NCBI GenBank assembly: GCA_008360955.1
Contig: LUCM01007929.1
Span: 39,794 to 103,793 of the forward strand
Reading direction: 5' to 3'
From: Fasciolopsis buskii
Taxonomy: Eukaryota > Platyhelminthes > Trematoda > Plagiorchiida > Fasciolidae
Length of the DNA stretch: 64,000 bases
Below, piece after piece: positions 1 through 64,000 of this stretch (positions are counted from its first letter, which is position 1; every line of letters begins with the position of its first letter). The translations under genes and the position numbers were made by a program. The notes beneath the pieces were generated by a model. The model ran no database searches and was not told the origin of the DNA. It saw only the letters and a list, made by a program, of their open reading frames with translations.

Positions 1-690
1 ACCTTTAGGGTCGGTCGATATTTCGCTGAAGTGTAAAGGTCGCATGTACTGTGTCGCAGTGCGCTCGGTTCCGTTGTGTGCCTAGAGATTTTCGATTATC
101 GACGTTAGCGCAGTATTGGTCGGATTGGATAGATTGACGGCTTGACTTATGTGCGAGTGAGGGATCTAGTATTAGGTGCGACTTCAGCGAATATTCTATT
201 GGAGCTCATCGAGCTTAGTAGACTTTGTTGATTGGGTCACGTTTGCATATAGCGAACCATCATCTATCATATCGTGCCCTGTTTTCCTTTTCTCCTACGG
301 TGTGGAAGAAACCACGTGGAAGTGGACAGATGACGTTTCATCTTGGGTTGAGAAAATTTACAGCGAACTTCGGTTAAGTAGGTGTCTCAGGTCCTCATGT
401 TCAGTGTCCGGATGATTCGTCAATCAACTGGCTGGAGACTGAAGGATATGGCAGTTTACCGTGAACAGTGACGATCGTGTTGTCTGACCGAAATGATTAA
501 AAAAGTGCGCTGGTACAGCCAGACTATCGGCTACTACGGTATTCTCCTCTTTTCCCGCCCGTCCCACTTTTCATGTTTATTCTTTTCATAGCAACATGTA
601 ACTGGGATGAAGACAGTGGTGAGGCTTGTCCTATTGTTTAACGCCGAACTGTGATAGTCATCATGGTCTTGATCTGTTCCGAAAGCAAGA
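1..690 (+). mobile_element. RTE-like LINE, 3' end (decayed)
   Basis: The stretch aligns by eye with 42589-42960 plus 43700-44020, with 14840-15260 and with 17210-17640. Shared blocks are the start (TTTCGCTGAAGTGTAAAGGTCG against TTTCGTTGAAACTAAAAGGTCG), the GTCAACCAGATGGCTGGAGA region near 420, and a 3' UTR block near 530 (GCTACTACGGTATTC). These encode the end of the endonuclease-RT protein. Frames are broken by several indels and stops. Its 5' side is cut by the window edge or by truncation. Confidence 0.7.
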
Positions 691-879
691 GCTGCCATCC
701 GTTTAGCCCAATCCGAACGTACTTACCGTTCATTTTTGGATTTCGCTGAAGGGAGCCCGTTCGTAGGCGTTATACCAGTGAGTTTTCTATCGCATGGAAA
801 CCGCAGAATAAATCCTGCGACCGAACGACATACTGTAACAGAATTGTGAGAGTGTTGACGTAAGAACCAACGTGTCGAT

Positions 880-1840
880 CATGCTCCTTTAGAGAAGGAG
901 ATTGCAAATAAGTTAGAAAAACTACAAATAGGATGTTCCACTGATCTGTTGTAAGGAAAAAAGAAGACTGGGAGCGGGAAGCGGAACATTCGAATGGAAA
1001 CTTAATAAGAATGACTAGACGTCTAAGTGCGAGGTAGACGGATGAACGTAAAAGTCGGAGAAAGCGACAGAGCTAAGTCTCAAGAAACACATACGAGATG
1101 ATAATCATAGAAAAGAGACAGTGAAACAACCATCCGATGATGGGCTAGTGCCAGTGCTAGTAAGGATCATCGACCCATTGAGTGACCTTCCGTCGAACTC
1201 GATCAAGTGAAGGAAGGGACACAGACAGAGCCTCGGTCCACTAAAGTGCGGTCAGATTTGAGCTTTGTTCAATAGGGGTTGGTTAAAAGCAAAAAATAAA
1301 CGCCCGGCGCGAAAACAAGTTTTCGCGCAGTGACATGCTTGTTGAGGTATGAAAGGAGAGCGGCAAAGTAGGAAGTTATAGGTAATATAATTAGAATATA
1401 ACTAGAGTCTCTGGTTGGACCAATCTAGGTGTGTGGTGTTTAGGAGGAGTACAGCGAGGGGAAGTTTCCTAGTTATTGGAATTCAGCATGATAATGCAAA
1501 CTCTAGGAGATGTATTCAGGGTCAGAATTTTGTGATGAACTGACGACATTATGATCCTGTTCAGTATTGGGTTTACTCGGAAGAGGTTGCGAAAGGAGGA
1601 AGGCAACAGACGGTGACATCATCTGCAAAGTAATGGATTGGAGTTTACGTTTTGAATAGAAGACCAATAATAAACGGAGAAAAGGGAGTGAGCGCAAGTA
1701 CGAAGCATTCAGGAACACCAACATTCACGGGGAATGGCTGCAAATGGAAAACCCCATTGACTCGGACGGAAATGGTTCGCTTACTAAAGTAACAGTGTTC
1801 ATGATGCATGTACTGGAGGGGAACGCGGACATGGGTGATT
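880..1840 (-). mobile_element. Jockey/CR1-type LINE, reverse transcriptase remnant
   Basis: Read on the minus strand, the block near 1640 gives IHYFADDVTVCC, the FADD catalytic box of a non-LTR reverse transcriptase, followed by SKPNTEQDHNVV. Near 1200 it gives DRVRRKVTQWVDDPY, equivalent to the RT C-terminal motif [12 protein letters not shown] seen at 6400. The frame shifts at least twice and contains stops, so it is dead. It belongs to the same family as the copy at 5810-7020. Confidence 0.65.
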
Positions 1841-3732
1841 TCGCCAGTGGGTCCTCCTGAAAAACTCGGTTGAAGGCTTTGGAAGTATCCAGTTGGAACC
1901 AGATATGTCTACCCTTGTTTATCGGATGCGGCCGATCAGGAATGTGAGACGACAGCTATCAGACCAGTGGAACGACACTGCAGGAATCCATATTGGATGT
2001 CGCTACAAGTGGAGCATGGGATCAAGCATTCTTCTTTGCAGCGGACGAAAAGTGTTTTTAGACTCTGTATGACTAACTAGCATCTGGTCGTAGCCTGTAT
2101 GGTGCCATGGCGAAGGAGCACCGCAATCGGGGCAGTGTTGACTGTCCCAAGCCAGCTGTACCGTCACATGCGTAATCGAACCACTCGGGGAATTCTGGTT
2201 TAACAGGTTTGGGAAAGCACAAAATAAAAGGCTTTATCCTTTGGACAACAATCCTAGTGAAGTTAGAGATGCCAGTGGAAACATCAGAATTGAAACAGTA
2301 ATCAATACAAAGGTGAGACCGGGAACTCGTGAGAATTATCCCAGTTGACTGAATTGTAGCTCCAAAATGCCATATCCTGAGGTGACTAGAAGGTTGTGGC
2401 GGGTTAGGGTGATGCTATAGCACAATGGCCCGATGATCATGGGAAGAGTGGGAATAAGTGGGTATATAGAAAGGGTGGAAGTGAGGGTATTATCGTGAAT
2501 GTGAATATTGTCGCCAAGTCGGCGTGTAGATGGATCAACCAGTTGACCACAACCAGCTGTTCGACTTCTTACCCCGCAATCGTGGCTTCAGAAGACTGTA
2601 CTAGCCATTCCCACTTGTGAACATTGTAGTCCTTCCATATAGTAACACGCCTGTTAGAGTTTGTAATAAGGAAGTGTCCAATGCTTGAATAGAGAGGTTG
2701 AAGAAGTCTGCTGCTGGTCAGAAACAACATGAAAGAAATACCTGAAGGAAAGAGGTCGTAGTTTCAGGCACACCGATTGAAATCTATTATTGGGGAAATT
2801 AAGATTTGCTGCTCCAAAGGTGGTACCTGACTGGTGAATAACAGGCAGACATTTGCTTTGGGAACAAAAAAGGAATGAAGGTTGAAGGTGAGTGGAATCT
2901 GATAGGGGAAAGATCTTGATTTTTGTTAAAATTGGAGCAATAGACGATAAACATTGGAGAAATTAGTAACCAAAATAAATGATACAGTTGAGTCCGCGAA
3001 TACATATGAAAATGACCAGTTCCGATAGCTTCGCAAATTCTTGAGAACGATAGTCGGCGTAGTCGCGTAGTGTCATGGTTTATACGAGAGCAAACCGGGA
3101 GTAACGATCCTGATGATAAATGTTGCGAATTCCATAAGACCTCAATAGATTGATTATACGTCGCAGTTAGTTGGTCCCCGGCAGAGCCGTCTACCACCAA
3201 TTACGTCCAATTAGTTGATCGTTTGATATAATCGTTCTTATTTCTGCTCCAGCAGTCTGTAGCCGCGGTACTGACCGCTGAAATCTGAATAGGCAACTAG
3301 CCCCAACCTCAACCCGTCGGTCTTTTAAACCCCGTCTTGTTGATGTCATCATCACCAATGGGCTCCGGATGCTACTATAATCCCGTTTCAATAAGTTTGT
3401 AATCATCTATCTATGTTTTGTTATCCACTTTAAAACTTTGGATCAATGGCAATTCTTCCCTGTCGCTTTGTAATATCTGTCATGGATCAGATCATCATCA
3501 TGGCTTGAATATACTAATCATCCCCATCGATTGTTCTGTTGATCACCCTCGTGTGTAACTGCGTTAACCCTAATTGTGCGAGGTACTAATAATCATGCAT
3601 CCATCATTCTCACACTTGTGGTGAGTAATCACGTCTCATACTTGTCATTCACAATTGGAGAAAGTCAAGTTTTTTGTTCGGATTCTCTCAAAAGCTTCTG
3701 TTGCCACCCCATTCCTCTTCGCTTCCCTACAG
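1841..3732. other. Intron of CASD1, nothing recognised
   Basis: Minus-strand frames at 2799-3200 and 3191-3406 were read and match no family I know. No SGNH-domain exon of CASD1 was seen here. Confidence 0.4.
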
Positions 3733-3857
3733 AATGTTCAAGTTTTGCTCAATTTGTACTGCAACAACCATATGAAATTTGAGGATGGTACATGCTGTCG
3801 TTCGGCCGAACCAATCACCCCGGTTCAAACCAGGTGCTTTGTGTTCATAGGCTTATG
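3733..3857 (+). CDS. CASD1: CASD1 exon a: end of luminal domain and start of a membrane span
   Basis: The acceptor is a pyrimidine tract ending CCCTACAG and the donor is GTATGT. The frame opens in phase 0 and reads [11 protein letters not shown], then DGTCC, then the hydrophobic RCFVFIGL. Human CASD1 has MNVYCN, DGSCC and a hydrophobic run at the same spacing, so this is the segment joining the SGNH domain to the first membrane span of the C-terminal part. It ends with two leftover bases, which does not match the one base needed by the next recognised exon at 7511. A very short exon is therefore probably missing, or this donor is wrong (weaker GT sites lie at 3862, 3871 and 3873). All upstream coding exons lie outside the window. 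Confidence 0.85.
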
Positions 3858-6800
3858 GTATGTTTACCGCGTGTTATCTTAATCCAGGCGGCTATCAATA
3901 ATCTCATTTATCTTGAATTCAATCAGTGATATTTGCTTTTTATTGGTACTGGAATCAGCTTTGTCGCTCCTCAGATTGTTGTTGTTCGTATTTTATCGTT
4001 ATCTGAGGTCCTCGTGATAATCTGTTTTACTCTACGTGCCTCAAGACGCTTCCACTTACTGCCTACAAACATTAGCCGGAACTCAGTTGTTTATTCGAAA
4101 TCCACGTCTCTCTGGCTTCGGTTCACGATTCCTTATCCTCAGCTGGTTATCCTATAGTTTTGACACAAAATTTAATCATGCCCCTATTATCGACTGCGGT
4201 CTGAACCACATTTTTCGGTGTCATCCGGAGTACTAGCTAGTGTACACGATCTCCGCTTGACCAAGCCAGCTTCCAACACGAAGGCAAGCAGACAGACAAG
4301 TGCCAAGTGACTGTGAAGACCTGAGATTTGTGCGTGAAAAGCGGAATCTGAAGTTCAGTTAGCCAAGCATAACCAAGAGCGTTTTTGCGTTTCCTAGCCG
4401 ACTGCATAACCTGCCGTTTTGTGTAGGTACGAATTTTCGTGGCTGTATATAACTGCGTTCCTGTGCCATTTTATTAGCTCATGCATTGTTAATTTCGTGA
4501 CATCGATTTCTTTCATATACTCACTTTGTTTTTTCTCTTTTTTCTCCCTGCCCTCTCCCTCTTACTGCTCGCTGCATTTCCACTGTTACATTCTCTGTTG
4601 TTCTTCGCTTCCCTAAGCGTGACTACAAGTTTTCTTTGTTTCATATATGACACTTTGTTACGTTCACGGAGTAAGTTCCCCTCTCATATCTAGTAACGTT
4701 TGTCTCATGTACTGATAAGTAGTCTCTTCGTTTTGTTTCTTCGATATCTTTTTTGTCTATGGTTACCAAACTCGTTCTTGTCTACTCTATACCATAGCAC
4801 ATAGACAATAATATTGACATTGCAATTGCAAAAAACTTTGACCTCCGAAATGAGAGTTATAAATACGAAAGGGCGGACATCGAACGAGCACACAGGATAT
4901 CTTAACCAGTGCTTACCGTGATTTTATTATTGGCACAAAACCAAATTAATAAACTGGCATTCTTACTTGTAAACCCAGAGTTTTGGAAAAACAATAGCCG
5001 TATTTACTGACACAGTAATCATTGACCGGTCGTCCAAGATGATGACAGTCTTCGAAGTTCGTTTGACTATGGCCGTGTTAATCGCACAAATTCGGATAAA
5101 GTTTGTAACCTGTGTTCCTCAACTAGGGATCCTCAAAACCCTGGCCATTTCTGCGGGCAACTAAAGGCTGCTGAAACATTCAAATTTCCTCAGATGACTG
5201 TTCAGGCTGTCTGGCGCAATAAAACTAACAGTAGATTGATTTTATCCCAACCTAGCTCTCATTTCATACGTCACATATATACCAAATGAATTAAGTAGAA
5301 TATTTCTCACGATAATTGCTACTGCATAGGAATGGAAGAGCAAATTTTCCCAGAAGCGCCCGATCGGTTCCGTACTTACTGCCACTCGTCAGGTATGCGT
5401 ACCCGGTGCTCTCTTGTTCAAACATCCTTATACTTCTACACTTCAAGTTGGTATATTTGACCAAGATTTAATTTGCAGCGTCACGAGTCTGCATGGAAGG
5501 TCTTCCTTGAGAAGTCCATAACTGTAATTCGTTGGCAATTCGTTGTCAGTTGGGCTGAGCCAACCTTAAGAACAAGGGCAAAATATCACCAAGATAGACA
5601 TAATCGGTTTCGCGGTTATTGCTGCTCGTCAATGATGCATACCCGTTCATGTGCTTCCGGGGAAATCTGGTTCACTCATCTAGATACTTTTTACAACTTA
5701 TATCTATTCTGGTGGGATCCTATTGTTAATCCTCAGGTTGATTTAGCCAAACTGACAAAGAATTACCAACAAATCACAGTTTTTATTACACATAAAGTAA
5801 AATAAACTGAATGGTTAAACTCCATGGTCCGAAAGCATACTGTAAGGGGGGAAAATGAAGGGAACATTCACCTGAGAACCAGTTTATTGATCCTCGTATT
5901 GAAAAGTAAGAGGTTGCAAATGGGGATATCCAGAAAGTTCGAGAGTACTCCGCAGCTTGGAAGTCCAGGGAGAAAAGAAGACTGAAATACGGGAGTAAGA
6001 CACCTTCCAATAGAAACCTAGTGGGGGCAACCAGCTGCCTGTGTGCGAGAACGATGAAAGGTTAGGAGAAGAGGAATTGTTCAGGTAAGTTCCGAAGACG
6101 GTGGTCAAGTGGATAAGGTTGTAGCGTTTGAACGTGAAGGTCGCCGGTTCGATTCCTCTCACTGCCGGTCAACTTCCTCATTTGGCAGCTCTCTGTTGGC
6201 CGCGACCCTCTTCCTGGAAAATGATGTACATCATTATTTCATTAATAAGGGAAGTAAAAATATAGAAAAAACAGAAACCAAAGTAGTAACTGTAGAAAAG
6301 GGCTAACAAAGCAACTCCTTTACGATGGGCCAGTGACTCCAAACTGGATATTAGTAAACAATAGTCGGTTAGCCTGATGGCCTTTCTCTGAACCCGATCA
6401 AGAAGAAAAAAGGGAAGTACACGAAGCTCCACCCTACATGATTGCAGTATTCAGATGCTGGGCGGATTTGAGCTTTATACAGTAGATGAGGCGCGGAACA
6501 GAAAATCGACTTTGCACACAGCGCGAGGAGCAAGCTAAAATATAACAGCATAATGAAAAACTAGTGGATAAGCCAAGGGGAGAAACAAGGTCTGTGGAAC
6601 TCAGAGTAGCCGAGTCAAAAGACAGATGTAGGGAGGAAGAATGGCGTCCCAAGGAAATTGAAAGTAGAGAGGTTTTGGAAGCATTGAATGTGGCATGGCT
6701 GTTGGAGCCCCAGGACTAAACGCGTTAAAGATCGGAGTTTAGAGATTCACTGATGACAGAACGGTTCACGATAGATTTTGTTGTTTGAGTGGCGAAGAGT

Positions 6801-7118
6801 GTGGTAAGATAAAAAACAATTAAAATTAGCGTCATCGGTAAGGAATTGAGTTGGAAGTAGATGTAGTGGACAGAAGGTCATCAGTGAATAGAAGAAAGAG
6901 TGGACACAAGTACTAAACCTTGGGGAACACTAGCATTTAAAGGAAACAGCGGGGACAGGATCGCATCAACTCGGGCGGAGATGGTTCTTCTATGGAGTCT
7001 TCCATAAAAGAGCTTCCATGCGCATTCCTGACGCCACAAATTAAATTCCGACAATATATATTTATACAATATATATATATACATTGTAAAGGTTAGAAGG
7101 CGTGCACTGAGTTATAAC

Positions 7119-7161
<43 letters not shown>

Positions 7162-10100
7162 ACTTTTTAAATAGTCCCGGAGACATTGCCGGTTTCACCG
7201 TTAATTCCGCTCATCCAGTTTGAACATTCGTTACCTTCCTGTTAATTTTGACGTTCCATACGTAAACTGACACCAGAATCTCATTCCGATGACATGATGG
7301 TGAATGGATCAGCAATTCAAATAAGGATCACGACTGAGACTACTGATAGTTCGTTGTTAATTGCCCAATGGGGACCTTTAGAACAACGGTGGTGACATGG
7401 TTAAATGTTCCAGTCAATGATCGGTGTGTGTTCAAAATCCCTCGTCATCTACGTGACTGACATGCCTTGATTCCCTGTTTGTTTCCCCCCCTCTCCCTTG
7501 CTTTTGATAGCCACTGTTTGCATTCGAATTCGCCGTGGGTGTCTGCGTGTTCGTTGTTTGAATCGTCAATTCGGCTCCAAATCAACTTCTTCCTCTGTCA
7601 GTGATCGGGAGCCGAATGATGTAGTCTCATCAGACCAGTCAACTACGACGACAGCTTTCGAAGATTTCTATGAGTTGGTTTGTTGCTTGTCCAAATTCGG
7701 CCTGATTTTGATCTACTTCTTTGTCTGTGATCGGTACGTTGTCTAACGTTTACCTACCCGTTGTTCTTTATCCAAACGCTCACTGTTCAAATCACTCTCA
7801 CGCTGGCTCATTGCTGTTTGCCGTTGCGCTTCCAGCAGTTCATGTCCAACTGGAGTTTTATGTTCTAGTTATTGTGCTTTAAAATCTGCTTATCGGGATC
7901 TGATACTCAAGCGGTTTCAATCTGTCATCTCGTTTCTGCTTCACTCTTGTACTGCTTAGTCATACAAAAACAATAAAATAGCCTCTGACCAATCAACCGG
8001 TCTGTGCTTTGATTGTCCTAACCACACGGTTTATATAGGTCTGTTGAGGTCAAACCTAGTTTTTCGATCGCTTTCGCCCATTGTGCTCATTGTTTTTGTA
8101 GTCTTCATTTCGGATAGTGCCTTCGCTTGCCGCTGAGCGTGCCACGAAAATTAGACCACTTTTACCTTGCCACAGAACGTGGGCGAATCGTTGATATCCT
8201 ATCGTGCTCTCCGGTTTGCAGTCGATCGCATCCTTGGCGCGTGCATCACCCGCCTGAACCCACACCGGCCTATCAGCTAGTCGTGTTCCGCAAACATAAT
8301 CCGTCCTCGCTGTTGTATGGCCAACCGTACAGAAAAAAGCTGTCCTGCATTCCTGGCACCGGATCGTAGCCTCGCCTTACAGTTGTGATCGGATTTTCGT
8401 TACTTCTCATATCACAGTAGCCACCTGTGGCGTTAGGTTGTGTTGTAGATAGTTTCACATCAAAAACAGATTAGGCGGACGATTATTTTCTAGAATTCTA
8501 AGGCTGCCAGCACAATTTAGATTCGGCATTTCAAACCCGAGGTATGGAGAAATTGTTTACAACGCAATGATGAGCGCATACACATGTGGTTTGTGCGTAT
8601 GGGAGATTCGGGCGAGATGTAATCCCAAAGAAAAATGTTAAGAGATGACTAGTTTATGAATTCGATTCTCGTGGTAGCCACTAATGTCTCGGGGTGAAGC
8701 CACTACGTGTTTTTGTGATGATAGGGTGTGACAGATGGGGGGTATGGACCAGGTGTTTTGACACAGAGGTTTGGGTCAAACTATATGATGTAGCAAGTGT
8801 AAGTCATTGGTTTTACACACCCTCGAATATTACTGATAATAATAAATTTCTATTTTGGACGTTTCCTCTGTAGACAAATTCAGTATAATAGACTTTGTGA
8901 GTGATCCGCCGAGCTTGAATACTTGAGTGGCAAGTAGCATTAGACTAGATTTGTAAGTCAAGTGATTCCTCATGTGCTAAGAAGGCGCTACTAGCTATAG
9001 GAAACCAGGACCAGCGACGAATTCGTAAGTGTTTAAGTTCCCTGGCCTGGATTAACTGTCATTTTTTGTACGACTCAATCGTTTTTCTCGCTCACGCGTC
9101 CTTATTCAGCATCCGTGGAGGTTCATAGCTGGTAATTCCTAACAGGCAACACTAAATAGTTACATAGTGCTCTTATGATTTTCGAGTTATTGGCTGGACA
9201 AATATGCTGCATTCTGAACCACTCTCCGTGCAAATCCGATCTCCTACAACCCATACTTTTGGATGCTCCGAAAGTCAGCGTTTGGTCTATCTATGCTGTG
9301 ATAGACTGCTAATGATCGCCACAACTCCATTCACGTCAACTTTTCAGTCTGAAAAATAGGGTATTAGCTCTCATGGTTGTGAGGTAAAGCTACGTTCTGA
9401 TGCCAAAAGTGCAAGTCCACTTTACTTCACTGCGGCAAATCATGCAAATGTGAATCACAGTCATATCCGGAAGAACAGAAGTGATTGTCAAAATCCTCTG
9501 ATGCCAGTTGAACAACATACAGGCTTGGAATTGGACCGACTATTAGCCAGAAGATGTATTGAACTAGCTAAATGCTTTAGTTAGTGGACTGATTAAAAGT
9601 TGTCTGGTTTTGTGACATGCTCAGGGGCCAGCGAGAGCGGCAGGCAATATGAACGCTAAATAAGATACAATGATCCCGTCAGACGAGGGCGATCCGGAAG
9701 TGAACCATAACCTGAGAAGACCTTTGTAAACCGTTTGATTATGACTAAGGAGACACTTGTGCTGACCGGCCAGTGGCCAATTGATCGTTCTTGCTTGATT
9801 AGCGGGGCGAGATAAAACAAGAATTGAGACGACCGACTGAGGCTGTCGGAGTTTGCGATAGCGTCAACCTGATTTTGAAACAGTGGTGGCCTCCTGTCTT
9901 CTGCTATGCTGGAACAAATTTCACAAGTTTCGCTTCCTGCTCATCGGTGTATGAATAAATATACCTTATTATCCTGATGTGTAACCCTTGGAGAAAGGTA
10001 GCAGCCACTGGGGTTTGATCTGCTGTTTAACACTGAACGAAGATGATGATTATATCTTTTCTCTTTTTCAGTACTATACTCTTCATGAAGACTAACAAGG

Positions 10101-13100
10101 GATTCACAATCATGAGCTTCCTTCTGCCTCTTGCTTATTTCCTAATCCTTGGACTGTTCTTTAGTGGACCAACCAAAGAGGTATGCCAATCGATCTTGGT
10201 TCTAAGTGAAAATTATGAATTGTTACACAATGATGTGAACGTAGGGATTTTAATTTTATCGTCCAATTTGTCGGCTCCGATGATATCGGGCAGTATATTT
10301 ACCTATGTATTCTTGTTGTTAATTGTCTAGTAGGTATTAAATCATGTTCACTTTCAATTTCTGCCTCTCGTTGAAGTAAGCTATCCTACAAATGCTACCA
10401 GGCGTATAATTGTGTTCCCAAGTGTTTTATTTGTGCTTGTTCTGCCTAATGGTTCCTCGTACCAGTTCACTAATTAAACGGGAAAACACGAAGAGTGATA
10501 TTTGTTGGCCGAATTTTATATACATGATAAGAATAGGGTTAGAGTGTCTGCCTTATTGACGGAGAATTTGGCCCAGTGAAAATCCCAGGAATAGCAATAA
10601 TTAAGTTTTGTTTTCCTGCTCGGTAATGAATCATTGAAATAGATACCCTGATGTTTTTTGGACCTAATGGCCAACGAGCAGAGTTTTATGCAGCTCTGCT
10701 CGTCTGGTTACGGACAGGAGAGGAGAGTGGCCACCATTTTGGTGGTTAATAGGGACTAACGTACAATCATGAATAAGCGGCCATGGGTGAGCGGCGGCAG
10801 TGACGTGAGTGTGATGCGCATTCGTTTGGCGAGTTCCATCGTCAATCTCCTCTGGCGTCAGTCAGCAATCGTCTTGTTCCACTAGCTCTAGCGGGAACAC
10901 CTGAACCAATTTAGGCCAGTTGTTTTCAATTGTAAATTATTCAAAAAAAACTGAAACGTTAACATTGGTTATCCAGTGTATCACACAAGTTTGGCTAGTG
11001 ATTCGAAAAATCGGTGTTCGGACGTCCACTACATGGCTCCATCTTCCGTTTGCAGCGGTCGAGCCTTTGAATTGTACAGAAGTGATATAATTGTCTCGGT
11101 CTCTCTAACCGAATGTGTTTGTAGCGGATGAACGAAGTTTTTAAAATCTGTGCATACAGTAATGCATTGTTAAATACCTGAATATCAGAGAGGTACAAGT
11201 GGGCAGGTACTAATGTATCTAACTCGGTTACTGTTTCATGGTTACTGTAAAAGGGGGAGGTTTCAAACCAGTCCAGTCTGTCCGCAAGATTTTGGATTCT
11301 GATGCTTCATAGCGCTCTCAAAAAACTGCAAAGGTCGTAACACCTTCTCCACTTTTGTTTTATTCTCAAGAGGTTTTTTCGGATTAGCACGGCCAGTTTT
11401 CTTTGGTTACTGCTTACACTTAACCATCTTGCTCGCATCTCTCAAACAACTATCCGGTTTTCATTATAGACACGATTGAACCATGTGGATATCACGAGAG
11501 AATGGAAAGGATGGATGCAAGTGTACTTTCTTATCTATCACTTTACCGGATCCTATCGAGTACGTTAAGACGATCGCTTGTTTGCTTCAAACACTTAGCG
11601 TTTCCCTCCACATTTGTTTAACCTTTGCTTGTGTCATTTTTTCTTCATTTCATTTGTGTCCTCAACAAATGTTGTGGGAACCGACTCATTCGATGTTGGA
11701 AGAAGTAGATTTAGGATTTGATTGTGTATTGTCACAGAGTACCACGTTGTTTGATGTGAGTGTTATTTTCCATGGGCAAATTCACATTAAAAGTTCATTG
11801 TCTCGGGTGTCAAGTGCAGGCAAGAGATGTCAGGGGCACGTGAATCGACCAAAACCATTTGGGTGTCCGCGCATCTTAATTGATGGGCATCACGGTTGTC
11901 GAGTTCCGATAGTCGTCTCAGTTGTTGGAACTTGAAACTTGTTGGGGTCCGGTATGTAGTCCGATCGATCCTGTCACATGCATATCAATGCGTGAGCACA
12001 AATACAGGCCGTTTAACGACGACTGACCCTCCACAAATGCAGACGTACCACTGCTAGGGAAGACACATGCATGCACATGAATGCTTGTATATCGGATCTG
12101 AGCGCTCGAATTTCTACCGAATTACTCGTGGCGTTTAACTGCAACTCAGTTCGAGGTAGAGGTCGGAACTGAGATGAGGTGTACTATTGCGGAGTTGTAA
12201 TGTACGGATCTGGTGGTTTCCTAAATTTACAGTCAGGGTGCGCTTCACGCACAAATAATGTGGAGCTTTTGCGAGAAAAGGTAATCAGCACCAACAGAAT
12301 TAGTTCGTTATACTGTTAAGAACACTGTCCATGCATCTACAAGTTAGTCCATCGTGTTAATCTAAAAAACTCAAAAATCCTCGAGAACGACTTAAGAACT
12401 CGGTCACCAGTAAGAAGTGTTGAGATGACCGAGAACTAATTTACATGTCAGTGCTCACAGTTCATCCGTTCTGAGCGAGATGAACGTGTTCAAGTGGACA
12501 TAGTTATGCATATTTTTAGTAGTAGGTGAAATTGGTATATAATCTACACAAATTTAACGTGTGAAATTGACACACATGGACCGTTCTAATGCCTCTATGA
12601 GCAAAAAGTGATCCTCACTATGGCTCCATACCCAACTTTCCATCAGTTATCCTGACGCGGTTCATTTTAACACTCGACGTGAACCGACTGGGGTGTGTCT
12701 AGAATGAGGATCGACCAACGTGCGTCATACTAACCAGGCCAATAGGCAAAATAAACATCTGTTTCTTCAGTTTGCGTCATTTCAGAGCTGCATATCCGGT
12801 AACGAGAAATGTTGTCAATATACGACACAAATGTGGCTTTTAAGTCGTAATCAATTGGTGCTATTCTCAAAGTATCCTATCCGATTCAATAAACTCACTT
12901 TCACCTTTCAAATGGTCACAAGGAGCGATCTCATGTGAACTCATAGCCTTGTTGTTCGTTTGTAATCATCCTTTGCCTGACAGGGGCACAGTTATTCTTC
13001 CAAGTCTACCAAATTCAAAGACTGGCTAGTTAAAACGGCGGCACTTGGTAGCAAATATCTAGTCTCGAGGCGTTGCTTTCTACTAAAGGCCATGTTTGGA

Positions 13101-16100
13101 ACAGGTCCGGCATCGTGTACGTAAACCGTAAAATATGATGTCTTTTTTTCTGTTTTGCCTTACGCCGATGATTGTGTTTAGGTTCGGAAACCATTTCACT
13201 AATAGAAAGCACGGATTATTGTTGCTAAAATCCACCAGGCGAGCTTAAGAGAACTTCATCACTTGATGAAAAGTTATCATGAAAGAGTGACTGTTGATTT
13301 TTCGTGCCTATAGTTGAATATTGTAGTGACTTCTCTTGATTTTTAAGTTCAAATTAATCGGGGTAAGGGTGACCGTTCTCGATTACTCAAGGGAACATAT
13401 AACAATTTGTGATTTGAAACTTAGTTTTCTCTACCGAATGCCCATAGATCGTATTTCCTCAGTGTTCATTCTTCAGCTGTTAATGAGGCTGCACCTTGAC
13501 GTGATGTGAAGGCTTGTGCGCCTCCGTGACTTAATGTCGGTGGATCTCAGTCCTTTGTCAGAAATAAAAGTCATCTAAGAGATAGGCCCTTGAATGCGGA
13601 TACGAATCGTCGCACCGCTGGTCATCCTCCCTAGTTGAGAATCTTGTGTAGGCAACGACCCACTTATTGAAAATGACCTGTTCCAAAAAGGAAGTAAGAA
13701 ATCAAAAAATAAGAAAAATACACGGAAGTTGATAGATTTCGATGTAAAAGTTTATAGATATTGTTTCGGTCGGTTTTGCGTTCTGACTGCTTTTGGGTCT
13801 TTTTCATGACATGATGGACTCATGAGTGTAGTGCATGAAACATGCACCATAGCCTGGGGTGGGGGTAACGAGAGAGCCGGCAACGAGGACTCTGAAACTT
13901 GGAGTGGTACACAGCCACATGATATCCCAATAGATCAGACGTGGTAACGAGCCGTGCGACAACGAATTGCTATTTAAGCGGTGCGCTTTGTCTGCTCGGC
14001 GAACGGATAACGAGAAAAGAATTCTCCAATTCTGTACGCACAACAACTTATTCCTGTCTAGTACGAATTTCCTGCACAGTTCCCGTCGCACGGCTACGTG
14101 GCGCTCCAACTCAACGGGTAGTCTGAGTCAGATCGACCATATCGCAGTTATCTACCGTCGGCGCGGTTCTGTCCAGAACTGTAGATCATACTGGACCACG
14201 TACGTCGAATCGGACCATGCGTTGGTGTTATTGTGATTTTTACCGCAGCTCAACGACTATCGACGCTGGTCACAAACACGATTGGCTTTCGAACGTCTAT
14301 ACGATTAAGCGGTTCGCAACAGCGACGAACAGAAACTATCCGAGGAACTAAGAACTGCGACGAGCAGTGGGATCAAACTAAGCAGGCGATGCATTTGGCA
14401 GCGAATTTCGCCTGTGGTCCTAGATCTAGCGTTCATCAAAGACACCGGATCTCGCAAGGGTCGCTGGGTATAATGGAGCAAAAACGCCAGCTCCCTAACT
14501 GCAAGGAAATGAATAAGGTGCGTCGACAGTTGCAGGTTCAGTTGAAGATAAACCTTAAGAATGACTGCGAAAACTGGTGGGTTGAGGTAGCCGAAGAGAT
14601 GCAGGAAGCGGCCGCCTCAGGTAACAGTCGGAGACTGTTTAAGCTTATGCGCGACAGCGGTGAGCGGTGAACTTCGGTTAGTGAAGTCGTGCGCGATAGG
14701 AATGGAGAGTTCATCCATGGTAGACAACAAAAGCTGGGCCGTTGGGTAGAGTGCTTCAAGGATCAGTTTAGCTGGCTGCATGCTAACGTATTTGGTCCGA
14801 CATCTGCAGTGCTTGGACCTTTTCGACCACCGATGTCTACGTAGTATGGCTAGGATTGGATGGATTGACCGGGCAAGTAATGTAGAAGTCAGGTATCTTG
14901 TACTGGATGCCGGCCCTCAGAACACCTTGTTTTAGCGTATGAAACTTAGTGGACTACACTGGTTGGGTCATGTGCTGTGCATGGCGAACACTCGTCTACC
15001 ATACTGTGCCATATTTTGTGTCCCTCTCAAGGAATGGAAAAAGGCGTGTGGAGGTCAACAGATGACATGGGAAGGTATGACGAGACAATGTACAGCGAAC
15101 TTAGGTAAAGTAGGTGTCTCACGTCTTCGTGGTTGGGGTCCGAAGGACCCGTCAACCAGATGGCTGGAGACACTGAAGGATACGGTAATGAACCGCGAAT
15201 AGTGGCAACCGCGTTGTCATTTTCTTTCGCATCAAAAAGATCGAAAAAGTGCACTTGCAGAGGCAGACTGAGTTTCCTGTGTTGAGTATGGCAGCATCTT
15301 ATCTTCTCCCAACCGTGTAGGTCTATTCCCTTTGGATATTCACCCTTTTTACAAATAAATGTAAACTTAGGGAAAGCGCAGCGGTCAGTGAGGGAGATGA
15401 TGATGCACCAAGATTTCCACGTTACACTTTAAAATCGCGTGCCACCACATTGTCAGGACCCTTGCTCTTCCGAACAAGGGTGACGAGGTCATCGTGAAAC
15501 TGGTCTTTTGCCAAGTTAGTGCTGCAGTCCGTTGGAGCGTATACCGAGATGACAAATAAACTGCGCTTAACACAACTATCCTTCCGGACACCGACTGATC
15601 TCTGCAGTCTCACGGCACACAAGCGACTGTTGACTGGGATCCAGTCTAAAAGGGCCTCTTCAGGGTATACGGTGAACTCAAGTTTATTCGGAATGACTAG
15701 CGGCTATCAACAAGAGTGTCCCGTCTCTCCATTCCTGTTCAACTTCGTAATGGACGAGGTAATGGAAGATGCCTAAGGAGGTCCCCGGGATGTTGGAATC
15801 GAACCGGGAAATGGAGGGACTCTATTCGACCTAGATTTCGCAGATGACTTTGTGTTCCTTGCTGGATCTGTGTTCTTGATTCTTGTGGACGAATTCTGGA
15901 GATGTTGGTTCACTTCTTCCTATAACTAGTTTATGTTAGCTTGGATCATGTGGGAAATGAATACAGTGTTTTCAGTCCATAGTTGCGAAAGTGATCCAGG
16001 GTCAAAGCTATTGATAAAGATTTCCAATTGCACATATGCCCTAACCGTTTCACTTTGGCTGTTGATAAGATGCTTACTGTAATTATTAAGCTCAGTGACC

Positions 16101-19100
16101 AGAACTCTATAAAATAATTCAACTATTTCTTGATCATTTGAACGACAACGCATCCATGTTGGAGATGCCTTTTATAGGGCTGTTGCATTGCCAGATTCGC
16201 CTGGAGTTGAACCTTATTTTCGGTAGGGGATGAAGTAGATACGTTTTGTTACTTGGGCAGTTATATCTCACCACCCTGTCGGACGAATAATGAAGTTTCT
16301 TTACGTATAAAAACAGGCTCGAATGAAGTTTGCCCATTTGAGGCATCTTTGGCTTCCACGTGACATCTGACACGATCGATCAAACATCGAGTTTATGCTG
16401 CGGCAATAAGATCGGTCCTATTATACGGTTCAAATCATGACAGTGGGGGACAGAAAGTATGCCGAGACTATCTGTATTTAAGCGCTAGTATCGAATATGG
16501 TGAGAGAATGTTATTAGTAACTTAATGGTAAGAAGTTGGGCACTTGAATACAAAGGTCCCAGTTCTGTTCCCAGTGTTCTTCATGTGCATGTGGGGAAGA
16601 ACGCCAAATTACCCGCAATTGCCGCTTGTTTGTATCTTGTCTGAATCTTAGTAAGATTGGCTGAATGTGTTTGAACCTTGTTCCCGAGGTAAAATCGCCT
16701 GAAGTTTGGAAGTGGAAACCTGTCAGGACCAGCAAATCGCAGACACTTACATTAAATGAATTGCTGGGCTATCCAACGTTAGCTGAATCATTCGAATAAC
16801 TAGAGTATTTTCTTCATTTATTATTTTTATTAAATTTTTTTATATCGGCAACAGAATCGCGGTTTTCATCCTGCTTGATAAATTGGATTTTTACTTAGTG
16901 CGGTCATCCATATCAACAAATTACCAATTGTTCCAATAGTTATTTTCATATCGATCTTAAACGTTGTTTAGCGAAAACGGTTAGTGCATTATTTCATGTT
17001 CCACTCGAGGTGAATTAACTTTCATGCAGAATAGAAATTGTTTCTTACTTATTCAATATCAACTCCCCAGGACCACGACCGTCTTCAAGATAGAATATTT
17101 ATCACTCCGTTCCATCTTACTTGATATCAAAGTGTTTGGGAACTCCGTTTTTATCCCCAAAAGGACACCATGTAAGCTTAAATCTATTAACACGTGGGGC
17201 TTGAGATTCGCACAGTTAATGGATCACCGGTTAGATGGTTCACCACGGGATGTAAAAAGCCAGGTAGAGGTTAACAGATGACGTGGCAGCACGGAATGTG
17301 AAAACGCATAGTGAACTTAGGAAAAGCAAATTCCTTACTGACCGTGTTTGGGGTTCAAAAGATCTCTCAACCAGTTGGTCGGAGACAATCATCTGTGGAC
17401 GGTGACGATCGTGTTGTCACTTTCTATCGATTCAAAATGTTTGTACAGTTAAATTATATTTCATATGTTGGCTACTACGACATTCTTTTCTCTTCCCCGC
17501 GGTAAAAGTTAACTCCTTGTTTACCTCACATTTCTATTCTTTCTACAGCCGCATGTAACAGCGAGAAATCACGACGGTCCTGTCGTTTAACGTTAAACCA
17601 TTATGATGAGCTGGGTAAAGTAATAAATATCTTCGCAGAACCTGCGGGTTAATGACCACCAGATCTGCCACCGTATGCAAATTACGTGGAATTCTTGTTT
17701 GTCTTCAAGAAACATTTATCTGTACTTCCGGAAACATAGTTTGATTATTTCATGTCCGACTTCAGTGGCACCAATTGGATGGATTCTTAAAAGGAAGCTT
17801 ACTGTTCTTTACTGGTTTCAAACAAAACCCGAATTACCTGTCCCTAGCTAAATCCCGAAGACATAATCATAATAACGTTTTGTTTTCGAACCGTAAAATA
17901 TGAAACAATTCCTTCTCGATTGCATGTCAATCGAAAATTAATGCAAGTAAGAGATTAGAAAATTGTGAAAGATTCATTGTACGCTTGAGATCGCTTAAAC
18001 TTTTTTTATGTCGTCGGTTATTCTTTGTAATGCTCGTTTCAATATCTCGTTTATTACCGTCGCTAAATCCAGCGCCTTCAATCGATTGTTTTGATTCTAG
18101 TTCAATCCCAGCTTTCTCAGTCAGACGAGAACAATCAAATGGGCTTCGGCCGCCTGGCACAATTTCCTTTATTGTCATAATCAAATGGTTTTATTTAGGT
18201 CCACACTGTACAATTTCTAGATTGAATTCAGAAAAAAAACTTTGAAGTGAGAAACTGCAAGTTTACTTTGAGAGCAAGCGGCTGCGGTAAATCTCGCTTG
18301 CCCCTTGTGCATCTCATTGGCCAGTCGAGCACATCAATCACCACTCCATGATTCGTCACCTATCTCATCACACTCGTGAAAAGAATCATGATAGCCTTGC
18401 ACTTCAGTTGTCTCGCACAAATTTCCATACTACATGGCATCGCTTTTTGTTGAAATTCTTCCACTAGCGTGCATGATGCCCGAGTGAGGTCTGTCCTAGC
18501 TCCGCGAGAGACCGGCAACGAATCATGGACTGGTGACTGTGTGTTCAGGGGGCAATGGGATGTACCTATGGCGGAAGAGGTTTGCCACAGCTGCTTGTTC
18601 TCAAATTAAACTTGCAGTGCCTCACATCCACTTTACAGCTTCTCATTTCAGTGTTTTTTTTCTAAATTCAATCTTGAAGCGGTATAGATAAAGTTCGTTA
18701 TCCGATTACCCTCTGTCTGAAGGAGGCTTATGGTCTCTTCTTTGGTCTTCATATCGAATCTTGCCAAAAGCAGATAGCTTCCAATCAATCCACAGACTAG
18801 GGTGCCTGGTTATCACCGTGCTTGTCTTCAGCTTGCATTCAATCCAATTCCCATCCCGTGCATTGTTCACCTGACGTCGGAGGAGTTTGGCAATCAGTCC
18901 TGTTCTTCTGGGTACAATCGTGCTTTACTTTTGTTTGACTCATCGCACCGGAGTAAAGTAGCCTTGCACTTTTTGCATCCAAACATAGACCTCCCCTTAC
19001 AGTACATGATTCCTCAATTGGCCTTATGCTATTCGGCTGCTGAAATCGATTTAATCGGTTAATTTAGGTGATCCCACCCAAAGTTTTTGGTCAAAAGACT

Positions 19101-22100
19101 TCGTCCGCAAGACGTCAGAGCGAATCACTGCGTTTAAAAACCGCTGAGCGTCGGCGTTCAATTCTCCAGTTTATATTTTTTAATCCCTACGGATCAGTGT
19201 GTCACTCCCCTGGGGTTTCATCAATCCGGATGAGCGAGGTTCGTGTGCTTCTGCTATCAGACAGTGTCCCAATGGGAGGAAAGAAGTTATGATACTACCT
19301 AATGGCGGGCGACACTCACCAAGTCATAGTGCCACCAGCGAATTCTTGTGGTCTTTCTTGAGAAGAACGCTTACAAAATAAATTCTCACCTCATCCAAAG
19401 CACTGGCGTTGCCTGTCCACTGCTGATTATCTAGTACACGTGTTCCCACGTTATTTGCTACCAACCACCGGAAAAGCAGCCGTTCTTTCGTTCACTGTGT
19501 AGCGATTGTCGAGTTGATTTGCTATGGTCGTTTTTGGTACGACCTTTGTTAATTTCTGTACGTGTTTTGTACGTGTGCTACACAATCTTTCTCTCTTCCA
19601 ACCCACCCACTTCCCAACATGCAAATACATACATACAGGTGGTGCCACTCTTCTTATTTACCCGTTATTTGGTCTCCGCATACTTGTTCCTCTCCGGTTT
19701 TGGTCATTTTCACTACTTCTGGTATAATCAACTTCCCGAGTCCGTCTTATGCAAACTACTTCCGGTAAGTGACAATTCTCTTCGTCCTTGCAGTTGACTC
19801 AGTCTCAGTGCTCGCTTGCTGTGCACCTCTTATCGGGTTATAGGCGCTGTGAATTTTCCGATGATTTTATTTTGTATGCAAACGTTTTCAATTATCTCGA
19901 AAGTATATTATAGTGTCAGGCGAAATTATTGACCGTAGTTGGAGATCCAGGTCAGCTATGATAATAAGCAACTTGATGACCAATTATTAATTGTCCTTCT
20001 AAATTCAACTGAATGGTTTTGGACCTTGTCTTTGCCTCGGCCAAGCTGATTTTAACATGCTTCATGGGTAAGTTTCATACTTTAAGAGAAAATGACAAAG
20101 GTGTTTCACTGGTTTAAATTGAAAACAAATGTTACCACCCATCGTCTGGAGCTACGCCATTTTTTTTGTCCAAATGATAAATCTTTGTGGGAGCGATGGA
20201 ACAAATAAGTTTTGGTAGTCAACCTCAGGCAGGATCCATGTGCCCATTTGTTGGGCATCTGGAGTCCGTTTTGATCCGTTGACAATAGTCGTTGATTTCT
20301 TCGTTTTGGATCTCCTCTTCATTATGCTTATTCAGTAGCTTAAGGGCAGCTTCTCACAATTGGGTCCCTATGTTGAATCAAAAAGAGGCCTTTTCTTGTT
20401 TGTTCTTGAAATATTTCGTCCATCGCGCGCAGTTTTTGGCACAATCACCACCGTTCCTTTGGAAAGTCGCTTTTGATTAATCTGGACCACCGAATCAATC
20501 ATTACTTCCATCCGTTTCGGTAACATTTTCCTCTATAAAATAATCCTCACGCTATCTTTTGCCCTATGTCGCGCCACTGTCTGAAATGCTGGTTTGAGCC
20601 AGTGGCTAGGTTAGTTCCGAGGTAACTGAGCGTTTCTGTTAGATTTATCGGGACGTATTCTAGCACTTATGTCGTATTTATGGAGTTGATTCGTCGGGAT
20701 TTTCCCCCTCTCCAATCTGCTTTTCCATCTTTGAGAAATTCACCTCACATTCTTAATACAACTAGTGTTCATCATCCGTCCATCATTGCTTTGTAAATCA
20801 GCATCCTTGACAGTAGCCTCTGTTTAAAAGAACGCTGTAATAGGACACCTCTTTAATTCCGGCTTTGGACGTTCTTCACTTGACCAGTTAAACGGAATTA
20901 TTGATCTGCCTACATACCTAGAGGAGATCTCCACCGGAAGGTTATGCACATTATTACAGCAATATTTAAAAGGAAAATAAAAGATACAACAAAAAATGAT
21001 TTATTTCCCAGCTAAAGCATAATTTTACAAGGACTTTTTATTCTGGTGATTATATGGAGGCTCTGTACTCATTTAGATGTGTCAATTGGATCTGAATTGA
21101 TGTGTGTTTGTCTTTGTATCACTTACTGGTCACCGTGCTTTTCCTGTTTCAGATGTGTTCATCCCTAGCCGAATTGCGCGCAACGTGTCGTGCATGGTGG
21201 TTTACAATACGCCGGTACTTGACTGTGAGTTAACGTGATGAATTTTATGAAACGCAAAACAGATCCGAACTACCTTAAGCGAGGTCTGGCTTCCAGGCAT
21301 CATATCAACATCTGTAGCATCTTCCCGTATTTTCTATGGTGATTTCGAGCTAATCGCTCCCAGCTGTTACTATCTGTTCACATCACGGTTGTACGGGTTT
21401 CGTGAACTGTTAGACTCATACAAGACGCTTGAGAAAAAGGTCGAAGTGATTATCTAAATCACGTATCCATCAAATCGAATTGTTTTCTGATCAGCTGCCG
21501 GTTGACTCCCCTTCTTCGCATGGCCACGTGGGTTCTGGTCGATCGGATATTTCATTCTATGTCACATGTGTACGTTTATAATTTCCCAAACCTGATTAGT
21601 AGTTTTTTTCCGGACGACGACGAATGTTTATTCATTCGACTTAGGGTTCAGGCATGATGTCTATTTCACGAGACGCCCTGAGAACTGACAAGTAGTGTCT
21701 ATCACCAAGCAACTTGTTTCTCATCGTTTTCGTATTCCTCTCCCTCCCGGTTGCATTCCCCAGCAGTTTTCTATAAACAATATTCAACATTCACACCATT
21801 GCATTATGTTTTATCCCTATTTGTGAGAATTTCTTACGGGTTGCGTCCCAACCAGGAGGTTTAGAAGCGTCAGCTGAGACCTGCGTAGGTGTCAAACGTC
21901 AAGTCGATTTGATCACTGTTTCCCCATATTGTGAAAAGGGTCAAAGAATCAAACAGTAAGAGGATTGACAGTAAACGTTTCTGAGTCATCCGAAACATGC
22001 TCAGTTGAAAACCCGTATCTTTGACCATTCTACAGTTCGAATTTGAGAAAAGCGCAGAATCACGTGATTATCTCCAGATTTTATTTCGTGTACCTTAAAT

Positions 22101-25100
22101 AGGTGGTGGTTCTTGATTTACACAAAACATCTGGGTGATTGAATGTTGTTGATTTGGCTCAAATTCACCGTCTGTTAGAGAAATCCTGCCCCGTTTACTT
22201 TACAATTGATTTCGGAATGTGTTCAGACTTTGGAAGGAACAGGATTCTTCTTCGGTACCTAATGGTTATCAAAATTAATCGGCGAAATGGACAAGCTTGA
22301 TCTGGCATATGGAGTCCTAAAGATATTATTTTACCTCAGACGTACCCATATGAAGGACCATCATATGATTCAAATGAACTTCGAATCGCACGTTCCGAGA
22401 TGAGTAACTGCAACTTCCGCCATGCACTCGGAATATCAACCTGTGGAACCACAAAAATTGCCGACTGGCAGGTTCCTTCTCAGCAGCAGTTTATCAGTTC
22501 ACATGCCGTTGTCGTGACTCGTACATCAGCAGAACGAACCGATGGCTTTCACGACAGATTCCTGAATGGTCTATAAGAACAATCACGCATGATTTTTCTA
22601 TTAGCCAGCGAAACCGGAGTCTACTGTCACCGGCTGTAGCCAAAAGCGGCATAGTTTGGATTCGTCTTACGCTGTAACACTGTCATCCACGCTTCACGTT
22701 TCTTTTGGAGTGTGAAATACTGAATGCCTTTTATCCATATGAACAGTAGAGTAAGATGACCTACACTGCGGGTTGCTAAGTTTATTGTATTACTTTTTTC
22801 AACCGCTTACGTAAATCGATCCGGGAATTATATATATTATCCAGTTGTGAACTGCAGTGATCGGGCATAGGGCTTAAATAGTGTACAACAAGCAATCGAA
22901 GTCGTCTATGACAAACACAGAGTGTGTTAATACAAAGGATCGCGTTATTTAGTCGTATTAGTATTGCTCCGCTGAAAGCTACGATCTTTTGGTCAGTGTT
23001 GTGTAACAGAGGTTGAAAGTTGAAATGGGCTTAACTGTGTGTTTGGTTATACTGAAGTGTTTCACGAGCGATGACTCGGAGTCACGACCGGAATAACCGT
23101 TCGTTGTCTTGTGACATCGATTTGACTAACCACTTGGGAATATGTTCTGACATTCGTCGTGAAAGTCTCTGGTCTGTTCTGCCGATGTAAATGTCACCGC
23201 AATTGTAGATAAATTGGCGCAGGAAATGTAAAACAGAAAGTGACATCCGACTGGATTCGTGTTGGTTCAGAATAACTCCCTGGTTGTTTTTCTCAATGTG
23301 AAAGTCTATGTATGCGAATGTACGGTTTGTGGCCGAACTGAATTTGTGACGCACATCATTAAGAATATGTTCCCTCCTGAATGCCTATCTAATGTGTGCT
23401 GCTTTCTTCGTTGCCCTTTAAATTAGGTCACCCTTAAAACGTTGATGAATTACTCTGGGTAGCCATTACGAATGAGCATTGCGCTAAGATAGCTTCCTTC
23501 TTCTTGGAGGACTTCAGGTGTGGATAAATACCTCTAGCGCGATGATACTGTTTCTGCTAAGCCACCGTTGGATGCAATCAGTGTAAAACTTGGGAAATCC
23601 AAATATTGATTACTCCATGTCACTTTTCCGTGGAGGGGTTGTGTGGTCATATTCGACAGTCTCATTAGTTTGATGTCTAGAAAACGAAAACAGTCTTTGG
23701 TCTCTTCTTAAGAAACTGGAAAGTTGGGATGAGTAGAATCAAAGGGATTCAAAATATTGGCAGCGTTTGTAGGGGCAATAAAAATAAGGATATCGTTTGT
23801 AGAGAACCATTTGAAAATATACCCATCCAGCTTCGTTTCTACTATTGTTAGAAATTCACTGGGTTTTTGTTGGGCCCAATGGACTGCCCATTCCCACACT
23901 GTCGATTCGTCTGTGTGCGGTGCCTGCAAAGTAAAATCGAATATTATAAGCGCATGATATAATAAGTTCTCGGAAATAGTCGACGGGAGACTAATTTTTC
24001 TTGATGTAGAGATAAAATCACATGGATAATTTGCGCGTTGAAGGGGCGCATTCGTAAATAGAAAATCCACATTGGTGGGAAACAACTTGTGGGAGGCTAA
24101 TGGAATGTCTTCTTGTACATTGTCAATGAGACGTCAAGACCGCTTTGTGGATGGGATCTAAAATATTCACTAACCATCGTCCCGCCTTGTGATACCCATA
24201 GCACTGGTCTTAGCCGCATGCCACGTTTGTCGATTTTTGGTGGTCCTCTATTGGAGCGATTGTAGCAATGCAGATAATCAATTTTTTCAGCATACACAGC
24301 TGCTTGTTTCGCTCTTATTTTGGTTGAAAATGAAATTGATTTTCGATACGTTTTTACGGATTTTCTACATTATCAATTTGTCGCCCTGGAGCGAGTCAGG
24401 TTTCTTGACATTGAGTTCATTAAAAACTTGTTTTTTGTCAATGTGGAGATTCATTTATACCCAGACTGGCCTATTTCAGGCGGCTCCGTGCTTCGAAGAT
24501 TTTTATTGGTCAGAACTTTTGCCTGAAATTCATAGTTTGAAAATCGGATAAAATTCTGCTGCTCATTATTTAATCGTTTCTCCAATGCCCAGGATTTCCT
24601 TTTTTGGCCAATTTAAACAGTATCCAAGTATATTTCACTCCTATTTTCGCCTTAACTTGTTATGTACATAAAATGAATAATCCATTCGCTCGATCTTCTT
24701 CTTTGTCGTGACCCTCTTCCTTTACAGGTTATGTTCCGAATGAACTTCTTCGTTCTTGGTCTTTGTCTAGTCATGAACCGAGACTATCTGTTCTACTACT
24801 TCATGCCGTTGGTCTCATTCTGGTTTACTGTCATCTTCATATTTGTGATCTTATTTCCTCGAGTGAACAGTCCCGTGGCAACCCCACAATGCCCCACAAA
24901 AGGCAAAGCCGTCCCAGTCGAATCCGGGAGTGTAGTGTCTCCTATGACTGTAGACGTGGATAGTGCGAATTCACTTTTTTGCGACTCCGAGGAGTCTCTG
25001 AATGCTGATTTCGGAGCAGTTCACACGCGTTCTGCGGTTTCCTCATGTGGTTTGAACACATTACACACAGTACCGCCCACTTTGAGGTCTACCTTGTACG

Positions 25101-28100
25101 CCCAGGCACAGTCAGCCTCATCCACTCCGCGCTCAGCTCATCGATACGAGACACCTGCATCAGTCACCGAATATGAATTGGATCTTCACTCACGGGGGTT
25201 CGTCTATTCATCTGGCGTTGGTAGCGGTGGCTTCGCATCAGATGTTCGCGGCCATCACAAAGCTCGTTCCGTGGGTGCGCTGTCCGACGTGCGTCAGCTC
25301 ATGCAACTCGCTTGCATGCCACGCAATCCCCGATCCACAGTGCGTGCAAAAAACTCTGGCCCATCAGTTCCGCAGCCTTGGTCTGAGGACTGGCTTCGAC
25401 GACTGCGGGCGCTTCGATCATCCGCCGGCTGGAATGATACAGCTCACCGGCGACCACCTCGAAGTGTGCTTGGTTGGGTATCACGTTTTCGACGTTGTGT
25501 GTGCTGTACTCTTCGACTGGCCGATGTGTTAATCGTGCTCAAACTTGTGTGTCTAGTCGTGGGTATCGAGATATTGAACCAGTCCACACAGTTGTTCCAC
25601 ACCTTCTTTTTCTCTGGGTAGGTAAATCAGTCCCGCACGTTTCTATTTCCTTGCTGTAAGCTACCCAGTAAAGCAGCTCCGATGTAGTTATTATAAACGT
25701 CTGTGTAAGAACCCACTATGAAACTAGTCGATATTTCAAAATCGAGATTTCAGCACAATAAACCAACTTAACCTGGCTTTTTTTTTGTTTCAGTCCTCAG
25801 CGGCATTTATTCAAGCTCACTGCAGCTTCACCGAACCGGATGGAACCCTACGGTGATGATGATAATGATAAGATTCGCGACGAGCATTTCTGGTATCGTC
25901 GTTGGTCTTTGGATCGATACTCCGTCGTCTATGGAATGATTTTCGCATTATTCTGTGAGTGGGCTCGTCGTGCTGGTTGGATTAATGATATAACATCCAG
26001 TGATTTAGGTTTGCTAACTTCCTCCACCTCGACTGCTGATCACAGTAACCCCTCTGGATCGCATCCCTCGACCGAACACAATCTGTTGCTTCCTGTATCT
26101 ACTACAAAATTTACTTCCGGTCGCAAATTGTACGATAGAAACGGTGCATTGGCCTCAGGCACCACATCAGCAGGAGCAACAACAGCAACAGAGGCGCCCG
26201 TTTATCCAGTTCATTTCCTGACAGCTCCATTTCACACTCTTGGCCACGGTTATAACGTGTTTTCTCGAATTACCTGTCGTCGGTTCACCGCCATCAGCCT
26301 CACACTGCTCGGGATTGTTGGGACCGGGGTAAGCACTCTTCTCATTAGAAGCAGTCGCAATGGTGTAGTTTGTTGTTTCAATAAAGAATACCAAGGCCGT
26401 TTATAGTTTATAGTTTATTTTGCACACTCTTATTTTTTATCTAAATGTGGCTTATCGTCAAACTCGTCAATATCAAATTCTTCCTTGTCGATGATCTCAT
26501 AAATTACCACGCTGTTTGACCGGCGGTGGTCAAGCGGATAAGGTCATGGTGTTTGAACATAAAAGTGGCGGGTTCAAATCCTCCCACCGCCGGTCAGCTT
26601 ACCCACTTGGTAGCCCTCCGTTGGCCGCGGTGCCGTTCCTGGAAATGATGTGCACCGTTGTTTCACTAATAAAGGAAGTAAAAGATGAAGATTTACGAAC
26701 ACAGATATAGGCAGTCGAGGTGCGTTTTAAAACGCGCGGCATATTTAAATCTTTGTCCGCCGCGTATCGGCACTGCCGTGTACACTGACCATTAGTAACG
26801 CGAATAATTACCCACACTCCTTATTCTTGTGCTCTGATCCTCACACAGTGCTACTGTCGAGTCACAGAATACAACAGAGAAGCGAAAGTTGGTATTAGTC
26901 AGCACTTCCACTGGTCAAGCTATCAGAAGCCGAGGCACTGAGTCGGCATGTGTGCATTTGCTCTGAATTTTTTTGTGTCGTCTTATCATTGTTAACGTAA
27001 ATGAGGGTAATACCTTAAGTGTCATCTTCACCACTGACAGTTTTGTCGATGGTTAGAATCTAATGCAACTCACCACACACTACGATCAAAATGATTTTGG
27101 CTTAACTTAGCTCTTTCTAACTCAAACAAACACACAATCGCCCGTACGATATTCCAGTGAGAATAGTCCGTACAGTTGGCACGTCACATAAGGAGCTGGA
27201 CTAACCCAGACTCATACACAAATCTACATCTATGTTGAGGGCCTAAATAACATAGCTTGGATTCAACTCTAACACGATCACATACCAGTAAACCGCCACA
27301 GTGACTAATTCAATTTGAACCGTTTTATGTAGGCGCGTTGACTGGAATGCAAACAGAGAATGACGGACAGATCAACAGTGTGACCAGACACGCCTTCGTG
27401 CTCTGTTTTGCTTTCGAACGTCATTGTTGTTTCGTTCATCTATACACCTGCAACGTGACCAGCACAAACGAGATGAGCATAAAATATCCATTATGAGCTC
27501 TGGTCGGTATACAGTAGAACCGTTAACGGCATTTGGATGATATGTACATTTGTATGCATTTGTGTCGATGCACTCGGAGGTCAGCAAGTCAGCTTCTATT
27601 AGAGGACACATCTGCGTGGTAGGCTTTAGTCACGTAGGTACCGGAATTACAATCCTAGTTGCAAGCCATCCGGGCATACTGGCCCGTTCTTGAAAACAGG
27701 CATTTTTTCATTCGCTTGGTTGTATCTATCCGTCTGTCGGTTCACCGAGGTTCGATCACCGTCTCGGGAATCAGAAAACCTAATGTCTATTGGTGTCGAT
27801 TGAGGTAGCCTTGTGTGTACAGCAAGTTCTACTCCGGTATGTCACCTCCTGTCGCAACGGCATCTCGAATTCGTTCCGGATATTCTTCATAGTCGTAGCT
27901 GTTATATTTGAATCCAATGGTGAATAGTTAGACAGATACGTTAAAAGAAATGCTCAGTGGTATGCATCCCACTGATATGTGGTGATTTCGTATATTGATT
28001 TTCTCATTTCTCTTAGATTTTGGTGGGTCCGAAAACGGTTTTTTTTTCAAAATTTGTCACAGAACAAATTCATTCCGTTCAGGACTAACGAAGCATTGTC

Positions 28101-31100
28101 GTTTACGTTGCAACCGGTTTCTCATAGCTATGTCAGTCTGATTGCGTGTCGCATTCATATTGCAGACATAAATCGATTGAACAAGCTCATTCTACTCGAA
28201 ACTGATAAAAGATGATCGCCCCAACATTCATTCGTCCCACGAATCGCTGGTCCTTCCTTCCGAAATTCTAAGCTGTGTTATGACCAATGTTGCTTATTGG
28301 CTTTACTCAAAATTTCTACATTGGCTGTAATTCCGCTCTTTCCTATAAGTACTCATTTAGTGTACAATCCCTCGGTTTTACGTACGACAATTTCGTTCAG
28401 CTCAGTCCGGCCGTATTTCTCTCGAATTCTATCCTCTAATTTTCTCATGCGGCATGGCAACGCGTGGACATTTTTTACATGTCACATACATGACGATAGT
28501 GGACGAGCATGTATCGTGGCCACTGAGGCTCACTACACAAGGAAGAAAGCCGGCAACTCTGATCTTAAAACGTAGGGGCATAGAACCGCACAAGGTCCCA
28601 ATAGGCCAGATGTGATAACAAATCTGGCGATAGGGACTCTCCCTCTACCACCGAAGTGATCGATAGATCTGATAATCAAACCTCTAACTTTGCGAGGTTG
28701 CTTTCGCTCCTGACAACAATAATACGGGTTCGGCGAGTCGCTATTCATTTCAGAGTATTATAATTAATCTTTCAGAGATCGTACCTTGCACAAACAATCA
28801 ATAGTTATTCCCTTTCTGCCTCGGCTCTCTTGGTAAACATTCGTATCTTTCTGACTAAGGGTGATGTTCTCTCTGTCAAGTCGTAATGGATACGAAAAAG
28901 AGACCACCTTGACTCGGAATACTACACAATATCGATGTTTCTCACGTGAGCACAATGTAGCACATGCTTTGTTTGCGAAACAGTCAGTTTACTGCGTTAA
29001 ATTTGCAGCCTCGGTCACAAACCCTGCCACTATCGACTGCTAACTAACTAATCTGGATATTTGTTTCCCTCTCCCCGACCATATTCTTTATTCCCGTATT
29101 ACGAGAACTTGTGTGCCATCAGCCTGTAAATTATTGGCAAAGGCAGTGCGCGTTAGTATCGTCTTGTGTAGCTATGGTGTTGATTATTTCACCAATATCA
29201 CATACACAGCTTGGCAAACAACACAAACTGTGACCATAGGATATTTTCGCTGCTTATCAATTTGAGAAGTATGATCAGTTTGTTCCCAAGTAGTAAATGC
29301 ACATCTGTCCCGATATCACTAACAGAGCAAGTTACAATCTGTAAACACCCGGTTCGTCCACTGTCGGTATTTTTTTCTTTATATTATTCATTGATTGAGC
29401 TTAAAAATACATTTGCTGACTTTCTCCGGGCCGGCAAACTTATGAATCATTGTAAGCCTTTATTGTTCACAAAACATTCTCTCGCACAAGGGCGATAGCC
29501 TAGTGTACACTACTAGTGTTCCTGTTCTCATTTTGCCTATCGATTGACCTCCCGTTAGGTTTTTCTGTTCTCACCCATCATCCCCTCCCGGTTTTCGCTA
29601 TTATTGTCCTATTTTCATCCAATGTTTCTCCATGACTACCTTTTGTATTCCGGTCAGAATGGACCATTTTTTGTTGAATGGTTCTTAGTCATTTAGCGAA
29701 CGTCTATCGTGCCTTAGTCTCATGGTCTCTTTTTTCGTTGCTTGTGATCTACATAGTCTCCAAATTCAATAGGACGTGGATTGTTAACATGGAGTTCAAA
29801 GTTTCCATCTCTATTCTTTCTGTTTTCATCCGGTTCCCATGACATACCTCTTGTTCATTAACTAACTGGCTTTTAATGATCTCATAAGTCATAGTTTCGT
29901 GCTTGCTGTCTACCGAGCGTTCTCCTCTGTGAGACCGAACTACTCGACTCATAACCGTTTGAATCGTCGATAACATTGCTACCAATGACCTGTTTTATTG
30001 ACTTGTCATTGTCATTGAATTGAGATGGTTTGTATTTCAGTCCTACTCTGCAGCTGAATTTAAGCGAAATCGATTTTTTTATCGTTGTTCGACCTGCTTC
30101 GGTCGACTAGGAAGTTTCGTGAAACGTCTGCGTGATGTTTCATGGTCATTCTATTGAGTAACTTTCAATTTAGTTCATTTTATGTTGCGTCGTTACGCTT
30201 CGTGGTCAACTTTAAGATTTATCAACTTATTTTTTTGTTTTCTGACAACCCTACGCGAGCACAGTGGAACTTTTGAAGTTTCCATAGTTACCAACTCCAT
30301 GTTTCCAACGTCGATTGTCCTGAGTTGCATTCCGATACTTCCTCTGTTTAGTGTTTAGCATGTTATTTAGCTTGATCCGTATTATTTTTTTATTTTATCA
30401 CTGGACACTTCGAAATCGGCGATGTCAGGTTGCTGCGATCGAATTACGAGCTCCGGGACAGGTGATAATCGAGAGTCAGAATTTTCAACTCTTCCTCCTG
30501 TGTTCTTGTCATTCTTATCTGCTTTGGAATAACTACAGGCATGACTGGTATCAGTGTTTGTGCGCGCTCTCTCGCACTCTCTGCCTTCACCTTCCAGGAG
30601 CCAGTTGAACTGTGTGATTAGTGCATTTCCATAGAGTGATGCAAATAAATGACCATATGAAATAATAAAATACCAGATCATTTCAAACTGAAGTTGTTGT
30701 AAACTGACTCTCTAAGATAATGTTATATCCGGGCAAAAAAGCAGGTTTTTCAAAGGTACCAAGTTCCTGGTGATCTTCTGTCAGTTTTCCAAAACGCAAG
30801 GTATGTGGCTGTCTTTTTGCGCAGTAAGATCTCTAATGAATATTAATGGCTTGCAGACTGTTGGAGTGTTCTGGATTAGATTGCATTTGCAATGCTTTCA
30901 CTCGGTATTTCTAGTTTCTAAGGTTACCCAATTAAATTTGAAATAATCGTAACATTTTAGCACTCAGCAAAATCGGAATTCAGGTATTCTCCACAGGATG
31001 TGTGGGCGCAGGTTCTCACTAGCTTGCTTCGCATTTGATATCTATGTATAGATCCCACTATTGGCTGGGAGTGGTATGTGGAATTGATGTTTTCTATGCT

Positions 31101-34100
31101 TGGCTGACTGCCCTTCGGACTCAACCTTTCGCACACAAATCGCAGGTCCTCTGGACACCCTTACAGTCGGGAAACACCAAACTCGAGTTTCACTCATCGG
31201 TAATGTATATCCTCCATCGCATCTAATTTTTCAACCCGAGCTTTGCAACTGGAATGCGTGTATCACTTCACCTACTCCCATCCAACCCACTCAGAATTGT
31301 CGAGTTAAAATTGTTCACGTCATCTTCAGTGACTGCCAGCAGTGTGATGGAAGATATGCATCACTGCTAAGCTCTAATAAGAACAAAACTCGAGTCTGAT
31401 GCTTCCCGACTGCAAGGTTTTTTCGAGGTGAAATGTGCTGTACCAGGGGCAGTCAGCCAAGTATAGAAAACATCAACCCCACACACTACTTCCAAGTAAT
31501 TACGATCTCCACATATAGGAATCAGAAGTTGCGCCGTGGTAGGAGTTGTACTAAACGGTACTGAACCATTTGTACATGTAATCGAAAGTTTTTTGATTTC
31601 TACAGTCCATTCGTATCCATACACCAATGCGTGAATAAACATCAAGAAGAAATTATGAGTGCAGACAGTTATCGCTATTCGAATTAGCCCACCGCATTAG
31701 TCAAAGTATAGCTTTGAAGTAAGCAAGTTCGATCTAAGAAACTAGTAAACCATTTGTTCAACGATGAAGTGCTCATTTAGTCGGCGACTAATGGGCGTAA
31801 TGCTGACCATCATTCATCTGTTCCGAGGGGAATGAATTTACCTAGTTTATTTGCGTCTCTGTTATTAATGCGAGACCTACTATTTGCCAGTGCTAGAATT
31901 ACGTAAAAATAAAGCAAAATATGGATTATAAGTGAAAGGGAAGCAAGACCTGTTAAGTCCCAGAGACTACCAAAAACTTCCTCACAATTTCAAATTTGTC
32001 CTCTGTCGAGGGCGAACACGCAGCTACTCCGGACTTATCCCTTAACCTAGATAGATATCATGTACATTTTCGCACACATAAATGGAACCTCGCTCGAAGA
32101 TCATTAATTCCTCTGTTTTTCGGACCTGTCTCTTCTGACTAACCAGCTTCATTCGTTTTCCCTTCATAGGAATTTCCCAAGCTGCTCAGCACAACTGTAA
32201 CAACCGCTAACACCAGTTGCCTGGATTCCGCGATTTCCCGTGAGCTAATGGTATCGATTGCTTTATGTTAGCGGTAGGAGGTCATACGATTCACGAAATT
32301 ATGAATCATGCGGCATCAACGCTCAAATCACCATTAAGAAACCATAGGAGCATTTGACAACCGTTTCATCTTTGTTGGGAGTAGTCATTCATATTATGCG
32401 TTGAGGTTTAGCGGACCGTTGTGTCTGCACAATAACGTAATGTATGAGGACCTCGACCCCCAGTCGTTCGTTCGGAATTCGCGTCCAAGTTCGGGGAAGG
32501 CGCTCATGCACCGTTAATGATTCTTAACAAGAGTGCAAGAGCTGTCCAGTACTTCCATGGTCTTCTAATTATAAGTTGGGCGTTGGTACACGGCATGACC
32601 AATAATTTCGCGATCACTTAATTCGTTGTCTTGGCCTTGTGTGATGCATTCATCATTGATGGTTGACAGTCTGAGATGTCCTTGTTCCATTTAATGAGGG
32701 AAACTATAGGTCCTCGACTTTCCTAATCTTACTGCTCCCGACTGCGGACTTAAGGGGTTCGCATCCTGACCCTTGGTTTCCTATCCATATTCGGTCTCTG
32801 TTTTTTGAACGACTGAGTGCACCCCTCCGCAATTAAAGTCACTAAGTCATGTTCCAGTTGACCTCGTTCAAGCAGAAGCTACCTTGTCTCATTTGTGTGT
32901 GATTTTGCTCCAGACGGGTCCGTTGCGTTCATCTTCGTCATTGGAATTGCATGTTGACAATACCTAGTGCGCTTCGATCTCATACGATTATGTTGCATAA
33001 AACCATTTACTCCTGTGGGTTTTGGCCACCACCCGCCCGCTAGTCACAGTCCAAACGTGATTTCATAAATTCACCAGAGAACACTCGTCTTATGTTCAAT
33101 TTCTTTCAATAGCTCATTGGTGTTACGCTTCCATCATAATAAGGTAAGTTTTATCTATCGAGTGGTTGCCGAGAGAAATACCATTTTGTGTGTGCATCAG
33201 ACAGACCAAAGCGCCTAACTTGTATGTGCTCCATTTTTGTTTCCCTTGATTCCTACAGTTATGAAATATTTCCTCGATCTATCTCTGTCAGTCCATTTTT
33301 ACCATCGGTTACCATTAAATCTCATGATGTACTATCATTCTCCCCGTTCTATCATTGCATTTTGTTTCCCAATCACTATGTGCTTGAATATTAAAACTGA
33401 CTTGATCACGTGAAGCGGTTCGAGATCTGACGCTTTAACTTCTACTCGCCTCTGCCGGGCGTGATTGCTGCTGACATAGTTTCGCCGTCCCAAAATTTGT
33501 TATGTTCATGCAAATTTCTCCCAGAAGTGAATAAACGCCTCTGTTCGTTAACCGCTTACATATTCGAGAATTCAGTACAGTGAGATTTAGTTTGGTTTTG
33601 AGTGGCGGACGCCGTGGACAGACTGTAATCATAAACTCTAAGGGATCTTTAGTGCAGTAGTATCACTCTGGTTAGAATATACGTGAAAAATTTCCGGAGT
33701 GAGAGACTAACTAACGTCTTCTGGCTCTTGTTCCAGATGACGTCTGTCACCTGTGCACGATCGCTTGTTACCTGCATAATAATGAAAAGTTAGTTTTAGG
33801 ATTATTGATCAAACAGTTCGTACGCATTTTGGGTGGTGCGCCACTAACCCAGTGTATTTTATCTCGTTAAACACGGATGGATTACAGCCAGTTGGTTCAG
33901 TTGGTAATGGGACTCTTCTCCCACGTCGCACTTTTTATTTTCCGAATTTCGGTTATTTATATAGGTGATTTGCCTTCAGATTGAAATCTGTCGCCCCCCC
34001 CCCGCCGATGACTGGCAGCTGTTCACTAGCATGACGTCTCCTTTCAGCAATCCGTAGACGGTCGAAGTGATAGTCGGTTGAAGCGAATCCATTATTTCAC

Positions 34101-37100
34101 ACGGTCGAGAATTAGGTTACCAGTTTCCATCAATAATTCAGTGGATCACGAAGGTTATCGTTTATCATATTCATATGGGATCAGTATGATAAAACTTGCC
34201 TTGAGAAAGACTACCCACAGTGGTCGAAACGTTCGCGAATTACATCTACCAACAACACTGTTACCAACATTATATCATTCACAATAAAAAGGAGGTAAAA
34301 ATACTTCGGTTTTGAAATGTCTCAGTTAAATCCACTACCCAAGTCCATGAAATCTCCAGCACTGATGGCAAAGTTCTTTTGCGGATAGTTGGAGATCTAA
34401 GTTTGCGAGGAACACACATCTACACATCTTGGCATAACACATGTACTTCATACCACATGTGGTTGTTTGTACATCGGGCTTTACCATTAAACCGGATGAA
34501 TACAAATTGCTCGCGAGTGTGACCTAAAGGGATGGGCAGCAAGCCAATAGTTCCAACGTTTTCATAATTTCGAAAGACTGTTAATGGAAAGGCGTTTATC
34601 TAAAAGATGGGTTTCCTAGAACGACGTTGACGTTCAGATAAGCTTGGGAAACGGTTTCGAATCGGCCGCAAGCTGATTAGTCAAGATTGTACAATTTAAT
34701 TGGCGGAAGCCGATAGGCGCTTTAGCCAGCAAACAGTCAACACTCGCAACCGTGTCACCAAAATGCAAGGTGCAGTCAGTGTCTTATTCATTTACTTGGG
34801 TAAGAAATTTTGCACAGTCGAGCACGGTCTACTAAAGGCTCGCCAAAAGCAATAGTATCCTTTGCGCAATGAAAACCAGCCTCAGGTTTTAGATTCTTTA
34901 ATAAGATTTTGACCGTTTCGGGTGTTTTATCACACGGTATTTGTCGTGACATCGAAATAGCACCGGTATGACAAGATAAGAACCAGTCAGTCACATAAGC
35001 GAATGCCGAACCGCAAGTTACAAGTTCCAATAACTGGGTTTGGCAAAACAAACGTGCTCAAATAGTTGAAAAAATCAAGCGTCAGAACAGGCTGTAGAAA
35101 AAAAATATTTGGGATCCGTCAATTTCCTCCAACTGATCGATGGTACTGCAGTCGGCTGTTTCGGTATTCCCAACCCGACAGTATTCAGCTTTGCTATTCT
35201 CCGGAGACTGTAGGCAGACATTAGTACCTCACCGAAGAAAGTCGTTTTCAGTGATCTGTCGGCTACCCTGTTAATTGTGATTAGGTCTCAGTCGGTCTTT
35301 CATTCCAATGGAAGCATATGCTCAGGGCACTCGGTCATCACTGCTCTTCCAATGAGAGTCAGCAGCTGTCCACATAGAACTCCCGAAAGACCAGTGAATT
35401 GCTATCAGCTGCGATGATCCGGATTGATTTTTCAAGCTTCTGTCAGAGCAGATCAATCGACTAACATTGGTAATTTGGGGTTGATTCCCTAACACACAGT
35501 CTATTGTTGTAGGGCAATGGATTTTGATTCGGCTTATCTACACCCTGGTCAGAGATCAGCATTTTCTTGCCGACACCGCAACGAATACGTCAATCGATAG
35601 TCTGATCGAAAATGCCGCATGCGAAAGTCGATGAACAAAGCTAGACCAAATTGGCCGGCAGAAGAATCTACAGGTGGGTGTTGTTCATTGAAGACCAATA
35701 AAAGCAATCCGATTTCGACGAATAAACGAACCTTTTTTTCTACTTGACTTTATTTCTCACTACAGTTAGTGGGAACTGGAGGTAGCGGCCACGACAAAGA
35801 ATCGATTGTGGATTTGCAGTAGACGTCCCTTCCCTTTTTCCGTTTTAAAACAGTAATATCCGCTCATCAGATAGTTTGGGTCACTAATTTCTGCGAATTC
35901 GTTCGGCCATTTCATGTCTAGTTCAATCTTGTTCTTCCAACTCAAGGAGGAGTAGTCAATGGGCTTCAGGCCGATCAACATGAACCTCGTTCACTAACCA
36001 TAATCAGCATATGTTTATAGCCTGACTTAAATCGAAATTCATTAGGTGATCTTCTTTAGTCTGTTGGCTTTTTTCTTGCGTTCATTTTGAGCAACGTCCA
36101 TTCTGACCTTTCCCCCGGCTTCACAATTGACTTAAATCCCTACCGTATTTCATTCTGCTGACTCCAGGACGATTTGTCAGAAATCTGATTCATTCTTTTT
36201 TGATCACGAATTAATTGTCCTATCCACGAGCTTCTGTGTTGTATGGTTTTACCAGTCAGGCTATCGTCGCAATATTGAGCAAACTTCAGCCTTTCCTAAA
36301 ATTCTGTTTCATATGTTGTTCCCTCTATTTTGGTTTTTAATAACCAAAGTTTTACTTGTTTCGCTCATATTTAGTGCATGTTGTGGAAAACTCCTTTATC
36401 TAATGGTCGTGAATGCCGGTTATGCCTTTGTCATCCTTGCGATACCGGCCACTTTGGTGATCCACAGTCCGATGCCGCCTATCCCCCTGGTATGCCTGTC
36501 TCGTCGGGACATTGTGTGGTTCTCCATCTCCCCGATTCGTATTGTCTGCCATTCTTCATGACAAAGTTGATTTCTAAGAGTTTGGCATTAAAACCTTTTC
36601 TTTGCGTTGTATTTGTGCACGTTTATGGAACGAATGAGTCCAAGAATGTCATCGATTCTAGGCGTTCTTCATATTTAACGACAAACGGTCTTCTTGATAA
36701 TCTCCACGAGATGCGCCACCGCTCACACTTGTCATTTTATGAGGTGGATCGATATTCATATGCTTTCATTGGAATTCTCGCGCACGTCGGTTTACTCCCC
36801 GGACGTGGTGGATTCTAAATGATGCGAATTCATATACCCATGTTATAATCGGGTTTCTTTCACTAGACCTAATTGGATCCATAACTGCTACGCAAATCAT
36901 GTAAAACTCTCAAATAAGTCGACATTGGGAAGGATTATCCCTCCTCCATCCTAAGTTCAACAGTTTACTCAGCCTGTTGCTGAGTCCTAGTCGAATAGCC
37001 ATCACGGTGAATCGGCGACCCTACGGTTCTGGATTTGATATTCATGCCTCACCAATAATTCAACTTCCTCTTTTCGATAGCCCCTGAATACGTGCTTCCT

Positions 37101-40100
37101 CTTTTGAGTTATGAGGCATGGTTGAATGAAGACAGCAACTACCTCCGGGTGAAAAGCTCACACACCGGGAGATGGGACTACTTAAAAACAGCCGTTTGTC
37201 TCCTGCGAGCTGGCCTAACGGACTGTTGAGTGAGGAGAGTGTAGCCTGAAATGACCGGTCGGAGTGTGTTCGATGTTCAACAATGAAATAGTGTGTAATG
37301 GGGTTGTAGATTTGTTCCCTGTATTTCTATCCATGTTACTTCGTCTTCTGTGCGACTATCTCCCTTTTGAGAAGGTACCCGTTCACAGAAGATAACTGTA
37401 TAAAAGCGAGGAGTAATTAATATCTTCTGATAAAGGATAAGTTGAATCGATAGATCTGCTGCGGAATAAAATACGAAGTCGTATCCGCAGCTCCTTTCAA
37501 CTTTTTCGGGGGTTGCTACTTCTACTTTTGCGAACAAAAAATGTAAACTGAACGGTGGTACGTTTGTTCGGGAGAAGGCAGTGGCTTCCTCTGTGATTCG
37601 CCAACCTCTCGCAAAGCGGGTATATCAAACGCTTGTTCTTCTTAGCTGTTGGATTAGGCAAATCTTTTGCTCCCATTCTGGGAACTGTGCTCTCGCGGCA
37701 GATACAGTTTCACTAGAGTTCCTAGAACTTTGCTACCCGCAACCTGTTTAGCCCCTCTGCCGAGTGGTTTATCCATATGTGACCGCCAACATATATTTCA
37801 AGCTCAGGAAACCACTATTATCCTTTGGTTAATTGGCGGTGACCCTGTGTACACGGTAGTCTATCAGCTCTGAGATGTTACTGTTATCAAATACCCCTTC
37901 TGCTCAGTTCGTAAAAATAAAACCCATATTCTGCTATCACTAGGACAAATGCTTCACTTCTCTTCGTGTTCTCTCTTGATTCCAAACCCTATTGAGCGTT
38001 GGTTTCATCCTAACTTCCATGTGCCAGGTGGTAATGTTGTTGGTTTTTGTTCATTTGACTTTATGCATGTCGTGTTTTTCGAAACAATACAATCAACCGT
38101 TCAGTCTAGCTGCATGAGTGAATATCTGCAAGGCTTCTCTTTTTAACACCTGTACTGTACATATATCCTTTTCATCTGTCTCACCCAATCATGTTTATCC
38201 CTGCTTCTCCACTCTCCTGATAGATATCTGTGCTGATAGCGTTTAGATGCGATGATCGGGTACTCTGTACGAAGGCACACACTTTCACCTGTCTTGTCCC
38301 GGTAAGTGATCTTTATCTGTGGAATAGTGGGCTGAACACTAACAAGTCAGATACACTGTGGCCTGGTAGTACCCAGATCGACTAATTAGCACATTTGATG
38401 AGCAGTTTGAAGCGAAGAAATCGTGATTGGGATCATTGTCTCACTTACTGTTTTCGACTCACTGTAAGTCGAAAAAGCGTAAAGGCACAAATTCAGTAGA
38501 GATTTTGCTGTCCGCACTTCGCGTTCTCGGCAGTAGTTGGACTTGCGAATCAGATCATAGGATTTTCTTCAATTTGTCTGCCTAGTTTATTTTTTGTGCT
38601 TTTTCAGTGACAGGAGTTATTACTATACGGTGTTGGTATAGTTAACGTGATGGTAGCAGCTATAGCTAAATCATATCCATTTTTCGAAACCGTTTTATGT
38701 ACGAAGTGAATACACGCACTGTGAAGTGTGTTGAGGAGCTCTTGGCAGCGATTAGCAATTGCCACGTTCTTAGGCAATCGATTTCAGTAACCCATCGCCT
38801 GTACACACGTTGACTCCGCTCGCGAGCAACAGGGAAGAATGCTGAACAACGGCCACCATGCAATTTGTTGTATGAAGAACTGCAGTTAATCACGCAACTA
38901 TTATTAAAGTGTAGATTAACAGGATCACCCTGGTTTGGTTGTACTAACTACGGAACAAAAGGTATCAGTATCCTGAGTATTTTCTCTCGTGTTTGTTGAT
39001 GTCCGAGGTAAAATGTCATGCCTCACTGGTCTGTCATTTTCTACTGGTGAAGACCCAGATTTCAGCCGTACATCAGTGTCCGACAATACGTCACTTTCTA
39101 TGTTAGGCCGCGTTTATATATTTCGATCATTTAGTAACCATCCCCGTTGATTTTACTAAATCCTTAATAATTGATCATCTCTCAGAGTTGTTTTCGGGTG
39201 GTTCTAACAAAAGAAATTAGATATATTTGCGGCCGCAAAACAAAAGTGGTACATTAATGTTTAAATGCCCAAAAGTCAACAATTGATTATTTTCCTGGTC
39301 GTTATTGGAGCATTTATTCAGAAACGTGACTTTTTGATGCGCGTCGAACTTCTGTTATGCTGAGCTGTACGTGTGTTGTGGACATTGAATCGCCATATCA
39401 CTACCTGGATCAGAGTTCAAAACAAGTGTGACAACATCGCATTGACGAAAATATCGCATAACAGGCGAGCAATAGTGATGGTCCGGACCAGCTAGCGGAA
39501 TATTTGACCAACTAATGTCGATCATAAAAAGCCAATATGAATAATTTGCTCCTGACCAGTTAATGTTGTTTCCTTCATTCCGCTAATCTAACTAGATCTA
39601 GTGAGAACGGACCAGCTGGTTTAAGGACTGGAGCGGGATAACTTGTGAGTGGACGTCCGAACAGATTTTTCTGCCTTTTACTATAACACGGTTCGTCATA
39701 AAGGCGTTCAAAATGACGCCAATCCCGTTCTTTGCAAACTCTCAGCTGCCGTTAATGATTAGTGGTTAATTTGAACAAGGTATCTAAGACTGACGCAGGT
39801 CGTATGGCCCGTTGACTTTTGCATCTATTCCCTACCGCGCTCCCAGTTTACTTCTCCAATCCAAGGACGTGATCAGTGCACGTGATCTTACATTTTTATA
39901 CCACAGTATATAGGCAGTCATCTTTTACAATCACCGAAACTAAATACTACTCATCAGGCTTATTCTACCGAATTTTTTTCGTCCCACTGAATTCCAGTAT
40001 GTGGAACAATGAGGTTTTAACGTACACTACTAACGATGCTTAATTCAGACCCAAATGGACTCCGAACCCAGTGATATCTTATCCACGTCCGAGAGAAGAG

Positions 40101-43100
40101 CATTTTTTATGGAATTTAGCTCTCTTTTTAGTTTTCCAGATCCCTAGGAATCGAGACTTTATGCACTAGGGAACTAATTAGCCCAGTGGACTGGATTCAC
40201 TGAGTTATTATTCCGGATGATGTGATGTTTGCATTACACATCTATTAGCGCGCAAAGATGTGGTAACTGACCGCTGGATTCTTTGATCGTCTAGTCATCT
40301 TCAATTTATCATCAGCTGCTTCAATTCCGAACTTAATTTTTACATTGAATTTATCCGTTGGTGGTGAATGGCTCTCAAACTGTTGAAGTCATTGTGTTGT
40401 TCAGACTCAGTGAATATCCATTAAAGATACGGTCTGGATATACATGTGCATAATTGGCCCTACGACGATGTTATTGGTCAGACATTTATGAGAATGAGAA
40501 TGAGGTAGCAAAATACAATAAGGACCCTTGATAGGTTCTCAGGATTTTGATAACGATCCAATTTTGTTTGCGAGTGTTTTCACTGACTGGGTAAACTTTA
40601 GTCACAATACGCATGCGTTCCGTACGCACATTGCAATAATATTGGATTCAACATGCTTCCCACCAGTCTCTCTTCCAACTCACCGTTCGACGGCAAGTTC
40701 CTCGATCGAACTGACGTTTCTTCCAGTTAAGATTGACATTAGAAGCATTCTGTGGAGCCGCACTTGAAAGTGTATTAATTTCAGTGAAACACGACGTCTT
40801 TGTCAAATGCACAAAATCATGATCAGTTGAACGTCATCAATTGGTGTGCGGGATTGGCTAGTGACATTGCCCCAGTTTCGGGCTTCCTCGTCGATATTCA
40901 ACTTTTTCATCCTGGTTGTGCCGTTTTGTATCCCTGCATGGTAAATCTCAGCCTTGTTGCATCTTTTCTGGCTTTGGTTTTACCCGTTCACCGCTATCCA
41001 GCGTTGCAATCTACTAAAAATACATTGAACTTGTTTCTTTGGCACGAATTTATGTGCAAATCATTTGTCATCGGTTTTGTGGCCAAAAAGGAAAAACCGC
41101 CTGCAAGGAAGTGGGAGAAAGAAATACTGTGGAGAATTCGACACATGATCAATCTGCTTGGCAGCAGGTTTTGCCTGCGACTCTAGATTGGTTATCCACC
41201 CAAGATACTCGATTGCTTTGTAGTCGCGGGGTCTAATGGGACAAAGCTAGCTCTCGAAATTTAAGGATGCAAATAAAATCAGACGTCACATGCAACCTTG
41301 AGTGGCAGCAAGCCTTCCGACGGATCGTGAAAACCGATGGTTTAAGAAATGGCACTAACACCTACTCCAAGACCAGTCAAAGACTGTGCTAGCCTATGCG
41401 CGGCACCGGTACGCAGCTAACCAAAGTTGGCGAAACAATATGCGATAGTGGTGGGGATCCTCGTCTTGACGACCAGCCAAGGCTTGACTGCTGGGCTGAT
41501 TACTTTAAAGGCATTTCAGCGAGTCGTACGGTGATGTAGTCATATTGACAGGAATAAGTGTACATCAGTGGCAGGCATAACTTGATACCCCAACGGAATT
41601 GGAAGGGATGTCAAACGCTCAATTACTGGAGCGGGGAAATGAGTCCGGTATCAGTGAGCTCCCCTTAGATCGGTTCAAGCAGGATGAAGGGGCCTTGGTA
41701 CTAGCTTTTGCCTCTTTGCCCCTTGACATTTGGAACGAGGACTGCATCCCGTTTTCATCGCGGCATCACCGGCCGTGCCCATCCTAAAGAATGGAAAACG
41801 CAGTGACTGTAGCAACCATCTTGGATTTAGTTTAATTCCGGTAGCTACGAAAATCTTAGCTCCGAAACTGCTGCTCCCTTTGACATTGGTTCGTGAGAGT
41901 AACGTGCGCAAACGACAGGTCGGATTTAGCCCACATTTCCATTCTCCGACAGTTACTCGAAACACGCGGCACACAGTCGCCCTATAATTGCAATTTTTTG
42001 GCTTGAAAGGTGCATTCGATTCATTCGACCAGACAGCGCTATTCATTGAAAGGATATGTAAGCGAAGTTTGTTAACTTTCTGTGAGCATTGCACTCGCAT
42101 AGATCTGGTCACTCGAATGTTTGTATGCGGTGAAGAATTAAGTCTATTCGAAACAAATTGTGCTGCTCGACAGCGCTCCCACCCTCCAATTTTTGTTTAA
42201 ATTCGGCATCCACGACTTAATGGTAGATGCTTTAGGAGGTCTATAGGATGTAGGCGTCTAATTGTTAAATGCAGAGAAACGGTGCAACCTAGATTATGCA
42301 AACAACGGTGTATGTTTTTCTTAATCTGCGGAACATGTGGAACGTGTACTAGACAGACTCGCGAGCAGTGTAGATCTAATTGGTATATACTTCCCACCAA
42401 AGTTTCAATTGCTGCTACAGAACTGGACATCAATAGCTACCAGTCTATTATTCGATACGAAGAGAACTAAACAGTGTCGACTGTTTCGCTTACCTTGATA
42501 TCTACTTGACTAAAGATGGTAGCCCAGAAATAAGAGTGACCACGCTTACATTCGGGCCTCGAAAGGGACATGTTGAACTGAAGCACTTTTGGCGTCGGCT
42601 TGATATTTCGTTGAAACTAAAAGGTCGTGTAATGTGTCGCAGTGCGGTCGATTGAGTTGTGTTGTTCCGAAACATAACGCTTTACGTGCTTGGAAGCGTT
42701 TTGTCACCGACGATTGCTTGGTATCCCTAGGATTGGACGCAGTGGCCTAGTGCGTAATGTGCTAATGGACCAAGTGTTTGGCGTCGGTTGTGGGAATATT
42801 CTATCAGAACATACAGAACTTGATAGACTTCGTTGGTTGCGTTACGTTTTGCGGACACTCGCCTGTCATACCACGCCTCGTTTTCCATTCCCACGGAGTA
42901 GAATACGCTACATGGAGGTCAACGGAAAATATGGAGAAGTAGGACGGAAAAATGTCCAGTGTATTTAAGTGAAATTGGTGTATTGTACTGTGTGGACTTT
43001 TGCTCACAGAAACAATGTCGCATTTCAATCAAAAATCTTGAGGGCAAAAATAATATAGGAAAAAGAATCTATACTCACTACCTTGTAAAATGTGAAAACA

Positions 43101-46100
43101 ACTCTTCGAGAAATAATCAGAGCACATTATGATAGGTTGCCTAGGAATTCGGCTAAAACACGGTCACGGCTTGTCAAAATGCGTGCTAAATATGGAACAG
43201 TAGAGTTCCTATAGATAGTGATTCTAGAGGGTATGGAGTGAAAAGCGGATCGTGTAGAAGTATGTGAGCGGCAGTTTGAAAGATCGTTGTGCAGTGGATG
43301 AGTGGGATCTAAAAGAATTTTGTGAGCAAATTTCTCACATGTTGCTAAGTGCTGATCATATAGATTTCGGGACAATTCAGTTAGTGGCATGAAGGACACA
43401 GGGCCAATAATTGGTAGCCCCCGGCGAAGAATTTTAAAGTCTTTTCTAAGTAAACCTGGATACATAACTGGAGAACAGTAAAGAAGGACTAGAAAAACAT
43501 TGGTATACAAATCGGGAGATGGTGCTTTGTTTCATCTTGTAGTGTCAAAGCTTCCTGATTTGAAATGACAACCGTCGGAGAGTTTTCACACAGGTAAAAA
43601 TGTGAGTAGTCTACTTCCGATTTTTATCAATAGTAACTCCTAGATATTTCACAGAATCGACTCTAGTAAGTGTTTTTGAGTTGTTGGAAGACGTTTCAGG
43701 TGGGTTGTAGTCCGAAAACTCTGTCAACCATTTAGCTGGAAACACTGAAAAAAATGACGATGAAGTGTGAACAGTAACTATCATGCCGTCGTTTTCTGTC
43801 GAGTCAGAATAATTGAGGAAAGCTTGTTTGTACAGTTGGACTCTATTTTCCGTTGACTGCTACCAAGTCCTCGTTTTCCTTTCCCCTCGGTGTGGGGTCT
43901 ACTTCCTGTTCATCCTGCGTATCCATTCTTTTTGTTGCAACGTGGTGAAGAAGGCAGTAGTCAATGAGGCTTGCCATGCTATTTAATGCTAAAAGGTGAT
44001 GATAATATCGGTTGTTCATTGGGATCCATGGTTCGTCAGTGGATTGTGTACTACCCGGTTGCCCAAGTCAAAACGGAGTTAACCTAACTCTGAGCCTTTA
44101 GGCCAAACGGCTTACCTACAAGGTGTTAGGATTACCTGAGAGTCTCGAATCCACTGAATGCTCAGTTTGCACACGCTTTTATGAGACTAATTATCCTGGG
44201 TCCTCAATGTACTCCTTTGTCACAGATTGCGATGAACGTAGTTCTTTTGTACGCCGCCCTATCTGTGGGCCGACTGTCTAAGGTGAGCTAACCCGGTGGA
44301 GAGCGCCGAGCATTCGGCTGCATTCTAATACTTTTGTGAAAACATCTGTGTGACCAGAGGCCATAGTGTGGGGTTTCCTTACCAGAGGCTATTTCAGATG
44401 CGGATTTCTTTGATTCCACTACTAAGAGATAGAACAACCTTTTGCTGACCAGATAGTTTATTGTATGATTGAATGCAGGCCTTGAGCGATCGTGATCGAT
44501 GTGCATAAATCGGCAAATCCAGAGGCGCTTACCATGTGACAGGTTGCTAGACAGTTCCCGCTCGTAAGCAATTTGCTTGTTTGTCTGCGTGCGCACATGC
44601 ATTTTGTAACTGTCCGTTCGTTCACGAGGTCATTTATCAGCACTTCGAGGGCCTTTCGGGACGAGTAGCCCACTCGAACCCTGAGCCACTCACCACCAAC
44701 CGTATTGTTGCTTTTTGGACTCGACGTCTTGTTAACATGTCACACTTTCCAGTGATTTATCCGCTCTCGTTCCCCGGTGATGCCGCGTTCAGTGAGATTC
44801 AGTCACGTCCAGTAAATCCATTCCCTATTGTTGTGCTTCAACACTCGTCCAGTACGTGGAACATATCAGTTGTTTAACTGGGCCTTTGGTTATTTTTTGA
44901 ACAAACGATCTTACACGTTGATCGGGTAGAGAAAACTATGCAGCAGGGTATGCATGGATAAGAACTGGTGTAAACATGCTGAATACCGAGAGAGGAATCT
45001 GTAGTTTATCACTCTTCGAGCGTTAGTTGTGAAGGCAGGATCATTTATTTTTTAATTGTCCGTTCCCGCATTCTTTTTCGATTTATAACCGTCTCATGTT
45101 TAATGTTTCTGCTCCACTATACATCAGCCACCCCGTTCGCTTCCCCCATACTTTATTCCTATCATAGATACTATCATACATTTTGGTACGGAACTGTCTA
45201 GGGATATTCCGCCGTGCGCATAGTATCTTGTTTGCCTGGTTGGGCGACATCTCGTTGGAAGTAAGTTTGAACTTCGCTGCCCGTTATTATTGATTGATTC
45301 AGGTGTTGTCCCATGTCGATCGTAGATCCTGGCAATTGTACTTATTTTCATGCTCATCACTTTGGACTGGTTCGTCCCAATAGGTATTCGCTGTACTGCA
45401 AACACTTTATATGATATAGATTTACTGTTTGAAAACATCTGGCCTAACGGAATCGAGGTGTGATGTTTGTGACAAAACAGAGTTTTTATTCTGGTAGGGT
45501 TAAATTACTCATCTTTTGGTATTAATTAAAATCTGTCGGTCTCACCATATCACAGGCGAAATCACATTGTTTAACTGAGGAACGGTTATATGTGAAATTG
45601 TTTGGCTAATTTATTTCATTCCTAAACCGTCGTTAACCTTGCACAGATGTGCTCTGATTTTGGTTACTATCCCACAGCCCGTTACATAGAAGTGAATGAG
45701 GAAAATTGAAAGAGCATCCGTGAAGGAATATTTAAAAAGAATTATGTGAGAAGGGAACGATTTCAAATGCAAGAATCCCACTGACTGCAACAGTTAGCCA
45801 TATTTTTCATTATCTTCGACCGTCACGTGTGAGGACCTCGTGGGCTTCGGTAATCTAAGTTGGTCCACTCAGGATAGTTCACATGCCGAGGTTTCCGCAC
45901 TTCTTTACCAAGTCACCGACCGACTATCTATACCTGTCCATACCTGGCCATCTCAACCTGCTTCGGACAAAACTTGAGCTGAGGACGTTGACTTGCGGGC
46001 ATGTACAACTCATGCCAAAACTGTTTCAACCAATTTAGATTCGGTGCTTCTGAAGATTGAATCCTTAGATCCAGTACCTTGCTCCTAGTCGCTGAATTCC

Positions 46101-49100
46101 TAAGACAATTCTGTAATATTCCGGAAAACTGACGATCTTCGGGTATCTTTCCATGACGCCCGTGTTTCTAAGCCATATAGCAGGATCTACTGCCGCGATG
46201 GCCTTCGCTAGATAGCTTGCCATAATTTCGACGCTTCGTACGCCTCAGATTGCTAAAAGCAAATCGAATCTTCTTTATTTGACCATATTTCATCTAGTCC
46301 GCGATCACATGGTGAACCACCCAAATAGCTTAAATTATCTAATTCATTCAGTAATTCATTTGCGAAAGCCTTAACCAAGCCGTCATTTTGCACTTCGAAG
46401 GTGAAAATGGATGCTGAATTGTTCAGACAGTTGAGAAGTACTTGCAATGTGCCTGAATCTTTACTCAAAAGCACATCATTCCCAAGCTCTAAATCAGCCG
46501 GTTTCCTGTCCCATAAGCAAATGACAATTTCTGCAGCCATCTCGACTACCAATTCGAAGAGAAAGGGCAAGAAGAGAAACTTTTGGAGATCGCTTTTTGG
46601 TATGCATTCTGGTGAGAGATGGGAGTAAGCACGGATCGATCTTCGTCCGTATGGTTACATGGATCGGTGGAAAAAAACGCATTTCTCTGATGCATCCTTC
46701 AGCAAGAGTTAGCGCCACAGAATCGCTTGAGTGGAATTCCACTTTCAGATTACGGTAGACGTAGGTTTTAGGCGTAAGAATGGAAGAAGACTTCTATTCG
46801 TCCCAAGGATCTTTAAACGATTCCATCTGCCATCTTAACTAACTACTGAGAAATAAACCAAGTCGAGTAGGACACAAGCGTTCGCCCATTAGCCGAAATC
46901 AAATCGCTGCTATTGTTCTGTGATCAGCACTCATTAATCGATTCTTCTGCTGGCTAATTTGGTCTATTGCTATTAATTAACTTTCCCTTGTGGCGTCGAT
47001 TAACGTAATCGGTACGATGTAACCGCAGCCGTGTTGATCCCTTACCAGGGTAATGGTTACGGTCAGTCGATATCTACAGACCTCACAATGTCTGTTCTAA
47101 AACTTAGCATAGAGCGAAAATTTTATCAACGTTATTTCGATCGGGTCGGAAGTCGATTTGATTCTCGTTTTCCCCCTTAGGGGTACTAATGTGATGGGAT
47201 GTGAGTATGAATTAGTTTTCGTGCCACAACCATTGTTCCTCTGTTGGCGAGGTACTATTTGACTGCTCAGACGCAAGGGGAATTCGACTTGTTCCCCTCC
47301 CCCCTCCCGAACGCACAGCACAAACCTACTACGAGCTAGGCACTGTTTCTTCTCATCCACGACCGCTTGTGTGGTGTTTGTGTCCATAATATTCACAACC
47401 AAGTTCGTTCTCACACTTCGTAACATGTGAGTATACCATGTTTTGTTGAGTCCTTATTCCCCAGTGGTCCTGGTTGGATGCGCGGACTAGTTATGTGTGT
47501 TGGCCGTGACTTGACCTTTCTCCCACGGAAGCGTATCCTAATCTGGGTTCCTTGGAACTTGGGGATGACTATGTCCTCTCACAGTTCATCGTCATTACTG
47601 GAAGAATATTGTGTTCTGGTGTTCGAACTGACATAGTGAGAGTACACTAAAACAGGACCCCCATGTTTTTAACAGCTTGTGACAACTTTGCCACGCCGTG
47701 GCACCCGTCTCTCAAGAGATTGAGGCCCAGCGTCATGGCTCGCGGTGCTCGACGGCACCGTCCGACCACGGTTAACGGAGGCACCTTCACGGGACCAACG
47801 GAGGTAGATTTCGAAAAATCGAAAATCTCATTTTTCCCTTCGGCAGTTAAAATTGGGATTGGGTACACTGGATTTGTACTAAGCTAGCTTGTGGTAGACT
47901 CAACTCTCTCGAACACCACCATGATATTCCAGTGGAAGTAGAACCGGCGCGCGGCTCATCACAAAAGCAACTGGACCAAACCAAAGGCACAGACATTCGC
48001 CCATTTCGGGAGCACAACACTGTGGCTTGAGTGCAACCACAGTGCAGCCAAACACAACATACCGACACTGACCCATTTGATTTAAAACGGGACGCGTGTA
48101 TGCTGCCCAGGGTGTGCAGATGTATTGTTTTGTATAGACTTTTGTGTAAAAAAATAATGTTGCATTTCAGTCAGATGAAGGATATCGGACCGAGATCAAC
48201 AGTTCAATCACGTACGGACGCGCGTGCGCGCACACACACACACACACACACACCAGTGTAGTCCACTCCGCCTTCGAGTGTCATAGTTGGGCTTGGATCC
48301 TGTATGCACCTTCAGGCTGACTAGCACAACAGGTCGGAGCTGTGGGGGGCGCTAAACTGAACCGCTGGTCAGCAATTGTTTGAGCCATCACGTGATGACA
48401 ACCTGTTCGTCAATCGCCCACGGGCTAAAGCGTTAACGCTCGGGCATTTAACCGGACCAACACAAACCCCTAGGTCAAGCCCAACAAGCGAGTGTGAGTG
48501 TGTGTGCGGATTGTCACAGTAGTGATCGCTCCGCTGATTTCGCGTGGATCATAGCCGAGGGTATTAAATGGATCCGCCTCGAAAGCGATCAAACAAAGCA
48601 AGCTTGAATCGACCAGAGTTGACGCGTTGGCTTTTGTGTGCATGCTTCCAGCGAAGTGTTTCGTCATAGACGCATGCGGCTAACCGAATGAGATTGTTGG
48701 ATCAGACGTTAACCGGATGCGCAGATCCATTGACGCCTGTTTACATCGGCTAGGGAACTCCCATGCAGTGAATATAGACCCGAATTCATTGCGGTAAGTC
48801 AGAAAAGTAGCAGCGCTGAGTATGAGAGAAGGCTACGTGTGGACGCCAAAAGAACAAAGCCGCTTTGCTTCAGTGTGATGAAGTCATACAAAAGTGAAAC
48901 ACGATTATGCCCAGAAGAACAAGATACATTGTCAAACTCCTTTGACGATAGTTTAATAATGCACGGCTTTGGAATTGGATCGATTGTAAACCCGAGGACA
49001 AGTACGGAATCGACCAGGTGCCCTGACTTGCGGACTGGTTGAAGTGATCTGACTTTGCGGCACGCTCATAGGCGATTGAAGACATTGCTCAGACTGAAGA

Positions 49101-52100
49101 CCAAATGAGAGATAATGAGCCTCTTAGACGGGTGTGGAACCTTGTGCTTAGGTTTCTTCCAGATCGTCGCTTACGCTGCTTTGGCCATGTTCTTCACAGG
49201 CCGGAGACGGATTTCCCGAAGAGGGGCTCACTACTGTCGCTATGTTCAGCGTAGAAATTCCCCTTTGGTGGTCAATTGAAAACATTAGATAGCACTATTA
49301 CAGTGGACATGGGTCGCTTAGGCCTTCGGTCGGTTTTCAGTATGTGCGGCTGGCAACTGGATTTTGCGATATGCAGACCTCCATTTCAGTCGCAACGCAT
49401 AGACGGCTGCATTCAGAGACATCCAAAAAGTCGCTTATTCTCTCGCAGGAGCTATTGGCAAAAAAGTAAGAGTTGATGTAAGTCAGACGGGGCCATCGGC
49501 AAATGAGCTCTAACCTGAACAGACCTATACAAATCGTTTGATTATAACTAATAAACGAAAACAGCCGTATTGACCTGACAGAGGCCATTTTAATCGTCCT
49601 AGTTTGACTGATCGGGGTGCGATCAAACTTAAATCAAGACGACTGACTGGAGCTAGTAGCTGCAAAACGAGGTTCTGAAATACTGGGAACGAACAATTTC
49701 GGACAACCAAACTGGGCAAACAAAAGAGCCGCATCACCGCATATTATGGAAAGTATGGAAGGTAGGCTTATTATACTATTTAGCTGTAAAGCCTTCCTCA
49801 GTATTAAGCACCTACCAGAGCGATAAACCTAATCAAGTTTTGCACCAACTGTGGCGCACGGTAACCATGTTTCGTGAAACCAAACCCAAAACGTCCCAAG
49901 GCCTAACCGCTTTGGAAGATTTTACTGAAATGGGGCATGCAGTGATCTTAGGCGTCTTCATCCTTCCGTTAGAAAATGCCTGGAGTTACTGTATCGAATT
50001 ATGAACACAGAAAAGACCTATCGCACATTAGTCAACGCAAAAACTAAAATTTAGGGCAACTTTCGAGAAGTCCCCATATCACTTCATGTTGTTATTCAAC
50101 AAGAACTAAGGAGTAGCGGCATGAACAGGCACATATATATAAGATATAAGTACTATCCGGACAGGTGGACAAAATCCCCCGGAAGCACACGACCGGTTTC
50201 GTGGTTACCGCCGTTCGTGAGATATGCGTACCTAGATACTCTCCCGTTCGAACATTCCCAGACATATGCACTCCGAAATGGAGTGTCTCCGGAATCTAAT
50301 TTGTATCGTCAAGAGAGTATGTTCCTGCTAATGCTCCCACTCCTAAGTTCTGGTTGAATAGCAACGTGAAGTGATTGTATTGTGTAGACTTTTGCGTACA
50401 AAATTATTGCAGCACTTCCGTCAAAAATCATGAGGGCAAAAATAATATAGGAAAAAGAATCTATACTCACTACCTTGTAAAGTGTGAAAACAACTCATCG
50501 AGAAATAATCAAAGCACATTATGATAGGTTGCTTAGGAATTCGGCTAAAACACGGTCACGGCTTGTCAAAATGCGTGCTAAATATGGAACAGTAGAGTTC
50601 CTATAGATAGTGATTCTAGAGGGTATGGAGTGAAAAGCGGATCGTGTAGAAGTATGTGAGCGGCAGTTTGAAAGATCGTTGTGCAGTGGATGAGTGGGAT
50701 CTAAAAGAATTTTGTGAGCAAATTTCTCACATGTTGCTAAGTGCTGATCATATAGATTTCGGGACAATTCAGTTAGTGGCATGAAGGACACAGGGCCAAT
50801 AATTGGTAGCCCCCGGCGAAGAATTTTAAAGTCTTTTCTAAGTAAACCTGGATACATAACTGGAGAACAGTAAAGAAGAACTAGAAAAACATTGGTATAC
50901 AAATCGGGAGATGGTGCTTTGTTTCATCTTGTAGTGTCAAAGCTTCCTGATTTGAAATGACAACCGTCGGAGAGTTTTCACACAGGTAAAAATGTGAGTA
51001 GTCTACTTCCGACTTTTATCATGTCAGTTTGCTTTTAAATCAAATGGGTCCACTTTGAACGCCATCGCCTTCCCCATTCACCACATTTGTACAACCTTAA
51101 ACGCATCGTGAAATTTGTGCGTTGCGCCTTTCTACAGTATTCCTCGGCATTTGTTTCGGTCCCACGGTCTCTTCTACTTCACAAACTGGAAACATTTGGT
51201 TTTCCCAGGACTTTATTAGCATGACTGTCTGATTACTTTACTAACCGAACCCAGTGCACATGAATGGACGGTAAAACTTCAAAACTGTTGACTAAGGAAT
51301 CAGATGTGCTTCAGGGCGCTGTTCTTTCATCGTTCTTCTTCTCTACTTACATCAGCGACTTATCAATTAACGATCCCTGTCATCTAATTAAATATGCTGA
51401 TGATGTTGTCCGCTCTCGAGACGTTTCGAACAACGATGATTTTGAAAGTTTCTACAACAACCTATCTCCTGTTTACGATTTCTCTGCACGAGCTGGTTTA
51501 AATCTCAACATATCTAAATGTTTCAAATGTCTGTTCTCTCTCTCTCTGTCAGCCTACTCATCCGAAACGTCTTCCATTAAAGTCTGGGAATGTTCGAACG
51601 GGAGAGTATCTAGGTACGCATATCTCACGAACGGCGGTAACCACGAAACCGGTCGTGTGCTTCCGGGGGATTTTGTCCACCTGTCCGGATAGTACTTATA
51701 TCTAATATATATGTGCCTGTTCATGCCGCTACTCTTTAGTTCTTGTTGAATAACAACATGAAGTGATATGGGGACTTCTCGAAAGTTGCCCTAAATTTTA
51801 GTTTTTGCGTTGACTAATGTGCGATAGGTCTTTTCTGTGTTCATAATTCGATACAGTAACTCCAGGCACTTTCTAACGGAAGGATGAAGACGCCTAAGAT
51901 CACTGCATGCCCCATTTCAGTAAAATCTTCCAAAGCGGTTAGGCCTTGGGACGTTTTGGGTTTGGTTTCACGAAGGATGATTAGCACAATCTCTTTCGCC
52001 AATATATTTGTCTGTCCGGTGTTTCTTGCAGTCTCCTGTTGTTTCGTTTTTTTTGTTCGTCGCTTACGTTGGGCCTGTTCCTGCCCAACGCATGTCATGC

Positions 52101-52709
52101 GATTCCTCGTATTCCCCGATGTAATTTTTTTTTCAGTCACGACCGATTTAAATAGTAGATTTGCCGCTGATAAGCGCGTCGTGGACGTTTCGCTTGTCTT
52201 TTACTTATTTCATTGATTACATTACCTTGTACATCATTTTTAGGAATTGGGCCGCGGCTAACAGATGGGCTGCGTTGTAGGGGAGTTGACCGAGGGTAGG
52301 AGGATTCAAACTGGCGACCCTCAGCTCCAGACGCCATGATTTTGTCTGCTTAACCGTGGCCAGTCGATTTTTTCATGTCGTTATCGGCCAAGCATTTCGT
52401 TTTTCATTTTGATTACTCTTTACGATTGATTTCCGTTTTTCCTCCCATTAGCTGTTCATTGCGCAACACCACATATGGCTTTCCGCGGACGGTAATGGCA
52501 TACTTGTCCTGTTACCTGGATATCCATTGCTAAATTTGGCGCTCATCTCATTCGTGTTTGTCTGTGTATGTCACGAAGTGCACCAGCTGACACGCCGACT
52601 TCACCGTTTTCTGGTACCTGACGGAGCGCTTCAGGCAATACGTAATTTACTTCTGATTGGTGTGATTTTACACGGCATCACTCATTCAAGTTGGCGTTTT
52701 TCCGGATAA
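3733..52709 (+). CDS. CASD1: CASD1 ortholog (Cas1p-family O-acetyltransferase), split gene, 5' end outside window
   Basis: Nine exons in conserved order spell out the membrane part of CASD1. In vertebrates this Golgi protein transfers acetyl groups from acetyl-CoA to CMP-sialic acid; its N-terminal SGNH domain is catalytic and the C-terminal part is a bundle of membrane spans. The exons seen here start at the residues just before the first span after the SGNH domain and end at the stop codon. About 815 residues are visible. That exceeds the matching human part because two loops are expanded. Introns are 0.2 to 19 kb or more and are filled with decayed retroelements. The SGNH exons, promoter and start codon are not in the window. 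Known for the family: function and topology. Inferred: orthology, from colinear matches to the human protein recalled from memory. Confidence 0.88.
3858..5300. other. Intron of CASD1, possible missing microexon
   Basis: A phase mismatch between exons a and b requires a short coding piece somewhere in 3858-7510. Around 3970-4010 one frame encodes a short hydrophobic run after a CTCCTCAG that resembles the human span, but its phase does not fit, so it is not called. Otherwise AT-rich and unrecognised. Confidence 0.35.
5330..5730 (+). repeat. Two diverged copies of the repeat found in the 50-kb inverted-repeat arms
   Basis: 5364-5436 (CGATCGGTTCCGTACTTACTG and onward to the GTTCAAACATCC block) and 5600-5690 (ATCGGTTTCGCGGTTATTGC and onward) both resemble 50190-50255 (GACCGGTTTCGTGGTTACCG, ATATGCGTACC, CCGTTCGAACATTCC). 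This suggests a dispersed repeat family. Identity is only moderate and element ends are unclear. Confidence 0.45.
5810..7020 (-). mobile_element. Jockey/CR1-type LINE, RT and C-terminus, split by a SINE
   Basis: On the minus strand the order is [20 protein letters not shown] (near 6960, RT motif before the catalytic box), then [18 protein letters not shown] (near 6470), [12 protein letters not shown] and [20 protein letters not shown] (6400-6280). After the SINE comes a C-terminal block near 6040-5890 ([18 protein letters not shown]). These are standard landmarks of a non-LTR RT and its C-terminal tail. Frameshifts separate the blocks. The FADD box region itself is degraded in this copy. Confidence 0.75.
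6085..6272 (+). mobile_element. tRNA-derived SINE, copy 1 (inside the LINE)
   Basis: It begins with a tRNA-like head: an A-box-like GTGGTCAAGTGGATAAGG and a B-box-like GGTTCGATTCCTC about 35 bases later. A body shared with three other copies follows (TTGGCCGCGACCCTCTTCCTGG, AAATGATGTACATC) and the A-rich tail GGAAGTAAAAATATAG. RNA polymerase III would be expected to transcribe an intact copy. It sits inside the LINE at 5810-7020, so it inserted later than that LINE. Confidence 0.8.
7121..7158. repeat. (TA)n microsatellite
   Basis: About 19 uninterrupted TA units, with a shorter AT-rich run at 7053-7081 just upstream. Confidence 0.95.
7511..7733 (+). CDS. CASD1: CASD1 exon b: basic and Ser/Thr-rich loop plus membrane span ending in CDR
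   Basis: The acceptor follows a strong C/T tract (…CTTTTGATAG) and the donor is GTACGT. The product starts with a basic stretch ([12 protein letters not shown]), continues through a Ser/Thr-rich loop, and ends in the span [16 protein letters not shown]. The human counterpart is FCKLGLIMAYFYMCDR. The last two bases (CG) combine with the first T of the exon at 10072 to restore the Arg codon, a clean phase match that supports both junctions. The 5' end needs one base from the preceding exon, which exon a as drawn does not supply. Confidence 0.87.
7734..9640. other. Intron of CASD1, nothing recognised
   Basis: Short frames at 8056-8265, 8127-8369 and 8273-8458 overlap on both strands and look like noise. 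No repeat family was recognised. Confidence 0.4.
9660..9905 (+). mobile_element. LINE 3' tail shared with 49480-49690
   Basis: Blocks such as GTTTGATTATGACTAA, TTGATTAGCGGGGCGAGATA and GAGACGACCGACTGA recur in order at 49535-49655 as GTTTGATTATAACTAA, TTGACTGATCGGGGTGCGAT and AAGACGACTGACTGGA. There the sequence follows RTE-like coding, so this is probably the 3' UTR of the same family. No coding part is left here. Confidence 0.55.
10072..10180 (+). CDS. CASD1: CASD1 exon c: membrane span, ends in TKE
   Basis: The acceptor is TCTCTTTTTCAG and the donor GTATGC. After the split Arg codon the frame reads [10 protein letters not shown], then the span [17 protein letters not shown], then SGPTKE. 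Human CASD1 has NLFMKENK, a hydrophobic span, and NENTKE at identical spacing. Phase at the 3' end is 0 and joins directly to 11470. The open frame that runs on past the donor to 10330 is intron read-through. Confidence 0.92.
10181..11469. other. Intron of CASD1; small perfect hairpin at 10674-10703
   Basis: The only structure seen is a 10-bp perfect stem (ACGAGCAGAG with CTCTGCTCGT) around a 10-base loop. No coding or repeat signal otherwise. Confidence 0.4.
11470..11559 (+). CDS. CASD1: CASD1 exon d: conserved EWKGWMQ box
   Basis: The acceptor is TTTTCATTATAG and the donor GTACGT. The exon is exactly 30 codons, phase 0 at both ends. It contains [15 protein letters not shown], against DEWKGWMQLVILIYH in human, one of the best conserved stretches of the Cas1p acyltransferase family. 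The last residues (FTGSYR) take the place of human ISGAS. The 150-codon frame that begins inside this exon in another frame (11483-11935) is a shadow and is not coding. Confidence 0.94.
11560..13560. other. Intron of CASD1, nothing recognised
   Basis: No frame or repeat was identified. The 150-codon frame overlapping its start is an out-of-frame shadow of exon d. Confidence 0.4.
13570..13725 (+). mobile_element. tRNA-derived SINE, copy 4 (head lost)
   Basis: It retains the B-box region and body of the SINE family: ACGAATCGTCGCACCGCTGG, CTCCCTAGTTG, GGCAACGACCCACTTATTG, then the tail GGAAGTAAGAAATC. The A-box half is missing or too decayed to see. Confidence 0.6.
13940..15265 (+). mobile_element. 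RTE-like LINE with endonuclease end and C-terminus but RT deleted
   Basis: 13967-14236 encodes the end of the APE-type endonuclease ([42 protein letters not shown]). 14230-14840 encodes the linker before the RT ([32 protein letters not shown], then [13 protein letters not shown]). At about 14838 it jumps straight to the post-RT C-terminus ([15 protein letters not shown], then [18 protein letters not shown] and [17 protein letters not shown] up to 15200). Roughly 1.2-1.5 kb of RT is absent compared with the copy at 41240. This is a non-autonomous internally deleted copy, still moderately open. Confidence 0.82.
15385..15625 (-). mobile_element. RTE-like LINE, endonuclease piece (inverted relative to neighbours)
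   Basis: Minus strand reads [20 protein letters not shown] then [13 protein letters not shown] and VVARDFKV. These are the YAPT and GDFN-type regions of an APE-like endonuclease. It abuts, head to head, a plus-strand RT piece starting near 15640. Confidence 0.72.
15640..16510 (+). mobile_element. RTE-like LINE, reverse transcriptase piece
   Basis: The plus strand reads [20 protein letters not shown] (15690-15760), which is RT motif QxCPLSPFLFN, and then [14 protein letters not shown] (15822-15870), the YADD-type catalytic box. After a degraded stretch it resumes at 16220-16460 with the later blocks ([14 protein letters not shown] in place of a FCYLGSYIS motif, then [14 protein letters not shown] in shifted frame). 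Stops and frameshifts make it inactive. Confidence 0.72.
17210..17640 (+). mobile_element. RTE-like LINE, 3' end
   Basis: It carries the C-terminal coding tail (GGTAGAGGTTAACAGATGAC, TGGGGTTCAAAAGATCTCTC, AACCAGTTGGTCGGAGACAA) and the family 3' UTR (GGCTACTACGACATTC, CAGCCGCATGTAACAG, GTCGTTTAACGTTAAAC). The same blocks occur at 380-690 and 43710-44020. Confidence 0.72.
17641..19638. other. Intron of CASD1, nothing recognised
   Basis: Frames at 17985-18245, 18802-19062 and 19068-19292 match no known family and lack plausible splice context. Confidence 0.4.
19639..19764 (+). CDS. CASD1: CASD1 exon e: AYLF…GFGHFHYFW span
   Basis: The acceptor is CATACATACAG and the donor GTAAGT. The exon is 42 codons in phase 0. 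It reads [19 protein letters not shown], where human has VLVAAYLFQTGYGHFSYFW. The His, the aromatics and the spacing from the EWKGWMQ box (20 residues between the YH of exon d and YLF) match human exactly. That excludes another exon between 11559 and 19639. The intron before it (8.1 kb) holds the cluster of RTE fragments. Confidence 0.94.
19765..22870. other. Intron of CASD1, nothing recognised
   Basis: Exons e and f already join in phase, so no exon is expected here. A CAG…GTGAGT-bounded block at about 21154-21227 looks exon-like but has no homology support. Confidence 0.4.
22880..24560 (-). mobile_element. Penelope-like element with RT and GIY-YIG endonuclease remnants
   Basis: Reading the minus strand from 24290: [16 protein letters not shown] (the PLE GLPKxHKxGxPLRPI motif), [20 protein letters not shown] (LFTNVPL motif), [16 protein letters not shown], then [19 protein letters not shown] in place of the YVDDIF block, and [12 protein letters not shown] with [13 protein letters not shown]. 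At 23354-23082 the endonuclease reads [20 protein letters not shown] followed by [11 protein letters not shown], a GIY-YIG core. C-terminal traces continue to about 22880. Frameshifts and stops show it is inactive. The order RT then GIY-YIG is that of a canonical Penelope-like element. Confidence 0.85.
24728..25617 (+). CDS. CASD1: CASD1 exon f: [14 protein letters not shown] span plus long lineage-specific loop
   Basis: The acceptor follows CCTCTTCCTTTACAG and the donor is GTAGGT, leaving two bases (GG). The first 46 codons match human closely: [20 protein letters not shown] and then [17 protein letters not shown]. After PRV a loop of roughly 215 residues follows, rich in Ser, Thr, Arg and His, where human has about 15. 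The exon ends in a hydrophobic stretch ([20 protein letters not shown]) matching the next human span. The loop stays open for about 650 bases, so it is probably translated, but a retained intron within the exon cannot be ruled out. Another frame (25173-25532) is also open across part of it. Confidence 0.9.
25794..26328 (+). CDS. CASD1: CASD1 exon g: [14 protein letters not shown] box plus Ser/Thr-rich loop
   Basis: The acceptor is TTTTTTTTGTTTCAG and the donor GTAAGC. The first T completes the Gly codon left by exon f. The product reads PQRHLFKL, then an acidic patch [17 protein letters not shown], then [20 protein letters not shown]; human has RWRLDRYVVFHGMLFAFIY. A loop of about 75 extra residues ([20 protein letters not shown] and onward) follows, then the span [17 protein letters not shown]. 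The frame stays open past the donor to 26406 and meets an AATAAA at 26381, so a truncated isoform by intronic polyadenylation is conceivable. Confidence 0.92.
26381..26386 (+). promoter_or_regulatory. AATAAA 53 bases inside the intron after exon g
   Basis: The hexamer lies in TTTCAATAAAGAATACC just after the exon g donor, in a frame that stays open to 26406. It could allow premature cleavage and polyadenylation, or be chance. Confidence 0.3.
26510..26705 (+). mobile_element. tRNA-derived SINE, copy 2 (best preserved)
   Basis: Head CGGTGGTCAAGCGGATAAGG (A-box-like) and GCGGGTTCAAATCCTCC (B-box-like) 33 bases apart. The arms GACCGGCGGTGG and CCACCGCCGGTC pair as a stem, as in a tRNA-like fold. 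The body TTGGCCGCGGTGCCGTTCCTGG, AAATGATGTGCACC and the tail GGAAGTAAAAGATG match the other copies. It lies in the intron about 180 bases after exon g. Confidence 0.82.
26710..31030. other. Intron of CASD1; weak shared repeat at 28545-28640
   Basis: 28545-28640 (GCCGGCAACTCTGATC, CCCAATAGGCCAGATGTGAT) resembles 13870-13955 (GCCGGCAACGAGGACTC, CCCAATAGATCAGACGTGGT), hinting at another dispersed repeat. Nothing else was recognised. Confidence 0.35.
31041..31192 (+). repeat. Imperfect inverted repeat at 31 kb, left arm
   Basis: Pairs with 31383-31517 in reverse complement. Shared blocks include TTGATGTTTTCTATGCTTGG against TTGATGTTTTCTATACTTGG, CTGACTGCCC, and CAGTCGGGAAACACCA against CAGTCGGGAAGCATCA. 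The arms are about 75-80% alike and separated by about 190 bases. Confidence 0.75.
31383..31517 (-). repeat. Imperfect inverted repeat at 31 kb, right arm
   Basis: Reverse-complement partner of 31041-31192. The level of divergence suggests an old foldback element or two inverted copies of one repeat. Both arms give similar peptides when read in opposite directions ([12 protein letters not shown] and [12 protein letters not shown]), but I do not recognise the peptide. Confidence 0.75.
31520..34060. other. Intron of CASD1, nothing recognised
   Basis: A C(10) run at 33996-34005 and a tRNA-like phrase near 33892 were seen but not supported as elements. Confidence 0.35.
34165..34300 (+). mobile_element. 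Possible Penelope-like element 3' tail
   Basis: The phrase CCACAGTGGTCGAAACGTTC, followed by an AATAAA-bearing end at 34281, resembles the end of Penelope-like elements in flatworms, whose 3' regions carry a similar GTGG.CGAAACGTT block. No coding part is identifiable, so this is tentative. Confidence 0.35.
34300..41230. other. Intron of CASD1, nothing recognised; candidate region for a missing exon
   Basis: One missing CASD1 segment (about 24 residues) should lie between 26328 and 45168. A block starting after CTCATATTTAG at 36374 opens in phase 0 with [20 protein letters not shown]. That has the W…EC…H order of the human sequence but no good in-phase donor, so it is not called. The 128-codon frame at 40800-41186 is unrecognised. 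Confidence 0.35.
41240..44030 (+). mobile_element. RTE-like LINE, linker to 3' UTR, split by a CR1-like LINE
   Basis: It covers the pre-RT linker ([19 protein letters not shown] near 41430, [14 protein letters not shown] near 41695), RT start ([20 protein letters not shown], 41785-41845), the block [14 protein letters not shown] (42003-42045), degraded later RT, then [14 protein letters not shown] and the C-terminus [20 protein letters not shown] and [14 protein letters not shown] (42820-42860). After the interruption at 42975-43700 the coding tail (GTCAACCATTTAGCTGGAAA) and 3' UTR resume. Many frameshifts; long dead. Confidence 0.85.
42975..43700 (-). mobile_element. CR1-like LINE copy 1, RT C-terminus and 3' UTR
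   Basis: Minus strand from 43700: [20 protein letters not shown] and VTIDKN (the KYLGV motif after the RT core), [25 protein letters not shown], then, one frame over, [39 protein letters not shown] and [20 protein letters not shown] to a stop near 43127. A TAG replaces the expected Trp after VTIDKN, and a frameshift lies near 43500. The element interrupts the RTE copy at 41240-44030. 43032-43627 is about 99% identical to 50430-51018. Confidence 0.85.
44031..45167. other. Intron of CASD1, nothing recognised
   Basis: Frames at 44288-44602 (minus) and 44581-44877 (plus) overlap each other and match no family. No exon is expected immediately upstream of 45168 apart from the missing short segment. 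Confidence 0.35.
45168..45260 (+). CDS. CASD1: CASD1 exon h: LVRN…[10 protein letters not shown]
   Basis: The acceptor lies after CCCCCATACTTTATTCCTATCATAG, a long pyrimidine-rich tract, and the donor is GTAAGT. The exon is exactly 31 codons in phase 0. It reads [14 protein letters not shown], then [17 protein letters not shown]. Human has ILAFILIRNIPGYARSVYSS and FAWFGKISLE. It joins in phase to LFIAQHHIW at 52452. It was hidden because no ATG-initiated frame covers it; the opposite strand carries a longer meaningless frame (45124-45438). About 24 residues that precede it in human (the SIWASSC…LHP region) were not found between 26328 and here. Confidence 0.93.
45870..46720 (-). mobile_element. 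RTE-like LINE, reverse transcriptase remnant
   Basis: Minus strand near 46570-46260: [14 protein letters not shown] (decayed PFLFNFVID), [15 protein letters not shown] (the LEYADDIVLL catalytic box with the YADD now GND), [15 protein letters not shown], then [20 protein letters not shown] (the VDxFxYLGSxIS motif). Divergent remains of the next blocks continue to about 45900. The catalytic Asp pair is destroyed. Confidence 0.68.
46721..48100. other. Intron of CASD1, nothing recognised
   Basis: Frames at 47097-47426 and 47663-47887 were read without a match. Confidence 0.35.
48108..48182 (-). mobile_element. CR1-like LINE, 3' UTR scrap
   Basis: GTATTGTTTTGTATAGACTT and ATAATGTTGCATTTCAGTCA match the 3' end of the CR1-like copies at 42970-43030 and 50370-50425. 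No coding part is present. Confidence 0.55.
48231..48253. repeat. (CA)n microsatellite
   Basis: Eleven to twelve CA units. A GT-rich counterpart lies at 48491-48508, and TTGGGCTTG (48286) pairs with CAAGCCCAA (48477), so the whole 48231-48510 stretch could fold back imperfectly. Confidence 0.9.
49100..49740 (+). mobile_element. RTE-like LINE, C-terminus and 3' UTR
   Basis: It encodes [20 protein letters not shown] (49155-49215), the RLRWFGHVLR motif of RTE-type elements, then [20 protein letters not shown] (49270-49325) and a tail with [10 protein letters not shown] 3' UTR shared with 9660-9905 follows. Only a few disruptions affect this last part. Confidence 0.7.
49871..50263 (+). repeat. 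393-bp inverted repeat, left arm
   Basis: It is the reverse complement of 51582-51974 with about three mismatches in 393 bases, counted by eye (near 49976, 50108 and 50142). Outer ends share TTCGTG/CACGAA; inner ends share CCCAGAC/GTCTGGG. Both arms are exactly the same length. Part of the arm resembles old repeats at 5364-5690. Confidence 0.93.
50370..51019 (-). mobile_element. CR1-like LINE copy 2, RT C-terminus and 3' UTR (3' segment)
   Basis: Same coding content, same in-frame TAG and same frameshift as copy 1 at 42975-43700. Only about six differences were counted across roughly 595 bases. Homology ends abruptly at 51019; the rest of the element continues beyond it in the opposite orientation. 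It lies inside the loop of the 393-bp inverted repeat. Confidence 0.87.
51240..51580 (+). mobile_element. CR1-like LINE copy 2, RT core (inverted 5' segment)
   Basis: The plus strand reads [20 protein letters not shown] (RT motif VPQGSVLSP), [20 protein letters not shown] (YADD catalytic box intact) and [20 protein letters not shown], ending at YSSETSS. The protein would continue into [10 protein letters not shown], the part found at the far end of copy 1. It is therefore the same element as 50370-51019 but flipped, as expected for a twin-primed 5' inversion. The 142-codon frame runs on into the repeat arm. Confidence 0.85.
51582..51974 (-). repeat. 393-bp inverted repeat, right arm
   Basis: Reverse-complement partner of 49871-50263. 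It starts one base after the LINE RT segment ends, so the LINE and the repeat abut directly on this side. Confidence 0.93.
52215..52375 (-). mobile_element. tRNA-derived SINE, copy 3
   Basis: Minus strand begins GGCCACGGTTAAGCAGACAA (A-box-like), has CGCCAGTTTGAATCCTCC (B-box-like), then TTAGCCGCGGCCCAATTCCT and AAATGATGTACAAGG. It matches the SINEs at 6085 and 26510. It ends only about 80 bases before the terminal CASD1 exon at 52452. Confidence 0.75.
52452..52709 (+). CDS. CASD1: CASD1 terminal exon: [16 protein letters not shown] to stop
   Basis: The acceptor is TTTTTCCTCCCATTAG. The frame reads [28 protein letters not shown], then the span [19 protein letters not shown] and a C-terminal span ending WRFSG and a TAA stop at 52707-52709. 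Human has LFICQYHIWLAADTRGILVL and FIFVCVAHEISQIT. The HIW motif and the VCxxHE motif are hallmarks of the family. No clear AATAAA lies within the next kilobase; the first are near 53848 and 54399, inside or beyond a Gypsy fragment, so the 3' UTR end is unknown. Confidence 0.95.
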
Positions 52710-53600
52710 GAGGAAGTTACGTTTATATCTTTGTATTCTATGTTCCACACCTCCAGACCAAGCCGGCGTGTTACGAACGGTTCCCGCACACGGGACGATC
52801 ATTTTCTATTTGGCTGTGAACAACCGCATCAGTGAATACTGCTTACCCTCGTTTTCATCCGTGGTTTGCTTCTGTTTTCTGTCAATTCATCCAGGACATG
52901 TTGTTTCATATCAGCTTTTTGTCCGTCCCTATTCCCAGTGGGCACTTATGTACTCAACATATTTAGTTCACGTGCCTTTTCACTCTTTGCTGTGATTTAT
53001 CTGTGTGTCAAGGGTCAAAGGAAGTTGTTTGTTTGTTCGGAGATACCAAGGTAAGTGCTCTAGCACCGAGCTACCGTCGACACGGATCTAGAACCGAAAT
53101 TGCATCAGTGAGCACCCCATATTGCGCTAACTGCCATTAGAATGACGCAGCAATCAACCAGGGCTTAGTCATTGGATTGGCCTCGTCGGCCATTTTCCAA
53201 TGACAGCGAATGGCACATCTGAGCAAAATTCAAAAGACGTCTTTGATTGATCGTCAGTTGTTCCGATGTGGCCCGATGAGCCCGTTGTTATGCAGAATGC
53301 CAATTTGCATTTGAGAGCCCCAACCACGATAGTTCTATGGCGAGGCATCTTCCCGGTTTGTGGAAGGTTCTTGCTTCGTTCCTGCCTTGTGTCGCCGAAT
53401 TTTGGTTATGTAACACGTAAGTGAATTTCTCATTCTACATAACATCCAGTTCCTGATGGCACGTAAGAACACCCAAGAACAACACTGGTTTTGCGTCAGA
53501 AACAATGGAGAAATCAGTCGCTCCGCGTGCGCTAGCATATAGACTAACATCTCTAACTCTTTTAATAGCAAGTGCCTCAAATTTTTGAAATCACATCACC
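52710..53600. other. Downstream of CASD1 stop: probable 3' UTR, then nothing recognised
   Basis: A 75-codon hydrophobic frame at 52768-52995 has no recognised homolog and is more likely UTR. No clear polyadenylation hexamer was seen in this stretch. Confidence 0.35.
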
Positions 53601-53619
53601 GTACTAACACGAGAACTTA

Positions 53620-54340
53620 CAAACAGTATGGAACTTTTCGTAGAGGCAAATGTACAAAGTTAAAATATTCTTGAAACAGATCCAAAATGAAGTAAACTTG
53701 ATGAAGACAACGAAAACCGTGCTTGGAAAACCAAATGATTCAAGCAAGGGAATATAGAAGAGAAGAAGAACTAATACCAAATCATTATTTTTTAAAAATT
53801 CTCCAGTAGCAAACGCAGGCGTTCGTGATGTAATTCCGTAGGTAGAAAATAAAATATTATCTTGTTGGTACGTCCACACAATTTGTAGGTCAGTACCAAT
53901 GGAATTGATCGTAATTTCTAATATAGTAGAAGTAACTCTATGGTCATAGGCTTTAAACCAATATATTGGTCACACCAAGTTCGCTGGGCCGTTCTTCCAG
54001 CAGGATTTGCAAAGGTGTTTCATTTTCATCAACGGTGATTAGGGATATCTCCTGGTGTATGAGTTAAACAAGTCGACTGCTTTAGTAATTTTATTGTGAT
54101 GTGGTAGTCTCTACAAATCATGAGCGTCTTGCCGTCGAGTAACAACCAAACAACTCCTATATCCCAAGTTGAATGGCTCACTGTCGTCGAAACCCCCCTT
54201 GGAAGTCAAATCATCTAGAGTTCTTTCATGGGTTCACAACGTCCAATCACGAGAAGACGATATAAAGTTGAAATTGTGGGGCTGTGACATTCTCCTCATC
54301 AAAGGTGTGATAAGACCACATTGGAGAGACTGAAAACTGT
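53620..54340 (-). mobile_element. Ty3/Gypsy-type retrotransposon, RT N-terminal remnant
   Basis: Minus strand near 54180-54060: WDIGVVWLLLDGKTLMICRD then YHITIK. This is the decayed WATPIVVVPKKDG…ICGDYKVTIN entry to a Gypsy reverse transcriptase. Near 53830: STYGITSRTPAFATGEFLK, equivalent to FGxxSAPAIFQ. Stops and frameshifts throughout; the YVDD region was not recovered. Confidence 0.55.
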
Positions 54341-54349
54341 TTTGAATGA

Positions 54350-55640
54350 TGATCATAGGATCAGCCTAGGGGGCTGATGAGATAGCTGAGCCCCCAATAA
54401 ATACAGTCTCCTAGTGCATTAGCTGAGCTCGGAAAAGTGGTCACAATACCCCCATTCAATGCACTTCGTTAACGGTGTTTGCAACTTTAACAAAACGCCT
54501 TGCCACTAGGTAACCAAACTCAAAGAACCACAATTACCCACAGTCTCCCTGCATCACACGGAATTCATGAGAACTTTCACGTGGAACGAATCTTAATCTT
54601 TATCAAAGTTCTTAAGCGTATTGAGTTTTGTTTGTGCTTTAGGTAAACCTATTGGTGATGTATGAATCTCAAAACTTACAAAAGCGCTGAACAAATCAAT
54701 ATTTAAACAGTTTAAATATCCTCCAGATGAGCAAATTTTATCGCTTTTCAGTATCTTTATCAATGAGAGTAAGGAAAAGATGTGTCCAGGAATGCCTTAC
54801 AAAGCGTTCACGAAGAAACGGTTGATAGCGATGCCGTAATCGAACGCTTCAATATTGGTATCCACCATTCCCATTGACTTAGATCCCTTGGAGGGTCTAT
54901 CTCTAGTAGGATGATAGACACTCAATTCATATTTGACTTGATTCCTCATAATGCTTAAAAAGTTCCCCATCGGGTCGGGCCTTGTGGACTACTGGGCTAC
55001 GGGTAATCATGTAAGAACACATCAAGTCCAGTGTGGCAAACCGCGTTATCACACACTACCGTAACTTTGGACACGGGCATAGTCTGTCATAGGTCCTCCA
55101 AAATTGGTTGCGGCCACTAGTTGGAGTCTCCATATCGATATGCAAAATGCAGTGTTACAAGAAACCAATCCAGACTTGGTCACATGTCTCCAGTTAGATA
55201 TAAATTTATGTCGTGGCTGCTGCAGGTCTTCGTGCACGATCGGGAGACTTTGGGAGGCCATTTCATTTTCCAGGTATGGATCGGGTTTAACTTCGTTTCA
55301 CGGATCTAACAAATGCAATCTACTCGTAGGTCCCCTTCAGAAATCACGGAGGCATCCTTAATATCTGACTTATTCACTCCAAATGGAGTGAAGTGACGTT
55401 TATTTTAGAATACTCAATTGACAGTCCAGGTAATTGGCTACTGTAGTGCGTGAAACACTCGGGTTTCATTTTAGGCGGCAAAAACTCAAAAGTGACTGTT
55501 GGATCTTCTTCCAAACACGTGACCATTTGGTCGATTATTTTATAGTTCAAAATTTCGCTTGGAGCTGCGCCACTTGGCAGATATAGATGACTAAGTTCGC
55601 TTCCAAGAATCCAGAGGTCTGCCGTCCGGATACTCACATC
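54350..55640. other. Unassigned, between Gypsy fragments
   Basis: A 94-codon minus-strand frame at 55374-55658 has no recognisable motif. Could be part of a retroelement too decayed to name. Confidence 0.3.
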
Positions 55641-55649
55641 ATTGCACTT

Positions 55650-56002
55650 TGCAGCCACACTTCAATCTTCGCGACGAAATGTATTCGTTTTCACCGGACT
55701 CGATACCTGTTTACGTGCATTTGTCCGTGTTGATTCGATGCACAAACCACTGCAAAATCCCTACGGAGGCCCATTTCGTGTGACTCCTCGTCACGGTAAG
55801 ACGTTCAAGGCTGATCGACTCGGTCGCATCAACACAGTTAGCATCGGTCGTCTCAAAGTCGCACACGTAGATGACAGTGTTTTACTTAACAGTTCGAGTC
55901 TCGGTGTTAACCCTGCACGGTTTTCTGACGACAGTTCCGTCTCAGGCCAGCGTCTGCAACTACATCTGCCTGCTGCGACTGCGAATGAAGACAGTGTCTA
56001 AG
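55650..56002 (+). mobile_element. Ty3/Gypsy-type integrase C-terminus
   Basis: The frame reads DTCLRAFVRVDSMHKPLQNP, YGGPFRV, then KTFKADRLGRINTVSIGRLK and VAHVDD before a stop at about 56000. This is the CTHVFVRxDxxRKPLQPPYxGPxRV…TVSIDRLKPAHLDD signature of Gypsy integrase tails, as in the CsRn1-like elements of liver flukes. The frame is open, so this is one of the less decayed pieces. The integrase core upstream is absent. Confidence 0.85.
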
Positions 56003-57050
56003 CAGCAATTAGTTGGCACTGCCATGACTTCGAATGAGGCTATCGTCTCACGTTCAAGTCAGCAGTGCACTGCAACACAGCCACCCGCGAACGAGGCTTC
56101 CTTCCGTCTCACTTCCTAGTCGGACGCTCGTTTGTCCAGCACGTTTTCGCGACTAAGGTGTACTCATTAATAACTTGTATTTATATCTACGACACGATCT
56201 ATATATATATTTAACGTTGTTAGTGCACACGCATTGTATACGTCGCAGTTGGTACATCGGTTCTCGCCTGTTTTACTTTTTATGGCCCCGATCAATTCGT
56301 TCGTTCGTTGCTCCCATGAAATGACTTGAGAATTTTGGCTCCATCGACCTTTCTGTGACTTTGATTCCGAACATTACAATTTGACTTCCGGATTTTTGGT
56401 CATGTGACTTTTATCGACGTCTGGACCGTATCCATATGGTACCATCTGGGCTACGGTCCTCGCAACCATGGCACCGGTAACGAAACTGGTTCACGCTCAA
56501 CCATTTCACGGTTCCTGCACGCCAACGATTCCGTCCGTCGGGTTCCCGCAGGCCGCTCACACGGCACATGTATATTCGTTCACGCCAAACTGAGTTCACA
56601 TTGTATGACCAGCCCTGTTCACCCTCCCACGCACTTATCGAAAGCTTCGGCTCCTTAGCTTCGTTTACGGATCATATTTAAACTTTTATACAGGACAGGG
56701 CTTGCAGTGGCGCCGATCCTTCGCAGAAAATCGGTTATTTTCGGACATAATTCTCTCCAAGATCTTGTTTGAAGCTTGATATCATTTTTTTACATTTGCT
56801 TAGATGCGTTTGTTTTATCGCGCACGAGATCTGCGCGTTTCCGCTGGTGCTGCACGTTCCGAGAGTCCTCATTTTCGAATCGCTTTGATCACTCAGCACC
56901 TCGCTGCCGTAGTTTGCCTGCGCGTGCATTATCGTATCGGTACTGTTTCGGGACCACCATATATATAATATAATGCTCGCTCTTGTTTGTTGACTCGAGT
57001 CTCCTCTATTTTATCCACTGGGAGTTCTCTGTCGACCGGGGCCTCGAGAT
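56003..57050 (+). repeat. Possible Gypsy LTR region
   Basis: Downstream of the integrase tail. TGGCGCCGATCCTTCGCAG at 56708 resembles a primer-binding site, and a TATA-rich run at 56958-56975 could be an LTR promoter. If 56708 is a PBS, an LTR would end just before it, yet a 3' LTR should not be followed by a PBS. The boundaries were not proven; no second LTR copy was found. Confidence 0.3.
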
Positions 57051-57799
57051 CCGAAAGAAGACAAATTCGAGGTCGCATTCCGGACGCTTTCTAAAGGTCC
57101 ACCGGCTGGTTGCTTCCCTTATCTCGGTCACATTGTCCCATCTTTGGTCTCCCCTTCAAACGCCTCTGAATTTGTCACAAATCAAACCACTTTTTCCTAC
57201 TTCCAGAATTTAGACGAACAGTTGGCTTCCCACCCTGCTTCCTCCCATGTAGTCAACCCGGTCCTTAGCTTGTGTGTCGTTCACGTAAGCGTGTTTGGCA
57301 ACAGACGATCAATCATGGGCTGTTGACTGATGCGCTCACCTGATGTATGAATCGTATCAGGAGCGAGGGAGATCGAGCGGAGCTGCCAGAGTTCTAATAC
57401 AGCTGACCGTTTCTTACTTCAGTGTTGACTTCTCAGAATTCAAACTGGAAATGCTACAACGCAAACCCGACTGCAACACGATTCCTTAATTTGGCAAGAT
57501 GAAACAATCTGCGTTGTCCTGCTCGGGTTGAATTCGGTTTTCCGACTGTCCCTCGCCTCTCGGGGTCACTCATCACCTCGTTCTTGGTTTTCACTTCAAT
57601 CGGTGCCATCGGTTGCCTCGGAACGAAAGTGAAAACCCCCTTTCTCCACCCCCTACTTAGGGTGAAGGGTTCGATTCCAAAATTGCTTTCAGGCTTATCA
57701 GCCAGGCATGTGTCCGGGATATATTCCGGTGGCTCTATTCTCATGACTCATTGTAACGAAAGAAAGCATCATGTTAATTTTAACGCCTGGCCCTAGACC

Positions 57800-58790
57800 C
57801 ACCTTACATTCTACTAAACCGTTCGATGCTGGGTAATTAACCCGCATACACATGCGCTCTGCACCCGGCATATAGTCATTTGAACCGAAAAAATCCAGCT
57901 CAGTTTACTGTCCTCGATCAGCCGTGAGGGACAACCGCACGCAGAATTATCCACCCACTGATCCGCAATGGTAGTAGAAATGTGAATATTTTTGACCATC
58001 TCGTGAACCGACCGATACACGTTGGTACGTAGATACACCCTTGTGTTGGTATCATAGGGTCAACATCATCGATGTGGACTTGATCAAAACGAGCTTTAGT
58101 GGTAGCAGAAATAACGGTGGGCGAAGCTGTGTCTGCATTTTAGATCTTTGGCACCGTAAACATTGTTTAACCCAGGCACGAACATCTTCACTCATGGATT
58201 GCCAGACGTTTCGCGCAGTGATCAGTCATAGACTATCTGCGGAAGTCCAATGTGTCAGATGCAAGAAGTCGATAAGTAGAGAATACTGCCGGTCGAGGTA
58301 AAAACTATAAGGTATTTCACAGAGTATTGTGTCAGCATTCGAATCAGCGGTGGACCCAAGTAGACCATTTCGCCGTTAGCTACAGATTTTCGGTCGTACT
58401 GGAGCACACTTGTCCACTCCGACCACTAGACTGTCCAGATGCTTTGATGGTCGCTCAAAACGCACGATGCAGCTTCAGTTGGATTACAATAGGCTGTCTG
58501 ATTGGACTCGTCTGTCACTTGTTCAAAGCACACTGGCTGAAGATTTAGGATTCCTCTCACCTCAAAACACATGGAGACTGGTCGCTTACAAGAATACTTT
58601 GCATTTTACTGGCTTTGAGAGTTTTAACCTGACCCGTCGCGTAGGGATACCCTGAAGTTCTGCTTAGTCTCTGTGCCTTCTTGACGTACCTCAGTCAATT
58701 CTTGCTGGTAGCGAATGTAATGAAGCACGGCTCTTAACAAGTCATGAACTCAGTCAAAGCTTGCTCAGAAATCGCGAGATCTGGTGGCCT
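57800..58790 (-). mobile_element. Ty3/Gypsy-type integrase (zinc finger and core), part of the element at 60660-61640
   Basis: Minus strand: ITARNVWQSMSEDVRAWVKQ then CLRCQRSK (58230-58130), the HHCC zinc-binding end. Then GCIYVPTCIGRFTRWSK (58025-57980, the CVDRFTRWPE strand) and AGFFRFK and LPSIERF relics of DRGxQFES and YHPxSNGLVERF. Several frameshifts. Its RT and RNase H lie at 60660-61640 on the same strand, with a plus-strand RTE element between them. Confidence 0.75.
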
Positions 58791-58794
58791 TAAC

Positions 58795-60570
58795 TAGTTT
58801 CGGAGATGGAGCATGCAGCCACTATGTGTAAGTCTCGTAAGTTGTTTTACTTCATCCGAGCTGCCGGGAAGGAAAGGTTGGGTATGAGCCAAACGATCTG
58901 TGAAGCTGACAGTTAGCCTACCCACAACCTGCAGCGATGTTTTGTAGCTGGGCGCAGCACTTTGAAGCACATTTGTGCTGGCCCTCATAGTCAATGCCTC
59001 CCACAGTTATTCGGAAAAGCATCCGGTGGCCCGTTGCTGCAGATCCACCAACTGAGGTCGAGATCCTCAGGGAAATCCGAGTCTCAGGACGTCATAAAGC
59101 TCCAGGCCCCGATGAGCTTTCTCCACCTCTAATTAAAGATGAAGAACTGGAACTGGTCTTAGAACTCCAAGGTCTGGTTTTCCGAAAATGTTCCATCTTA
59201 GAGCGAGATGTAGGGATCGATGTATGTCCCTATCTTTAAAAAGGGTTTGCGCAGAGATTGCTTCAGCCATAGGAGTATTAGCCTAATGCCAATAGCGTCA
59301 AAGCTGCTTTCTTCTGTCATTCTTTGCAACACGCGTGAAAAGCGAACGTGTAGAGCAGGCTGGGTTTCGCGCTGGCCTTAGATGCGCCGATCAAACTTTT
59401 ACCGTCTGACAGCTGTTATAGCACCGTTTAAACTCCCGGATGCAAACGATCATCGTGCTCTCAGACATATAAGTAGCCTTGGACTTTGATGGTAGTTCTA
59501 ATCTGTGGCATTGGTTGTTGAGAAATGGCGCACCTGAGAAGTATGTGTCGGTCATCAAAGAGTTGCACCATCATACCTTAGGTCCGGTTAGAGCTTATGG
59601 CTAGCTTTCACCACCCGTCGTCGTCTTCAGTGGAGTACGGTAAGGATGCCCAATTATTACCATTTCTTTTCAACTTCGCCATACAGGATGTTCTGCAGAA
59701 CGCTCCATCTGGTCCTCTAGACAGTGGAGTTGAACTCTTCCCAGAGAACAGCTTTCGGCTTAGAGTATGCCGATAATATCGTCTTGCTGAACGACGGTGA
59801 ACGGGAAATTAAACACGCATTAGACTGCTGGGCAATTGAGGTCTCTAGATAAGGTGTTCTGGACCTTCGAAATGAAAGGCACTTTTTTAAGACTGAAAGT
59901 AGTCTGTACCTGCACTCAGTCTTTGTGCTGATCGGTTACAGGTAGGCAATAACTCCAAGTACTTCGGGAGCACGATCACGCCTGGCGGTAATGAGGAAGA
60001 GATCTCATCACGAATTGCGAAAGCCAGAGCAACTGTCGCGGACTTGCGACACTTGTGGCACCGCCACGACATCCGGCCTTCCCCCAAAGGAAGGGTGTAT
60101 AATGCCACAGTTCGTAGTGCTCTTCTTTACGGCCCCGAGACTTGGTCCGTCAACGTTGCGGATGGCCGGAGACTTTGTGTTGAACCACAGATGTTCCCGA
60201 AGCATTTCTCATGTCTGATGGGAAAATCGGGTGAGCGAAGACCAGATGCGTCGTCGTGTGTTGGGTATTGGGTGCAAACAGTCGCCCTCTGACTGGGATA
60301 ATTGTTCAACATCGCATTTGATGGCCTGGACACGTTTCACGTGTCTGCTCATCATCTACCTTTTCGTGCTCTTTTTGCACTTGCTAACCAGTGCTGGAAG
60401 AAGCATCTTGGTGGTCAGGTTATGACTGGGCGTAGAGGCATGAAGTAATTAGATTCGGCTTTTTCTTCGGATGGTGCTTTCGGCCTTCCAGATTGGAGCC
60501 TAAGAGACGATAAGTTTTTGGTTGGAGACACCGAGATTTATGGTTTAGAATTGAAGCCAGCAGCGCGAAT
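58795..60570 (+). mobile_element. RTE-like LINE, linker to C-terminus, inserted in a Gypsy element
   Basis: Plus strand: MSQTICEADS (58880), RWPVAADPPTEVEILREIRV and SGRHKAPGPDELSPPLIKDE (59025-59145), the hallmark pre-RT segment, then LLPFLFNFAIQDVLQNAPSG (59655-59715), the degraded YADD region near 59770, SKYFGSTITPGGNEEEISSR (59955-60015), LRHLWHRHDIR, then LKGRVY-type GRVYNATVRSALLYGPETWS (60085-60145). The tail carries FRALFALANQCWKKHLGGQV (60365-60420). Many shifts, but all the landmarks are in order. The N-terminal endonuclease is missing (5' truncated). Confidence 0.88.
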
Positions 60571-60659
60571 GCTGTCTTGCTTTCAGTAGAATTCATCTCT
60601 CCTAGAAAATAATCAGAATACAACCAAACAGCCACAATACGTGTACGGTGAGCATCATT

Positions 60660-61640
60660 CGTAGCAAATGGCAACTGACGACATTGGAGCGGTGACTACT
60701 GAGCTGGATCCATACAAAATCAATCCCGTGTCTGGATCACAGCCATGTAGGGGACGTTTCGAACAGAAGACGTTATGGCATTGGGCTACATACATGCCAA
60801 CGCATCGGCCACAAAATTCGATTCATCTTTGATGTGCCGTAGCTCAGCCTAATTCTATGATCGGTGGAGAATGTCGATCGGACTCAGTGTTGAGTGCGCA
60901 TGTTGGAGGTTTCTGGCCGGTGGCAATGATGAGGTGACGACTCCCGATTACTTGGTAACAATACATAGTAACGTTGCATCTTTCTAACTGCGCCCGAGAA
61001 AACGCACTATATTTCGTTTTCATGGCATGAAGGCGTCAAGATGAAATCTAGGTGATTACGAAACCTCGGAACCTAACAGGTGCATGCCCCCTACGATACA
61101 GATATGAATGAAATCGAAATATCGTGTGATGCTATCGATCAATCCTTGGAATTTCTGAACATGATTACACAAACGAAAGTAATAACTCAAATAGACGAAA
61201 ATTTATCATGGCAACAGTCTTCTTGGTGTCTTCAGCTGACTGGGATCTGGCGATATGGTTGCACTAAATAGATTTTAGGTAATTTGGTCTAACCGTGAAG
61301 TAACTCTGTGATGTCCCGTATGTTTGGTGTGAGATAACTATTGAAATGAGTAACTGCGTCAAATGATCGATAATTTCCCATAGACGCCAGCTAACGCCAT
61401 CTTTTTGTGAGACCATTTGTAGCGGCGAGCATCAAGGAATGCGAGAAATATAGGCAAAACCACCGGAAAGCAGAGTATTAAACTCATTTTTGGCGAACAA
61501 AAGTTTGTCCGGCGCCAGTCGACCAGGTCGAGGCGTAACCGGTGGTTCGTTAGTGACTTTGTGGTGTACCACATGATGGACCACCCGTCCTATCTCTTCG
61601 AACAGTTTGATCAGCAGATAAATCTGATAAGTAATGAGTA
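60660..61640 (-). mobile_element. Ty3/Gypsy-type RT and RNase H
   Basis: Minus strand from 61600: VVHHKV, PRPGRLAPDKLLFAKNEF, SPLQMVSQKDG (the SPWSSPLHMVPKKDG RT entry). Then, near 61200, LCNHVQKFQGLIDSITRYFD and FIHICI (LRNAAQTFQRFxDxVxRGLDFVxVYIDD). Near 60840, ELRHIKDESNFVADALACM, the end of RNase H (DIRHIKGxxNxVADALSR). It continues as integrase at 57800-58790 after the RTE insertion. Confidence 0.78.
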
Positions 61641-61649
61641 AAAATCACT

Positions 61650-62555
61650 GAGTATCCCGAAATATGCCGGTGATTCGGTGTGTACCGTTTACAGATTCAG
61701 AACCAGTTAGTTTAGTTCGGGCTAAATGCAAGTTTTGCCTCAGCCCCACATGGAAGTAGCACTAAACAGTACGTCAGTTACATGCCTTGTTCAGTCAGAG
61801 CAATATTAGCAAGTTTACAACCACAACCGGTCAGTCATTTGTCCAACAATTTTGCAACGAGGTGAGCAACCTTGCCCTCAACGGTTCTTGTGACATGCGT
61901 AAGTGGCCTGTGCACTAACATTTTATAGTGAGTTTATTGTTCAGGTATGACGGTATAAATCCTTGAAATCCAAATTTCACGCAACAATGCGTCCACTCGA
62001 TATTTCATTACAACCTTCTATCTCTTAGATACTCTAGGTGGGTATTCTTTAGTTCACTCGCTGATACATCATAGAATCCTTTCGGTGAATGTCTTCCTCG
62101 GTGTTATATAAGCGAATTCTATGATCCAAAATACATTTCAGTCCAAAACAGAAATACACCGGTGGTAACAACGTCAAGGAATTTACCTCACTAATTAGCA
62201 CGCACATACTGCAGTGCCGAAAATAATAGTGGACAAAAGAGCCATTTTTGGTTCGGAACGGATCTCGTGTGGACGAATTGTGTGAACCTGTGTGGGGTTA
62301 TTGACAGTACTCATAACGTCTGCATCCAATAACTAAGTATACAAGAGGCTTCATTTTGTTTGAACCTAAAATGCTAGAACGTAGATCGGCCAGTATGTCT
62401 GAAAGAGAAGCTGAAGGAATCAACACTTTGTTGTTGAAACGCAGCAATTCACTTGAAGTAACCGACAAGAAAACTCACAAATCGTCGTTTCTCACGCACA
62501 GTTCATCCAGGGTGAAAATTTGAAATCACTGAAGCGAAATAGGTTTTAGGGTCCA
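61650..62555. other. Probable remainder of the Gypsy element, not resolved
   Basis: The minus strand should hold the protease and gag of the element at 60660-61640. I could not identify a DTG protease motif or a gag zinc knuckle here. Confidence 0.3.
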
Positions 62556-62562
62556 AAGCAAC

Positions 62563-62795
62563 TTTGTATTCTATAGAATTTGCGTACAAAATAGTCGCGC
62601 TTCGGAAAAAAAATAGGAAAAAAGAACCTCATCACCTTGTAAAAATGAAAAAACTCTTCGAGGAATCAACAGAGCACATTATGATAGGTTGTTCAGGAAA
62701 TCGGCTGAAACACGGTCACGATTTGTCAAAATGCGTTCTAAACATGGGACAATGGATTTCTTGTAGATATTGATTCCAGAGGGTATGGAACTGTC
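62563..62795 (-). mobile_element. CR1-like LINE copy 3 (old)
   Basis: GCACATTATGATAGGTTGTT, AACACGGTCACGATTTGTCA and GATTCCAGAGGGTATGGA match copies 1 and 2 (43120-43240 and 50510-50630) at roughly 85% identity, with small gaps. It shows what a normally aged copy of this family looks like next to the near-identical pair. Confidence 0.8.
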
Positions 62796-63854
62796 ACGTT
62801 ACACTGGCAGTAGTGACATCAACAAGCGTTTTTGGGTCGTACCACCGACAAGGATGATAACCTACACAGGAGGTCAACATATGTTAAGATTGTCTAATAC
62901 CACAGCACAAAATATCATAATTGTATGGACTGACGGGAATGCTCGACCTACAGACCTGCAAACCTACAATTTCCCGTGATCCATCTCCAACCATATTTTA
63001 TGTTATGTATTGGCCTGAGAACGAATAACTGAAAACAAGTTTGTTCGCCAGGTTGTGTTGTTCTACTTCAGATGACAACGATGGTGATGAAAATCGGTGA
63101 GACGGCAGTAGTTTGTAAATGATGATTCTTCTCCTTTTTCTAATGCTGGAGAGAAAGAACTCTTTTCCGTTCGTGATCGCGGTGATAATTGTCCATTTGT
63201 AGTGTGATTCGCAGTATGGGTATGCGCTTTATATGATGTGTCCCCGTGACGAAGGATATCAATTCGCGTTAGCTGAAAAAACAGGAAAATAAAGAAGTCG
63301 GTCGTGGTGGCATGGAAAGAATATGTAAGGCGATCTAAATTCGTAATCAAGACTGAGATTCCAGCGCTTAAAATGCGCACGAATCTTGAAAGTCAAGAAT
63401 GACTGAATAAATATGCAGAATAGTGGTAATTTATTGGTTTGATGCTAGTTGACCGGGGGATCATCATCTACTGGCCTAAAAAGGTTCACGGCAGACCTTA
63501 CCCCGAGTGTTCCATTATTTTTTTCATTTTAGGTCATTCAGGGGACGGTGAATAGAGCACTCAAGTGACTGTAAACGGTATACTCTAGGGGAAACTCGTG
63601 CTTCCTGCTTCTGATTCAAGTCACAAGACATATTGTGATTTTGTCGTGGCAAGTTCATGTCATTCTACTTTGGGACTGACAGCCTTAAAGTCGCTTTGCA
63701 TCTGATAGATTGCACTTTAAAGGGTTTATATCTGAAACGTCCTAAAGCCGCTAGTAGCATGAAAGTACTCTCGTTTCACCTGAGGCCACTAATGATTCCA
63801 CGTTTCTCAAACGCAGCGTCATTCTTGGTGAATCGGTTCCCAAATCGGTGAGAG
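62796..63854. other. Nothing recognised
   Basis: Frames at 63063-63380 (minus) and 62770-62979 (plus) gave no match. Confidence 0.35.
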
Positions 63855-64000
63855 ATTTCGTTGGAAAATGATCGATCGTGCTACTGGAGTCTTCATCATC
63901 CCCTACTCACTTGTTACCCCCCTCCTTAAATTTCGTTGGAAAATGATCGATCGTGCTACTGGAGTCTTCATCATCCCCTACTCACTTGTTACCCCCCTCC
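63855..64000 (+). repeat. Direct tandem repeat, 75-bp unit, runs off the window
   Basis: 63855-63929 is repeated from 63930 to the last base without any mismatch over the 71 bases visible. The unit starts ATTTCGTTGGAAAATGATCG and ends in ACCCCCCTCCTTAA. It may be the start of a satellite array, a recent duplication, or an assembly overlap. Confidence 0.93.

What the first reader, a model, noticed from the sequence alone, without database searches (positions are those of the whole stretch)
49871..51974. Near-perfect 393-bp inverted repeat with a 1.3-kb loop
Two arms of equal length (393 bases) differ at about three positions while everything around is heavily decayed. Either this is a recent foldback or TIR-type element, or an inverted duplication or gene conversion event, or an assembly artefact. 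RNA from it would form a long hairpin and could feed small-RNA pathways. Parts of the arm exist as old dispersed copies near 5.4-5.7 kb, so the arm comes from a repeat family.
Basis: seen in the sequence. Interest (0 to 1): 0.75.

Follow-up and report, generated by a model that had tools for sequence, protein, structure and literature searches.

The report
Young inverted copy beside old LINE
A 393-base stretch of old, partly repetitive DNA has been copied back to front to the far side of an old broken retrotransposon, most likely by a DNA-repair slip; it is not a mobile element of its own and is a fairly ordinary event.

Summary
The inverted repeat is real: strict arms 49871-50263 and 51582-51974 (393 bases, 3 mismatches), extendable to 402 bases with 6, loop 1,318 bases. 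It does not look like a foldback or TIR element: among 40 scored hits in the 703-Mb assembly, only the two arms themselves match the whole arm; the other 38 cover its inner third. That third belongs to an old, palindromic, roughly 186-base repeat. All 38 other scored copies run on across the inner edge of the LEFT arm, where the right arm stops, so the left arm is the source and the right arm the copy. Most of the loop (50374-51580) is one LINE copy in two opposite-facing pieces, the layout left by twin priming; its 5' piece carries about 9% private changes, flat over codon positions. The right arm begins within two bases of the LINE's 5' end, yet the arms differ by only 0.8%, so the copying, or the last homogenisation of the arms, is much younger than the LINE. 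Best reading: a recent local template switch during repair or replication. Main rival: an older inverted repeat re-levelled by gene conversion. Ordinary in kind; the layout and nearby young local copies are mildly interesting.

The parts
49862..50263 (+). Left arm, the source copy (strict part 49871-50263)
   Evidence: 38 of 38 other scored copies of the repeat in its inner part continue past 50263; anchored extension 83 vs maximum 52 in 500 random stretches
51582..51983 (-). Right arm, the inverted copy (strict part 51582-51974)
   Evidence: extension across its inner edge is 10, near the random median of 7; 0 of 6 loci align more than 2 bases past 51582
50133..50318 (+). Old imperfectly palindromic repeat of about 186 bases, straddling the inner edge of the left arm
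   Evidence: 38 other scored copies at 73-78% identity, of 1,094 candidates
50078..50375 (.). Imperfect palindrome at the source site: 50078-50163 against 50286-50375, 73%
   Evidence: 67 of 90 columns identical, 0 of 500 shuffles reach the score
50374..51021 (-). 3' piece of the LINE in the loop: C-terminal coding part and 3' end
   Evidence: 97% identical to copy A at 42982-43629
51022..51580 (+). 5' piece of the same LINE, inverted: reverse transcriptase part
   Evidence: RVT_1 E = 1.4e-4, 22.1 bits, below Pfam's cut-off of 29.6; P0001 59% over 105 aa; pieces face the same way in 11 of 11 fetched relatives
42982..43717 (-). Copy A, another copy of the LINE's 3' end 7.4 kb away; shares a young tract (43142-43629) with 50534-51021
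   Evidence: 2 differences in 488 bases, 18 in the other 160; upper end about 43702-43718 judged from relatives

Best explanation
A short, local, inverted duplication made by DNA-templated copying. An old LINE in the 5'-inverted (twin-priming) layout had inserted in the right half of an older palindromic repeat. Much later a break or stalled fork at or near the LINE's 5' junction led a DNA end to anneal in the wrong orientation to the left flank, copy about 400 bases there (49862-50263) and be rejoined, leaving the copy as 51582-51983. Shown: the left arm is in its ancestral setting; the LINE's two pieces face each other; the LINE is far older than the arms' divergence; no other full copy of the arm among the scored hits. 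Inferred: the break, the direction of synthesis, the rejoining. The result is an inverted repeat with no function shown.
For: Polarity: 38 of 38 other scored repeat copies cross the left inner edge; 5 of 6 loci cross left in the same orientation, 0 of 6 cross right by more than 2 bases; window copy at 5329-5487. Age: LINE 5' piece 50 private changes in 560, codon positions 10:15:11, arms 3 in 393, Fisher p = 3.5e-9. Sole full pair among 40 scored hits. Sharp edges. Other sharply bounded young local pairs occur: 536-base direct and 141-base inverted on C1191, 1,417-base direct on C244. Scale fits human inverted duplications, median 284 bp (PMC12350158, passages).
Against: The right arm starts within two bases of the LINE's 5' end, and the two LINE pieces lack only about 51 bases between them, so a later break must have fallen close to the original LINE end: an unexplained coincidence. 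The inner junction shows no clear microhomology (by eye), and similarity at the outer edge is reached by 4.0% of 20,000 random pairs. One sequence exchange nearby (A and the loop LINE) looks like gene conversion rather than insertion.
Confidence: 0.5

Rival explanations
1. Old inverted repeat re-levelled by gene conversion. The inverted copy arose when the LINE inserted (foldback synthesis while the 5' end was resolved), or is the rest of the older palindrome beyond the LINE; recent arm-to-arm conversion made it near-identical again.
For: The right arm abuts the LINE's 5' end. The palindrome at the source runs to 50375, exactly where the LINE begins, so its other half is expected on the far side. 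The outermost 9 bases hold 3 of the 6 mismatches, as an unconverted edge would. Copy A and the loop LINE show a conversion-like tract: 2 differences in 488 bases, 18 in 160, other copies at most 84%. Foldback inversions at L1 insertions are known: 3 alone and 1 with an internal inversion (PMC10191854, section 11).
Against: No older similarity was found outside the arms; conversion would have to reach both ends almost completely; foldbacks at L1 insertions were rare and shorter (52-220 bp). The inner junction offers no clear pairing of the arm's end with the LINE RNA (by eye).
Confidence: 0.3
2. Assembly artefact: the right arm was put in by mis-assembly or gap filling.
For: The assembly is fragmented (6,974 contigs) and the adjoining 20 kb holds 427 N; no reads could be examined.
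Against: Three scattered mismatches in 393; other young local pairs differ by 0.8-3.5%, not 0; the copy abuts a LINE end.
Confidence: 0.08
3. A foldback or TIR-type mobile element, with the arms as its terminal repeats.
For: Long near-identical inverted arms with a loop; part of the arm is a dispersed palindromic repeat.
Against: No second full arm among 40 scored hits; the loop is mostly a LINE, which has its own copies elsewhere; the repeat family runs across the arm's inner edge.
Confidence: 0.02

Closest known systems
Small inverted duplications in human genomes (PMC12350158; passages seen)
   Same: Size (their median 284 bp), inverted, local, thought to arise by replication-based copying
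   Different: There most junctions show 1-15 bp microhomology; here none is clear at the inner junction. The copy here abuts a LINE 5' end
L1 insertions with foldback inversion, with or without twin priming (PMC10191854; section 11 seen)
   Same: Internal inversion of the element plus an inverted copy of flanking DNA at its 5' end
   Different: Theirs are made at insertion and are 52-220 bp; here the copy is 402 bp, comes from the flank at the LINE's 3' end, and its arms are far younger than the LINE
Twin-primed (5'-inverted) LINE insertions (PMC2837659, passages; PMC4245944, abstract, passages and sections 12 and 16)
   Same: Two opposite-facing pieces of one element with a deletion between them
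   Different: No clear target-site duplication here. In the cell assays of PMC4245944 5' inversions came only from human L1 in human cells, apart from one Nimb-2_DR insert; this LINE's clade was not tested
Gene conversion between inverted-repeat arms (recalled, no paper read)
   Same: Near-identical arms of possibly older origin
   Different: No diverged remnant outside the arms, apart from a 9-base edge

Membership tests
Foldback / TIR transposon | Several copies with the same paired arms | tested here: not met
   Among 40 scored hits only this pair is full length (904 candidates, 40 scored)
Foldback / TIR transposon | Target-site duplication just outside the arms | tested here: inconclusive
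   None seen by eye at the outer edges
Twin-primed LINE insertion | 5' piece inverted relative to 3' piece of one element | tested here: met
   Opposite facing here; same facing in 11 of 11 fetched relatives, 11 of the 39 other hits
Twin-primed LINE insertion | Internal deletion at the inversion junction | tested here: met
   49-54 bases lie between the two matches in 10 of 11 relatives, about 30 in one
Twin-primed LINE insertion | Target-site duplication around the whole insert | tested here: inconclusive
   Only TGAT at 50372-50375 and 51978-51981, which would enclose LINE plus right arm; by eye, untested
Templated local inverted duplication | One copy in ancestral context, the other at a new junction | tested here: met
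Templated local inverted duplication | Short microhomology at junctions | tested here: inconclusive
   Inner: none clear. Outer: 7 of 11 bases by eye; as good in 4.0% of 20,000 random pairs
Templated local inverted duplication | Absent at the same site in relatives | not testable with these tools
   No relatives of this genome are held
Gene conversion tract | Young tract inside an older, more diverged repeat pair | tested here: inconclusive
   No similarity beyond the arms; only the 9-base outer edge with 3 mismatches

The most novel reading that the evidence does not exclude
In this genome broken ends at or in old LINE copies are often patched with copies of neighbouring DNA of a few hundred bases, in either orientation. 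Here both the LINE's 3' piece (exchanged with a copy 7.4 kb away) and its far flank (402 bases from the near flank) would have been rewritten by such local patching, possibly in one event: the two tracts are of similar age (2 in 488 and 3 in 393 differences, Fisher p = 0.66).
Probability: 0.15. Interest if true: 0.5.

Novelty: new member of a known kind. Interest (0 to 1): 0.27.

Why it matters
The order of events can be read from one locus: palindromic repeat, then 5'-inverted LINE, then a young inverted copy (or a young re-levelling) at the LINE's 5' junction. If young local copies prove common and concentrated at such junctions, a genome-wide count would test how LINE junctions break and heal. 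Taken alone it is an ordinary structural variant.

Tried and rejected
Rfam scan of the window: 0 matches at gathering scores. A protein search with the LINE's RT piece gave one relative, P0001; one with the C-terminal piece gave none. RT-piece scans of genome contigs and viral contigs found no relative; an exact 40-base arm pattern was absent from viral contigs.

Copying during the LINE's own insertion with no later conversion was my first idea; the age gap speaks against it. The right arm as source is rejected. I at first took C1191:402341-402867 for an old inverted repeat with a young core, because BLAST joined its halves at 69%, and wrote that in notebook entry 2; the sliding comparison shows no clear older similarity outside the core, so I withdraw it. 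A direct alignment of the LINE's RT piece with the DNA upstream of copy A was no better than shuffles (127 of 200 reach it); a 27-base overlap at the expected place was reached by 50 of 2,000 shuffles. The colinearity claim therefore rests, not on copy A.

Not obtained: an own-genome search with the outer part of the arm alone and with the right flank 51984-52180 (not completed). Paper searches. PMC2912911 and PMC10766186 were seen as search listings only. No structure prediction, PDB, Pfam-other-library or search_dna_similar call was made.

Full report
What is there. The window lies in an unnamed 703-Mb assembly of 6,974 contigs (C4669:39794-103793). It carries CAS1-domain exons and LINEs, so it is eukaryotic; from memory its retroelements look like those of flukes, but no call names the organism. 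The inverted repeat is as reported: 393-base strict arms (49871-50263; 51582-51974) with three mismatches, or 402 bases with six, and 1,318 bases between. Outside the arms the two flanks are no more alike than shuffled DNA (326 of 1,000 shuffles reach the score; sliding comparison).

The loop. 50264-50373 is the rest of the palindromic repeat described below. From 50374 to 51580 the loop is one LINE copy in two pieces. 50374-51021 (minus strand) is the 3' end: C-terminal coding part and 3' end. 51022-51580 (plus strand) is reverse transcriptase (RVT_1, E = 1.4e-4, 22.1 bits, below Pfam's cut-off of 29.6; 59% identical to P0001 over 105 aa). In 11 of 11 relatives fetched from the same genome (11 of the 39 other hits) the two pieces face the same way, 49-54 bases apart in ten and about 30 in one. 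Here they face opposite ways, so the copy is 5'-inverted with about 51 bases missing at the junction: the twin-priming layout. I did not test the LINE's clade; 'CR1-like' in my notes is recalled.

The age of the loop. The reverse-transcriptase piece is 83-86% identical to the 39 other scored copies (3,754 candidates, 40 scored). Against the 11 fetched ones it carries 50 private changes in 560 bases (8.9%; the others 5.6-7.0%), spread 10:15:11 over codon positions from 51117 on, as expected of neutral decay after insertion. Two pairs among the 11 are near-identical to each other, which lowers the private counts of those rows. The arms differ by 3 in 393. The contrast has Fisher p = 3.5e-9 and is conservative, because the arm figure sums the changes of both copies.

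Which arm is the source. The inner third of the arm belongs to an old, imperfectly palindromic repeat of about 186 bases (50133-50318). All 38 other scored hits (of 1,094 candidates) are 73-78% identical and continue past 50263, the inner edge of the left arm. In six loci compared with both sides, 5 of 6 cross the left inner edge in the same orientation (the sixth crosses only with an inverted match), and 0 of 6 go more than 2 bases past the right one (some of these loci are also hits). The window's own old copy at 5329-5487 agrees: anchored extension 83 on the left, 10 on the right, maximum 52 and median 7 in 500 random stretches. So the left arm is in its ancestral setting and the right arm was placed against the LINE.

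Uniqueness. With the strict arm as query, 40 hits were scored of 904 candidates. Two are the arms of this locus; the other 38 begin at query position 259 or later, that is, they cover only the inner third. The foldback-element reading fails on this.

How it was made. Family copies read on differently after 51580; one base (51581) is unexplained and the arm begins at 51582. No clear microhomology is visible there. At the outer end 7 of 11 further positions match by eye; the extension score there is equalled by 4.0% of 20,000 random pairs. I favour a recent template switch from a break near the LINE's 5' junction into the left flank. The position at the LINE's very end is the best argument for the rival, an older inverted repeat made at or before LINE insertion and later re-levelled by gene conversion. 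The age gap speaks against a copy made at insertion without later conversion.

Neighbouring young copies. The LINE's 3' piece and copy A, 7.4 kb away, differ by 20 in 648 bases; 18 of these lie in the 160 bases next to the 3' end and 2 in the other 488. The 39 other rows are at most 84% identical (4,853 candidates, 40 scored). So A and this copy probably exchanged sequence recently; the direction is unknown. In 100 kb of contig C1191 there are a 536-base direct pair (97.4%) and a 141-base inverted pair (96.5%), besides a 175-base pair at 93%; in 84 kb of C4669 there are the two pairs described. Between the two stretches, a comparison of about equal size, no pair of 100 bases or more reaches 95% and one reaches 89%. 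Two LINE copies about 20 kb apart on C244 are 99.2% identical over 1,417 bases and not alike outside; two on C1461 are 93.3% over 1,132. Short young local copies therefore recur here. The sample is small: two stretches, 184 kb, one of them chosen because it holds the finding, plus pairs met in passing.

Precedents. Small inverted duplications were the commonest inversion class outside mobile-element insertions in 1,019 humans (277 events, median 284 bp; PMC12350158, passages). Foldback inversions at L1 insertions are known but rare (n = 3, and n = 1 with internal inversion; PMC10191854, section 11). In cell assays 5' inversions came from human L1 in human cells, apart from one Nimb-2_DR insert (PMC4245944, section 12). 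I make no claim that this layout is absent from print.

Function. Nothing here shows one. A transcript across the locus could form a long hairpin, but no expression or small-RNA data were available.

Noticed in passing
window 42982-43629 and 50374-51021: Two LINE 3' ends 7.4 kb apart, 2 differences in 488 bases but 18 in the 160 at the 3' end, while the 39 other scored rows are at most 84% identical: a recent local exchange.
   Followed up: partly
L012 and L013 (contig C244, about 20 kb apart): Two LINE copies 99.2% identical over 1,417 bases and not alike outside; L012 stops short of the family's 3' end.
   Followed up: partly
L048 2361-2501 and 2707-2847 (C1191:402361-402847); L048/L049 C1191:406504-407039 and 411411-411946: A 141-base inverted pair (96.5%, 206 bases apart) and a 536-base direct pair (97.4%), both with fairly sharp edges.
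   Followed up: partly
window 24677-25618 and 25762-26403, + strand: Two open frames matching Cas1_AcylT (E = 2.4e-20, and 1.1e-5 below the cut-off), likely exons of one CAS1-domain gene.
   Followed up: no
window 63855-64000: Nearly two exact copies of a 75-base unit, running to the end of the contig.
   Followed up: no
window 52181-52367, 6103-6270, 26516-26702: A dispersed repeat of about 170 bases at 66-68% (80% between the last two); its look of a tRNA-derived SINE is recalled, not tested.
   Followed up: no
window 31036-31130 and 31430-31524: An older inverted repeat, 95 bases, 72% complementary, 299 bases apart.
   Followed up: no
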